Assembly: GCA_002049455.2 (NCBI GenBank)
Contig: KV918829.1
Coordinates: 221,157-285,156 of the forward strand
Direction of reading: 5' to 3'
Length of the DNA stretch: 64,000 nucleotides
DNA from: Porphyra umbilicalis
Taxonomy: Eukaryota > Rhodophyta > Bangiophyceae > Bangiales > Bangiaceae
Part shown: positions 1 through 64,000 of the stretch, piece after piece
Numbering within the stretch: position 1 is the stretch's first letter
Layout of the letters: the number at the start of each line of letters is the position of its first letter
Program-made: the position numbers and the translations under genes
Notes under the pieces: model-generated
What the model was told of the DNA's origin: nothing
Seen by the model: only the letters and a program-made list of their open reading frames with translations
Database searches by the model: none

Positions 1-1151
1 GTCTCCAATTATGCGAGAAGCACCTCATCGCATTGGTACACCTACACTTTCGCTGGGGGGTGGTGGTCTGGAGTTGGATGCTTGACGTTTTGTATACCCT
101 GCGTAGACTGCCCTGATGGGCAGTGAGGTGGGTTAGGACTGCTGCGGCGCAGTCTCTGTGGACGGGCACTGCCCCTGGAAGCCGCAGCTTTACTCTTCTC
201 TATCGAGAAACGAGCCAAACGAGCTGCATGTAGCGCATGTACGACCGCCGTACAACCAGATACAGACAATTCCCTGGCCTTTAGGACAGGGTGCTCTCAA
301 AGTGTAGTGATGCACACATATACTTAGATCACGGGACTTGCTCTCCGTTTCAGAGGTGGCAGTCTGCATTCGTGTCCTCAGGGATCTGAGAGCGTGTCAG
401 CGTTGGAAGGGTCGCGATGACGCTAAAAGCGAATAGAGTTAAGTGGCTGAGAAGGACTGTCCTGCCACAGGGGTCACAGGGCGCCTGCCCCCCTACCCCG
501 CCGCCCCGAGTTGCGCGCGGCGACCGCGCGCGGCGACTTCTGGGGTTCGACCAGCCCACGATGACCCGCGGGTGATCGTGCCTGCGGGCCAGCTTCTGTA
601 GCGGCGGCTCGTCGGCAATTTCTGACGCCATCGAGCTGCGCGGTTGGAGGCGCCCCGTCGCGCGGCGGTCGGTCCCACCCGCCCGCCCGTGCGCCGTGTC
701 GGCTGCCCCGCCCGCCGTGCGCAGGTGCGCTGCGCAGCGGAGTGACGGCCCCTCTGGTGGGTGCCGCGCGACGCCGGCGGGCCGCCGCCGCTGTCGTGGC
801 GGCGGCGGCACTCCTTTCCCCGCCCCGCGCGCCCCCCGCCACGGCAACGTGGCTGTATGTGCCCCCGTGCGCGCTCGCAGCCATGGGGCGGGCCGGCATG
901 CCCCGTGTCGATGCGTCGCCGAGCGCGCCACCGCCCTGAAGGCCAGGGTATTGCACGCACGTGCTTGGAATTCTGTGCGGCACCGTGCAAGACTCATGCA
1001 AAGATTCGGTGCACTTGTGCAAGCGTCGAGCAAGCGCCATACAAGAACTTTGTACGAAAAGCACCCGATCCGTACGAGAAATCGAGGCTTGTATCAGCTT
1101 GTATCCAATTGTATTCAAGCAGATACAAGATCTTCCAGGGACATGATCTAA

Positions 1152-1180
1152 GAGCACACCCAACAACGTCGGTTGCGAAC
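1152..1180 (+). repeat. Left terminal inverted repeat of the Harbinger element
   Basis: This 29-bp segment is the exact reverse complement of 4389-4417 and sits directly after a TAA that is repeated after the other end. Confidence 0.9.
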
Positions 1181-2085
1181 GACCTGCGAACCGTTTAAGA
1201 GCGCAACGTGTGCGCTTATGAGTGGCCAAAACTGTTTCGGCAGCGATATGCGCGAACCCGCTCCGCTCGGATCCAGAGTACTTGTTTTCTTCTGTCGGCA
1301 GATCGCAGTGTATGGAAAACGGAGAAGGTGACGTTGCTGGGTTGCCGACCTGCTAACTGGAGCCTGCGAGCGGCTTTCCCGTGAGATGTCCACATTCCGA
1401 CAATCCAGTGCGACATTTCAAGCAAACAGGCCATCGATCGACCTCGCGATCACGCTGATCTGGACCCCAATCGTCAGCAAATAAGCCGGTCAAGTGAGAC
1501 ACGCAGCGCGATAGGCTTCAAATGGCTGCAAATTCTTGCCATCGAGTAGACACGACGAGGTCAAACGCACAAATGTCGGAGACACGTTGGCAGTATCTCG
1601 CATCATCTCGCGGCGCTGTCGCATCTCGCGACTGACAGCAGTGATTTGTAGGTCTCTCATTGGTCCGTTCAGCCGGCAGACGTACAGCGTGCGTGCAATC
1701 TGGTGGCGCTTTCGCCTCGATCGACACTGGAGCAATCTGTTCTGAAGCGCCTGTGAGGCGGCCGCGTGGTGTCTGCCGGTCACCGTGACGCAGGGCGGGC
1801 TCCCACGCGGCCGCTTGCGGCGGTCGGGCGGCCCGGCCTGCGAGGCTGCCGAGACGCGGCAGGGGCCACGTACGATCGCGTCCCTTGCGGAGCGGCAGAA
1901 TCGTGCGACCCCCTCCGACTTTTGTGTCATCGATCTGCATGCTCATTGGTCAGACGCGCTGTTCATATGCATCCAGCCGGACACACCCTGCTGCTGTCCA
2001 GTGCAAGACTGCGCAAGGCCAAAGCAGCGTAGTCACGCCTCGCGTCCCTCTTGACAACGACGGCGCTGTCTGTATTGGGAACCTC

Positions 2086-2582
2086 TGCGGCCGCTACTGC
2101 GGCCGCTGAGGCGACGGCGGCTGCGGCCGCAGGTGGGGCTCCAGGTGCGGCCGCATCGCCTGCATGTGCGTCTTCTGCATGTGCCGGTGCGGCCGCGTCT
2201 CCTGGGTCTGGCGGAGCGCCCGCTATGCCTGGCGTCGCGGCTGTGAACGGCCGCGAAGCGGCCGCGTCGGCGTCGACCACGGGCCGTACGGTCGAGTCCC
2301 CGGCCTCCGGCGCGGCCGCGAGTGCGGCCGCATTGCTTCCGTCTGCACCTTTTCCCAGCGGCGGCTCCCATGCGTCGCCGTGTGCCGGCGCATCACCAGC
2401 TGCGGTCGCCAGCGCGGCCGTTGCCCGCCGCGCTGCGGCTTCGGCTGGTGTTGAATCTGTCAAGCGGAGGAAGGCGTGCGGCTTGAACTCGCTGCAGACC
2501 AAGTATGCCCGTTCACGGCGAGTGGGGACTCCGTCCCGGGTCCAAGTCGCTTGGTGACGCCGCGGCCGCAGAATGCGGCCGC
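2086..2582. repeat. Cluster of ten GCGGCCGC octamers in Ala-coding low-complexity DNA
   Basis: Ten copies of the palindromic octamer GCGGCCGC occur in about 500 bp, at irregular spacing. Four more lie within the same transposon near 2981, 3733, 3745 and 3823. The stretch is open on both strands and would encode alanine-rich peptides (plus 2051-2557; minus 1963-2502). I recognise no domain in either, and the composition alone could keep the frames open. It lies inside the Harbinger element, between its left end and the transposase fragment. Confidence 0.6.
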
Positions 2583-3077
2583 TGGCGCTTCGGGCGACGA
2601 CGAGTGGGACGCTTGCTGTGGCACTTGTGGCAGCGATGTCGCGGATGGCGACTTGCCTTGAGTTGTGACTCTTTTAATTTGCGAGACTGAGTCCTCTCTG
2701 CGCGTTGAGTGTTCGGCTAGTGCACCACAATAATACACGTTTTTTTTTCCCTTTGCCGGTTTTCTTTTTTCCTACTCTCTGACTCTGTCCGACTCACCGA
2801 CTCTGTCCGAAAAACCAGCACGGCACGATCCCTTCACTTATGCACCAGATACATTGCAGCATGATATTCTACGACGCTCGCCGACATCCGCCCACGACAG
2901 ACAGAGCGGTGGCCTCGCCTGTCTTTCCAGAGAAGTGGAAGCCGCCCATGAGTCTTACCTATCCTAAGTCGACGTGGCGGCCGCGGCCGACGCGTAAATA
3001 TGTGAGGAAAAAAAGCCATGACGGCGAAAAAAAGAACCGTTGAAGACTACACATACGGCTCCGGAAGGGACCCGCGG

Positions 3078-3701
3078 TCAGCGGAAATATGGGCTGCCAG
3101 GTCTTCGCGGAGAGATCTCCCCCTCGATAGGAGGCCGTCGGTACACAGTTTCCCCCTCCTCAGTGATAAACTCCATCAGCTTCTTAGTCGCCACGTCAGT
3201 TGTGAAATTGGACAGCCGAACATACTCATCCGCGCGATTGTACGGCCCCCAGTACGCGGCCACACAGAAAGCGGCCACCAGCTTCTGCAGAACATGAGCT
3301 CGTGGCCGCCTCGTCGCATTGATGCTCTGCCGCCCACACGGCCTGTCGCAAATGGCCTCGTAAACGCTCTTAAACAGAGACCGTGGCACACGGAAGCGAC
3401 GCTCAAACGTCTCTTCTCCATACACAGGCGGCTGCCCATCCACACCAATATAATCCCGCATGATGCCGCGCATACCCTGGTCGAAATCACGTGGCCGGTT
3501 GGCACGCCGCCCGGCCACAGACCCGACAAAACGCCGTCTGCGCGCTCGCTGCGCCGTATTCCTGCGATAACGGCGCGTCAGGAACAGAGATCGCGCTCCG
3601 ATGACGGCCGCAAGCAGCTCGTCCGCGGAGCCCTCCGACTGCCCGCGGCCGTCATCGCTCGACGACCCAGACCCATCATCAGTGGACGCGTCCATCTCCA
3701 T
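3078..3701 (-). pseudogene. Harbinger-like transposase, N-terminal fragment
   Basis: The 207-codon minus-strand frame opens with an acidic, Ser/Asp-rich stretch (about residues 1-30) and a basic segment. It then shows a block of the type seen near the N-terminus of PIF/Harbinger (plant transposon protein) transposases: a glycine/proline-rich lead, then ETFERRFRVPRSLFKSVYEA, then KLVAAFCVAAYWGP around residues 140-155. In the family this helical region precedes the DDE catalytic core. Here the frame stops soon afterwards, and I find no DGxH, GDxG or VE motif downstream, so the catalytic part is missing. It lies inside an element with intact ends, so it is best read as a decayed or internally deleted transposase. 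A spliced downstream exon cannot be fully excluded. Confidence 0.62.
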
Positions 3702-4388
3702 CCACCAGTGCAGCTGACTACAGGAGAGCTAGAGCGGCCGCAGAAGCGGCCGCAAAGGCGGCACCAGCAGCGCGTCAACTGGGGGCCACCCCGCCAAAGA
3801 ATTCCGCTGCACGACCGCATTGCGGCCGCGCGCCCACCCATGCGACAGTGCCTCTAGGCGGCCCCCCCCCCTAATCAAACCGTTCAGCCGTGGGGGGGCC
3901 GACCCAGAATCGCGCGTGGCGGCGGATGTCCACCAGGAAAAACCGTGTCCCGCCCGCCCCCCCCCCACAGGGCCCGACAATGAGCGCCGCCTGCGCCTCG
4001 AACGGAATCTGGGGCCACTCGCGACCGCATGCTCATGAATATCAGATCTCGAGACGCCTGTGTGATCGTCAACGCAACGTGTGTCTGTCTGCGATCGTCC
4101 CGATTTGGGTGTTTGACCCCCGTTTAGACACAATTGTAGACAGATTCGGTTCGCAAAACGTTCGGAAATGCACAAACGTCTGCGCAAACGCCAGTGGTAT
4201 GGTCGGCCGATGGAAAAATGCGAACCTCCTGCGAACCAGCGCCATATTATCCGGTTGGACTTATATCTGGCCCACCAGTAGCTCGGTTCGCAGATCTGGT
4301 TCGCGACGTTAGTAGGATGACCGGTTTTCCCATACCTCTGCCCATAACTGGCAAATATGCCACATTTAACGAATAATACGCAAAAGCG

Positions 4389-4417
4389 GTTCGCAACCGA
4401 CGTTGTTGGGTGTGCTC
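4389..4417 (-). repeat. Right terminal inverted repeat of the Harbinger element
   Basis: This 29-bp segment is the exact reverse complement of 1152-1180 and is followed directly by TAA (4418-4420), completing the 3-bp target duplication. Confidence 0.9.
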
Positions 4418-5135
4418 TAAGCGCCACTGTGCCGCCCGCCGCGCCGTGAGCACCAATCGACCGGGCACTGTCCAAGAAATAGCCCCCCTCCCTGTGAGAA
4501 ACAGCAATTTCGGCTGGGCGGATTGCCGCGTCCTCGATTCCAACGCTGTGCCACGTCGTTTGAATTCGACGGGCTTCCAATTTGATCCCCCCCGCCGCTC
4601 CGTCGTGCTTGCGCTCGCCCCCACCCGCTGCCTCCCCCAAGGTGCGGCCCCGCCCCCGCTGCGGGCGCGCCCGCCGCCGCCCCCACCCCCGCCCCCGCCG
4701 CGGGCGCCCGCGCCGCAGCAGCGACGGGCGGTGCCGCCGCGCGGCAGCCGGCCCGCGCGCCCGCGGCCGCCCCCGCCCGCGTCGCCATGGCGCCCGCGTC
4801 GCCCCCGGTCCGCCGCCCCCGCCGTCGCGCGCCCCTCCAGTGTGGGGCGGGCGGCGGGCGGGCGGCGGGCGGGGGGGCGCCCGCCGCGCGCGCCGCGTGC
4901 GGCGCGTCGCGGCCGCGCGACCGTGCGCGCGGCGGGGCACTGCCCCTTTTGTTTCGGCCGCCGCCGAGAACGCCCGCGCGCCTGGCGCCGCGCGCGGCTC
5001 TGCCCCACCGCGGATGCCGACCGCCCCCCCCCCCCCGTCGCGACGCGGTCCCGTCGCGCCGACCCCAGACACACGCGCCCCCTCCCACCCACTCTCCTCC
5101 CCCCGCCCTCCCCCCGTTGTGTTGTTCCCCTTTCC

Positions 5136-5939
5136 ATGCCCGCCATGCGGCCGCCGGCGCGACCGCCACGGCGGTGGCGCCGCCGCCGCCGCTGCGGCGC
5201 CCGCCCCCCCCTCCGGTCGGTGGTCGGCGCGCTGCTCGCCGCCGCCGCCGCCGCCGCTGCCGCCGCGGCGGTCGCCCCCCGCCCCGCGGTGGCGTCGCAC
5301 GTGGATTTGGCGTTTAACCTCGGGGGCCCCCCCACGGGCGCGTACCGCTCCGAAGGCGACGGCCTCGCCATGGCCGACGCCTACCCCCTCTCGACGTACC
5401 GCGGCGGCGGCCTGCCGTCGACGCCCCAAGGCATTGTCGCCGCGTCGCAGCGCTTCTCCCGCGACGACCACCTCGTCCTCCACCTCCCCGTCGCCGACGG
5501 GGAGTACACCCTCGCGCTCCTCTTTGCAGAGGTGTGGGCGGCGGCGTGCCACCGCCGCGGCCGCGTCTTTGACATTACGGTGCTCGGCGGGGCGGGGGCC
5601 GAGGTCGGCGCCGCCGACTATGACACCTACACGGCGGCGGGGGGGCGGTGCCACCAGCCGGTCATCAAGACGTTTTCGGCGCTCACCGCGGCGGGCGGGT
5701 CGGGCCTCACGGTCGTGCTCAGCCGCGTCGTGCAAAACCCGACGCTCGCGGGCGTCCTCGTCACGGGCTACAGCCACCCGGGCGGGCGCCCGGCGCGCCC
5801 GTGGGTGCCCCCGACCGACGGGGAGCTGGCGGCAATGCGCGCGCGGCGGCGGGCGCAGCACCGGCCGACGCCGCCGTCGGCGGTGTTTGGGGGGGGGGGG
5901 GGGGCGCCGCCGGTGGGGCGCGGGGGGGGTGGGGGATGA
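5136..5939 (+). CDS. Secreted malectin-domain protein, N-terminal part of a large wall-type protein
   Basis: The start is an ATG at 5136, with a second ATG three codons on at 5145. An Arg-rich n-region and a run of about eleven alanines ending AVAPRPAVA form a plausible signal peptide (about residues 1-55). The next 150 residues look like a malectin fold: an opening DLAFNLGG, then YRSEGDGLAMADAYP, then EYTLALLFAEVW, then RVFDITVLGG, and a closing GVLVTGYS. Malectin domains bind carbohydrate and in plants and algae usually sit outside the cell. The frame ends at TGA (5937-5939) in a stretch of very long G runs (5889 onward), after which the same frame reopens into a proline-rich stalk. I read the stop as a probable homopolymer length error or very recent mutation and treat 5136-9695 as one gene. 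A genuine short secreted malectin protein is the alternative. Confidence 0.7.
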   Translation: MPAMRPPARPPRRWRRRRRCGARPPLRSVVGALLAAAAAAAAAAAVAPRPAVASHVDLAFNLGGPPTGAYRSEGDGLAMADAYPLSTYRGGGLPSTPQGIVAASQRFSRDDHLVLHLPVADGEYTLALLFAEVWAAACHRRGRVFDITVLGGAGAEVGAADYDTYTAAGGRCHQPVIKTFSALTAAGGSGLTVVLSRVVQNPTLAGVLVTGYSHPGGRPARPWVPPTDGELAAMRARRRAQHRPTPPSAVFGGGGGAPPVGRGGGGG

Positions 5940-5975
5940 GGGCCCGGCGGTGGGGGCCGCCCACGGGCGTGGGGG

Positions 5976-5983
5976 GTGCGTAT

Positions 5984-6018
<35 letters not shown>

Positions 6019-6232
6019 GGGGGGGGGGGGGTGTGGGGGGGGGGGTGGGGGGGGGGCGCCCGACGCCCGTCCCAACGCCGCAGCTGCCGCCTGCAACGAC
6101 GCTGTGGGGGGTGCCGTCGCCGACGGCCAGCGTGGCGGCGGCGGTGTCGCCGCCGCCACCGGCCGCGGCGGCCGAAACGTACACGCCCCCGCCGCGGTCT
6201 GCCGAGGCGCCGTCGCCGGCGCGCGACGTGTG

Positions 6233-6306
<74 letters not shown>

Positions 6307-8258
6307 TGCCGTCACCGCCCGCGCCGCCGCCGGCCGAAGCGCCCGTGCCGGTGCCGCCTGTGCCCGTGCAGCCGCCGGCGGTCGACGCGCCGGCGGCGCC
6401 ACCGCCGCCCGCCGAGGCGGCCACGCTGCCGCCGCCGCCGTCGCCCAATGCCTTTCGGCCGCCGCTGCAGCCGCCGGCGGGCGAGGCGCAGCCGCCGGCG
6501 GGCGAGGCGCCGCTCCCGTCGCCGACGCCGGCAGCAGAGGCGGCGCCGCAACCGCCGCCACCGCCGCCGCCGCCACCGCCGCCGCCACCGTCGCCGCCGC
6601 CGCCGCCGCCGCCGCTCGTGCCGCCGGGGCGGGAGCCCATGGCGGCTCCGCCCTCAGCGGCCGCCGTCGAGGGGCCGCTGCCGCCGCCCCCACCGCCGAC
6701 AGTCGACGGCGCCGCTGCCGCTGCGCCCGCGGCTGTGGCGCCGCCGCCGCCGCCTGCGCCAGGCTATGAGGGCGTCGCGCCGCCGTCTGTCTTGCCGCCA
6801 CTGCCGCCGCCGCCCGCGCCGGGCTTTGATGGTGTGGCGCCGGCATCGGGCTTGCCGCCGCCGCCGCCGCCGCCCGCGCCGGGCTTTGATGGCGTGGCGC
6901 CGCCGCCGGGCTTGCCGCCGCCGCCGCCGCCCGCGCCGGGCCATGGCGGTTTGCCGCCACCGGGCGTGCTGCCGCCGCCGCCGCTGTCGCCGCCGCCGCC
7001 ACCATCACCGACACCGCCTGCGACTGTTGTGGGTGGTGGCGCACCACCCTTGCCGCCACCGCCCGCGACTAATGTGGGTGTCGGCGCGCCGCCCTTGCCG
7101 CCACCGCCCGCGGCTGATGTGGGTGACGGCGCACCGCCCTTGCCGCTACCGCCCGCGACTAATATGGGTGTCGGCACGCCGCCCGTACCGTCGCCACCAA
7201 CGGCCGACCATGATGGCGTACCGCCGTCGCCGACACCCGCGGCGGGCGCCGACGGCGTCGCGTCGCCACCGCCGCCACCGCCGGCTGTGGTTGACCCAAT
7301 GACGGGCGCGCCGCTGTCGCCGCCGGCCGACCCGCCCGCACCGCCGCCCGCCGTGGCGGTCGAGCCGCCGACGGCCATGGGGACGGCGGCCGCGCCCCCG
7401 CCGGCGGCGCCGGTCGACCCGCTGACGGGCCTGCCGGTGGCGTCCGTGGACGTGGCGGCGGGTGCACCCAGCGGTGCACCGCCGCCGCCACCGCCGCCGC
7501 CGCCGCCGCCGTCTCCACCAGTGTATTCAGTTGACTCGCAGACGGGGCTGCCGACGGTTGCCGGTGACCCGCTGGTGGGCGCGCAGGTCGGTGCGCCGCC
7601 CTTGGCGCCGCCGGTCGGCGCGGTGACGGGGCTGCCGCCAGGACCGGTGGGGCCGCCGACCAGCCCCCCGGCGGCAGCGACTGCACCAGCACCCGCTGTG
7701 AGCCCGATGGCTGGTGTCCCGTTGGTCGCACCGGCGGCGTCAGCGGTGAACCCGCTCTCTGGTGCCCCGTTGGGTGCGCCGCCGACAGCGCCGCCCGTGG
7801 ACCCGCTGACGGGTGCCCCAGTGGCGGCACCGGCGCCACTGGTGGCACCACCGGCGCCGGCGGTGGCGGTGGATCCACAGCCGGGCGCGCCGGTGCCGGC
7901 GCACGCTGGCGGAGGGGTCCTGTTACCCGGCGACGACGTCGGGCGCACATTTTTGGCGCACGGCGTTCCGGGCGAGGCGGCGGTGCGCGCCCCGCCGCTG
8001 GCGCCGGGCGTGGTGGGCGACCCTGGTGCCGATGCTGGCTCGGCGGCGGTGCGCGCCCCGCCAATGGCGCCGGGCGTGTTGGGTGACCCTGCTGCCGACG
8101 CTGGCGCTGCGGCGGTGCGCGCCCCGCCGCTGGCGCCGGCAGTGTCGGGCGATCCTACTGCGGACGCTGCGGCGGTATTGGCGGCGGCAGTTGGTGCGCC
8201 CCCGCTGCCCCCTCAAGGTGCTCCCCCTCCGCCGGGAGCCGTCCCACCCCCCCCCCCC
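5976..8258 (+). CDS. Proline-rich repetitive stalk of the malectin protein
   Basis: This is the same frame as the malectin domain, reopened after the stop at 5937. It encodes roughly 750 residues dominated by Pro, Ala, Val and Gly. Distinct repeat types follow one another: uninterrupted polyproline near 6236-6305; a family with APGFDGVAP and GLPPPPPP (about 6750-6960); GVGAPPLPPPPA units (about 7070-7190); a DPLTGAP/DPLTGLP family (about 7280-7830); and three RAPPLAPG...GDP..DA units (about 7985-8180). Such sequence is usual for extended extracellular-matrix stalks rich in possible hydroxyproline glycosylation sites. The frame is lost at a 13-C run (8247-8259); the matching repetitive sense continues in the +1 frame from there. 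The repeats are protein-level patterns with codon changes between units, which supports real coding. Confidence 0.6.
6236..6305 (+). repeat. GCC/CCG microsatellite coding for polyproline
   Basis: About 70 bp of uninterrupted CCG triplets encode more than twenty consecutive prolines within the stalk. A second, 60-bp tract of the same kind is at 9296-9357. Confidence 0.85.
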
Positions 8259-9300
8259 CTCACCCATCGCGGGCGACGTGCCGCCGCCGCCGCTCGTGCC
8301 CGCCATGGCCCCTGCCCCCGAGACGGCCGTGCCGCCGCCGGGACCGGCACCTCCGCCCGTTGCACTGCCGCCTGGCACGGAGCTGCCGGTGCCGTCGGCG
8401 CCAGGGGTGGCGGGGCTTCCACCGCCTCCTCAGACCGTCGGTGAGGTTGCGCCGCCGGGGGTGGTACCGATGGCGCCCGCGCCGGGCGCGGTGGCGGTTG
8501 GTGCCGACGGCCTGCCCGTGCCGGTCGCCGTCGCCCCGGGGGGGGCGCTTCTCGGTTCCGAAAGTCCACCCGCGCCGCCGCCGGTCGCTCCCGCCGCCCC
8601 GGTTGATGGCGGGGGGGGGCTGCTGCCACCGCCGCCACCCGCCGGCGGTGCGCCTGGTGGCACGGTTGTTGGCCCAGACGGGCTCCCGGTGGCGCCGCCG
8701 CCGCCGCCGCCCTCTGCTTTTGTCGGCGCGACCGTTGGCCCGGACGGCCTGCCCGTGGCGGTGCCGCCGGCGCCCACCGCTTATGGCGGCGCGGTCGTTG
8801 GCCCCGATGACGTGCCCGTGGCGGCGCCGCCCGCGCCGCCCGCGCCGCTCGCGCTGCCCGCGCCGCCCACGCCGCCCGCGCCACCCGCGCTCGCGCCGTA
8901 CGTGGCGCCTGCGGATGGCCCGCCCGTCGGCGACGCGCCCCCCGCCGCCGCCGGTGCCACCCCGCCGGTTGGCCTGCCGCCGGCGCCCTCCCCACGCCAC
9001 CGCCTCTTTGTGCCGACCGCCGCCCTGCCGCTGCTCCCCAGCGACGTGGCACCCGTCGCCGCCGGCGTGTCGCCCCCCACCGGCGACGCGTCGCCCTTTG
9101 CATCGACGCTTGCGGCCGTCCCCCCGCCGGCACCGGCCGTGCACCTTGCCCTCCCCGAAGCGGCGGGCGTGGTGCGGCGGCGGCTGGCCGCCGCCGCCAC
9201 CGCCGCGCGCCCGCGGCGGCGGTGGCGGGGGCTGGCGTTTGCGCGGCCGCTGGCAACGGCGGCGGCGGGCGCGCCCGCGGTGGCGCCGTCGCCGCCGCTG

Positions 9301-9359
<59 letters not shown>

Positions 9360-9695
9360 GACGCCCGCGAGCGGCGGGTGCCTCTCCAACGCCACCCACT
9401 GCGCGTGCGCCACGTCGCCGCGCACGCGCAGCGGGTGTTTGGTGCCCATCGGTGTCGCCACCGTGGCAGACGGCGGCGGCACCGACGAGGCGGACGGCGG
9501 CCTCGTCGAGTGCGTGCGTGCGACGTGCCCCCGCCGCCACTGGTGTTCGTGTGGGGGGACGGGCGTGTGCGAGCGCGGCACCGTGCGGTCCGTGTTGGTC
9601 GCGGTCGGCCACGGGCTGGCGGGGGGAGAAGCGGGGGGGGGGGGGCGACCGCCTGCACCCGCGTGCAGCTGCCGGGGGGGGGCTCCCGCACCTGA
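8259..9695 (+). CDS. C-terminal part of the malectin/proline-rich protein with a cysteine-rich domain
   Basis: After the C run the open frame (frame 1) begins with PPPPSPIAGDVPPPPLVP. It carries three VGPDGLPVA-type units (about 8660-8820), more proline/alanine stalk, a second polyproline tract (9296-9357) and then a compact cysteine-rich module. That module has ten cysteines in about 75 residues, starting GGCLSNATHCACATSP and ending GGTGVCERGTVRS (about 9373-9590). Even spacing of the cysteines suggests a disulfide-bonded extracellular domain; I do not recognise the family. A further run of 14 G (about 9630-9645) may hide another slip. With one slip the protein would end at the TGA at 9693-9695; as written, frame 1 stays open to 10398 with an abrupt change of composition. 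The true 3' end is therefore uncertain. Confidence 0.5.
9296..9357 (+). repeat. Second CCG polyproline tract
   Basis: Perfect CCG triplets encode polyproline just before the cysteine-rich C-terminal module, separating stalk from terminal domain. Confidence 0.85.
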
Positions 9696-9699
9696 CGTG

Positions 9700-11221
9700 G
9701 GTGGGCAAGTTGGGAGAGGAGGGGGGCGGGGGCGGGGGGGAGAGCCCCGATTTTGGAGGACGGGGAGAGTGGCGGGATGGAGCCGCACAGTGTTGACCAA
9801 GGCAAGTAGAAAGGAACTAGAAAGGGATGCTGTGTGGAATCGCCGAGCTGCTGCGTCCAACAGCAGAGGTCGAGCACGCTGGGACGCTGCGAGTGACACG
9901 CGCATGGCTTGGGGTGTTGCGAAGGGCGCTCCACGGGGCTGGGGCGTCCGCAAGCCACAAAGGCAGTCTACACATGGGATCCCCGCGAAGGCAAGCAAGG
10001 AGAGGCGGCCGAGAAAGACAAGGACTTCCGGACATGATTGGAGAGAACCACACAGCTTTACTCTGCAAGCGCTCAGGCACGGCCCACACGCCCAACCCAC
10101 ACGACGCGCGACCCGACCAACGGCGCGGACCGCTCCCAACACCGTCGCTGGTCCCCAACACCCCCCCCGCCGCAAGTGCCTCTCCATCACCGCAAAGACC
10201 ACCCCCCAACACCACAACAAACGTCCCGCGACACCGCGCCTCCGCCCCCCGCCAAAGACGCCCGCGCACCACCACCACCAAACGAACAGCAACCAGCGGC
10301 CAAGCAGACAAGGCGCAACTCGGGCGAAAGACACCCCGCAGACGCAGGGGGGGCGGGGGCACGAGCCCCCACCCTCCCAACGACCGCGGAGCGGGTGAAG
10401 ACCAGTCCGAGTTCCCCTCCCCCCGCCCCCGCGCGGCGGGGACGAGGCGAGGGGGTCAGAAGGGTACGTGCGGCCCAAACTTGAAAAACAAGACTTTCTG
10501 AGGGCGACTGCGTTCAATCGGTGGGCGCAAGGGTGCGCCAGCCTCCCGTTCATCACGTGTTAAAACCCAGAAAGATCATCACGAGGGAGACAGCGCGAAG
10601 GCGGCGCACGGTGTGCGCGCGGCGCGGCCGTCGTTCTTGTACTCGGCGGCGCCAGGCGCAGGGCGACGGCGGACCGGTCCGCGACAAATCCAAAGCCGCA
10701 GCGCCGTTGAGCGAATCGCATGCCACGTGGATGGAGACAGGTTTACAGTACACCATGCACTCGGGGTGCACCGGCACCGCAGTCGCTGTCTTTCCTGCGG
10801 CAACACCCCGACCGTCTTTATGCTTCTCGTTACCCTCCTCCTGTTTGGCAGTCAATTTTCGGCGGTGCAGCTTGTCCCTGCTTTTTTCATGTTCTGCGGT
10901 CTACCTTGCGCGGCTCTGAAAACGCGATACGTGGAGCAGCACAAGAATCCAGCCGAGGCACTCGGCTGTACTAGTCAGAATGGCCAAAACCGCCTGTCGT
11001 TCACCATCACCTGTCTGGAGACATTCAAAGATTGTCCTTGCTCTTTCAAATGTGAGATCAAGTGCTACGTAAGTGTGTAAGTATCCTGTGCTACTTACAT
11101 TCGTTGTGCTGTTCTTTGGTGCGCTTGTGTAACGTGTCTGCGGTAGCACGACAGAGACTCAAGGGTACATGTTACACCGTCAGGGTTGTCCGGGGCGGTC
11201 AGACTGTGAAGAGGGGATGGG
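9700..11221. other. No recognisable gene
   Basis: Open frames here are short and disagree between strands. The first part is probably 3' flanking sequence of the malectin gene. The stretch 10080-10400 is C/A-rich on the plus strand. From 10560 to 11110 the composition is closer to average, with no domain that I recognise. Confidence 0.5.
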
Positions 11222-12804
11222 TTGGGCTCGGCCCTGCCTTTCTACCGCCGACGTTCGCCAAGGTGTGGGCGCGACACGGTGGCGGCGGCGGCCGCCGCCG
11301 CCGCGGCCGAGGCGACGAAGCCGACTGATGGAAACGATGGCCACTTCGGCGAGCGTGGCGTTGCTGCCGTCTCCGCGCGTGCGGGATGGCGTGTGGGCGC
11401 GAACACCTGGTGTTGCCGTCGTGGCGCGTTCGCCCGCCGTCGGTGCGGCAAGCGGTGGCTGCGCCACCCCCTCCTCGCGGCACCAACCGTCCCCGCTGCG
11501 GCGTCGCCAGTGGGCGCGGGTGGTCGCACCACCACCGCGGCAGGGGTGGAGCTGTGGCGGCGGCGGCGGCGGCGGCTGTCGACGCTGGCGGCGGTCGGCG
11601 GCGGCGGCGGCCGACGCCAGCGGCGGCGGTCGCGAAGGACGCTCTGCCGGCGACGGCCTGAGCACCGGCGGAACAATCAGAGTGCCGTCGCCGCGGACGG
11701 AGCGGCGGGGGCGGCGGTCGCTCCGGCCTCTGCGGGCACGGCGGCGGCCACCCCCGCCGCCACCGCCACTCGCGGCGGTGACCCGACGGCGCTGCCATCA
11801 GCGCCGGCCACGACCGCCTCGCCGGGGGCGGCGACCGCCGGCGACGCGCGGCGGCGGCGGTCGACATCCCCCCTCTCGGCCGGCGGTGGCGCCGCCGTCG
11901 GCGGCGGACTGGGCGGCTGCCCCGACCCAACCCCGCCACCACCCTGCGCGCTCTGCGGCGGCTCAACCCCCTCTTGTCCGAAGGCGGTGGCGGCGACGTC
12001 GGCGGTTGAGGTGGTGGGGGGTTGGCACAGTGGGTGCCCCAGCCCGTCGCCGAGAGGGACGCCAACGGGGTGAGCAAAGGTTGTTTTTCTTGACATGGAG
12101 GAGCGCCTGGCAGTGTAAAGCTTGCCAGTCAATGGGCGGTGCAACATGCGATCACAAAAATTGTGGTGAAAAGCGGGGCTCAGTGCCCCTTCAGGGGGTG
12201 TTCATAAAAGTATTGTGGCTCCCACAATCTCTCAAACTGCCTAATTGATCCAACACCAGTTAGGGTTCACAGCGCCGCCACCGCCGCCGGCTATGCCGAC
12301 GCGGTGCACGTGTCGCCCGACGGGCACCGAGTGGCGGGGAGGACGGCGTCGGGGGGGTTGCTGTACGCAGTCAAGTTTGGGGTCGTCGTCACCCCGCCGC
12401 TCAGTTTCGTCGGCGGGGGGGGGGGGGAACGGGGATGGACAGCAGCGGCGGGCCGCCACCGTCGCAGGCGCAAGCGTGCGTCGACAACGGCGGGTCGCTC
12501 GGGGAGCGGCGTCGCGGTCGGCGCTGCTGCTCGTCGCCGCGCCGATGTAGGGGGTAAGGGGCTTTTCTGGATTGCCACGCGGGTGGTATCACGTGGAAAC
12601 GGCAGGGGTGGCGCGTCGACTCCGCCCGCTGTCGACCCGTTGGTGCGCCCTGCGTATGCGCAGTCGGCACCTACGCCGCGAGTACGCGGCAGTGGTGTTC
12701 CTGCCGGCTGTTTGCGCGCGATGGCGCGGCTGCCCCGCTGCTTTTTAGTGACGGCAGTGGCTGCTGTGGGGACGGCGGCCACTGCCAAGCTTTGTATTCA
12801 GTGA
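11222..12804 (+). pseudogene. CGG-rich region with possible WD40-type remnants
   Basis: The plus strand is open for long stretches because of CGG/GCC composition. Short pieces resemble WD40 blades. Near 11335-11405 a frame reads GHFGERGVAAVSARAGWRV, and near 12275-12370 another reads YADAVHVSPDGHRV followed by SGGLLYAV, which resembles the VxVSPDGxRVA...GxLxxxD pattern of a blade. The pieces are in different frames and separated by arginine- and alanine-rich filler, so no intact product is visible. A decayed or badly sequenced WD40 gene is the most that can be said. A non-coding CGG-rich stretch is equally possible. Confidence 0.25.
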
Positions 12805-13118
12805 GGAAGAAGACGGAGAAGGCGTGTGTCATCTGGTGGGCCTGAGCCGTGTTGTGGCAGACCATGACAGTACTTTTCTTATTCAATATGCGGCCTCTCT
12901 CAGTGGGTTGTCTCTTTGCATACTTGCCGAGGCTGTTCGTTGCGCTTGCGCCCTCTTTAATGGGTCGTCCGCTTGTAGCGGCGAGACGGCGGGACGGTTG
13001 TCGTCCACCGTGCGCTCCACCAACGCCCCGTAGCCTACTCATCAGCCGCCTAAATACTCACACCACCAGATGAGCTCACTGCACGAGAGGACTGCCCAAA
13101 GCGGCCACCTCTACCCGA

Positions 13119-13679
13119 CTAAGCACACCCGGCCAACGCTAGCGCAGACAATTCCGTTGGTGCTTCCGTCGGTGCTTCCGTCGGCTCTTCCGACGGCTCC
13201 TCCGTCGGCTCCTCCGTGGGCCCTTCGGTCGGCTCTGCACACGACGGCGTCGCCGACGGGGTGGCCACGGCGGTGGTGCCAGCAGCAGCACCCCCACCGG
13301 GGGACACGTCCACCGTGTCCACATCGACGAGCGCCGTCGCCGCCGGGGAGGCGTCGGGCGGCGGCGGCGACGCCGACGGCGCCGACCCCAGCACCACCTC
13401 TGCCGGCACGACCGGCAGCGGGCTGGCGACCGCGTCGGCGCGGCCAAACGCCACGCGCCCGGGGCGCGAGCGGCCGGCGCCACCGCCACCGTCGGCGGGG
13501 GCGGCGGCAGAGGCGGAGCGCATCGGCGGCGCAGCAGCCACGCCGGCCGGCGCGGTGGCGAGGAGCGCCGTGGCGGCGGCGGCGGCGACGGCCGCAGCGG
13601 TGAGCGCGGTCATGGCGGGCGCCCAGCGGCGGTGCGGGCGGGGGCGTCCGCGGCAGCCGCCGCGCGTGACCCGCGCCAT
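13119..13679 (-). CDS. Small secreted protein with a Pro-Thr-Glu repeat tail
   Basis: I chose the ATG at 13679, giving 186 residues. The N-terminus is basic (MARVTRGG...RPRPHRRW) and is followed by a hydrophobic, alanine-rich segment ending LLATAPAGVAAAPP, a plausible signal peptide with its cleavage site after the AAA. The middle is Ala/Pro/Gly-rich and disordered. The C-terminal 30 residues are seven tandem PTE or PSE units (PTEEPTEEPSEEPTEAP and so on), an acidic repeat expected to be extended and exposed. No enzymatic domain is visible. It is likely a wall or matrix component, by composition only. The frame stays open upstream to 14279, but I see no reason to use an earlier start. GC bias alone could produce the frame, though the leader and ordered repeat argue against that. 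Confidence 0.45.
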   Translation of the reverse strand: MARVTRGGCRGRPRPHRRWAPAMTALTAAAVAAAAATALLATAPAGVAAAPPMRSASAAAPADGGGGAGRSRPGRVAFGRADAVASPLPVVPAEVVLGSAPSASPPPPDASPAATALVDVDTVDVSPGGGAAAGTTAVATPSATPSCAEPTEGPTEEPTEEPSEEPTEAPTEAPTELSALALAGCA

Positions 13680-13779
13680 GGGTGCCGAAGGTGGGGAGGC
13701 GACGGAGACAGGGACGGGGGAGGGGGCGGGCGGGGGCGATGGGTGACATTGGGTGGACGCGAGGATGTCGCAGTCGGTA

Positions 13780-14470
13780 CGAGGCGCGACGCAAAGACGG
13801 CGGGAGGGGCGTCGCCGACCACGGTGAGCGGCTCCAAAGCGACTCGAGGCGGGCCGATGGAGGTTGTGATGTTGCTGCGGATGACAGGCGGGTTCACCGC
13901 ACGCCCCTCGACCGTTTTGTAGGTGCGAGTCACCCCTGCCGTCCCGCCGCCCAGCCGGATCCGCCCCCTTCCCGTCCACCCCGTGGCGCGCCATCGTGGC
14001 CACTCCCCGCGCTGCTGCCCACCCGCCCGCCCGCCCGACAACCCCCAGGGGGGACCGCGGCAGCAGCGCGCGGCTCAAAGCTCTGCCAGCGCGAGGCCCG
14101 CCGCCGCCCGACCGGGCTGGCGCGGCGCGGCCGCGGCGCCGCCGCCACGCAGACGGGGCATGGCGAGACCGTGGCGCTGTCACCGCCGCCACGGGCCGGC
14201 GGGGGGATGGGCGGGACCGCCGGCACGCCCGCCGACGGCGTGGCGGCTCGCGAGGCCCCCATTCTTCCTGCGCTGCCACCAGCGGGTGCTGGGGCGTGCT
14301 GGGCGGCCGCCCGGCACGCCCAGCGACCGGGGCTGTCCACGCGCGCGAGGTGGGGGGGAGGCGGCCTCGCGGCGGTGCCGGCAGCGCGGGGGCGACGCCG
14401 CCGCCGCAGGGGTGTGTGGCGCGCGGCGCCCTCCGCGGCCATGACAGTCGCGATTGGAACCGTCAGAATA
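13780..14470. other. GC-rich stretch upstream of the small secreted gene
   Basis: This is the 5' side of the minus-strand gene at 13119-13679. Frames on both strands are open only through GC bias, and no domain, TATA box or structural RNA is visible to me. Confidence 0.4.
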
Positions 14471-14605
14471 GTGTGCACTTGAACGGGAGTCTGAACGGGA
14501 GTTTCCTTGTCGGTTGCCCTGAACGAGCGATTTCCCGTCCAGGGTTTTGTGCCGTAACAAACCCCTGGACAAGAGCGACTCCCGTTCAGGGCTAGGTTGC
14601 CAGGC
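14471..14605 (+). repeat. Short hairpin repeat, copy 1
   Basis: An imperfect hairpin runs from 14517 (CCCTGAACGAGCG) to 14591 (ending CCCGTTCAGGG). It resembles the sequence at 15368-15465 in the same orientation: both contain a TGCAC-TG-ACGGGA start, TTGTGCCGT in the loop and a CCCGT-CAGG end. Confidence 0.5.
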
Positions 14606-14790
14606 TCTGTTTTTCTTCCTTGCAGCACCCGGATCGTCACGAGGTCAAACACGAGCTCACTGCTAGTATCGGCCAATCAGAGGCTTAATTCGCTTGGATC
14701 ACGCATGATAGGTGATCGTTGTGCACGCTGCACGGGTCTGGCTCTGCAGGCCTTCTTCTCCGCGCAGCTCCCGCCTGCCTCAGGCCCTGA

Positions 14791-15249
14791 CTATCTGCGA
14801 CACCGTTCCGGTCTCCCGGAACGCCGTGTGTGGCCGAGGCGGCGGCACGAGGTCAGTTCCTCAGATCTTGCAACACAACTTACGCATTTTGTAGTAAAAG
14901 TCGAGTACTTCGCTTCCGCCTCGTCGTCGTCACGACCAAATCGGCGCTCGTCTTCTTCACGCCGGCGGACGCCGTCACCACCTCTGACTTCGTCGTGAAT
15001 ATCGCGCAAAGTCAGCGACTGAGCAACAAGCCGTGCTGCACGTAGCGCGTCTCCATTCGCTTCGCGAGTGGAAATTTTGCGTTTCTTGCCCAATGTCTGT
15101 CGAGGACTCGCACGCTTCCGTGACGCGGCGCCCTCTTCACGAGCTCCCGACGTCCACAATCGCGGCGGCTTCACATCGTCGGATGTGGATGGAGTCCGTC
15201 GTGACGACGAAGGGTCGCAGCCACAGTGCATGCAATTGACACGCAGCAT
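14791..15249 (-). CDS. Hypothetical basic protein with N-terminal Cys motif, possibly transposon-encoded
   Basis: An ATG at 15249 opens 152 codons. The protein starts MLRVNCMHCGC, has a GKKRKIS nuclear-localisation-like stretch near residue 55 and then a strongly charged helical segment (LTLRDIHDEVRGGDGVRRREEDERR, split here by my reading at about residues 80-105). Composition is far less GC-driven than its surroundings, which makes a chance frame less likely. I do not recognise a family. It is flanked by two related hairpin repeats (14471-14605 and 15368-15465), so it may belong to a small mobile element. A longer overlapping minus frame (15137-15901) has no supporting feature. Confidence 0.35.
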   Translation of the reverse strand: MLRVNCMHCGCDPSSSRRTPSTSDDVKPPRLWTSGAREEGAASRKRASPRQTLGKKRKISTREANGDALRAARLVAQSLTLRDIHDEVRGGDGVRRREEDERRFGRDDDEAEAKYSTFTTKCVSCVARSEELTSCRRLGHTRRSGRPERCRR

Positions 15250-15367
15250 TTTGAAGAGTACTTAACATAACAGACGTGCAGGCAGGTCTTAACGTCCCTG
15301 GCATAATCGTGCACATCGATCTTAATCGCACCACGTGATCTTCGCTGCGTTTCCACTCGCGACAGGG

Positions 15368-15465
15368 ACCGTGCACCTGGACGGGATTGTAACAAGGAAT
15401 CGCTTGTTCAGGCCTTGTGCCGTGACGAAACCCTGAACGGGATTTCCTCCCGTCCAGGCTGCAGG
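15368..15465 (+). repeat. Short hairpin repeat, copy 2
   Basis: The hairpin stem CCTGGACGGGA (15376) pairs with TCCCGTCCAGG (ending 15458). It is a diverged direct copy of 14471-14605. Confidence 0.5.
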
Positions 15466-15844
15466 TTATTCTGACGACCATAAAAGGGGGGACAGTCGAG
15501 GCTGGAACCACAAGAGGGGGGGAGGGGAGAAAGCTGCTCGCCGGCTCGAGCGGCACGCTCCACATCAGGTGCTGTGGCGGCGGAGAGGGGGGGGGGTAGG
15601 GAGGAACGCGACGGAAACTGCAGCGCCGCCCCAGGGAAGGACAGGGCGCGAGACCGCCGGCCGGCAGCAAGGTGTCAGGGCCAACGAGGCACCGCGTCAG
15701 TGGCGGCAGCCGCCACGCGAGGCGCGCGGAGGGAGGGAGGAGGTGGCAGCTGCGGGTTGGCACGTGGCTGCTGCGCGGCCGGCGCGGGCAGGGCGTCAGC
15801 CACGCTTGCTGCTGCAAGCGCCATCCACTCAGCAGCGCGGCCAA

Positions 15845-15965
15845 CTGAAAGCGCGTACAAGAAAACACCCTGGCCTGGAGTTGTGCTGTGATCGAAGACA
15901 ATCTATTTGGGTAAGTGCTGGAGCATTACTGAAAGCGCGTTCGCGAAAACACCCTGGACTTGCAA
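15845..15965 (+). repeat. Pair of ~33-bp direct repeats
   Basis: The segment CTGAAAGCGCGT...GAAAACACCCTGG occurs at 15845-15877 and again at 15929-15961, differing at a few positions and separated by about 50 bp. Function unknown. Confidence 0.55.
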
Positions 15966-16885
15966 GACGATAGAACTGTTTTCACACGACGAAAGATACA
16001 TAGGCAAGTCGAGCACCGCCTCCCGGGTGAGCGTCACCTGCACGACCGGCGCCGCTTGGGAGCGCACTTACGAGCGGGAGATCAGAAAAAAGGAGACGAG
16101 GAAGGCGGCCATGGCGGCAGTGGTGGCGGTCGCCGACGTGACCACTGCTTGCTGGCGTAGGGGGCGCTCCGCCCACCGCCGCCGCGGCGTCCACCGCTGC
16201 CCGCACGAGCGGCAGCTGCTGCCATCGGGGGGGTACCCGCCCACTGGTGGGTAGCGGCCGCCCGCACGCTCCTCGACGATCAGCGCTTTGTCTTCGTCCG
16301 AGAGGGGGTAGGTGATCGCCGCGAGGGGCTCCTGCCGCACCCACCGGAGGGTCAGCAGCGGCCGCCACCGCCGTGGCGGGCGGCGGCTGCCACCAAGGCA
16401 CGGCCGCCACCATCTGAGCAACCACCGGCCGACGCTGGCTGGGCAGTCGTCGCTTTCCGCAGCGCAGACTCGAGGCCGAGCTGCGCGATGCGCACGTGCG
16501 CGGCGGCGACGCGGTGGATGGGGAGGGGGGGTATGTGGGGCCACAGAGGGGGAGGGGGGGGAAAGAAGCCGTTGATGGCACGGGGGGGCGGGCGGCGGGG
16601 TGGAGCTAGAAAATAGCAGGGGCTCCACGCCGCCGCCGCCGCCGCCGCCGGCACCGCCGCGGCCGCGGCCGCCGCGGCCGCGGGCGCCACCCGCTGCCGT
16701 GTGCGGGCGCGCGTCGTGCGCACGGTCGTCCACTGCTCACCGCCGCGTCGGCGGCAGGCGCGGCGGCAGCACCGCCAGCGGCGGTGGCCGCCGCCCCCAC
16801 CCGCCGCGCGTGGGTGTTGCGGGAAGGGACGCGACCACGCAGGCCGCAGCGCATTCAGCGCCGACACGACCCCCTGTTTGAAGAA

Positions 16886-17350
16886 TCAAAACCGACGTCT
16901 CCCACAGGGCCCGCAGAGCCCGATTCTGGCCAAGTACCGCGGAATCGCGACATCATAGCCGTCTGTGGCCGCGTCCATCTGCCCCCACGACCCCGTAAAC
17001 GCCGAACCTGCCCTCGCACACCTGTTTAACCACGATTCTGCTTCCGCGGACCGTACGGGCGATGAAGACGTCGCCACCTCTAGCAACTTCACAGAAAGAT
17101 GCGGGCAGCCCCGGCGCATGTTCCCATAGTCAAGAAAGCGCCGGGAGACGTCCTGCAACGGCGTAGGGAGCCAAACGGACCGCCAAAAACGTTTTTTAAG
17201 TACTCCCGCAACGTGCACTAGAAAAAAGGACTTTTTTTTCGACGTGTGGGTGTGAGAAAGCACCCTAGACTCAAGTCCAGGGAATTTAGACTTGAAGCAT
17301 TCCGCGTCGCGACTCACTTGGCACGTGGTTATATTTTTCATGCACTGCAT
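16886..17350 (-). CDS. Hypothetical ORF in duplicated arm (left copy)
   Basis: This 154-codon frame is preserved in both arms (right copy 46851-47315). Nothing in it matches a family that I know. The part after a pyrimidine tract and TAG (starting HVAGVLKKRFWRS) may be an exon, because the same 24-bp junction occurs a third time at 62638-62661 after another pyrimidine tract and TAG. Confidence 0.25.
   Translation of the reverse strand: MQCMKNITTCQVSRDAECFKSKFPGLESRVLSHTHTSKKKSFFLVHVAGVLKKRFWRSVWLPTPLQDVSRRFLDYGNMRRGCPHLSVKLLEVATSSSPVRSAEAESWLNRCARAGSAFTGSWGQMDAATDGYDVAIPRYLARIGLCGPCGRRRF
17197..17220 (-). repeat. 24-bp motif, copy 1
   Basis: This is an exact 24-mer (core GTACTCCCGCAACGTGCA) shared with 46981-47004 (inverted) and 62638-62661. 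On the coding strand it follows a pyrimidine tract and contains TAG, as a splice acceptor would. Confidence 0.7.
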
Positions 17351-18433
17351 TGGTTTTTATTTTTATTTCATTGCGGGCGTCCACGGGCAGGCGCGCGCGC
17401 CAGAGCCGTCCGCCCCGGAGCGCGCCGGCCCCCCACCCAGGCGACGCCGTGCTTGCGACAGTCCTAAGCCACGCACGGCTCGCCGACAGCCTCACCCCCC
17501 CAGCCCACCGGCCTCACACCCACGTCCGCCTCCGCCACCGCTACCGCGCAGTCCACCCGCTCCCTGGTGCAGACGCCACGCCACTCCCGCCCCCTTTTCC
17601 ATGATGGCTAGGCTTGTTGCCTGTAGCAAGCCTATCGCAGAAGGGAGGCGCGGGCGCAGGGTCCGCCGCCGCCGCCGTAGGGGCTGCCACCGGCTAGCCA
17701 GCGGCGTCTTCACCCATCCCCCCCTCCAGCACCACGGCCCCTCATCCCCTCCACAGCCCTCCGAACGTACCCCCCTGTCCGTTCTCCTCCCCCCACGACG
17801 TACCGCGCGGTCAGTTGCGTAACATCCCGCATGGCCGGATCCGCCACCGCGACACCACCACCCTCTCGCACGGGCCACACGCACGACGCCGCCCTCTCCT
17901 CGTCACAGGTCCGCGCACAGCACCACGCGGGCAGCTGCGTCACGCCACTAGCGACTGCCCGCTCCAGTCACTACGCGCCACGGTCAGACTGTGGGATTAC
18001 AGGCTCGTGCCAGTGGTCGGCGGATATCCCTCGGCCTGTGAACGACCGTGTCACCAGGAAAGGGGGGGAGTCAGTAGACGTTCTCGTCCCCACAACGGTG
18101 GTTTACTGAGGGAAGCAATGACAATCGACACCCCCTCGGTGGCGGCTCGCAGCCGTGCCGAGGCCAGCCATAAGACCCGCTGTCCCGGGGCCAGCGCGCG
18201 TACGCGTGCGCAGGGCCCCTCAAGGGCGCCTCTCCTCCACGCCCTCGATTCCCCCCGACAGGTAGTGTCAGGAGATCCCGCGAGTCGCCCGTGTCCGGCC
18301 ACGTTAAGGGGGCCCGTCACAAATAGACCGCTAATCGGTAGCTAACTAGACACGCACTAGAGAACTCTCGCTGGTACTGTCAACCATAGTGGCCCGAGAT
18401 TGACCGCAATCGGGCCGGCCAGGGGGAGTTGAC

Positions 18434-18781
18434 TCACACTCCCGGGACTTCCGTGGTCTGACACGGAGACGCGGTACCGGGTCGGATGACCCACTGCTCA
18501 ACGGGGGTGCGGTCCACCCCCGTCGCCAGGAGCGGCTCGAGCGCGCCGCTTGGCTTCACCTTCGTGAGGCTGTCGGCAATGTTGTTGTCGCTCATAACCA
18601 GGCCGACGTTGGAAATCTCCCGGCGGTTGTAGGCCTCCCGGGCTGCCGCCACGTCGATGAGGAGGCGCTTCTCCGTCGGGTGTGAGCCACGAGTGACGAC
18701 GTCAAAGAGCTGCTTTGAGTCGGTGAGGATGGTCATCGGGATGTGGCAGTCGTACAACCGCTCCAGGTCGTGGCGGAGCAT
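18434..18781 (-). pseudogene. Copia RNase H, left copy (frame-shifted)
   Basis: This is the C-terminal end of the Copia polyprotein: MLRHDLERLYDCHIPMTILTDSKQLFDVV, with the DSKQ and later MSDNNIADSLTK segments usual for Copia RNase H tails. It is out of frame with the RT part at 18792 by one base, at the FDEAY junction, exactly as in the right copy. The break therefore predates the duplication. Confidence 0.7.
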
Positions 18782-18791
18782 GTAGGCCTCG

Positions 18792-20780
18792 TCAAACGGA
18801 CCGCACCACGCGGCGCGACTTGCGGCTGGAGAAGCTCAAGACGTGTGCCCGTCCGCGACCATCCACCAGCAGGATGATGAATCCCAGCTGGGACGACTGG
18901 TCGTCGTTGGTCGCAAAGGACGCGTCCGCATAGGCTCGTAGCTGCAGAGTGGTCCGGTCAAGAGGCGGGTAGTGGAGCTCTAATGAGGGGGATGCCTGCG
19001 CCGCCCTGATCGCCTTGTTCAGGGCGTTCACGTGTCGGGGCTCGTAGGTCGCCTTGCTGACCTGGGCAGCCTTGTTAATGGCGCACCCAAGGTCAGGGCG
19101 CGTGTGCCCGACCCATGCGACCGCCGCCCGTACGGAGGTGAAGCGCTCGTAGGAGGCGCCCGTGGTTAGCAGCGTGAGCGACGCGACGTACGCCGTCTGG
19201 TCCAACGTAAAGGTCCGCGGGAGGCGCCGCGAGGTCTTGACCTGCACGCCGACGAACTCCATCTCGTCCATCTGCCGAGGCTTGGCCTCGAACACCCGCA
19301 ACGTCGTCTTGGTGGCCGTCTGGAACTCGTCTGTGCCGCCCAAGAGGCAGTCGTCAACGAACGTACCCATCAGGTCGACGAGGCCATTGACACCCTTGCG
19401 CATATAGAGCGCTGGATCTGACGACAACGGGGTCATGAGGAGGTCGTCGCGGACGTGCCGCTGCAAGGTCACGAACCAATAGTCACCCGCGTCACACACC
19501 CCGTACAAGGGGCGAACCAGCAGAAGGACCTCATCGTCAGTGAGGTCAAAGAGGTGTCGGTCCTCGGGGCGTGGGTCCAGGTACAGGGTGCGGGCGAGTG
19601 TGTCGCGGCTCTGCAGGTAGGCCTGGTTAATGTCGTGAGAAAACAGCCGGAACTGCAGGACCGCCGACGTCGACACCAACAACCGCGTGGACCGCTGCCG
19701 CAAGGTGGCCAAGTTGTGCACCATGAACGGCTTGGCCTTGTCCAGGTGACCTTGTGCGACATAGCGGGCCTTGGGCTTCTCGTCGGATGTGCCCACATCC
19801 TTGAGCGTGAAGACGAAGCGGCCGCGGATAATGTTGCTGCCCGTCGGGAGGCTGCTGCGCGCGACGGGGCGGATAGCTCCACGTGTGAGCAGCCCATCGA
19901 CCTCCGCCTTGGCAGCCGCCTGGGATGTGCCCACATCCTTGAGCGTGAAGACGAAGCGGCCGCGGATAATGTTGCTGCCCGTCGGGAGGCTGCTGCGCGC
20001 GACGGGGCGCATAGCTCCACGTGTGAGCAGCCCATCGACCTCCGCCTTGGCAGCCGCCTGGAACGCCGCTGTGGGAGTTCGTGGGTCCCCCGCTGGGACG
20101 TCCTTGGTGAGGTACACGGTTCGTGCTCCGTTGCCCGTCCGCGAGGCCGGGTCCTCGCGCTTCATAGCCCTGCACGCGGCGCCCACAGAGACCAGGTACT
20201 GCTTACCGCTGATGATGGCATCCAGCAGGGCGCCCAAGTCCTCCGGCTCCGTCGCACTGCCGCGCACCGTCCCTACGGGCGTCGACCGAGGTGATGGAGG
20301 GTGGGCCGCACCATTGACACCGGACTTCTGTGGAGCGCCGGCCGCTGTGCGTTGCCCGCCCCCGGCTCCGGTCGCCGTAACACCTTGATTCGTTGCCACC
20401 GGCGACGCTCCTGGGGTGGCGTCCCCACGACTGCCGGTGCCCTCCGCCCCCCAATCCTCGGTTATGCCTGCCGCGGGCGGCTCCCCTTGGCGGGTCGGTT
20501 GAGTCGTCCCCGGTGGAGTGCCCCCGACTGCGGGGGGCGCACTGCCGGCCACTTTCGGGGGGTGGTAGAGCAGTTGTTTGTCGACGCTGAAGGGCCGCAT
20601 GGCCCCACCGACGTCCATCCAGGCCAACTTGTCACGAAGCGCCACTATCGAATGGGGGCCAACCCAGCTGTCAACGGGTGGCTCCCGGTACACAAGCACC
20701 TGGGCGCCCAACACCAGGTCGGCGTCGCTCGCAGCAGGGATGCGGTCGCGGAGCGCGACGCGGAGCCGCGCGCGCGCCAC
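18792..20780 (-). pseudogene. Copia reverse transcriptase region, left copy
   Basis: This 662-codon open stretch is equivalent to 43423-45411 and contains the same RT block (GTFVDDCLLGG) and RNase H start (YADASFATNDD). It begins directly after the in-frame TAG that ends the integrase part. It shares the internal 138-bp tandem duplication (19785-20060). Only a handful of substitutions separate it from the right copy. Confidence 0.8.
19785..20060 (-). repeat. 138-bp tandem duplication inside the Copia RT, left copy
   Basis: Two adjacent 138-bp units encode a repeated 46-residue segment starting QAAAKAEVDGLLTRGA and ending FTLKDVGTS. The units differ by one residue (Met/Ile). The right copy has it too, at 44143-44418. 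Confidence 0.92.
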
Positions 20781-21382
20781 CTACGCGCGCATCTCCTTCC
20801 GTGCGGTGTCCGCCGCGCGCATGCAGTCCAGCTGCGCGGGTAGGAGCAACGGGCTCACGGGTATCCGGGGGATAAGGCCAATGACCAACAAGGTGGGCAC
20901 TAGGCCGTGTGGTCGGATGGTTTGATTCATTGCCGACACTGTGAGGGCGAGGACCACCTCGGGGGGCACATCCGGGTGGTCGCGCTTGACACGCCGGTAG
21001 ATGTTCCGGAGCACGGCATGGTATCGCTCGCCGGCGCCCAATGAGTTGTGTGACTCCGCTCCTGACTCAATGTGGCGCGTACCGGCTGCGTGCACCAGCG
21101 CCCGCCACCCTGCCGCGACAAACTGCGGGCCTTGATCTGTGTGCATGGCCTCTGGGTGCCCCGCGTAGGCGTAGACCCAACTCCGCGTGTAGGCCCACCA
21201 CACGGCCTCCACCGTCTCGCCCTGCAGAAGTGTGGCGGCGCTGAACAGCGTGTCCTTATCGACTACGTGCAGCACCGGCTTACCGTCAAGGTACATCAGG
21301 TCCAGGAGCACCGTGCGGTTGAAAACAATGTCTTGTGTGGGCAACGCCATACGGAAGCGACTAAGCGCCCGTGCTAGGCGTA
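20781..21382 (-). pseudogene. Copia integrase core, left copy, cut by the chromovirus LTR
   Basis: The integrase core is present with its first Asp (DLMYLDG), second Asp (MHTDQGPQF) and Glu (LGAGERYH). The N-terminal HHCC part found in the right copy is missing, because the sequence switches to the gypsy LTR at 21383. The part ends with an in-frame TAG before the RT stretch. Confidence 0.8.
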
Positions 21383-22111
21383 TGTGACGGTCCGTCACAT
21401 GGCCCCCACACTCCGGGATCCAGATTCCCCGGAAATATGCCCCACTAACGCATATTTCAAATTGTTCCGTTGGCGACCCACTTGTGCTCATCTCGTGGCT
21501 CACCAACCACAACCGCAATCCCAATACTTCCCTGTGATTCATAACCCCCTCGAGCGGGCCCCTACTTAAGGGCCTAATTTTGTGTAAACCCCACTTGGAT
21601 TAGCGACTTATGTTACTTTGTGCCCCTGACTCCGGGGCACCGCGCGGGTGTCACGTAGCACCCTTCCCCCCGCCTCTACTCAAGGCGGTATTCGAAGCTT
21701 CGGCCGTCCTCCGAGTTATGAGCCCAGTGGGCCCTGAGGAGAGGGCTTTCCGTGGGTCCTTTGAGGGTGTCTGAGAAGGGTTTTCCGAGGGTCCTTTGAG
21801 GGAGTCTGGGGAGGGTTTTCCGAGGGTCCTTTGAGGGTGTCTGAGGAGGATTTTCCGAGGTTCCGAGGGGAACGGACGGGATAAGAGGGTGAGGCGTGAG
21901 TGTCGCCTCGAGGCCTTCGACGCGGGCAAGTAAACTTCCGGTCACACAACTCGTGTTTGTCGCTCGGGGCGCCTTCCCCCGGTCGACGCCGTGCGTGTGT
22001 GCTCTTCGGGGTTTCCTTCCGGGGCGGGTATTCCCCGACAGGACTACCCGGCGACACGGTTTGGCTCGCCCTCCCCCCAGCTGGGTGGGGTGGACTGAGC
22101 GTGTTGTCACA
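21383..22111 (+). repeat. 5' LTR of the chromovirus
   Basis: The LTR starts TGTGACGGTCCGTCACA, itself a palindrome, and ends TGTTGTCACA, so the termini are TGTGAC/GTCACA inverted repeats. A 35-bp unit (TTTTCCGAGGGTCCTTTGAG and 15 further bases) is tandemly repeated around 21740-21870. A CTTAAGGG block near 21565 may be a promoter element. Confidence 0.92.
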
Positions 22112-22113
22112 TT

Positions 22114-22130
22114 TGGTGGAGCAGCAGGGG
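22114..22130 (+). promoter_or_regulatory. Primer-binding site of the chromovirus
   Basis: Two bases after the 5' LTR comes TGGTGGAGCAGCAGGGG. It begins TGG, complementary to the CCA end of a tRNA. Which tRNA primes is not clear; it is not the usual initiator-methionine site. The same sequence follows the LTR of the second copy at 63553. Confidence 0.6.
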
Positions 22131-22280
22131 AGGAAGGCAACTCAACCCTCCTCGGGGTGGTGGCGGTGCGCCAACCCGCCTCGGGGGGAACCTAGTTGGT
22201 CCTCCTCCCCTTGGTGCCTAGCGCTGCGGGCGGTGCCCCGCAACGCCAGGTTTGGCTGAGTCCGGCCGGGTCGATGGCCG

Positions 22281-24362
22281 ATGGGGGGGGGAATGGAGAC
22301 CCCCCTGGTGTCGAGGTGCCTGGTGCCGGGGCGGATGAGATTACCCCCCCCCGGAGGCGGATCGTCGGTTGACGATCGCCACACCAGTGCCGGCACCACG
22401 GATGCGGGTGCCCGCGGGGCGCGGACTTTGTTCCAACCCTTGCCTCCGGGCCTCGATCCGACTGGGACTCGCCCCCCGGCAGGCGCCCCCTCGGGTAGTA
22501 CTCACCCCGAGGCGGTCCTGGCGGGTGCTGGCACTCATTTCGGCGTAGGACAGCTGCCCGACGTGACTACGTGGGGCGGTGGGTCTGTGCCACCACCGGC
22601 ACGGGAACCTGTGGGTGGGAGCTCTAGTCGTGCTCCCCCAGGTTCACGGAGTGCCAAGGGTGTCCCGGCGCTTGAGCACGGCGCCGGGACCCACGGTATC
22701 GGTCCCCCGGCCCTCGGGCCCGGTGGGAGATCCCCTCTCGGTGCTTGGGAGGGGGGGGCGATGCCAGGATCGGCACGGGAGCCTGCAGGCGGGAGCTCTT
22801 GTCGTGCTCCCCCAGGCTCACGGGGTGTCAGGAATGGCCCGGGTCTCGAGTGGCGAGACGCCGTGGCCGAGGTCGTTCGGTCCGAAGTTACCCTGTCGCT
22901 AGTTACGATGTTGAGGGGCTCTACGCCCAGGCCCGCTGAGCGGCGGGGCCGAGCCCGACGCTCTGCTCGTCGGCGCCGACGCGACAACTCGTCGTCGTCG
23001 TCGACCACTGACGTCTCCCGCTCGGGGGACGAGTCAGCAGTTGCGGCCCTACTTGGTGCGTTCCGTGCTACCCCCCCGCCGTCGACGGTGAGGGAGGGCA
23101 CTCGGGGTATTGACCCGAGGGCCCAACCGACTCCTGACTCGGCGGAGGGTGTGCAAGGCGGGGGAGCGGCGCGAGAGTTACCCCGGGGTATTGACCCGGG
23201 GTTCCCGACGCAATTCTCCTCCGCGACCGGTCCAGAGGCTGGGGGGTGGCCTACTCAAACCACCCCGACACCCCCGACTCGGGTGGTGCCGCCCAAGATT
23301 GTGGTGAACCACCCGTACTACCGGGTGATGTTCGATTGTGAGACCTACGCGCTAGACAACAAGTCGGTTGCCTACACGCGGCGCCAGGCCCGTACTCTGG
23401 CCCGGCGCAAGAAGGAGGTGGCTCATTCCTTCGGGGTGAACGACGAGTGGGATGGTTCCCCCCCGGCCAAAGTCTTCCAGTTCTTGCGCAAGTTTGCCAA
23501 GGCCTGTGACGACAACAACCTCTCCGAAGGCGAAGCCTTCTACATCCTTCAAGACTTTACGAAGGAACCTCTCAAGTCAGAGGTGATGATGGTTATGCCA
23601 ACTCGCCGGGCGGGTAACCCCGGCGAGGTCACTTCATACTTGGAGCTCATCAACTGGATGATTCGGCGTCACGTCGACGAGGCCTCGGTGGCTACTCTAG
23701 TCGAGACCCTGAACGTCGCGGTCCAACGGGACGACGAGGACGAGTTGTCCTTCGCCGAGCGCCTCCGCCGCCTCAACACCGAGTGCGGGTTCATGTACGG
23801 GGAGGGCGCCCTCAAAGGGCGCTTTGTGGAAGGTGTCCACCGCGCGGCGCGCGCCACGGTGCGCGAGCGCAACACCCCCGGCATGACTATGGCGGAGCTG
23901 GCTCGCGTCGCCCAGACTAAGGGCGACGAACACCGCTGGCTACGACTTGAGCAGCACAAGGAGCGGACCAAGGAGCGAGAAGCGCTCGCGGAGGAGGCCC
24001 GTCTCCGGCGGCAAGCTCGTGCGGCCGCCCTTCCCCGGATCACTGGGGGGACGCGGGGTTATCAACCACGGGACGCCCCTGTCCGGACCGTCGGTTCCGT
24101 GGGTGCCCCCACTCCGGGCCCCCGGTACGATGGACCCCGACCCAAGACTCCGGGCGGCTCGACTCCCGGGGGCAACGACAACTCGCGCTACCGCTCCCGA
24201 CCGAGGGATGGGCCTTCCCGACCCAAATCCCGGTCGGAAGAGTACCCTTGCTGGCAGTGCGGCAAGGTGGGCCATTGGGCCGAGGTGTGCCCCGACTTGG
24301 ACGCACGCGTACGCGACCGATTGGCCATAGCCAGTCGGTGGTCCCCTCTCGGGACATCCTAG
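22281..24362 (+). CDS. gag: Chromovirus Gag polyprotein
   Basis: This is a 693-codon frame. The first ATG (22281) is followed by a G run whose length differs in the second copy, so the ATG at 22293 is the safer start. About 330 residues of Pro/Gly/Ser-rich, arginine-rich disordered sequence precede the capsid-like helical domain (about residues 340-560: VMFDCETYALDNKSVAYTRR, then VFQFLRKFAKACDD, then VETLNVAVQRDDEDELSFAE). A basic stretch leads to one CCHC zinc knuckle, CWQCGKVGHWAEVC, near residue 657, which binds RNA in packaging. The frame ends 200 bp before the Pol frame, which is offset, so Pol needs a mechanism other than simple read-through. Confidence 0.9.
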   Translation: MGGGMETPLVSRCLVPGRMRLPPPGGGSSVDDRHTSAGTTDAGARGARTLFQPLPPGLDPTGTRPPAGAPSGSTHPEAVLAGAGTHFGVGQLPDVTTWGGGSVPPPAREPVGGSSSRAPPGSRSAKGVPALEHGAGTHGIGPPALGPGGRSPLGAWEGGAMPGSAREPAGGSSCRAPPGSRGVRNGPGLEWRDAVAEVVRSEVTLSLVTMLRGSTPRPAERRGRARRSARRRRRDNSSSSSTTDVSRSGDESAVAALLGAFRATPPPSTVREGTRGIDPRAQPTPDSAEGVQGGGAARELPRGIDPGFPTQFSSATGPEAGGWPTQTTPTPPTRVVPPKIVVNHPYYRVMFDCETYALDNKSVAYTRRQARTLARRKKEVAHSFGVNDEWDGSPPAKVFQFLRKFAKACDDNNLSEGEAFYILQDFTKEPLKSEVMMVMPTRRAGNPGEVTSYLELINWMIRRHVDEASVATLVETLNVAVQRDDEDELSFAERLRRLNTECGFMYGEGALKGRFVEGVHRAARATVRERNTPGMTMAELARVAQTKGDEHRWLRLEQHKERTKEREALAEEARLRRQARAAALPRITGGTRGYQPRDAPVRTVGSVGAPTPGPRYDGPRPKTPGGSTPGGNDNSRYRSRPRDGPSRPKSRSEEYPCWQCGKVGHWAEVCPDLDARVRDRLAIASRWSPLGTS

Positions 24363-24562
24363 GGCTCCCGCGATATCCCGCGAGCGGGCCGGCGAGTAGC
24401 CGTTGCCACTCCCCACGAGGACTCCAGCTCAAGCGGCGAGGAGTCAACGCCGCTTGAGAAGGGGGAACCGCGGACCGAGCCCGAGTGCGGACCCACCACC
24501 ACCTCTGAGTCCGAGGAGGGAAACGAGTAACCACCGGTGTTGGGCCCTCCCCGCGGCAACCG

Positions 24563-27500
24563 GTGGACCCAACCCGGGACGTGGATAAGATGCCAGTACG
24601 CATCCTATCCCGACCCAAGGGGATCCGCCCCCGGGACGCACCCCTCCCGAAGGGGGTAAGCGGCCAGAATGTGGTGGCCATCCTGACGGGGTCCAACTAC
24701 CAGGTGGCCAGTCGCGTCTGGCTGGACGCGGGGCGTGAGCTAGCCCTCCGCGTCATAGTCGACACGGGGTCGTGTGTCTCCCTAGTACGGGAAGCGCTAC
24801 TCCCCCCGGAGATGGAGGTGGCGCCCTTAGACGCGGCGACCGCCCAGTTGTTTGACGTGAATGGGGGACTCCTCCCCATCACGGGCACCGTGACTCTCAC
24901 GGTGCGAGTCGGCACTTACTCCACCCCAGTCACGTGTGGGGTAGTGCCGGGCATGTCGGTCCCCCTACTCCTAGGGACCGACTACACGGACGTCCATGTC
25001 CCCAACATCTGCGGGCCCAAGGGGTACATCCGGTTACTGAACGGATGTAGGGTCCCCATCCTCCGACGGGGTAAGACGGTGTCGTATGCCCGGGCGGACC
25101 AACCCAAGTCGGGGACCGCTAGTGAGGCTGACACCAAGGTGCACCTAGCACGCGAGGTGGTTATACCCCCGAGATCCCGGGGATACGTCCCAGTACAGAC
25201 GTCATTCCAAGGGAATGGGGTCATCACCCAGCGCCATCGGGTGTATGAGCGCCACCGCGTGCATGTTGCAACTGGCACCATGGACTGCACCGCCAACCAG
25301 ACGTGGTGGGTGGAGGTAACCCATACGGGGAACACGAGTAAGCGACTCCCCAAGGGCATGGTCATGGGGCATATGTCGGCCTACTCCGGTACGGTAGCCG
25401 CCATATCCCGAGAGGACTGGGCTGCACTCAGCCCCAGTCCGACCACCGCGCCCGACGCAACGGACCCCGTGGAGGAGCCCCACGTTCATACTTCGAACGT
25501 GCCCGAGGGGCTGCGGCCTCAAGTGCTCGCCCTACTGGAGAAGCACCGAGCCCTCTGGAGTGGGCACTTGGGCTCCATCAAGGCCACGGAGCACCGGATC
25601 GAGTTGAAGCCGGGCTCCAAGCCCGTCCGGCTCAACCCCTACCGGATGGGTCCCCGAACTAGGGAACTCATCAAGGCCCAAGTCGACCGAATGCTCAAGC
25701 TCGAAGTTATAGAGCTCAGCCAGAGTGAATGGGCTAGCCCGGTGGTACTCATCCCGAAGCCCGATGGGAGTCCTCGGTTCTGCATCGACTATCGGCAGTT
25801 GAACGAGCGCACAGTACGCGACTCGTATCCACTACCCCGGATGGACGACTGCCCCGACTCCTTAGGGGATGCACAGTTCTTCTCCACGTTGGACTGCAAC
25901 GCGGGGTACTGGCAGATCCCCCTAGCCGAGGAGGATAAGCCGAAGACGGCATTCACTTGCCACTGCGGGACGTACCAGTGTAAGCGTCTTCCGTTTGGCC
26001 TGTGCAATGCCCCTGCCACTTTCCAGCGGGCTATTGACATGATCCTATCCGGAGTCAAGTGGCAGAATGTGCTCGTCTACTTAGACGACCTCATCATCTT
26101 CTCCGCCGATGCCGAGTCGCACCTGTCCCACTTGGACACGGTGCTCACCTTACTCGGGAAGCACGGGGTCACACTCAAGGCACAGAAGTGCCACCTCTTT
26201 ACTAATGAGGTGGAGTACCTTGGCCATGTAGTACGGCCAGGACGCTTGAGTGTTAACGAGAAGAACCTCAAGGCCATCAAGAAGGCCAGCTTCCCCCAGA
26301 CCCAAACCCAACTTAGGAGTTTCCTGGGGATGTGCAATGTCTACCGTCGGTTCACGGTAGACTTCGCTAAGACCGCGAAGCCGCTGAACAACTTGAACAG
26401 CGTAAAGCTTCCTAAGCGGTTGAGTCCCCCTACTCCGGAGGAACAGAACGCGTTCGACAAACTACGCGAACAGCTATGCCACCCGCCCATCCTTGCGATA
26501 CCGCGCAAGGAGGGGAAGTACATCATCGATGTGGACGCGAGCTACGACCAGCTAGGGTGCTGCCTACTGCAGCAGCAACCCGATGGCAAGTACCTGCCCG
26601 TAGGCTACTTCAGTAAGGGCCTACTACCGGCGGAGAAGAACTACACCGTCACCGAGATTGAGGGACTAGGTGTGGTGTGGGCGGTCGGTTTACTACGACC
26701 GTACATCGAAGGCACCAAGTTCCTCATCCGGTGTGACCACAAGGCACTGAAGTGGATACTAACCACGACGGCCTGCACCAACAATCGACTCAATCGTTGG
26801 CGCATCCTCCTCTCGGAGTTCGACTATGATGTGGAGTACAATCCCGGCCCCCAACATGCGGTGGCCGACGCCCTGTCCCGCATCCCGACTGAGGGGCTGG
26901 ACATGGGACCCATCTCCCAGGAGATCCCCACAGTCGGGGTGACCACTCGATCGGGGGCGGTACTCGACCCCCGACTCCCCGAGAACAGGGAGACTGTCCG
27001 CATACCCCTGGGCGAACTAGTCCAGAAGCAGGCGACAGACGAGTTCTGTCAGGGGGTCAAGAAGTTACTTGACACCCCCACCCCCACGCGCTTCTACGAG
27101 AACGCAGACGGGTTGTTGTGCCGTCGCGGACACCGCGAGGGGACCCAGCAGGTACTGGTCCCCCAGTCGCTAGTCAAGGACGTATTACGGGCAGAGCACT
27201 CCTCCCCCTTGGCTGCGCATCCAGGTGGGACGCGCATGTACCAGACCCTGCGGGACCAATACTACTGGCCCTCGCTGGCGATGGATGTGTTCGGGTGGGT
27301 GGCAGCATGCCCCACCTGTGCTAAGAACCGGCTCATGGGTACGCAGAGTAAAGCGTTCATGAGGTTGTTCCCCGCGACGGAACCCTTCGCACCTCTGGCC
27401 ATTGACTTACTTGGCCCCCTGCCCAGGACCCCCGAAGGATATGAGTATATCCTAGTTATTTGTGACCGATTTACTAAGGTCACTCGGGCGGTCCCGCTTC

Positions 27501-28483
27501 GTGACATCACGGCTCTGGATGTTCTCAGCGCATTCCTCGACACGTGGGTTGCTAGCTATGGGATCTCCGATTCAGTTCTATCGGATAACGGACCCCAATT
27601 TGCTGCCGTACTCTGGCAAGGGGTACTCAAGACCCTGGGTATTGACACTAACTATGCCACCCCGTACCACCCACAAACTAATGGGCAGGTCGAACGGTTT
27701 AATAAGACCATAGTTAAGCAACTACGCCACTACGTAAGTGACCACGTAGTTACGTGGTCCCGATACTTAAGCCTGGTAGTAACGGCTTACAATTCGCAAG
27801 TGCATAGTAGCACCGGGCAGATCCCCTTTGCGTTCGTAAGCCCCCGACGGCTTACTCCCGTGGCCCTCGAGCGACTTACAGCGGGTACCGACACCGGAGA
27901 GATAGTAACCCCCGGGCGAGCCAAAGAGAATTTCCTCCAGCGCCTTGAGTCCCTTATCCCCCTAGTACGGGGGACCATGGAGAAGGCACAGGCCCGGTAC
28001 AAACGAGCATTCGACAAGCGCGTGCAGACTCGCCGCGAAGCGCTCCAAGTCGGAGACTGGGTATTCGTGAACTCCCACGAGAACCAGGGGGGTAAGCTCG
28101 TCTTCAAGACACTGGGACCCTACCAGATCTTGAAGACAGACGGGCGTCGGCTTACCATCGAAAGTGACGATGGTATCCGGACCATCAATGGGAACCACGC
28201 CACCCGGGCCCCGAAACCACCCGAGGGGGACCCGGCGTGGGCGCGGGCACCGGCCGCGTGGCGGGTCCCGTCCCTCCCCTCATCGGCCAGTAAACCGATT
28301 GAGGCTGTCTTCGACCGCTTTGTCGGACAGGGGTACGATGACCAAGAGCGACTCATGCTCAAGGTCAGGTGGTTCGGGTATGGACCCCGGGAGGACTCCT
28401 GGCACTATGTGGAGGACCTCCCGGCTGAGAAGGTCCGCCAGCACTGTGTGCGGCACCGGCTCACAATGAGAGGAAGGGTATAA
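24563..28483 (+). CDS. pol: Chromovirus Pol polyprotein (PR-RT-RH-INT-chromodomain)
   Basis: About 1306 codons are open from a GTG at 24563; the first ATG is at 24590. The aspartic protease shows VIVDTGSCVSLV (Asp near residue 67). The reverse transcriptase has IDYRQLN, LPFGLCNAPATFQR and the catalytic YLDD at residue 506. RNase H follows (IIDVDASYDQLGC, then CDHKALKWIL). The integrase has the HHCC zinc finger (ending CPTCAKNR) and a DD35E core: Asp948 (IDLLGP), Asp1008 (SDNGPQF) and Glu1044 (NGQVERFN). Residues about 1246-1300 form a chromodomain-like end (LMLKVRWFGYGPREDSWHY), which in chromoviruses guides integration to marked chromatin. All catalytic residues are present and the frame is unbroken, so the copy may be active. 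Expression relative to Gag probably uses reinitiation, splicing or an unseen start, because a 200-bp gap and a frame change lie between. Confidence 0.93.
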   Translation: MDPTRDVDKMPVRILSRPKGIRPRDAPLPKGVSGQNVVAILTGSNYQVASRVWLDAGRELALRVIVDTGSCVSLVREALLPPEMEVAPLDAATAQLFDVNGGLLPITGTVTLTVRVGTYSTPVTCGVVPGMSVPLLLGTDYTDVHVPNICGPKGYIRLLNGCRVPILRRGKTVSYARADQPKSGTASEADTKVHLAREVVIPPRSRGYVPVQTSFQGNGVITQRHRVYERHRVHVATGTMDCTANQTWWVEVTHTGNTSKRLPKGMVMGHMSAYSGTVAAISREDWAALSPSPTTAPDATDPVEEPHVHTSNVPEGLRPQVLALLEKHRALWSGHLGSIKATEHRIELKPGSKPVRLNPYRMGPRTRELIKAQVDRMLKLEVIELSQSEWASPVVLIPKPDGSPRFCIDYRQLNERTVRDSYPLPRMDDCPDSLGDAQFFSTLDCNAGYWQIPLAEEDKPKTAFTCHCGTYQCKRLPFGLCNAPATFQRAIDMILSGVKWQNVLVYLDDLIIFSADAESHLSHLDTVLTLLGKHGVTLKAQKCHLFTNEVEYLGHVVRPGRLSVNEKNLKAIKKASFPQTQTQLRSFLGMCNVYRRFTVDFAKTAKPLNNLNSVKLPKRLSPPTPEEQNAFDKLREQLCHPPILAIPRKEGKYIIDVDASYDQLGCCLLQQQPDGKYLPVGYFSKGLLPAEKNYTVTEIEGLGVVWAVGLLRPYIEGTKFLIRCDHKALKWILTTTACTNNRLNRWRILLSEFDYDVEYNPGPQHAVADALSRIPTEGLDMGPISQEIPTVGVTTRSGAVLDPRLPENRETVRIPLGELVQKQATDEFCQGVKKLLDTPTPTRFYENADGLLCRRGHREGTQQVLVPQSLVKDVLRAEHSSPLAAHPGGTRMYQTLRDQYYWPSLAMDVFGWVAACPTCAKNRLMGTQSKAFMRLFPATEPFAPLAIDLLGPLPRTPEGYEYILVICDRFTKVTRAVPLRDITALDVLSAFLDTWVASYGISDSVLSDNGPQFAAVLWQGVLKTLGIDTNYATPYHPQTNGQVERFNKTIVKQLRHYVSDHVVTWSRYLSLVVTAYNSQVHSSTGQIPFAFVSPRRLTPVALERLTAGTDTGEIVTPGRAKENFLQRLESLIPLVRGTMEKAQARYKRAFDKRVQTRREALQVGDWVFVNSHENQGGKLVFKTLGPYQILKTDGRRLTIESDDGIRTINGNHATRAPKPPEGDPAWARAPAAWRVPSLPSSASKPIEAVFDRFVGQGYDDQERLMLKVRWFGYGPREDSWHYVEDLPAEKVRQHCVRHRLTMRGRV

Positions 28484-28620
28484 AACAACTAACAACCCCC
28501 AGTATGGGGTACCCCTCGCACACACCCCCGACAATAGATCCAACCCAACTAGGGACAAGCCCACCGGGGGCCGGGTCGCGCCTCACTGAGCGCCCCGGCG
28601 CCCCACTCAAACCTGGGTAC

Positions 28621-30966
28621 CTACTCCCTACCCGGCGAGCGCGGGCGGTCGTCGCGGACGTACCCCCCAAACTGGTCGTAACCCGAATGGTCCGGGTACT
28701 CCTGGGCCGACCCCCGGTCCGAGGGGCCCGGCCCCCACGACGAGCGCGGCACCCTACTCGGTGCCTCCCCCGCCGCGGAGAACCCCCCACCAGTGGAGGG
28801 GTAGCCGCCCCCATGGTAGGGCGCGGCTGAGCCCGCATGCTCCCCGGCGTACGGGACCCGACTGGGGCCCCCGCCCGCCGAAGTCCCGGCGGGCCCAGCC
28901 GCCACCCGCTGGCCATGCCCCTCCAAGCGGAAGGCCATCTGGTACCCGATGGCCTCTGGCGTGGTGTCCACCAGGAACTGCGCGGCTGCGGCAGACCGGG
29001 GGGACGAGGAGTCCCGCAGTACGGACCCCGCCGCCCGGGTGACCCACGCCAGGGTGTCCACCAGGGAGGCAACTATCGCCTCCCCATGGGCCACCCTCAG
29101 CGCCCCCGCCGCACTTGGGTAGGTGGTTGCCAAGGCGAGGGCGCACCACGGGGTGACGTACCCCCAGCTGAGGCTCTGCCCCGGCCCAAGGGACGGGTAG
29201 TACGGCACCCCCGGCGGGGCGAACGTCGGACGGCCCGACCGCCCAGCGGGGGATGCCCCCGCCCGGGTGGTCCGCCGGACAGCGCTTCCACGAGCAGGGG
29301 GGCGCTCGGCAGTACCTCGGGTACGCTTGCGCTGCTGGGGGGCACTGGCCCCCGGCGCACCCCAACCCGAGCTCGGTGGGGGCGACGTCGCCGTTACCCC
29401 CGCCGAGTAGGGGTAGGCCAGGTCACCCAGGCCCTCGCAGAGGCCTATGCGCCCGGCCACCAGGCGTGTGTCACAGTGGACAAACGCCCGAGGCGCCTCG
29501 CCCTCCTCCCCGCTAACTCGGCGGGCCAGGTAGGGCCCGGCCGCCTCCCAGTCCAAAGACTGGTGAAGGTCCAGCAACTCGCTGAGGTAGGCGTGCGCGT
29601 CCGGGCCGGCCCCCTCCGCCACGTTGGCGAGGCGGAGCCCCACCAGACGCCCCACTATGGCGGCTGGCAGGTGCCAGAGGTACCCCTTAGTCCGGGCGGA
29701 GGCATACCACACCCCCACTACCTCCAGTACCCACTGGGTAGCGAGGATGGCCGCCGCCGGGGTAGACTCCCCCCGGCGGAGCGCAGTGCCAAAGTAGGCC
29801 ACTATGCGCGGCATCCGGGCCGGGAACCCGAAGGGCACCTCCATGGCCGACCACCAGGACGGCGTCGGGACGTAGTATGCCCGACGCGTCGAGGTGTGGA
29901 CCTGGGAACTCTCCACTTGAGAGGCCCGCACCAGGATGCCCGACGCGTCCCGCACCCGGCGTTCGGTGCGGGCGTCCTGGTGGTGGAAGTGGGGGTCCGT
30001 CTCCCCCAAGTACGGGGGGGAGCAACACGCCCACTCCCACGCCACGACGGGCGGCACGTCGTCGGCGGTGGCCCCGTCCATCACATTGGACAGGCGCGCG
30101 GCCACGCGCTCCACCCACGGCGCGTCCCCCGCCTCCTGTAGGGCGGGGAGGTCCGTGGCCACCCCGGAAGGCAGTTCGTACTGCACGGGGTGGCGCGCCA
30201 GCCAGCGCTGCCAAGCCGGGCCCTGCTTGGGTAGCGGGATCGCCGAGTAAAGCGCCCGCAAGCGGCACTCCCCCATCTGACTGGGGGCAGCCGGGGGCGT
30301 CCACTGAACCAACGCCCCCGGCTCCGCAAGCCCCGCCTCCCCCACTGCCGGTAGGCGCTCCCGGCACGGCACCGGCGGGGGGGACTCCTGCTCCATGGGA
30401 TCATCCCCCGCCTCGCCCGGCTCCGCTGCCGCCGCCGGGGGAGTGGCCGGCCGGCTGGGCGGCAGCGGCACGCGCGCCGCCACCGCGCGGGACCCGACCG
30501 CGTCCTCCCCGGCCGACCGCGTCGGCGCACTTGACGCGCGGGAGGCCGACGCCGACCCCGCCGACGACTTGGACCGGCGGGGGGGAGGCGGCGGTTGGGT
30601 TGCTTGACTCCCCGCCGCCGACGACTCCCGGCTCGGGGGCGCGGCGTTGGCCTGGCGCGCCCGGCGGGCTGCCTTGCCCCGGGACGCCGCCACGGCCGCG
30701 CCACTTGACTTGGTGGCGCCGGCCGGCGTGGCCGTTGCCGACGCCGCCGCCCCGCCAACCCGCGGGGTGGCCGCCGTCGAGGCCTTGGCCTTGGGGGCGC
30801 CCATACTCCCCGGCGTCCCGCCCACCCGCGGGGATCCCGCCGCAGGGCTGCCCGACTTGGCCGTGGCCGACGCCGGCGTCCCACTCGGCACCGGCGTGGC
30901 GCGCCCCGCACTTGGGAAAGCCATCTCCTCGGTCGGCGCCGCTGCAGTCGACCGCGAGGAGGCCAT
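28621..30966 (-). CDS. Antisense accessory gene of the chromovirus, function unknown
   Basis: An ATG at 30966 opens 781 codons on the strand opposite gag-pol, between pol and the 3' LTR. Its stop lies 137 bp from the pol stop, so the two genes converge. Residues 1-225 are Ala/Pro/Ser-rich and probably disordered. Residues about 230-520 look folded and are rich in Trp, Tyr and Leu (for example PSWWSAMEVPFGFPARMP and TQWVLEVVGVWYASA). A basic linker follows (KRTRGTAERP...VRRTTRAG), then a second apolar stretch and a Gly/Tyr/Ser-rich tail. The segment STRRAYYVPTPSWWSAMEV...FGTALRRGESTP faintly recalls the SAM-like DNA-binding domain of tyrosine recombinases, but no R-H-R-Y catalytic residues follow, so this is speculation. 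A TATA-like box lies about 155 bp upstream. Antisense ORFs at this position are known in some plant Gypsy lineages; I cannot say whether this one is related. Confidence 0.78.
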   Translation of the reverse strand: MASSRSTAAAPTEEMAFPSAGRATPVPSGTPASATAKSGSPAAGSPRVGGTPGSMGAPKAKASTAATPRVGGAAASATATPAGATKSSGAAVAASRGKAARRARQANAAPPSRESSAAGSQATQPPPPPRRSKSSAGSASASRASSAPTRSAGEDAVGSRAVAARVPLPPSRPATPPAAAAEPGEAGDDPMEQESPPPVPCRERLPAVGEAGLAEPGALVQWTPPAAPSQMGECRLRALYSAIPLPKQGPAWQRWLARHPVQYELPSGVATDLPALQEAGDAPWVERVAARLSNVMDGATADDVPPVVAWEWACCSPPYLGETDPHFHHQDARTERRVRDASGILVRASQVESSQVHTSTRRAYYVPTPSWWSAMEVPFGFPARMPRIVAYFGTALRRGESTPAAAILATQWVLEVVGVWYASARTKGYLWHLPAAIVGRLVGLRLANVAEGAGPDAHAYLSELLDLHQSLDWEAAGPYLARRVSGEEGEAPRAFVHCDTRLVAGRIGLCEGLGDLAYPYSAGVTATSPPPSSGWGAPGASAPQQRKRTRGTAERPPARGSAVRRTTRAGASPAGRSGRPTFAPPGVPYYPSLGPGQSLSWGYVTPWCALALATTYPSAAGALRVAHGEAIVASLVDTLAWVTRAAGSVLRDSSSPRSAAAAQFLVDTTPEAIGYQMAFRLEGHGQRVAAGPAGTSAGGGPSRVPYAGEHAGSAAPYHGGGYPSTGGGFSAAGEAPSRVPRSSWGPGPSDRGSAQEYPDHSGYDQFGGYVRDDRPRSPGRE

Positions 30967-31120
30967 AGCCGCCGCGCCCGAGTAAAGGGGGCGGCGAGGG
31001 GGAGGGGGGTGCCCCGCGCGGTGAGGGACGCGGGGGGAGGCTCTCAACTTGAGTAGCGGTGGAGGGGGAGACGGTGACGGTCGGCAGTGGACGGCGTCCC
31101 CGTCTGACCCCCGCCTACCC

Positions 31121-31130
31121 CCTTTTTATG
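31121..31130 (-). promoter_or_regulatory. TATA-like box for the antisense gene
   Basis: On the minus strand the sequence is CATAAAAAGG, the only AT-rich hexamer in a very GC-rich 600-bp leader. It lies about 155 bp upstream of the antisense ATG at 30966 and points towards it, leaving room for a 5' leader of about 125 bases. Confidence 0.5.
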
Positions 31131-31554
31131 GGCCCCTGTGTGGGGACAGGGGCCCTTACCCCGGGCCCCCTCAGCCCCACCCCGCGGGCCACTCCCCCTG
31201 GACGACTCCCCACGGGGGGGGGCCGCGCGACAGCCCCCGAGGTGGGGGGGCGGGCGGATGCCATACTGGGCACCCGCCCCCCTGTTGGCCCGCCGGGCAC
31301 GGTTAGCGGGCCCGCGCCGGACACGCGGCAGCACCCCTGGCTCCCGCGGCCGTGTCCACCATACGGCAACGGCGCGTACCCCCTTGCCCCGGCGGGGGGC
31401 GCCCCCACGATCCGGGGCCGCCATCGCTGGCGAGGACCGGGGCAGCACCCGGGCCCCACACTGGGGAGCCCGGCGGTCGCTGTCCTGGCCCGCCCGCTCC
31501 ACTCGGGCGGGCCCGCCCCCCCTGGCTCTGGGCCGCCGGGACGGCGACCCCTTT

Positions 31555-31566
31555 AGAAGGGGGAAT
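31555..31566 (+). promoter_or_regulatory. Polypurine tract of the chromovirus
   Basis: AGAAGGGGGAAT abuts the 3' LTR start at 31567, the position expected for the plus-strand primer. Confidence 0.75.
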
Positions 31567-32295
31567 TGTGACGGTCCGTCACTTGGCCCCCACACTCCGG
31601 GATCCAGATTCCCCGGAAATATGCCCCACTGACGCATATTTCAAATTGTTCCGTTGGCGACCCACTTGTGCTCATCTCGTGGCTCACCAACCACAACCGC
31701 AATCCCAATACTTCCCTGTGATTCATAACCCCCTCGAGCGGGCCCCTACTTAAGGGCCTAATTTTGTGTAAACCCCACTTGGATTAGCGACTTATGTTAC
31801 TTTGTGCCCCTGACTCCGGGGCACCGCGCGGGTGTCACGTAGCACCCTTCCCCCCGCCTCTACTCAAGGCGGTATTCGAAGCTTCGGCCGTCCTCCGAGT
31901 TATGAGCCCAGTGGGCCCTGAGGAGAGGGCTTTCCGTGGGTCTTTTGAGGGTGTCTGAGAAGGGTTTTCCGAGGGTCCTTTGAGGGAGTCTGGGGAGGGT
32001 TTTCCGAGGGTCCTTTGAGGGTGTCTGAGGAGGGTTTTCCGAGGTTCCGAGGGGAACGGACGGGATAAGAGGGTGAGGCGTGAGTGTCGCCTCGAGGCCT
32101 TCGACGCGGGCAAGTAAACTTCCGGTCACACAACTCGTGTTTGTCGCTCGGGGCGCCTTCCCCCGGTCGACGCCGTGCGTGTGTGCTCTTCGGGGTTTCC
32201 TTCCGGGGCGGGTATTCCCCGACAGGACTACCCGGCGACACGGTTTGGCTCGCCCTCCCCCCAGCTGGGTGGGGTGGGCTGAGCGTGTTGTCGCA
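31567..32295 (+). repeat. 3' LTR of the chromovirus
   Basis: The length is identical to the 5' LTR (729 bp) with about six differences. It ends TGTTGTCGCA, one base changed from the TCACA terminus. It is followed by a C run rather than a copy of the left flank. Confidence 0.92.
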
Positions 32296-32602
32296 CCCCC
32301 CCCACCCACCCATTCTCTAGTGTCACAGAGAGGATTCATAGTCGACTCAATCTCTTCTCTCTTCAGTGGCACGGCCTCCGCACTGCCAAGAAGGTCCTCA
32401 TCTTTTTCAGCCGTCCACCAACGCAGTCGCTCTACGCACCCCCCTCATCACATCCCTCCCCCTGCCCCGTCCCACCGCACTACCTCGGTTATATTCTTAA
32501 CACAGCAACCTACAAGCCCTCCACCCACGGCAGGCCCAGTGCCTTCACAATCTCGATATGACGCTCACACCCTGCCACATACGCCGTCTGGTCGGAGGCA
32601 GT

Positions 32603-34303
32603 TCAGTCGACATCCCCCACCGAGGCGTCACTGGAGACGTCCTCGTCCTCACCCTCATATGCCACATCCCATGCCTGCAAAAAATTGTGAAAGGCGGCAC
32701 ACACCTCTTGGACACGTGCCGCCAGGTCGGGGTGTGCGCAGATCATCCGTAGCACACGCCATCGGCTCTTAAGAAGGCCAAAACAATTCTCAACGACGAC
32801 CCGCATCTCGGCGTGCAGATGATTGAACCGACGCATGCTGTAAACGTGTGGTCCATGCATGTCGGCCTCCAGGAAGGAAGTAATCTAAGTGCGCAACAGA
32901 GAGGCAGACGTGCCAAGAAAAAATCAGACAGAAGAGCTCCTCCCAACAATGAGAAAAACAAAAGTCGTGGTTGCGTCAATATTCCGTGTGTTTTCTCCAA
33001 GCTCTTTCCCAAGTTCCGTTCTATCTCGAGCGGGTAGCTGCCGCTGAAACTTCAGCCGTCTTCCTTGTTTGCCAGAGCCTCACCCCAACCCCCCCCCACC
33101 CCTCTAAACCTCTCGACTAAATCTGGTCACACATACCAGGAATGCAGTCAGAGCGAACCCTGCGTCGCCGAGTATGAAGTCGCGAACCGACAGAGGACGA
33201 GAGCTCATGTCCTCCTCGAACATCGACGCGCTCCAAGATCGGGTCCGAAACGCCAGCGAGTCTCCCTGTGACCCTGGCAGGCCAACAACAAAGTAGCAAA
33301 CGCGGCGGGTGTCGCTGATGGCCAGCATGAGGACACAACAGTTTGAATTCTTGTCTGTATAATTCTCTTTGTGCTCCCCGCAAGGGATGAGAATCTGAGT
33401 GTGGCAGCCATCCACAGCGCGACATCTACACCAAGAAGCACAAGAAAAGAATACGCCACAAAATCAGTCACTTAGAAGTTGTTCTCTCCCAGCCACCATG
33501 TACAGATCACCGGCTCCTGCCGTATAGGAGCAGCAGAGGAAGAGAAAACACGAAAGGTACAGCCCGGCCCATCCGACGGCGTTGCCGCCGGTCATCTCGG
33601 AAAACTCGCAATTGATGGCAAGGCGCTCGGATTGAGTGGGCCACGAAGGAATGGGAAGCGCAGCAAGCATGCCCTGTATGACAAGATCGCAGAACTTCGA
33701 AAATGTCGACTGAGCGACGTCAGCGGCACGCGCAACCACGCGCTGTGAACCACCCTGTGCCAGCCAAAAGAGCACAGCGAAAATGCGCCATGCGGCTGGG
33801 ATCGCTGCTGGGCCACGACGGCCACGGGGCAGGAGCGGTTCAGTGAGAGATACCAGCGCATAGAAATGGGCCGGGCTCATACGCACATCCCCAAAAAAAC
33901 ATCCCTGCTCGATGCTCTTTTGAAAAAAACGGCCGACCACGTCACGCGCGTGTGGGGCAGCCCGGTTGGCCGAGCCGCATATGCTCCCCACGCCGGCAAG
34001 CTCAGCCAGTCCGACGAGCTCGGCCGCCGCGCCAGAGCTCTCCTCTATGGCACCCCCAACAGGTGAAAGAGTCTCGAGGGTGCCCAAGACACCGTCCCAC
34101 TGCGCACGCTCGTGCGGCGCCAGGCTGCGGACAAGCCCAACAACTGTCTCCAGCCACACAGTGAGCGGAGCTCCCTCCCCCCCACTACACACTGGCGCGC
34201 ACGCCTCATCGACATCAAGCACCATGGAGACCTCGCGCAAGTCAGGACTCACCCCCCCAACACCTCGTAGTGCGTCACTGACAGCGCACGGCAAACCGAC
34301 CAT
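32603..34303 (-). CDS. PIF/Harbinger transposase (HARBI1-like), two introns, apparently intact
   Basis: I infer three exons: 34303-33561, 33425-33137 and 32884-32603. Introns of 135 bp (donor GTACCT, acceptor TAG) and 252 bp (donor GTATGT, acceptor TTAG) join the frames exactly, giving 1314 nt, or 437 codons plus stop. Exon 1 has a disordered acidic N-terminus and then the helical HARBI1 region (IPAAWRIFAVLFWLAQGG, then VAQSTFSKFCDLVIQ). Exon 2 starts the DDE core with AVDGCHTQI (Asp253), followed by KENYTDKNSNCCVLMLAI, GLPGSQGDSLAF and LGDAGFALTAFL (Asp335). Exon 3 has RRFNHLHAEMRVVVENCFG (Glu376) and LLKSRWRVLRMI. All three catalytic acids are present. It cuts and pastes Harbinger elements in the nucleus, usually with a Myb-like partner, which I do not find here. 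I could not identify terminal repeats. The gypsy 3' LTR ends 308 bp from its stop. Confidence 0.85.
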
Positions 34304-34954
34304 GGCGGTGGCAAGGCGTCAGTCCAATCCGGCGCCTCCGCCGCGCAGTCGGATCGTGCCCGTTCAGTGGACCGCGCGGCAGCTGAGTGCGAGAAAGCAA
34401 GAGGGGGGGAGCGCCAGGAACGGTGCAGACAAGTAAAGCGAATTTAGGGGTGCCTAGAAGGGGTCAACGGTGAAGGAGGAGCGCGGACAAGGGCGTTCGT
34501 CCAAGTCGACCGACGCGGGGCAATGAGTCGTGCCCAAGGTGCTCTTATAGATTTGTTTTCGAGCAGTCTGAGTTGTTGTCGCGGAATGAGGCGGATGTGG
34601 CAAGACTGTCTCAGGATCTGGGAAGGATCGCTGGCCCCGTTTGATTTTTGAGTCGACATGCCACTCTGAGGGCTCGTCCACAAGGAATTTTATGTTGCGT
34701 CAGAAGTTGAGCTGAGGCATTTGTGAATAGTCCTCAGCGCCCGGTGCGCTCGACCCGTGAAGGAATCGGCCGTGCGCAGATTCTCATGACATTGGTGGGA
34801 GCTTGCAACGTTCGCACACTCGGGCAGGGCTACGTAGCTCGCTGCTGAGGCTCTGTCTTGACGGCGCGTGCACGAAAAGAAAAGTGCGTGCTGGCCAATG
34901 GGAACGCGAGGTTCCAATCACGCCCCAATCACGTTGACCAGTTTTGACATTATG
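34304..34954. other. Upstream flank of the Harbinger transposase, no gene seen
   Basis: This is the presumed promoter side of the minus-strand transposase. I see no convincing TATA box, no second Harbinger ORF and no terminal repeat. Confidence 0.4.
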
Positions 34955-36613
34955 AGCGAAGCTTCTTGTAGGGATCCATTCGTGCTCTTAACGCTCAGGC
35001 AGCCACGATGCACGGAATGGATGGCCCTAGTCGGTTTGATGGTCACCCTCTAGGCCATGTGATTGGATGATCCCATCTGTACGCCCAATCACGCCTATCC
35101 ACGTTTCAGCATTCGATGGCTCACGATCGCTCGGATCCAGATGGGTTACACATGCGAGCGATTTCAGATTCCTCCAAAAGCGTTCACAGATGCCTTCGGG
35201 AACCCCCACTGTACAGTATATCCTCCCACCAAGGCCCAGAAATGGTCAGCAGCGCGCCTCTCTGAGGCAGTATCAGCACTGCCTCTCCGCTCTCTTCCGT
35301 CGTCTCGCCATCTCGCCAGTTCGCACCTCCGTCGGCCCTTTCACACCACCACTCTATCGTCGTCACCGCACCGCCATGCTCTCTCTTCGACGCGCGCCAC
35401 ATCCGCTCCTTCTTATGGCCCGCGCTCCGCATTCGCCCCTTTTTTTGCCCCCCCCCCTCCCCCTTTCTTTGCGCCCGCGCGCCGCATCTGCCCGTTTCTT
35501 CGCCCCCCCCTCTCCCCCCACCCGCACGTCATGCCAGTCGCGCTGTTCTTACGTTCGTTTTTTTCCTCCATGGGTTCCACGTCCTTCCCCGTCGTCGCCC
35601 CCGGCCCCTGCCGGGGTGCTCACTCATCTCTCGTTCATTTTTTGAGGCATCTGTCGGCCTCCGCTGTCGACCTCCCCTTGCGTGTGGCGGCGCGCCGGGT
35701 ACTGTGCTTGTTTGCTTTTCTGACCGTTGCTTTATAATGAAAACTATACGTCAATGATGAGGATATCAAATGGGGACCGACAATGGGGACGCTATAACTG
35801 GGGAAGAGAAAAGGACACAACGACAACTGGGAAAAAAAAAGGGACCCAACGCCGTGGTGGTCAGAAGAGCAAAGGGACAGGTCGACTAGACGCCATTACA
35901 GTGACGAAGCTCGGTATTCTATGACAGCATCGAAGAGACACGCTTTCTCATTGTACAACACTTATACTGAATAATACATCACAATGCCAATTGCTCTCCA
36001 TCACCCAGCAACATGACATTTCACACGAATCAGCTGCTTCACGCATTCGACACATTGTGAAGACTGGGCGAAGCAGCTGGTTCGTGTGACGGCAAACAAA
36101 TGGGTAACATGCGCACTGAGAACCACTGCACTGCGCTGATTTCCAGCTTGTAAGGTGTGGCGCTCCGGCCGGGGTGCCGACACTGTCCAGCTCACTCCCA
36201 CCTCGGCCAGGACCTGTGCTATGCCTCACAGGCAGTGAGTGCTTTCTTTATGTCCGACACGAAACAGCAGAGCACGACAGGCCGAGAAAATGTGGCCATC
36301 CGTTGCGTCCGTGGAGGAAGGCCGCGGCGCGGCAACATATGGACATCGCACGTTTTCCTTAGCGACGGAGACGTCGGCATCATCCTGAATAGTGCAGCAT
36401 CTCACCAATCGCTGGATGCTACGAAAGTGAGGAGCACACGGCATAATGTTTTTCGTAATTTCGTTCAACGTCGACTGGGAAGAGCACCGTTCACAGTAGG
36501 TGGAAACCAAGAGCGAACTGGTGATTGCTGAAGTTTTCCAAACTGCGTGTCTGTGTTCTCACGAAAAGGAGAAGCTTCGCTGCCTGGTCCCTGTCCTGGG
36601 GGACCTTCTTGTT
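34955..36613 (+). repeat. Unclassified dispersed repeat B, left copy
   Basis: This matches 49967-51250 in inverted orientation at roughly 85-90% where alignable, with indels. Both ends carry an AGCGAAGCTTCT-type inverted motif (34955 and about 36572). A pyrimidine-rich tract (about 35280-35540) and an imperfect hairpin (36022-36089) lie inside. A frame starting MDDPICTPNHAYPRFSIRW (35063) also opens in the other copy, but the frames diverge internally, so I doubt that it codes. Confidence 0.75.
36022..36089. repeat. Imperfect hairpin inside repeat B
   Basis: CACACGAATCAGCTGCTTC (36022) pairs with GAAGCAGCTGGTTCGTGTG (ending 36088) around a loop of about 28 bp. Confidence 0.65.
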
Positions 36614-36693
36614 GGAGTGATTGGGACACCCACGCACGAACGGACTTACCGTCCGAAACGGGCCGAAACTGGCCGATTCGGGCCGATCCGGGC

Positions 36694-36751
36694 CGAGCAC
36701 GTTCACATGTGCGAGATTTTCGAAAATTCTCGCACACGTGAGCGTGCTCGG
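36694..36751. repeat. Short palindrome with ~28-bp arms
   Basis: CGAGCACGTTCACATGTGCG at 36694 pairs with CGCACACGTGAGCGTGCTCG, ending 36750, with a GATTTTCGAAAATTC centre. It follows a stretch of repeated GGGCCGA units (36660-36695). Confidence 0.7.
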
Positions 36752-36759
36752 AAAGGAAA

Positions 36760-39500
36760 TAGTCTGTTGGGCGGCCCTGCATCTGGCACGCATAATCGTC
36801 GGGAATTTGGGGCGCATACTAGTCGTGTATGGTGCTTTTCTAGAATTTGCAACGGTTCCTGCGCACCAGGTTTCCTCAAACCCGTTAACAGGGTCATCAA
36901 CCCCCGCAGACGGCCCCGGCAAGGCCTATGTCGAGCACAACCTCGCGTCATGGACGCCGGTCCGCAGTTGAGAAGCGGGCTGATCGAGACGGCTTTGTAA
37001 CAGTAATAGCCACAGAGCCCAAGGTTGTGAGTGGGGGCACCCGCAGGACGTGTTTTTGAGGACCTGTACCAACGTTCCAACCGCCGAAGTGAAATGGCGA
37101 TGGAAACCCGACTCGGAGCCGATTAATAAATAGCCACAGTCTTACTAGCACCCCCCTACTGTCCCGCATTGGGCACATTCCTTCCTTATCACATGAAGGG
37201 GTTTGGGAAAAGACGCCCGAAGGGCTGAATTGGCCACGCAAACCCGCTATGCTGACAGCGAATGTTCGACCGAACGCGACCGTCCACGCTGTCAGCATGT
37301 AACTTTTGGAAGGACTCCATTGGTCGGACAGCTCGAAAAGCGCTGCGCTTTCTTCTTTGTTCAGTTTGGACCCAGAATGTGTTGAGCCCACGACAGGAAT
37401 AGAGTTACTTGATCTGCTGGTCCCAGTTCTCTGTGCTTTCGGCTCGGTGTCAACTCAGCAAGTGCCTGGTGAGGCTCCGCCAGTTGGTCTCAGGGCCGTC
37501 TGCGGGAGGGCGTAAACGTGGCGCTAATGTCGAAGACGGACATTCGCGCTCAGCCAATGAAATCGCAACAAGCCGAACGCCGCAATAGCCACCTCGTTGG
37601 GGGACTACCAGCGAATGCTAGAAACACAATGCATTCCGTGGGAGGTCTGCGTCATGCGATCCAGCAGAGGTAATGAGCTGCCGAGAATATCAATCAGACC
37701 CCTGGTTTCAGCGGTGTGTCAGTTGCGACGTCCCACCCCCACCTGCGTCGCATCGTCTGCTGCTCGCCCACTTTACATGGTGCTGGGCGCTTCCCCTCCC
37801 TGGGTTTGCTGTACAGGACCGTGCCGCATACAGCAACAGCATGTTTATTCTGCCACTGCATCGCACCGAAATGTCGATCCAAGTGTCTGTCAATCGAACC
37901 TAAGCCAGAGCTGGACACACCCGATGTCACAGGAGAAAACCACCGAGGAGTAGATGCATGTACTGGACAAAGAACGTGGAAAAATAAAAGAACTAGATCA
38001 ACAGCCAGGAGGTGACCGGCAGCAACCGAGGATGAAGTGAACATGAGCGGGGGGGCGCGCAGTGCGGCAGGGGACGCGTGTGCTAGATGAAAGTGACAAT
38101 AACTCAGGCACGATAGTAGCGAGGAGCGGAGGGGGGGGTGTAAGTGTCGTGGGCGCCACAGTGGGGGGGACGACCTTGGAGTGTGATAGCAGCGCACGCC
38201 GTCGGCTACGAGAGTATGAGTGTGGCGCCCTCGAGGCGTCCGAGCGGCTGCCGTGGGGCACACGCGGCACCAGGTCGACCCTATCTCGATTCGAGCGCGC
38301 AAGGGCGCGCATTTTGCAATGTTGGTGAGGCGCAGTTAAATTTGCCCGCTCATTTGCATCCCAAGAGTGATGAGAATCTCTGCAGACACCCGTAATCCAG
38401 CCAGTAATCTCACAGATTGGATGCCATGGTCCTGCGATGCTGACAAAGGGCCACTTGCCGCTGCTTGTCGAATTACAGGGAACCACTCTCGTCGCAAGTG
38501 CCACCATCCGATGCTTCTCCGCAGGAACTACGTGTCCTCCTCTCCGGCCTCATTGCCCCTTGTTTTGCCTCCCCCCCACCCCCGCCCCCCCGCCTCCGCC
38601 GCCCCGGACACAGACTTCTCATCATGTTGACTCTATCGTCCACGTTGTTGGTAACTGTTACCATTTTTCTGGCTGGGTCGCATGCTCATCCTATTTTTAC
38701 TTCCGCTCACCGCTCCCGCATTCTGTATGTCTCCCGACTTCTCCTCCTACCCCTTCCCCCCCCCCCTTGTACTCCCATGCCGTCGTGCTTCAATCGTTTT
38801 GGGTCGACCCCCCCCCCTTGCATCGTGTCCACCCTTCTCCTCCTTCGCCGGCTGTTCGTCGCGTATGCTTCGCAGTGACAACCAGTACAGTTTCATTGTA
38901 CAGACTATTCGTTGAATTGATAAGCATGGTTCAGCCGAGGCAGTAAGAGTGAACCGTGTCTGGGAACGGTGGGAGGCGGAAGGGCAGTGAGGGGCACGGG
39001 CGTCGACGACAGCGTCGTGCTCCAAACCGTGTGTCATCAACTGACAAAGCATTCGTTTACAAAAGCTGTGTCAGGTACTCTGTTCGGACGTGCGACGCCC
39101 ATGTACTCCAACGACCACTTCGTTTGTGGACCAGTCGCCCCCATTTCTCGTCACTTGGTTACCGGGTCGACGGCACGACGGCCGGGCGGTTTCCATTGGC
39201 TGGCGGCGAATGCCCGTCTTCGACATTCGCACCCTCGTTCACTCCATGGTCTGCGGAGGGGACGCCACAGCAGCTCAACGACTTCAAAAGAAAACAGCTT
39301 CCAGGACATCCTTAGCAGCTGGCCTGCAGGCACCGATGGTCTCGTCGATCGTCCCATCGCCTGACCCAACGCGAAAAGTGGGGCTGGATTTGTCAGTACA
39401 GAATTTTCTGTAAAGGTCATGGCCAGTGTCCTGCCACATGGGTGGCTCCAGAGCCCTGATCTGAGAAAGTGGATTTCAGACCTCCTCAGGGGGGTGAGCG
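36760..39500. other. Intergenic DNA without recognised genes
   Basis: Composition is near average and frames are short and inconsistent. Pyrimidine-rich tracts occur at 38560-38620 and 38740-38820. The minus frame 37694-38302 and the plus frame 38956-39315 are open but show no motif. Confidence 0.45.
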
Positions 39501-39529
39501 CTTTGCCACTGCGGGGTTGCGGCGGATCG

Positions 39530-39650
39530 TCGCCGCCACTGTCGTCGCCACCATCGTTTTCGCCACCACCGTGGTCGCCGCCACCATCGTCGCCGCCTCC
39601 ATCGTCGCCGCCACCATCGTCGCCGCTTCAGGCGGCACCGCCACGTCTTG
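39530..39650. repeat. Imperfect CGCCGCCACCATCGT microsatellite
   Basis: Irregular CGCC and ACCATCGTCGC units repeat for about 120 bp, with no gene context. Confidence 0.6.
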
Positions 39651-40499
39651 ACAGCACCAACAAGGGTCACGGTACGTGTGGCCTACGAGGAGGCTTAAGT
39701 CCGGTGTGGTTGGGACGGGGGGTGCCGTACCACAGTGCATGCGTGCATTGTGGGTGGACGCCAGCGAGCCGTGAGAACCGGGGCTGACGGGCACTGGCGC
39801 TTGTAGTCGAATTTTTTTTTTGGCTCACCACAGTGCCGTTGCCCATTTCCGTGCGCGCCCGCGGCAGGGCGACTACCTGAAAATCCACCCGTACATCGCC
39901 TTGGGGCGCAGGGGGGGTGGGAGCAGTCGGCGGGGGCACATGCGGCAGCGTTCCCCCGCAGGCCGGTCGCCCTTCAGGTTGCCCCCTGCGTGACGGACAT
40001 CTTGGCTGATGTCGAGTCACCATGGGCTGTCTCAGACGCGTTCCCTCGCAGGTATATGGGGCCCGGCACCGCGGGCGGCGGTGCTGGGGCCAGGCAACGA
40101 ACAAAAGTCATACGGCTCTTACCCGCTGTGTTTTTGAGTATAGAGGTGGGAAAGGGAGGGCTGATGTGCGTGCGGGACAGGCGGAAGGCCGTTGAGGGGG
40201 GGGCGGGAGGTGGGGGCGCCGACGCCGTTCTCAACCGACCAACGCGCCACTCTGGCACCTGATTTTCGTCACGTTCCGCGGTTCGTCCAAGAGATAAAAA
40301 AGCGGCGGCGCTCACTCGCAAGCACGTTCCTTCCCACCGCCCGCCATCTGGTCAGGTCGACGCTGGCGTTGCCTGCTCTCCCTCTACCCCCCCCCCCAGT
40401 CCCACGGCAGCACATCGCTATACACGCGCGCCCCACTACATGCCGTAGCCGCCAACCTCCGCTCCCGTTCGCCCCACCGTCGCCGTCACCACCAATTGG

Positions 40500-41455
40500 A
40501 GCCGCCTGCCTTGGCGCCACCACAGCCCACCCCGGCCATGAGGCGCGCCGTTGTCCGGACCCACTGGTTCGCTGATGTTTCTGCGGAGATGCCGACGCGG
40601 CGACACGGCTGGCCACGCGCGGCGCGGCACTGGCGTTGACGCCCCTCCGGCGCTGGACGCCGTTTGTGGGGGCGCGCCGCAGCGGCGGCAGAGACCTGCC
40701 GCCGGCAGCGGCGGTACATGGGCGAGGGTGCGGCTCAGCACGACGCGTGGCTGCCGCCGGCACGACTCATTTGCAGTGTCTTTCATTCCCTCAAGTACAA
40801 AATGGGCAACCCCTGCCGCCACCGCCGTCGGAAAAAAGTACCATTGCCGGCAGATGACGGCTTATCGGAAGGAACTGCCGGCGGCGGGCGTTGCCATCGA
40901 CGTGAAGGCCACCGCTATGCTTTTTTATCAGTCGAAAACCCCCCGCCTCAAACCAAGGGCCTTCGTATCTTCATCCTGCCGCCGGCACACCGCCACTTCC
41001 GGCCGGCGTTGGCGCCGCCGACTCTCTTCCCGTCCCCCCCCGGGCCCGCTGCCATGAACACATTCGCCGCCGCGCACGGCGGCAGCAATGGTGCCACCCC
41101 GCGACGTCTTCCTCTCGCACCCTTCCGCCCCTCAGTCGGTCGGCTACCCATTTGGTGGCCAGCCGCAGGAGGGACTGCGACCGGTGCGTTCACAGCGCCA
41201 CTGCCGCCGCACCACACTATGGCGCCTCCCCCCGCACGCACGTCGCCGGCCTCGCGGCCGCGCTCATGGTCGCCAATGATGCCTCTGGCCGCATCGTCGT
41301 CAGCATTGGTGCCGTCGCCAACGCGGGCGGCTGCTGCCGGCGCCGACGCCGCCACCATCACCGCCGTGGACGCCGCCGCTGCCGTCGCCGGTCGCGAACG
41401 CTCGCTTGCCCACCGCAGCCGCGGACCCATGGGCAGCTCTGCCAGTCTGCGATGA
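40500..41455 (+). pseudogene. CGG-rich region with a possible WD40-type remnant
   Basis: One frame near 41240-41335 reads HVAGLAAALMVANDASGRI followed by VVSIGAVANAGG, which resembles a WD40 blade (HxxxVxxVxVxxDxxGRIVVSxG). The rest is arginine-, alanine- and proline-rich with no continuous frame. It resembles the 11222-12804 region in style but I could not align the two. Treat as a tentative decayed gene. Confidence 0.22.
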
Positions 41456-42450
41456 TGACGCCCGCAGCGGCAGCGGCGTCACCCGCGTCGGTTGTTAAGC
41501 CGCCATCAAGGGGCGGCAGGGGGGCGCGGAAGAGCACACACCGCAGTAGGAGTCAGGGGAGGCGACAGGGGATAGCTTGGAAGGCGATGGAGAGAAAATA
41601 GAGCATGTTGAATGCGGCAGTGGGAGTCGAATGCAGTAATGTGTGATGAGAAGGGTCGCTGGAAGTGAGGAGCAGCGCTAGGGGCGTCAATCGGGGACCA
41701 GCACGATGGGGCTGATCAGCTCGGCGATGTCCGTATCATCGCCGATCGGCGAGGGAGCTCGACCAATCGACCCCCCTTCTCTGAAGGCATAAAAATGGCA
41801 GCATCTCCGCATGGGTCGTATCTTTTGTCACGGACAGAGCACACAATACAACCATGTCTTGATGACGGGAGAAATGGAGAGGTATTCCACAGGTACAGTC
41901 CTCAAGCCCGATTTCTTGATCGGCGACGAAGATAGAAACGGCCTGGCGAACGATCGCCGCTGACGGAGTCGCCATCTGGCATGCACGAAAGGATTCAAAA
42001 TCGTGTGAAGCAAACTCCGAATCATCGGCCCTTTTCCTTTTTGCTCCACCGGTGGTTCTGGCTGGCCGGGACTGCACAGCGCGTTGCTCGCTCTTCCTTA
42101 TTTAATCCTTGTGTCAAACGCAAAGTTTCCTGAGGAAAATTCTGAAGATCGTTTTTCGACTGCAGCCACATCGATCCTAGTGGTCGCGATAACTGATTTC
42201 TAAGATCATCCAGTAACGATCTCAGGACCGAAGCAGAATAGTCCTCCGGTTCTTTTGTGAGAATCTTGATATGGTCCTTTGACTAGAATGGGATGAGACA
42301 AAGAACCTTGTGGGCAGAATGACCTGGGAACTATTTGTGCGCTTCAGTACCCGTGTTCTTCAGAACTGTTCCGCGGATCAAATCAGGATCGGACCTGGAC
42401 CGCTCGGTCGATAGTTCGCGAGAACAAACGAAAGACCGAGCACGTTACCA
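41456..42450. other. Flank upstream of the right Copia fragment
   Basis: No LTR, gag or protease start is recognisable before the Copia frame opens at 42451. A minus frame at 41736-42077 is open but unsupported. Confidence 0.4.
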
Positions 42451-43422
42451 ATGCACGTTCCTCTGTCCCAAGCCTACTACCTCCCGTTGTCAATCGGCGT
42501 CATCCCACTGAACGTCCCCCTCCTCATCGGCCTTTACGTGTTGGATCGGTACGGTCTGTACGTCAACAACGTCGAGGACCGGCTGCGAAGCGACGGGCGC
42601 GACGTGGACGTGCCCCTCGTGCGAAAATACGGCCACATTTATCTCGCATGGGGCGCCGCCGACCACGGCACGACCACGGAGCTGGCGCGTGTCCACCGGC
42701 ACTGTGCGCACCCGCACCCTGACCGGCTCTTTGCCGTCTTGCGACCAGCAAAGGACCCCCATGCAACTGCGGAGACTCGTGCTCAGTTGGCCGAGGTGAC
42801 GGCGGAGTGCCAGGTGTGTCAACGCCTAGCACGGGCGCTCAGTCGCTTCCGTATGGCGTTGCCCACACAAGACATTGTTTTCAACCGCACGGTGCTCCTG
42901 GACCTGATGTACTTTGACGGTAAGCCGGTGCTGCACGTAGTCGATAAGGACGCGCTGTTCAGCGCCGCCACACTTCTGCAGGGCGAGACGGTGGAGGCCG
43001 TGTGGTGGGCCTACACGCGGAGTTGGGTCTACGCCTACGCGGGGCACCCAGAGGCCATGCACACAGATCAAGGCCCGCAGTTTGTCGCGGCAGGGTGGCG
43101 GGCGCTGGTGCACGCAGCCGGTACGCGCCACATTGAGTCAGGAGCGGAGTCACACAACTCATTGGGCGCCGGCGAGCGATACCATGCCGTGCTCCGGAAC
43201 ATCTACCGGCGTGTCAAGCGCGACCACCCGGATGTGCCCCCCGAGGTGGTCCTCGCCCTCACAGTGTCGGCAATGAATCAAACCATCCGACCACACGGCC
43301 TAGTGCCCACCTTGTTGGTCATTGGCCTTATCCCCCGGATACCCGTGAGCCCGTTGCTCCTACCCGCGCAGCTGGACCGCATGCGCGCGGCGGACACCGC
43401 ACGGAACGAGATGCGCGCGTAG
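42451..43422 (+). pseudogene. Copia protease end plus integrase, right copy
   Basis: The first residues (VPLLIGLYVLDRYGLYVNN) fit the C-terminal strand of a Copia protease. Next comes the GAG-pre-integrase zinc finger (ARVHRHCAHPHPDRLF...CQVCQ). The catalytic core has Asp151 (LDLMYFDG), Asp206 (HTDQGPQF) and Glu242 (LGAGERYH), a DD35E arrangement. The frame ends in TAG (43420-43422), but the following codons continue the integrase tail in the same frame. The break is therefore a single stop, kept in both duplicated copies. Confidence 0.82.
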
Positions 43423-45411
43423 GTGGCGCGCGCGCGGCTCCGCGTCGCGCTCCGCGACCGCATCCCTGCTGCGAGCGACGCCGACCTGGTGTTGGGCGCC
43501 CAGGTGCTTGTGTACCGGGAGCCACCCGTTGACAGCTGGGTTGGCCCCTATTCGATAGTGGCGCTTCGTGACAAGTTGGCCTGGATGGACGTCGGTGGGG
43601 CCATGCGGCCCTTCAGCGTCGACAAACTACTGCTCTACCACCCCCCGCAAGTGGCCCGCAGTGCGCCCCCCGCAGTCGGGGGCACTCCACCGGGGACGAC
43701 TCAACCGACCCGCCAAGGGGAGCCGCCCGCGGCAGGCATAACCGAGGAATGGGGGGCGGAGGGCACCGGCAGTCGTGGGGACGCCACCCCAGGAGCGTCG
43801 CCGGTGGCAACGAATCAAGGTGTTACGGCGACCGGAGCCGGGGGCGCGCAACGCACAGCGGCCGGCGCTCCACAGAAGTCCGGTGTCAATGGTGCGGCCC
43901 ACCCTCCATCACCTCGGTCGACGCCCGTAGGGACGGTGCGCGGCAGTGCGACGGAGCCGGAGGACTTGGGCGCCCTGCTGGATGCCATCATCAGCGGTAA
44001 GCAGTACCTGGTCTCGGTGGGCGCCGCGTGCAGGGCTATGAAGCGCGAGGACCCGGCCTCGCGGACGGGCAACGGAGCACGCAACGTGTACCTCACCAAG
44101 GACGTCCCAGCGGGGGACCCACGAACTCCCACAGCGGCGTTCCAGGCGGCTGCCAAGGCGGAGGTCGATGGGCTGCTCACACGTGGAGCTATGCGCCCCG
44201 TCGCGCGCAGCAGCCTCCCGACGGGCAGCAACATTATCCGCGGCCGCTTCGTCTTCACGCTCAAGGATGTGGGCACATCCCAGGCGGCTGCCAAGGCGGA
44301 GGTCGATGGGCTGCTCACACGTGGAGCTATCCGCCCCGTCGCGCGCAGCAGCCTCCCGACGGGCAGCAACATTATCCGCGGCCGCTTCGTCTTCACGCTC
44401 AAGGATGTGGGCACATCCGACGAGAAGCCCAAGGCCCGCTATGTCGCACAAGGTCACCTGGACAAGGCCAAGCCGTTCATGGTGCACAACTTGGCCACCT
44501 TGCGGCAGCGGTCCACGCGGTTGTTGGTGTCGACGTCGGCGGTCCTGCAGTTCCGGCTGTTTTCTCACGACATTAACCAGGCCTACCTGCAGAGCCGCGA
44601 CACACTCGCCCGCACCCTGTACCTGGACCCACGCCCCGAGGACCGACACCTCTTTGACCTCACTGACGATGAGGTCCTTCTGCTGGTTCGCCCCTTGTAC
44701 GGGGTGTGTGACGCGGGTGACTATTGGTTCGTGACCTTGCAGCGGCACGTCCGCGACGACCTCCTCATGACCCCGTTGTCGTCAGATCCAGCGCTCTATA
44801 TGCGCAAGGGTGTCAATGGCCTCGTCGACCTGATGGGTACGTTCGTTGACGACTGCCTCTTGGGCGGCACAGACGAGCTCCAGACGGCCACCAAGACGAC
44901 GTTGCGGGTGTTCGAGGCCAAGCCTCGGCAGATGGACGAGATGGAGTTCGTCGGCGTGCAGGTCAAGACCTCGCGGCGCCTCCCGCGGACCTTTACGTTG
45001 GACCAGACGGCGTACGTCGCGTCGCTCACGCTGCTAACCACGGGCGCCTCCTACGAGCGCTTCACCTCCGTACGGGCGGCGGTCGCATGGGTCGGGCACA
45101 CGCGCCCTGACCTTGGGTGCGCCATTAACAAGGCTGCCCAGGTCAGCAAGGCGACCTACGAGCCCCGACACGTGAACGCCCTGAACAAGGCGATCAGGGC
45201 GGCGCAGGCATCCCCCTCATTAGAGCTCCACTACCCGCCTCTTGACCGGACCACTCTGCAGCTACGAGCCTATGCGGACGCGTCCTTTGCGACCAACGAC
45301 GACCAGTCGTCCCAGCTGGGATTCATCATCCTGCTGGTGGATGGTCGCGGACAGGCACACGTCTTGAGCTTCTCCAGCCGCAAGTCGCGCCGCGTGATGC
45401 GGTCCGTTTGA
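43423..45411 (+). pseudogene. Copia reverse transcriptase region, right copy
   Basis: These 662 codons start right after the TAG at 43420. An integrase-tail segment (VLVYREPPVDSWVGPYSIVA) and a disordered linker precede the RT. Copia RT signatures are RFVFTLKD, KARYVAQGHLDK, FSHDINQAYLQS, VRPLYGVCDAGD and the catalytic FVDD (residues 474-477; usually YVDD). RNase H starts with RAYADASFATNDDQSSQLGF. The frame is lost at RSV/FDEAY (45405-45412). A tandem 46-residue duplication lies just before the RT core. Confidence 0.83.
44143..44418 (+). repeat. 138-bp tandem duplication inside the Copia RT, right copy
   Basis: Units 44143-44280 and 44281-44418 are identical apart from ATG/ATC (Met/Ile). 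The duplicated piece carries the start of the RT palm (RFVFTLKDVGTS), so the protein has that strand twice. Confidence 0.93.
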
Positions 45412-45421
45412 CGAGGCCTAC

Positions 45422-45769
45422 ATGCTCCGCCACGACCTGGAGCGGTTGTACGACTGCCACATCCCGATGACCATACTCACCGACTCAAAGCAGCTCTTTG
45501 ACGTCGTCACTCGTGGCTCACACCCGACGGAGAAGCGCCTCCTCATCGACGTGGCGGCAGCCCGGGAGGCCTACAACCGCCGGGAGATTTCCAACGTCGG
45601 CCTGGTTATGAGCGACAACAACATTGCCGACAGCCTCACGAAGGTGAAGCCAAGCGGCGCGCTCGAGCCGCTCCTGGCGACGGGGGTGGACCGCACCCCC
45701 GTTGAGCAGTGGGTCATCCGACCCGGTACCGCGTCTCCGTGTCAGACCACGGAAGTCCCAGGAGTGTGA
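45422..45769 (+). pseudogene. Copia RNase H tail, right copy
   Basis: The 115-codon frame carries the rest of RNase H (TILTDSKQLFDVVTRG, then MSDNNIADSLTKVKPSGAL). It is offset by one base from the RT stretch. It ends at a TGA after VPGV. Confidence 0.75.
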
Positions 45770-46850
45770 GTCGACTCCCCCTGGCCGGCCCGATTGCGGT
45801 CAATCTCGGGCCACTATGGTTGACAGTACCAGCGAGAGTTCTCTAGTGCGTGTCTAGTTAGCTACCGATTAGCGGTCTATTTGTGACGGGCCCCCTTAGC
45901 GTGGCCGGACACGGGCGACTCGCGGGATCTCCTGACACTACCTGTCGGGGGGAATCGAGGGCGTGGAGGAGAGGCGCCCTTGAGGGGCCCTGCGCACGCG
46001 TACGCGCGCTGGCCCCGGGACAGCGGGTCTTATGGCTGGCCTCGGCACGGCTGCGAGCCGCCACCGAGGGGGTGTCGATTGTCATTGCTTCCCTCAGTAA
46101 ACCACCGTTGTGGGGACGAGAACGTCTACTGACTCCCCCCCTTTCCCGGTGACACGGTCGTTCACAGGCCGAGGGATATCCGACCACTGGCACGAGCCTG
46201 TAATCCCACAGTCTGACCGTGGCGCGTAGTGACTGGAGCGGGCAGTCGCTAGTGGCGTGACGCAGCTGCCCGCGTGGTGCTGTGCGCGGACCTGTGACGA
46301 GGAGAGGGCGGCGTCGTGCGTGTGGCCCGTGCGAGAGGGTGGTGGTGTCGCGGTGGCGGATCCGGCCATGCGGGATGTTGCGCAACTGACCGCGCGGTAC
46401 GTCGTGGGGGGAGGAGAACGGACAGGGGGGTTCGTTTGGAGGGCTGTGGAGGGGATGAGGGGCCGTGGTGCTGGAGGGGGGGATGGGTGAAGACGCCGCT
46501 GGCTAGCCGGCGGCAGCCCCTACGGCGGCGGCGGCGGACCCTGCGCCCGCGCCTCCCTTCTGCGATAGGCTTGCTACAGGCAACAAGCCTAGCCATCATG
46601 GAAAAGGGGGCGGGAGTGGCGTGGCGTTTGCACCAGGGAGCGGGTGGACTGCGCGGTAGCGGTGGCGGAGGCGGACGTGGGTGTGAGGCCGGTGGGCTGG
46701 GGGGGGTGAGGCTGTCGGCGAGCCGTGCGTGGCTTAGGACTGTCGCAAGCACGGCGTCGCCTGGGTGGGGGGCCGGCGCGCTCCGGGGCGGACGGCTCTG
46801 GCGCGCGCGCCTGCCCGTGGACGCCCGCAATGAAATAAAAATAAAAACCA
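45770..46850. other. DNA beyond the Copia coding end, shared by both arms
   Basis: This may include the Copia 3' untranslated region and LTR, but with no second LTR to compare it cannot be delimited. The left-arm equivalent is 17351-18433. Confidence 0.35.
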
Positions 46851-47315
46851 ATGCAGTGCATGAAAAATATAACCACGTGCCAAGTGAGTCGCGACGCGGA
46901 ATGCTTCAAGTCTAAATTCCCTGGACTTGCGTCTAGGGTGCTTTCTCACACCCACACGTCGAAAAAAAAGTCCTTTTTTCTAGTGCACGTTGCGGGAGTA
47001 CTTAAAAAACGTTTTTGGCGGTCCGTTTGGCTCCCTACGCCGTTGCAGGACGTCTCCCGGCGCTTTCTTGACTATGGGAACATGCGCCGGGGCTGCCCGC
47101 ACCTTTCTGTGAAGTTGCTAGAGGTGGCGACGTCTTCATCGCCCGTACGGTCCGCGGAAGCAAAATCGTGGTTAAACAGGTGTGCGAGGGCAGGTTCGGC
47201 GTTTACGGGGTCGTGGGGGCAGATGGACGCGGCCACAGACGGCTATGATGTCGAGATTCCGCGGTACTTGGCCAGAATCCGGCTCTGCGGGCCCTGTGGG
47301 AGACGTCGGTTTTGA
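46851..47315 (+). CDS. Hypothetical ORF in duplicated arm (right copy)
   Basis: This frame of 154 codons is also open in the left arm (16886-17350), with a few substitutions. The stretch after the TAG at 46981 (HVAGVLKKRFWRS, then VSRRFLDYGN, then KLLEVATSSSP) might be an exon. The family is unknown and the frame could be non-coding. Confidence 0.25.
   Translation: MQCMKNITTCQVSRDAECFKSKFPGLASRVLSHTHTSKKKSFFLVHVAGVLKKRFWRSVWLPTPLQDVSRRFLDYGNMRRGCPHLSVKLLEVATSSSPVRSAEAKSWLNRCARAGSAFTGSWGQMDAATDGYDVEIPRYLARIRLCGPCGRRRF
46981..47004 (+). repeat. 24-bp motif, copy 2
   Basis: This is the exact inverse of 17197-17220, preceded by a CCTTTTTTC pyrimidine tract. Confidence 0.7.
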
Positions 47316-48111
47316 TTCTTCAAACAGGGGGTCGTGTCGGCGCTGAATGCGCTGCGGCCTGCGTGGTCGCGTCCCTTCCCGCAACACCCACGCGCGGCGG
47401 GTGGGGGCGGCGGCCACCGCCGCTGGCGGTGTTGCCGCCGCGCCTGCCGCCGACGCGGCGGTGAGCAGTGGACGACCGTGCGCACGACGCGCGCCCGCAC
47501 ACGGCAGCGGGTGGCGCCCGCGGCCGCGGCGGCCGCGGCCGCGGCGGTGCCGGCGGCGGCGGCGGCGGCGGCGTGGAGCCCCTGCTATTTTCTAGCTCCA
47601 CCCCGCCGCCCGCCCCCCCGTGCCATCGACGGCTTCTTTCCCCCCCCTCCCCCTCTGTGGCCCCACATACCCCCCCCTCCCCATCCACCGCGTCGCCGCC
47701 GCGCACGTGCGCATCGCGCAGCTCGGCCTCGAGTCTGCGCTGCGGAAAGCGACGACTGCCCAGCCAGCGTCGGCCGGTGGTTGCTCAGATGGTGGCGGCC
47801 GTGCCTTGGTGGCAGCCGCCGCCCGCCACGGCGGTGGCGGCCGCTGCTGACCCTCCGGTGGGTGCGGCAGGAGCCCCTCGCGGCGATCACCTACCCCCCC
47901 TCGGACGAAGACAAAGCGCTGGTCGCTCCCCCCCCCCCCCGCTGCCGCCGCCGTGACCGCCCGGGGCGACTGCCGTTAACGACTTCCCCCGACCCCGCGA
48001 CCGCCGCCGACGTCGCCGCCAAGTCCTCCGGCACCGCCCGCACACGGGACCATCTTTCCCTGCTGCGGCTTCAGAGTCGGACGGCGGCGCGCCGCCGCCG
48101 CCCCTCCCCGC

Positions 48112-48360
48112 CCGCCGCGGCGGCCGCCGCCGCCGCGGCGGCCGCCGCCGCCGCGGCCGCCGCCGCCGCCACGGCCGCCGCCGCCGCCACGGCCGCCGCC
48201 GCCGCCACGGCCGCCGCCGCCGCCGCGGCCGCCGCCGCCGCCACGGCCGCCGCCGCCGCCGCGGCCGCCGCCGCCGCCACGGCCGCCGCCGCCGCCACGG
48301 CCGCCGCCGCCGCCACGGCCGCCGCCGCCGCCACGGCCGCCGCCGCCGCCACGGCCGCCC
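48112..48360. repeat. CCG-rich minisatellite
   Basis: About 250 bp of CGGCCGCCGCCGCCGCCA-type units, mainly 15-18 bp long, lie just past the right arm end. They would read as polyalanine or as glycine/arginine depending on frame. Confidence 0.85.
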
Positions 48361-49650
48361 GGGGCGCCCCTCCACACGAAACAACCCTTCCTCGCCGCCG
48401 CAGCCGCCGCCGAGTGAGGCCGCAATGCCGGCCAGCGCCGCCCACTGGCTAACGGGGTTTGAGGCCACCCTGGGGGCGGCGCGCGCGCGCTGCCATGGTG
48501 GGGCTCTGTGCGCCCGTTTTTTGGCGGGATCCACAGTCAGTCCACTGCTGTTTGCCTCCCGCGAGAATTGTGAACAAGCTTTGTGACGGGATATATGATT
48601 GGCTGACGCATCCTAACCCCACCCTGCTCCCCATACTATAGAGTGCGGCTTTCATGCCAACGTGGCGCATCCAGACACCCCCTCCTTTACAGCGTCTCGT
48701 GATGCCTCCACCAATCGGATTCATGCCTCCATCCTAACCCCACCTTCCGTACAGGACCCGGGGGTCTGCAGTCCGAAGCCCTCGATGGCAGTGCATGGAG
48801 CCAGACCAGTTGTCTGGATGGAATTTGCGCGGCGGCGGCCACGTGTGGGTCGGTGACGGCAGTCACGAACGCAGCCTCTGGAGCCAGCGTTTTGGCCTGC
48901 GCAGTCCTCCAGATGAGAAGGGGACGATTTCAGCCTTTCACACGGGTGTTCGGATCTAACAAATGCCGCAATCGATGTATGAGAATGTCTGTCATCGTTA
49001 CTATCTGGACTTTTTATGACTCAATTTTCCTTGCAGTCATACGTGTGAGCTCATGGCATATTTCATTCACGACTAACCAATCAGAGGGGAGCAATCACGG
49101 GACTTTCTGAAGGCGTTCATGTGATATGTCATGCGTGCCTGGCCTGGCACGTGATGTGGGTTGGCTAAATGTTCTTAGCAGACTCGCTGCTCGCATCAGG
49201 TGCTAACTCAGAGGAGGAGATTTGCAACCACTCGCCCCTCTCGTCAGCAGGGTTCGAAGAAGCATGTCCCCCCCGTCAGGCGCCGGACGCCGACTGCATT
49301 CGGGCGCGGTTCTTCCAGTTCGCGTCCCAGTCATGCCACGATGGAAGGCTTCTCTCAGGCTTCACTTCACAGATCTCGGGACGACAACCGCAGTCACGAC
49401 TGCACCTTCTTCGTCGAGCGATGCCGACAGCCACAGAAATGGGCCCTAGTTCGAGGACTGTCCAAGAGCAGCGCGATGAGGGTGCTATCAGGTTCCTGTC
49501 TGGGGGGGCCCGTGGCCACACGCTGTTGACATGGGCGGCGTCGGTTCCTCTTTGTGCGTGTCATCAGAAGTCTGAAGAAAGACTTGTGAGCGAAGCATCC
49601 TATCTGGAGATCGAATCGTGTGGGCCAATCACGCAGTACCAGGATATGTT
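48361..49650. other. Intergenic DNA without recognised genes
   Basis: The plus frame 49169-49831 is open for 220 codons, but it runs through the 49651-49790 hairpin and has no domain, so I do not call it. Confidence 0.45.
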
Positions 49651-49790
49651 CATACAGCCGTTCTCCCAAAAATCCCGCACTCGAACAGTTACAAAAGAGT
49701 TCCAAATCGGCCTCTACGACCCCGCAGAGGCCGATTTGGAACTCTTTTGCAACTGTTGGAGTGCGGGAATTTTGGGAGAACGGCTGTATG
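49651..49790. repeat. Near-perfect hairpin with 65-bp arms
   Basis: The left arm 49651-49715 and right arm 49725-49790 pair with about three mismatches around a 9-10-base centre (ACGACCCCG). The arms start CATACAGCCGTTCTCCC and end GGGAGAACGGCTGTATG. If transcribed, it would fold into a long, nearly uninterrupted duplex like a small-RNA precursor. A short foldback transposon is the alternative. Confidence 0.88.
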
Positions 49791-49966
49791 TCGTTATATG
49801 TCGCCGTCACACGACAAATCGTTGCAGATGAGACAGAATCGACCTCAACTGGGACTGAAGAGCCCCTCCTCTACTCTTCCTGTTCTCACACCGAATCATG
49901 TCATGTCCACTTTTTGACGCATCGACAATATGTAGCAGGCAGGGCGATTCTGCTATCTTCTGAACG

Positions 49967-51250
49967 AACAAGTTGGTCCCCCAGGGCAGGGACCAGGTAG
50001 CGAAGCTTCCACTTTTCGTGAGAACACAGACACACAGGTTGGGAAACAGCCAGTAGTCACCAGTGCGCATCCACCAGTTCTTGACATTGTATCAGATTGA
50101 CTTGGAGATAGCCTCACAGGACAGATCTCGATGAGCTGAGTCGAACGGTGTGTCCAACTCCAAAATAACGTTTGCTCAAACAATAAGGATTCTATCCTAA
50201 GGCGCCAAATGTGTTTCCCGTCACACGAGCGAGTGCTTCACCCATTCTACAAATATTGTTGGGATGACTGACAGAGCAATTAACTTATCATGTGATGCAG
50301 TATTCAGCATAATGGTTGTACATCGGGGGAGCGTCTCTTTTCGATGCTGCCATAGAATTCCGAGCTTCAGCACTGTAATGAGGCCTTTCGTTCTGCTCCT
50401 TCACTCTTCTGACCACGACGTCGTTGGGTCCCTTTCCTCTTTCCCAGTTGTTGTTGTGTCCCTTTGTCTTCTCCAGTTAAAGCGTCCCCATTGTCGGTCC
50501 CCATTTGGTATCTTCATCTTTGTCGTATGATTCTCAGCACAAAGAAATGGTCAGCAAGGCAGACAAGCGCAGCACCCGGCGCGCCGCCACACGCAGGGGG
50601 AGGTCGGCAGCAGAGGCGATCAGTTGCCTCAAGAAAAGAAGAACAGAAGAGTACACAACCCGGCTGGGGCTCGGGGGGGGACGGGGAAGGACGAGGAACA
50701 CATTGAAGAAAAAACGTACCTGAGTGCAGCGCAACGTGCATGGTGTGCGGAGGGGGGGAAGGGGGGGGGGAAAGAAATGGGCGGATGCGGCGCGCGGGGG
50801 CAAAGAAAGGGGCGGATGTGGCGAGCGCGTCCAAGAGAGAGCACGGTGGTGCGGTGACGACGATGGAGGGGTGCTGTGAAAGGCCCGACGGAGGGGTGAG
50901 ATGGTGAGACGACGGAAGAGGGCGGAGACGCGGTGCTGATATGGCCGCAAAGATGCGCGCTGCTGACCATTTCGGGGCTCTTGTGTGGAGTACAGTGGGG
51001 GTTCCAGGAAGGCATCTGTAAACGCTTTTGGAGGAAGCTGTAATCGCTCGCATGTGTAATCCTTCTGGACCAGAGCGATCGTAGGCCATCGAATGCTGAA
51101 ACGTGGATAGGCGTGATTGGGCGTACAGATGGGATCATCCAATCACATGGCCTAGAGGGTGACCATCAAACAGACCGGGGCCATCAATTTCATGCAACGT
51201 GGCTGCCTGAGCGTTGAGAACGCGAATGGATCCCTACTAGAAGCTTCGCT
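49967..51250 (-). repeat. Unclassified dispersed repeat B, right copy
   Basis: This is the inverted counterpart of 34955-36613, shorter by internal deletions. It has the same pyrimidine-rich tract on the minus strand and the same AGCGAAGCTTC-type ends (49998 and 51239-51250). Confidence 0.75.
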
Positions 51251-51509
51251 AAAAAAGAGGGCTACTTGGGGGTTTGTCAGGCGACGAAAAGGGTGGACAG
51301 CATTGGAGAAAGACTGTACTCCACTGACGTCTGAGATGTACAGCAGGTCCCCAACACAAGCAGCCAAGTATCGCTCAGATATCCACGATTGCATCTCCTG
51401 ATGTGTGACAAGGAGTGAGCGAATCGAGGTCTGAGATCCTGAGGCGCTGGACAAGAAAGGGTGCGAAAACGTCCAGTGCGCTGCCCAAGAGGCACCCCGT
51501 GAGAGGGGA

Positions 51510-51565
51510 CACGTCCAACTGGTGTTTCACCCCTCCCCACGTCCAACTGGTGTTTCACCCTCCCC
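51510..51565 (+). repeat. Two tandem 28-bp units
   Basis: CACGTCCAACTGGTGTTTCA plus eight bases is repeated twice head to tail, about 420 bp upstream of the NB-ARC gene start. It could be part of its upstream region. Confidence 0.8.
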
Positions 51566-51986
51566 TGTAACCCCCCAGTGTGGCGTTGCTATCCATTGAT
51601 ATGGTCTGCGTTGGCGTGCACCCTTGCTGGCAGACCGTCGCGGAGAGCACAGGGGTCCGGGTTTGGTCGCACCTCACAAGTGGGCCTCAGCGGCCCCTCT
51701 GGGAGGGATAGCTCATCGCATTGCATCGCTGCCTGTCGTTGGGGCCCGCGACAGGGGCCCCCCCCTTGGACTCAGCAGTGCGAGTGAGGACGTAAAACCG
51801 ACCGCTGGTGGGAGCTGCACTTAGGGGGCACTTTGTAAGTGCCTCTTCCGACGGGCGGGCGACGCCCGTTGTAGTGTGAGACGGGAAAAGTGCGCTCGCG
51901 GCGGTCGGGGTGGGGCCAGCCCGCTTTGACACGGCAACGGCGTCGACGAAGCGTCCGTGACGCGCGTCTGACCCCGTCGCCACAAG

Positions 51987-54900
51987 ATGGTTTGGCGGTG
52001 GCTCGCGTGCCTCGGCGGCCGCCACCGCCGCCAGCAGGATGGGGAACAACAGGGCAGTTCTTTGCCCGTGGGGAGCAGCAGCGGGGATCCGCAGGCGACG
52101 GCACCCGTCGGCGGTGGCTCCGGGAGTGGGAGCCTAGCGGCTGTGGTGGCTGGTGTCTCTGCTCCGTTACCATCTGTGGCGGCCGAAGCGGCGGCCACGG
52201 GCACCCCCCTACCCGTTGCGGGCGTTGCAGGCGGCAGCGGCACGGTGCCGGTGGTGGCCACCGGCAGCGGGCCTTGCAGCAGCGACGGCGCGGGCCGGGG
52301 TCTTGCGGAGGAGAGCGCAGCTCGGGGAAACTCGGCTGTTCGCAGCGGTGGTGGGGGGAGTGCGGGCACCGGCGGTGGTGGGGGTGCGGTCGGTGCCGGC
52401 GGGGGTGGCGGCTACCCGCTGGTCACTTTTACGGTCCGGTATTGCTATTCAAATACCCGGGAAGCGCGCACCGGCTCCTCCGTGCGCGCCGGCCTCGGAC
52501 GCCACTTGTACATCGTGTGGGGCTTCAAGCCGGGGCGGGGGTCACCAACGGTGGACGCCTTTCGGGCCGAGAACCCAACATGCGTACGGCTGGTGCGTGG
52601 GAGCAGCGACCTGCGGGCGGCGGTGCAAGCCAGTGCGGCGGAAAGTTTGGCGGCGGCGGCGCCGCTCTCGGCTGCCGCGGCTGCCGCAATAGCACGGGCG
52701 CCCCATCCCGACCGACTGCTGTTGGTGCGGGGCAAGGAGGGGAGCTCCGACACTGGCGGCGAAGACCTGTCGTCCATCACGCTGCTGCTGGAGGCCCCTA
52801 CAGCCGCCTTGTGCGCGGCGTGGGCCGCGGCGGGGAGCTCCCTCGTGTCCCAGTGGGAGCCACTTCTGCGCTCGTCCCTGAGCCGCGGGGACGAGGCGGC
52901 GGCGGTGAAGGCGATGCTGGACTGGACGGCGGCGACCGGCGCCCCTGCCGCAAACGACAAGCCCGGGGCGGCGTCGGTGGTGGCGGGGCCTAGTAATCGA
53001 CGGCGCCTGCTGGAGGCCGCCAATTGGCTGAATGTGGCGTCGCCGACAGCGGTGGCCACCGCGAGCGTCCTCCGCAAGGGCGCCGACACGGTGGACGCGG
53101 TGACGGGTGTGCCGGCGGTGGGTCCGGCGGTTCGACTTGCCTTGCTGGCGGTGCAGGCGGGGGCGCTGGCGGTGCGGACCGACGAGCACGGCGACCTGCG
53201 GGTGGAGGCTGCCAAGAAATGTGGGGAGGTGGTGCGCCGCTTGTTGGAGCGCACCCTCCACACGATGCGGCTTGCCGAGACGGAGTTTGGAAGCGTGCAC
53301 GTGGAGCAGCTTTGCGGGCTGCTGGATCGGGCCGAGGCGGTGATGGAGGAGGTGGAGGGCACCGTCTTTTCATCTGGGTGGAGGGCCGCGCTCCAAGGCG
53401 ACTCCATGCGACGGTGGGGGGGGGAGGTTGACACCCTACACACTGAAGTGCTCAGCGTTTGCGCGGTGGGCGCCATCGGCGTCGGGGTGGACGAGCTGAA
53501 AGTGGAGATGTCTTCCATATGGCGCTCCATGGACGCGGCGCGCGCGTTGCCGGCGGACGACCCCGAGCTGGACGCCCACGACCTGGGCTGGCGTGCGATC
53601 ACGACCGTCCCCGGCTACGTGTCGGGCGTGGACAGCCCAGAACGCGCAGAGTACTCCATTGTGCAGGAGCTGCTCCAGTACAAGGCCGGCGGCAGCGATA
53701 AGGCCCCCCGGGTGGGCGTCTGTGCGATTGGCGGCAGCGGCAAGACGACGGCGTGCGCCGGTGTGGCGGCCAGCGCGCCCGTGCGCGAGCACTTCTCCGT
53801 CGTGTGGATCCACATGGGCGACACCGTCTCCCCGCAGATGATCGAGGATGCGGTAGTGGCCCTGACGCTGCGCTTTTGCGGCCGAGACACCGCGCGGCGG
53901 CTGCTGCGCCTGCCTACGGACGCTGACGTTGTGGGCACCGCGGCTCGATACATGCAGTCGGTGGGGGTGCCCGACGCGGCCAAGTGGTTGGTGATCGTTG
54001 ACGACGTGGTGTATGGTAAGCATGATTGGCTGTTGCGTCTCCTTCAGGTCGTGCCGACGGCTACCCCCGTCCTGTTCACCACGAGAGCCGAGCCGGTGGT
54101 GGCCCTTGTGAGCGGGGCCCAACTGGTGGCGTTCGATGCGCTGCCTGCGCGGGACGCCAAGGCCCTACTGGCCAAGGCGCTGCGTAGGCCAGTCAACGGT
54201 GGGGAGCCCCCATTTTCTTCCACCGAGGAGGAGGCGTGGGTGGACTCGGTCTTGGACATGACCGGGCGGCACGCATTGTCATTGAGCATCCTCGGCGCCG
54301 TGATTGCCGCCAAGCGCGGCGCCTGGCACCCGGTGCTACAGGCCATGAAGGAGCAGTTGAAGCACCTGGACTATTCGCTGCCGCCGGGCGGCCTCGACTC
54401 GCCACGGTCGGTACGGGCCACTCTCGCCACCAGCCTCGCGCTCCTCCCCGACGAATCGTGCCGGGCGGCGTTTGCGGCAGTGGGGGTGCTGCCGACCAGT
54501 GTGCTGGTGGGCGTGCCTGTGCTGGCCCGACTGTGGCGCCCGCAGCTAGAGGTTGCTGGTGCCCTGGGTCAGTGCCGGGCCGACGACGACCGTGGTAGAG
54601 GTATTTCCGGTGGTGGTCGAGGGTATGCGGTGGCTGCCAGTGACGCAGACGAGCTGGTGGACGTGCTGGTGGGAGCCGGGCTGATACGCTGCGAGTCGGA
54701 CGCTGACCGTGGCCTCGTGACGGGCGTGGTGGTGCATCCCGTCGTTGAGAGCTATGCGCGGAGCATGTTGGGTGACGCCTGCCCCTCCACCCATCGGCGG
54801 CTGCTGATGGATGAGTACCTGGCCGGCGTGGATGGCGGTCGTTTGGATTTTTTTGGGTGGAGCTCATGCCCCTTTTGGGAGTTGCGGCACGACGACGGGT

Positions 54901-57359
54901 ACCTATACGACAATGTTGCTCGCCACGCGGCGGCGAGCCGGGGCGTAGCTGCCCTGATGTCGCTGCTGAGCAGCGAATGGCACGACACGCGAGTGCGGAC
55001 CTGCTCGCCGCTAGCGTATCAAGGGGATGTAGAGGTGGTGTTGGCGTCGCTGGTGGGGGTGGTCAACGACGCTAATCACGTGGTGCAACGCACCCCCGCG
55101 CTCCTGTGTGGTGTTCTGCACGGGGTCTCCGTGGCCTACAGCGATCGGATTGCGGGGAGCCGACGCGCCAACATTGAGGCGGCCATCAACCACCTGCAGC
55201 GTGCACTCAAGCTCGTGACACGTGCCGATTCACCCTGTCGGTGGGCGCAGCTTCAGCACTCTTTGGGCAACGCGTACAACAACCGCGTGCGCGGGGACCG
55301 GGGGGACAACGTCGAGGTGGCCATTGAGTGCTACCGGGCGGCGCTGGAGGTGTGGACGCGGGAGGCGGCGCCGCTGGAATGGGCGATGACGCAAAGCAGC
55401 CTGGGCAACGCGTACAACAACCGCGTGCGGGGGGACCGGGGGGACAACTTGGAGGCGGCCATTGGGTGCTATCAGGCGGCGCTGGAGGTGCGGACGCGGG
55501 AGGCGGCGCCGCTGGAATGGGCGATGACGCAAAGCAACCTGGGCAACGCGTACAACAACCGCGTTCGCGGGGACCGGGGGGACAACTTGGAGGCGGCCAT
55601 TGGGTGCTACCAGGCGGCGCTGGAGGTGTGGACGCGGAAGACGGCGCCGCTGATGTGGGCAATGGCGCAATCCAACCTGGGCGTCGCGTACAACGACCGC
55701 GTGCGCGGGGACCGGGGGGACAACTTGGAGGCGGCCATTGCGTGCTGCCAGGCGGCGCTGGAGGTGCGGACGCGGGAGGCGGCGCCGCTGGAATGGGCGA
55801 TGACGCAAAGCAACCTGGGCAACGCGTACACCGACCGCGTGCGCGGAGACCGGGGGGCCAACTTGGAGGTGGCCATTGGGTGCTATCAGGCGGCGCTGGA
55901 GGTGCAGACGCGGGAGGCGGCGCCGCTGGACTGGGCGACGACGCGATCCAACCTGGGCGCCGCGTACACCGACCGCGTGCGCGGAGACCGGGGGGCCAAC
56001 GTGGAGGTGGCCATTGAGTGCTACCAGGCGGCGCTGGAGGTGTGGACGCGGAAGACGGCGCCGCTGATGTGGGCAATCGCGCAATCCAACCTGGGCGCCG
56101 CGTACAACGACCGCGGGCGCGGGGACCGGGGGGACAGCTTGGAGGCGGCCATTGGGTGCCACCAGGCGGCGCTGGAGGTGTGGACGCGGGAGACGGCGCC
56201 GCTGATGTGGGCAATCGCGCAATCCAACCTGGTCGCCGCGTACAACGACCGCGTGCGCGGGTACCGCGGGGACAACTTGGAGGCGGCCATTGCGTGCTGC
56301 CAGGCGGCGCTGGAGGTGCGGACGTGGGAGGCGGCGCCGCTGGACTGGGCGACGACGCAATCCAACCTAGGCGAAGCGTACAACGAACGCGTGCTCGGGG
56401 ACCGGGGGGAGAACTTGGAGGCTGCCATTGGGTGCCACCAGGCGGCGCTTGAGGTGTGGACGCGGGAGACGGCGCCGCTGATGTGGGCAATGGCGCAATC
56501 CAACCTGGGCGCCGCGTACAACAACCGCGTGCGCGAGGACCGGGGGGACAACTTGGAGGCGGCCATTGCGTGCTGCCAGGAGGCGCTGGAGGTGCGGACG
56601 CGGGAGGCGGCGCCGCTGGACTGGGCGACGACGCGATCCAACCTGGGCAACTCGTACAAGAACCGCGTTCGCGGAGACCGGAGGGAGAACTTGGAGGCTG
56701 CCATTGGGTGCCACCAGGCGGCGCTGGATGTGCGGACGCGGGAGGCGGCGCCGCTGGACTGGGCAATGGCGCACAATAACCTGGGCGAAGCGCACCACGA
56801 CCGCGTGCTTGGGGACCGGGGGGACAACTTGGAGGCGGCCATTGGGTGCTACCAGGCGGCGCTGGAGGTGTGGACGCGGAAGACGGCGCCGCTGGACTGG
56901 GCGATGGCTCAAAGGAACCTGGGCAACGCGTACGTCATCCGCATGCGCGGGGACCTGGGGGACAACATCGAGGCGGCCATTGGGTGCTACCAGGCAGCGC
57001 TGGAGGTGCAGACGCGGGAGACGGCGCCGCTGCAGTGGGCGAGGACGCAAAACCACCTGGGGCTAGCGTACGTCGACCGCGTGCGCGGGGGCCGGGGGGA
57101 AAACCGGGGGGGAAGCGTGGAGGCGGCGATCGGGTACTACCAGGCGGCGCTGGAGGTGCGGACGCGGCAGGCGGCACCACAGGACTGGGCAGATACCCAT
57201 TTGAACCTGGCGTTTGCGTTTCGTCAAGCCGAGCGGCGGACAGAGGCGCTGGCGGCCCTGCGTGCCGTGCAGCACTTCGGGTCGCAGTGGGCGAGGTGGG
57301 ACGAGAAGGAGGCCGAGCTGCCACGCACCCTGGATGAGCTGGAGCGCATAGTTGAGTGA
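51987..57359 (+). CDS. NB-ARC-TPR protein, NLR/STAND-type receptor-like ATPase
   Basis: One uninterrupted frame of 1790 residues starts at an ATG at 51987. Residues 1-140 are Gly/Ser/Ala-rich. A globular unknown domain follows (143-290: YPLVTFTVRYCYSN), then a helical region (300-560). The NB-ARC ATPase has the P-loop AIGGSGKTT (580-588), Walker B KWLVIVDDVV (666-675), the LFTTR motif (696-700), a GLPL-like HALSLSILGAV near 760 and, in place of MHD, VVVHPVVESYA near 915. The C-terminal 650 residues are TPRs: one diverged unit (DNA 55122-55259), 14 near-identical units and a decayed last one. STAND ATPases of this plan sense a ligand through the repeats and oligomerise after nucleotide exchange; here that role is inferred. 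No Toll, CARD, peptidase or CHAT effector is recognisable, so the N-terminal domain may be a new effector. The TPR consensus resembles bacterial, notably cyanobacterial, TPR proteins. Confidence 0.9.
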   Translation: MVWRWLACLGGRHRRQQDGEQQGSSLPVGSSSGDPQATAPVGGGSGSGSLAAVVAGVSAPLPSVAAEAAATGTPLPVAGVAGGSGTVPVVATGSGPCSSDGAGRGLAEESAARGNSAVRSGGGGSAGTGGGGGAVGAGGGGGYPLVTFTVRYCYSNTREARTGSSVRAGLGRHLYIVWGFKPGRGSPTVDAFRAENPTCVRLVRGSSDLRAAVQASAAESLAAAAPLSAAAAAAIARAPHPDRLLLVRGKEGSSDTGGEDLSSITLLLEAPTAALCAAWAAAGSSLVSQWEPLLRSSLSRGDEAAAVKAMLDWTAATGAPAANDKPGAASVVAGPSNRRRLLEAANWLNVASPTAVATASVLRKGADTVDAVTGVPAVGPAVRLALLAVQAGALAVRTDEHGDLRVEAAKKCGEVVRRLLERTLHTMRLAETEFGSVHVEQLCGLLDRAEAVMEEVEGTVFSSGWRAALQGDSMRRWGGEVDTLHTEVLSVCAVGAIGVGVDELKVEMSSIWRSMDAARALPADDPELDAHDLGWRAITTVPGYVSGVDSPERAEYSIVQELLQYKAGGSDKAPRVGVCAIGGSGKTTACAGVAASAPVREHFSVVWIHMGDTVSPQMIEDAVVALTLRFCGRDTARRLLRLPTDADVVGTAARYMQSVGVPDAAKWLVIVDDVVYGKHDWLLRLLQVVPTATPVLFTTRAEPVVALVSGAQLVAFDALPARDAKALLAKALRRPVNGGEPPFSSTEEEAWVDSVLDMTGRHALSLSILGAVIAAKRGAWHPVLQAMKEQLKHLDYSLPPGGLDSPRSVRATLATSLALLPDESCRAAFAAVGVLPTSVLVGVPVLARLWRPQLEVAGALGQCRADDDRGRGISGGGRGYAVAASDADELVDVLVGAGLIRCESDADRGLVTGVVVHPVVESYARSMLGDACPSTHRRLLMDEYLAGVDGGRLDFFGWSSCPFWELRHDDGYLYDNVARHAAASRGVAALMSLLSSEWHDTRVRTCSPLAYQGDVEVVLASLVGVVNDANHVVQRTPALLCGVLHGVSVAYSDRIAGSRRANIEAAINHLQRALKLVTRADSPCRWAQLQHSLGNAYNNRVRGDRGDNVEVAIECYRAALEVWTREAAPLEWAMTQSSLGNAYNNRVRGDRGDNLEAAIGCYQAALEVRTREAAPLEWAMTQSNLGNAYNNRVRGDRGDNLEAAIGCYQAALEVWTRKTAPLMWAMAQSNLGVAYNDRVRGDRGDNLEAAIACCQAALEVRTREAAPLEWAMTQSNLGNAYTDRVRGDRGANLEVAIGCYQAALEVQTREAAPLDWATTRSNLGAAYTDRVRGDRGANVEVAIECYQAALEVWTRKTAPLMWAIAQSNLGAAYNDRGRGDRGDSLEAAIGCHQAALEVWTRETAPLMWAIAQSNLVAAYNDRVRGYRGDNLEAAIACCQAALEVRTWEAAPLDWATTQSNLGEAYNERVLGDRGENLEAAIGCHQAALEVWTRETAPLMWAMAQSNLGAAYNNRVREDRGDNLEAAIACCQEALEVRTREAAPLDWATTRSNLGNSYKNRVRGDRRENLEAAIGCHQAALDVRTREAAPLDWAMAHNNLGEAHHDRVLGDRGDNLEAAIGCYQAALEVWTRKTAPLDWAMAQRNLGNAYVIRMRGDLGDNIEAAIGCYQAALEVQTRETAPLQWARTQNHLGLAYVDRVRGGRGENRGGSVEAAIGYYQAALEVRTRQAAPQDWADTHLNLAFAFRQAERRTEALAALRAVQHFGSQWARWDEKEAELPRTLDELERIVE
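55122..57203 (+). repeat. Tandem array of 138-bp (46-aa) TPR units
   Basis: From 55260, thirteen units follow at exactly 138 bp with no indel, then a fourteenth with a 12-bp insertion (57054-57203). A diverged unit precedes them (55122-55259). Consensus pieces are NLGNAYNNRVRGDRGDNLEA and AIGCYQAALEVWTRE, closing APLxWAMAQS. Differences concentrate at a few positions (for example N/T/K after AY, W/R/Q before TR, E/D/M after APL), as if the pocket-facing residues vary while the scaffold is kept. Confidence 0.95.
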
Positions 57360-58117
57360 TGTGGTGGAGCTGCCGGCGGCACCCGCCGCCGCGCCATGGA
57401 CGGACGGATTGGCGGCGGTCCCCGCTCGTCCCGATTGCTTGCGTGGTCCTTTCTTGGCGCAGCACCACGGCTTGATTTTGTCTCCCGCTTGCGTTTCTTT
57501 CTGTGCTATTACCCCATTAATGGCGGCCGGCCTGCCGCTTGGCGCACGGCCACCACGCGGGCCACTTGACCGGCACCCCCCTCGCCCCCCACCTGCTCGC
57601 GCGCCGCTTTTGGCAGAGCCGATGCCCCCACCAGCTCCCTGTTCCCCACCGCCCCCCCCCTTCTGGTAGGGTGTGCCGGCCAAAGCCCCCCCCCGCCCCC
57701 CCCCTCCCCCCCAGCCGTGATATGGTCGGCACGCCCCAACGCGTGGCCGCACTCGCAGCCCGCCGACGCACCCTCCTTCCACCTCCGTGGAGGCGGAAGC
57801 GCTGCCCGCCGCGCCGCGACGCGCCGCCGGCGGCCCGCCGCAGCGTCCACCACCGCCGACTCTTGCCCACCGTCGGGGGAGGGTGCGGCACACCGGGGGA
57901 GGGGCAAGGTGGCGGGGGCGCCACCCGCCGACACACGTGTGGTCGCGGCGGCGAGGGGCTCCCCGACCCCCCCCCCCCCCCGCCCACCGCCACGACCGTC
58001 GCCGGCCGGTCGTGGAACCCCGGTGGGTTCTTGTGGGGACGGGCGCAGCAGCCATCCGCCAGGGCGTCTGGCTGCCCCCGACGGTGGTGATGGACCACCG
58101 CTCCTCCGGGGCAACGA
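57360..58117. other. Downstream flank of the NB-ARC gene
   Basis: This is GC-rich, with long C runs near 57650-57710 and 57967-57981. Overlapping frames on both strands reflect composition; no domain is recognised. Confidence 0.4.
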
Positions 58118-58125
58118 CGGCGGGG

Positions 58126-58145
58126 TAGGGTTGTGCAACACGCCC
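58126..58145 (+). repeat. Left terminal inverted repeat of the hAT element
   Basis: Twenty bases match the reverse complement of 58982-59001 exactly. Confidence 0.92.
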
Positions 58146-58981
58146 AAGGCGTGTTTACGGACACGCCCAGGGCGTGTTTTATCGCGTGTTTAGGGCGTGT
58201 CACGCCAGCACGCCTGCCGAAACATGGGGCGTGTTTTAGGCCCGTTTAATTACAGGTTCCTGCGCACTTATTAGGCTGGTTGCAGTGAGGTGGTCGTGTA
58301 AAGATTGCAACCGACTCGACCCCCACCGATTGACCGACATGACCAAGGTGGTGCTGCAAATGCGAGCTGCGCTGGCCAAAGATGCGGCGCCGCGCCAGAC
58401 GGTGTCACCGGGCTCCCGCATGGGCGATTTTGGTCAAGATGCCGGCGGAATGGTGCACCCCGATGATGACTACGAGGACGAGTGGAGCCCCCCCCCCGCT
58501 GCCGACAACGAGAACGAGCTGACGCGGGTGCGGTCGCAGGCCTGGCATCCGACGCCAGAAGCATACCGCAAGAGTCGGACGAGGTGTCCCAGGCAAGCCG
58601 CGAGCGGGGAGAGGCGACAGCGAACGACGAAGCGTCGGAAGTCAACGGCGCCAGCCAGCCGCCTCGCCTCCGAGAGTCTGATATTGTGAGCATTCGCGAG
58701 GCTTACGTGGCGCGAAGCGTCGGCACGGAGGGTGTCGCTGCTGCGGTGGGTGGGGCGTCGAGCGCGGCAGGCAGCGGCCGCGGTCCTCGTCAGACCAACA
58801 GGATGTGTTGGACACGACGTGGTAAGATTGTGTATCGTATGGAGCGGTTTAGGCAGAGCATTGGTAGGTGCTACTTGGAGTTTTTATGGGTGTTACTTTA
58901 GGGCGTGTTGGGCGTGTTTAGTGTTTAAGGGCGTGTTTAGGGCGTGTCTTAACGTGTCACGACCGCACGCCCTTCAAAAAG

Positions 58982-59001
58982 GGGCGTGTTGCACAACCCT
59001 A
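58982..59001 (-). repeat. Right terminal inverted repeat of the hAT element
   Basis: This ends GTTGCACAACCCTA and is followed by the second copy of the CGGCGGGG target octamer. Confidence 0.92.
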
Positions 59002-59009
59002 CGGCGGGG

Positions 59010-60780
59010 CAGTGCGGCCACCCCCCCCCCACGTCGACACCGCCACCGCGGCACGGGGAAGATCCGCCGCATCCCACGCACCGTGCAGCGCGGCGACAGT
59101 GTGACGGCGGGGGGAGGGGGGAGGAGCGTGCAAGCAGCAACAATGGAGGGGGTGCGGGGAGGTTGGCAGCCGCCCACCCACGGGCGCACAGCTCGTCCTC
59201 GACACGTCCAGGCGAGCCAAACGTATGAGACGGAAGGGGAAGAGCGGGGCGTAGGGGGAGGGAGGGAGCGCCCCCACGGGGACCGCCACCGCCGCGTGCC
59301 GCACGCCGCCTCGGCGCTCCCCCCCGCGCGCCCGCGGGGTACCGACGCCCCGCCCGCCGTCCCGGCGGGCGGCGCCCCCACCCGCGCCCGCCCGCCCCAC
59401 CGTCCCCCCCCACGGCGATAGGCGCACGCAGGCGGGCCCGCACGCAGCGGCTGACGAGGTGGTCGACCCGCCACGCCCGCCGGCCGGTGCGGTCGGGCGG
59501 TGGGGTGGAGGGGGGAGGGCGCCGAGAGGCGGGGGGGGGGGGGGAAGCGGGCGGGACGACCCCACCGCCCGCACCGCGCGGCGTGATCAATCCCCGTCGG
59601 GGACCCGGCGGCGGTGACGCCACCGGCGGCCGGCGGGCGGCCGGGGCGCTGCGTGCACCCCCCCCCCCCCCCCCCCCGACGCCCGCCCCGCGGGGCGGTC
59701 GCGCCGTGCGGCCGGCGGGGCGGTCCCCCGCGGCGCGTGCCCGGCCGCGCGCGCAGCGGGCACGGCCGCGGGCCGCGCCGCCGCGGCGGGTGGCGGGCGG
59801 CGGGCGGCCCCATTGCCGGCCGCCGCCCCCCGCTGCCGGCCGCCGCCCCCGCTGCCGGCCGCCGCTCCTGCCGCTCGCCGCCGCCCCCACTGCCGCCCGC
59901 CGACGCGGCTGCCGGCCACCGCCCCCACCACCGGCCACTTGCTCCAACCGCTCGCCGCCGCCCCCACGGCCGCCCGTCACCCCTACCGCCCGCTGCCGCC
60001 CCTGCGGCCGCCTACCGCGCCTGCTGCCGCCCGCCGCCCACGCAGCCCGCCGCCGCCCCTGCTGCCGGCTCCCGCACCTGTGGCCGCCCGCCGCTCGCGC
60101 GGCCGGCCGTCGCCTCTGCCGCCGCACGTCGCCCCCGCTGCCGCCCGCCGCCCCCGCTGTCGCCCGCCGCCCCTGCTGTTGCCCGCCGCCCCTGCCGCCC
60201 GCCGCCGCCCCCGCTGCTGGGCACCGCCCCCACCACCGGCCTCCGCTGCTGCCGCTGGCCACCGACCCCGCTGCCGGCCACGTCTGGCTGCCGCTCCCGC
60301 TTCCGGCCGCCACCCCAGCCGTTTGCTGCGGCCCCCTGCCAGTGCCTCCCCTCCCCACCCCATCCGCAACAGTGTAGGTAGAGGCGTCGGCGGCAAATGG
60401 CGAGTGCGGTGGTCGGCAGCAGCAGCAGTCGCTGGCAGCGGCGGCGGCTGCCGGCGGCGGCGGCAGCTGCCGGCCGCGGCGGCAGTGGCAAGCAGCGGCG
60501 GCTGCGGACGGCGGCGGCGGCGGCGGCCGGCGGCTGCGGACGGCGGCGGCAGCGGCGGCCGGCGACGGTGGCGGCCAGCAGCGCCGGTGCAGCAAACAGA
60601 GAGGGTGCGGCCAGAAGCGGTGGAGGCGGCCGGCGGCGGCAGCGGCAGCCAGCGGCGGGGTTGGCGTCCCGGAGCGGGGGGTGGGCGCTAGCGACACGGG
60701 AGGCGGTCGGCAGCTGGGGCGGCGGCGGCCGGTAGGGGCAGCGATCGGCAGTGGGGGCGGCGAGCGGCAGCGGGGGGTAC
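59010..60780. other. CG-rich low-complexity DNA with degenerate tandem repeats
   Basis: From about 59780 to 60370 irregular CCGCCGCCCCCGCTGCCGGC units repeat. From 60410 to 60770 CGGCGGCGGC units run on the plus strand. The minus frame 58949-60697 is open for 582 codons purely through composition. No gene is called. Confidence 0.6.
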
Positions 60781-60882
60781 AGTCAATATCCGCTTATGTA
60801 TCACCCTGGCCAGCCATGCAGGAAAAGGTGGGCTACAAACGTCCGCGCCGCCACCAGAAATAACTTCTCTCCTGCTCCACAG

Positions 60883-61114
60883 TGGCAGGAGAGCCGATTC
60901 TGGACATATTGCTCTCTTCCCAAATTTGGCCGATGCCGTCGATGTCAAGAGGGGTGATCAACTGTGCGAAACAGGTTCTCAGCAATCATTCAGCCGGATA
61001 AAGTCGTTGGACCAATGGTCAGTTGACCAAGAGCCTGTCTTGACTTCGACCACATCCGCCAAAATTGGGAAGGCAGCAATACTGCGGGCGCCTTCGCGAA
61101 GATACCCTCCTGGC
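60883..61114. repeat. Foldback element (imperfect inverted repeat)
   Basis: The core arms are 60919-60964 (CCCAAATTTGGCCGATG) and 61020-61068 (ending CGCCAAAATTGGG). Weaker pairing extends outward to GGCAGGAGAG (60884) and CCTCCTGGCC (ending 61114). The arms are about 75-80% complementary. No target duplication was identified. Confidence 0.6.
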
Positions 61115-61439
61115 CTCAATTTTCTAAACAAAAGGAAGTGAGTGTGTCCAGGTAATTCAAAACAATGTCCAGCCAACGGCACAACGTGCGAGTGGCCTCT
61201 GTGTTTCTTTCTCTACTGTGGCTTGGCTCTTTTCGTCGCCTTTGCCCCGTGAACGACGTCCTAAGCGTCCATCACGGCGGAACAATGCTCGTCGTCACTC
61301 GGGTGGCCACCCCCAGCCCCCCTCCGAGGCAATCAGACTGCCGGAGGACGCGCTGCGGGCGTGTACATCGGCCGCCCCCACCCCACTTAAAATCGGCGGC
61401 TCACCGACGGCAGCGTCGCCCGTGGCGGCCGCCGCCACG

Positions 61440-61577
<138 letters not shown>

Positions 61578-61579
61578 CA

Positions 61580-62637
61580 CCGATGCGTCCCCGAGTTGCG
61601 CTACGCTGCGGGGCGGCGAGGGTGGCGAGTGCGTGCGCGGCGGCGCGGGTGGGGGTGGTGGTGTGCGGCGGCTGCAAGGGGTTGCGGCGGCCACCACGCC
61701 AGCGACGCGCGGCAGCGCCGTGCGGCGGCGACGCGACGGTTAGCGGAGGCGGCGGCTGAGACGGCGACCGGCTGGACCGCCAGTTGGCGCGGCAGCGCGC
61801 GCACACGAGCGATCGGCGCGCCGCGACCGCGACGTCATCGTCGTGCCGCTGCTGTGGCACTGGGGAGCGGCAAACAGAGGCCACCCCGTCCTTGCCGCCA
61901 CCTCCGCGGCGCAGCCGCCGCGTCACCGCCGCCGCACTGCCGCCGACGCTACCGCCGCCGGACTGGCCGTCGCGACACCGCCCCGCGCCCTCGGCCCCCC
62001 CTTGACGGAGGGGGCGCTCCGCAGGTTGCCCAGTCCGCATCGGCAACAACCAGCGTACAGCCCAGTCCCCCCCCCCCCCCCTCCCCACGCGCTCCCACCA
62101 CCACCTTCGTCGTCATCAATCAGCTCACGAACTGTACCTTGGCAACCACCATGTCCACTACTGCCCCGCCCCCGCTCCCCCACCCAGCGCCCCACGCCTG
62201 CGACCATGAGACCCAGTCTGAAAGCCCTGGCAACTGCCCGCTCGACCGAGAGACTAAACTAGGCGGCTCCGCGTCAGAATCACTTTCGCGCTTGCCGCGA
62301 CCGCTCGGCCCGCACCGTTCAAATTCAAACGACCTCCCACGAACGACCCCCTCTCCAGCACCCCCACCTTACCCATGCACCAAGTATCCGAAACTTACGA
62401 CCCCAGACCCGCTCCACGACGGCGTAAACGCACCACCCCCCCTCACGGGTGTTTCCAACCGGAAACTGAGGCGACGACCACGTCCGCGCTCCGTGCCGGC
62501 GATGAAGATGAGCACAGCCTTCGCCACTTGGCACACAACCCGGTGGACGTCCACTGACACTTTCCCTCGCGTAAAAACGGAGCGCAGAGGTGACCTCCGT
62601 CCACAAGAGGCGAGAAAAGTGTCCCACGGGGGATTTA
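61580..62637. other. GC-rich DNA without recognised genes
   Basis: Long frames exist on both strands (plus 61218-62666, minus 61387-62088) but show only arginine- and proline-rich composition. Confidence 0.4.
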
Positions 62638-62661
62638 TAAGTACTCCCGCAACGTGCACTA
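62638..62661 (-). repeat. 24-bp motif, copy 3
   Basis: This is the same 24-mer as 17197-17220. On the minus strand it follows TTTTTCTTCTATG and contains TAG. A weak further likeness (a TCTTCATCGCC block about 150 bp downstream) is shared with the duplicated arms. Confidence 0.65.
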
Positions 62662-62856
62662 CATAGAAGAAAAACAAATTAGAAGGGGGTCCCCCGTTGT
62701 ATTCCGGGTATAGTACCCTTGACCTAAAGGCCAGCGAATTTGTTCTCCCAGTTATATGACAGGGTGTCATACAATCGGAGCGCATATGGATATTGACTGT
62801 ATATGCAGAATACCACCCCTCGTTCAAGGGCTCAAGGTTGCACATCCGGCAGGTCG

Positions 62857-63550
62857 TGTGACGGTCCGTCACATGGCCCCCACACTCCGGGATCCAGATT
62901 CCCCGGAAATATGCCCCACTAACGCATATTTCAAATTGTTCCGTTGGCGACCCACTTGTGATCATCTCGTGGCTCACCAACCACAACCGCAATCCCAATA
63001 CTTCCCTGGGATTCGTAACCCCCTCGAGCGGGCCCCTACTTAAGGGCCTAATTTTGTGTAAACCCAACTTGGATTATCGACTTATGTTACTTTGTGCCCC
63101 TGACTCCGGGGCGCCGCGAGGGTGTCACGTAGCACCCTTCCCCCCGCCTCTACTCAAGGCGGTATTCGAAGCTTCGGCCGTCCTCCGGGTTATGGGCCCA
63201 GTGGGCCCTGAGGAGAGGGCTTTCCGTGGGTCCTTTGAGGGTGTCTGAGGAGGGTTTTCCGAGGGTCCTTTGAGGGTGTCTGAGGAGGGTTTTCCGAGGG
63301 TCCGAGGGGAACGGATGGGATAAGAGGGTGAGGCGTGAGTGTCGCCTCGAGGCCTTGGACGCGGGCAAGTAAACTTCCGGTCACACAACTCGTGTTTGTC
63401 GCTCGGGGCGCCTTCCCCCGGTCGACGCCGTGCGTGTGTGCTCTTCGGGGTTTCCTTCCGGGGCGGGTATTCCCCGACAGGACTACCCGGAGACACGGTT
63501 TGGCTCGCCCTCCCCCCAACTGGGTGGGGTGGGCTGAGCGTGTTGTCACA
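62857..63550 (+). repeat. 5' LTR of the second chromovirus copy
   Basis: This LTR is 694 bp against 729 bp in the first copy. The difference is exactly one 35-bp unit fewer in the internal tandem repeat (about 63210-63300). Confidence 0.92.
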
Positions 63551-63552
63551 TT

Positions 63553-63569
63553 TGGTGGAGCAGCAGGGG
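63553..63569 (+). promoter_or_regulatory. Primer-binding site of the second chromovirus copy
   Basis: TGGTGGAGCAGCAGGGG lies two bases after the LTR, identical to the site at 22114. Confidence 0.6.
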
Positions 63570-63719
63570 AGGAAGGCAACTCAACCTTCCTCGGGGTGGT
63601 GGCGGTGCGCCAACCCGCCTCGGGGGGAACCTAGTTGGTCCTCCTCCCCTTGGTGCCTAGCGCTGCGGGCGTTGCCCCGCAACGCCAGGTTTGGCTGAGT
63701 CCGGCCGGGTCGATGGCCG

Positions 63720-64000
63720 ATGGGGGGGCGAATGGAGACCCCCCTGGTGTCGAGGTGCCTGGTGCCGGGGCGGATGAGATTACCCCCCCCCGGAGGCGGA
63801 TCGTCGGTTGACGATCGCCACACCAGTGCCGGCACCACGGATGCGGGTGCCCGCGGGGCGCGGACTTTGTTCCAACCCTTGCCTCCGGGCCTCGATCCGA
63901 CTGGGACTCGCCCCCCGGCAGGCGCCCCCTCGGGTAGTACTCACCCCGAGGCGGTCCTGTCGGGTGCTGGCACTCATTTCGGCGTAGGACAGCTGCCCGA
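63720..64000 (+). CDS. gag: Gag of the second chromovirus copy, partial
   Basis: The frame opens with MGGRMETPLVS and stays open to the window end (about 93 codons), parallel to residues 1-93 of the first copy. The first ATG is followed by ATGGGGGGGCGAATGG, with a shorter G run than the other copy. It is truncated by the window, not visibly broken. Confidence 0.85.
   Translation, partial: MGGRMETPLVSRCLVPGRMRLPPPGGGSSVDDRHTSAGTTDAGARGARTLFQPLPPGLDPTGTRPPAGAPSGSTHPEAVLSGAGTHFGVGQLP

Follow-up and report, generated by a model that had tools for sequence, protein, structure and literature searches.

We analyzed a 64,000-nucleotide stretch of the Porphyra umbilicalis genome (here called the window) that carries a Ty3/gypsy element with a long frame on its opposite strand, which we refer to as the antisense accessory gene (aORF). 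The aORF sits between pol and the 3' LTR and is convergent with pol (Table 1), in exactly the position and with the same spacing between stops given in a preliminary description of the locus. The mechanical ORF begins further up, with a TTG at 31047. We favored the ATG start because its first residues, MASSRST, recur as MASSAST in a second lineage of the element (lineage B, see below); several proteins from outside the genome have MASSRST or MTSSRST. GC content was 57 to 86% per kilobase across most of the window, in which we counted 53 ORFs of 250 codons or more; two sense-strand ORFs among them (434 and 363 aa, +) overlap the aORF. Because spurious long frames are common in such GC-rich sequence, the length of the aORF alone is no evidence for a gene.

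Table 1. Features of the Ty3/gypsy element and its antisense frame, in window coordinates
Feature	Position	Strand	Basis or remark
5' LTR, TG...CA, about 729 bp	21383..22111	+	Direct repeat with 31567-32295
gag ORF, 693 codons	22281..24362	+	CCHC zinc knuckle below Pfam cut-off (zf-CCHC E 0.006)
pol ORF: RT, RNase H, integrase	24563..28483	+	Pfam
Chromodomain-like integrase end, sub-threshold	28337..28423	+	Pfam Chromo E 0.025
Gap between convergent pol and aORF stops, 137 bp	28484..28620		ORF coordinates
Antisense accessory gene (aORF)	28621..30966	-	781 codons + stop, ATG start, no internal stop
aORF second folded region, residues 591-690	28897..29196	-	Helical bundle predicted at 606-690
aORF basic Pro/Ser/Gly linker, residues 526-590	29197..29391	-	11 K+R, 1 D+E
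aORF conserved core, residues 221-525	29392..30306	-	Most constrained part; homology across lineages A, B, C
TATA-like CATAAAAAGG, 164 bp upstream of aORF ATG	31121..31130	-	Putative promoter element
3' LTR	31567..32295	+	Direct repeat with 21383-22111

The preliminary description had called the element a young, intact chromovirus. The LTR pair differs by 6 mismatches in 728 aligned bases, in keeping with a young element, but the 5-mers flanking the two LTRs are unlike (GCGTA versus CCCCC), so that the flanks give no sign of a clean single insertion. The chromovirus label is tentative: a chromodomain-like match lies in the right place at the C terminus of pol, but its score (14.9 bits, E = 0.025 in the window; 19.9 bits, E = 0.00072 in lineage C) is under the Pfam cut-off of 25.1.

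Other features of the window touch on its history. Positions 16277-21381 and 42822-47925 are the arms of an inverted duplication of 5 kb, whose longest pieces are 99% identical. Both arms contain an RT ORF of Copia type (RVT_2 was found in the right arm). The alignment of the left arm stops at the start of the 5' LTR, and the sequence past the 3' LTR does not carry on the right arm. Given these arm edges and the unlike flanking 5-mers, recombination or rearrangement at the window element is likely. A third LTR copy at 62857-63546, 97 to 98% identical over the compared 300-base stretches, is followed by the same primer-binding-site-like sequence as in the window element and probably belongs to the 5' end of a further copy running towards the window edge. 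At 51987-57359 (+), NB-ARC and about 14 tandem units of 138 bp that match TPR repeats lie in one 1,790-codon ORF, which is predicted to encode an NB-ARC-TPR protein whose repeats were amplified recently.

The Rubisco small subunit (PF00101) matched once in the genome, on a plastid-like contig of 185,000 bases (L096; G000:C665), with a GTG start for rbcS in the listed ORF. We take the flanking ORFs to be rbcL and cbbX. The rbcL-rbcS pair is described as common to red algae and chromists, with rbcS missing from green-lineage plastids (PMC3667073, in excerpt), and high nuclear GC as typical of the red-algal group of the host (PMC8752119, in excerpt). A plastid contig of this red type agrees with the algal setting assumed in the preliminary description.

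Copies and lineages in the genome

We searched the source assembly (83.8 Mb, 665 contigs) for copies of the frame, scoring the best candidates. A 701-base aORF piece gave 40 scored matches among 89 candidates, at 90 to 100% identity; the 296-residue core gave at least 134 matches at 33 to 100%. The core matches comprise three lineages: A, to which the window copy belongs, B (about 40 to 45% identical), and C (about 34%). The aORF is likewise convergent with pol in the stretches fetched from lineages B (L049) and C (L050, L051), and the spacing between the two stops is 137 bp in A, 138 bp in B, and 130 bp in two C copies. Between lineages, the aORF diverges faster than pol: aORF identity is 45.0% for A-B (309 residues), 32.2% for A-C (307), and 31.2% for B-C (173), versus 71.6, 50.2, and 50.4%, respectively, for pol.

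To quantify the association, we paired pol with aORF matches using 125 of 130 integrase rows (the five omitted were second pieces of copies already counted) and aORF rows from two core searches (115 of 134 and 48 of 133, with duplicate rows and fragments omitted). Among the best candidates scored, a convergent aORF core lay within 6 kb of pol in 97 of the 125 rows, leaving 28 without, and within 10 kb in 102, leaving 23. A first run with fewer aORF rows gave the same 97 and 28. The core was found on pol's own strand in none of the 125.

The integrity of the frame differs among copies. In lineage A, 2 of the 39 other copies span the whole frame free of in-frame stops, one of which carries a 2-base insertion. 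Among the 29 lineage C core matches that are full-length and at least 81% identical, 19 lack a stop; three lineage C copies differ at 16 to 25 of 2,208 bases.

Selection on the antisense frame

Taking the window copy as reference, we compared it with 39 further copies of lineage A, separating private changes (seen in one copy only) from shared changes (seen in at least four) and deriving the neutral ratio of amino-acid-changing to synonymous changes (N/S) from the observed, CpG-aware mutation spectrum. Private changes in the aORF (435 synonymous, 997 amino-acid-changing) gave an N/S of 0.99 of the neutral value (95% bootstrap interval, 0.91 to 1.09). Shared changes numbered 93 synonymous and 77 amino-acid-changing where 44.7 and 122.6 were expected, or 0.302 of neutral (0.22 to 0.40). 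In the core, the shared ratio fell to 0.186 (0.10 to 0.33), with a private ratio of 1.06. The difference between shared and private changes was significant for the whole frame (Fisher, p = 8e-10) and for the core (p = 1.2e-7). For a 918-base piece of the integrase in 23 other A copies, the ratios were 0.091 (shared) and 0.74 (private); the conservation of the aORF is comparable to that of other proteins of the element.

This pattern fits selection on the gene during movement of the element and decay after each insertion, a history that predicts neutral private and constrained shared changes, as seen. The preliminary description had counted random breakage of the frame in other copies against the gene. 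Most lineage A copies are indeed broken, but the combination of neutral private and constrained shared changes is what decay after insertion would leave. Its central proposal, that the element has a true antisense gene, is borne out by codon-level selection across copies, the very check it had suggested. Together, these comparisons indicate that the aORF is a real gene under protein-level selection in a transposing lineage, not a chance frame.

A chance open frame, or one that shadows a sense gene, is nonetheless the explanation that a GC-rich genome full of long spurious frames would bring to mind. The overlapping 434- and 363-aa sense ORFs had shared N/S values of 1.60 and 1.58, that is, no constraint, in contrast to 0.302 for the aORF, and homologous antisense frames were recovered down to 31% identity. 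We regard this explanation as having a negligible probability.

Another sense frame shares its third positions with the aORF; it looks constrained (N/S 0.376) and has matches in the other lineages (A-B, E = 1e-31; A-C, E = 1e-7), and a weaker A-B match (E = 3e-9) lies in yet another sense frame. We read these matches as probable shadows of the aORF rather than as genes, because the first of these frames has 17 stops in the window and the aORF frame scores better in every pair.

Putative promoter, predicted protein, and relatives

The preliminary description had assigned the aORF its own TATA-like box. In lineage A, the box is present (CATAAAAAGG, exact in 27 of the 33 copies covering the site), but it is not unusually conserved, ranking 80th of 584 ten-base windows. 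A weaker AT-rich motif (CATACAAAACGG) was found at about -189 in two of three lineage C copies read, and the lineage B stretch read had no TATA-like box at the corresponding place.

The convergent layout and the TATA-like box would also suit a role for the antisense RNA itself, in which transcription over the 3' half would yield RNA complementary to the genomic transcript, double-stranded RNA or interference would tune copy number, and the frame would be secondary; double-stranded RNA is raised as a possible role of such transcripts in the excerpted text of PMC7264820. However, selection acts at the amino acid level, in one frame, and most strongly in the core, and the core shows protein homology between lineages, which a role of the RNA would not need. 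We therefore consider an RNA-based role unlikely, although RNA and protein roles could coexist.

By composition, the proteins of lineages A, B, and C share a near-neutral, more hydrophobic core of about 300 residues, a basic linker rich in Pro, Ser, and Gly, a second region of 100 to 120 residues, and a low-complexity tail. As to a nuclear location, the one feature seen was the basic linker. In lineage A, a 220-residue low-complexity arm precedes the core. The plan proposed earlier, disordered-folded-basic-folded-disordered, recurs by composition in all three lineages; a confident structural model was obtained for the second folded part only. AlphaFold, run on residues 215-700, was confident only for the helical bundle at 606-690 (block pLDDT, 71 to 89), and the core had a pLDDT near 30 to 60. 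Foldseek comparison of the bundle and the aORF model with PDB structures gave no credible match. Searches of Pfam, NCBIfam, and PHROGs gave no match, and those of the PDB none that was credible; the protein showed no similarity to the element's own gag. The faint likeness to SAM-like recombinases noted earlier gained no support from Pfam or PDB profiles, none of which matched, but the core model is itself of low confidence. TRP28 (PF04195) had no match at E up to 1 in any of the 21 members of protein alignment A1; it was likewise absent from proteins P0022 and P0023 and, at E up to 0.1, from nine of nine further proteins.

Relatives outside the genome were sought among 5.8 billion proteins in three rounds, each scoring the 8,000 candidates with the most shared words. 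At least 102 protein clusters were recovered (20, then 42 including those 20, then 60 further). They come from JGI and ENA contigs, and some may be from the same species. No Pfam domain was listed for these clusters, and nine of nine scanned had no Pfam match at E up to 0.1. Among the viral contigs searched, no relative was confirmed. A host gene captured in antisense, and retained fortuitously or because it helps the host, would have precedent in the capture documented for other retrotransposons (PMC7264820, in excerpt), but we recognized no host homologue among the best-scored matches. Any capture would predate the split of the lineages, because the aORF is present in all three. We judge an origin of this kind to be very improbable.

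Copies without the antisense gene, proposed role, and known parallels

Seven of the 28 unpaired pol copies (on contigs C9, C46, C124, C340, C45, C276, and C97) hold an aORF-less module instead. In the two stretches examined (L054 and L055), about 1.9 to 2.1 kb separate the end of pol from a related 3' LTR that is 82 to 89% identical to the window's, and the module gave no aORF similarity beyond E = 0.6. In L054, where it occupies positions 341-2100, the module has tandem repeats with units of about 98 and 87 bp; it recurs on contig C359 in three places spaced by about 1.1 kb. The 1,341-codon pol frame is open in three of the seven aORF-less copies (C9, C340, and C124). Four aORF-less copies form one clade in our tree, with end branches of 0.004 to 0.018 changes per column. 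The copy on C97 branches outside the A group bearing the same module, with support of 94/98 in a tree in which 7 of 36 branches were well supported; this placement hints at an exchange of the 3' module.

Given the aORF-less pol copies, three of them with an open pol frame, these data indicate that the aORF is dispensable in cis. In such copies, the protein may work in trans, or it may simply not be needed for transposition. The same observations bear on a helper that acts preferentially in cis in structure or replication, such as a particle or envelope-like component. Selection on shared changes is of the same order in the aORF as in integrase, as such a helper would have it, but the open-pol, short-branch subfamily does without the aORF, and the protein has neither similarity to gag nor a described domain. 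We think a cis-acting helper improbable.

Instead, we consider it likely that the aORF is a real, ancient antisense accessory gene of a Ty3/gypsy lineage, encoding a trans-acting protein and perhaps served by its own promoter. The gene would be transcribed from this promoter in the GC-rich leader. The predicted protein would consist of a disordered arm, a helical core, a basic linker, a helical bundle, and a disordered tail, and would act in trans on replication of the element that encodes it, probably inside the nucleus. The core is without a known fold or motif, and the role in trans is an inference; possible jobs include regulating expression of the element, carrying its nucleoprotein complex, or countering silencing. 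The aORF-less subfamily with an open pol frame could amplify beside aORF-bearing copies, because one supply of protein could serve many copies. As a more speculative extension, which we offer tentatively, the aORF might represent a large, undescribed antisense family of red-algal Ty3/gypsy elements that arose independently of the Grande, Retand, and Boty genes discussed below. Its product would be a trans regulator or anti-silencing factor that serves as a common good and is exploited by a free-rider subfamily in which the tandem-repeat module has replaced the gene. Closely related copies with and without the aORF in one genome offer a natural contrast, and, if confirmed, the aORF-less subfamily would allow a direct test of the protein's job.

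ORFs in antisense orientation are on record between pol and the 3' LTR in the plant Gypsy families Grande, RIRE2, and Retand and in Boty of Botrytis; the excerpted texts (PMC7264820, PMC11963269, PMC8365987) state that the functions of Grande/Retand/Boty-type antisense genes are unknown. For an algal element, no description of a gene of this kind appeared among the best matches in the open-licence literature; PMC3350952 treats algal chromodomain elements, and the word "antisense" is absent from its text. Here, a gene in this antisense slot is under strong protein-level selection in a distant, GC-rich algal lineage.

The closest parallels share position and orientation with the aORF. The gene23 of Grande, a nuclear protein with its own reported promoter (PMC7264820, in excerpt), and the antisense ORF of RIRE2 likewise belong to Gypsy elements and lie antisense between pol and the 3' LTR, but their hosts are grasses rather than a red alga, and the likeness is one of slot and orientation. 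According to the excerpted text of PMC11963269, the Retand elements of angiosperms resemble the aORF element in their long pol-3' LTR region, with antisense ORFs in nearly all active clusters, and about half have tandem repeats in this region. They differ, by the same account, in being non-chromovirus elements of Eudicotyledons and Liliopsida, and in having a TRP28 domain, which we did not find in the aORF. Boty-like elements of Botrytis cinerea carry the antisense gene brtn in an LTR element, like the aORF (PMC8365987 and PMC7264820, in excerpt); their host is a fungus, and brtn is likened by orientation. The antisense accessory gene of HTLV, which likewise sits at the 3' end of its retroelement, is also named as a parallel (PMC11963269 and PMC7264820, in excerpt), but HTLV is a retrovirus and its antisense promoter is in the 3' LTR. 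Thus, the aORF is apparently the same kind of gene as the antisense genes of Grande, Retand, and Boty, in an apparently unrelated protein family. If this is confirmed, Gypsy elements of plants, fungi, and algae would seem to have arrived repeatedly at an antisense gene placed between pol and the 3' LTR.
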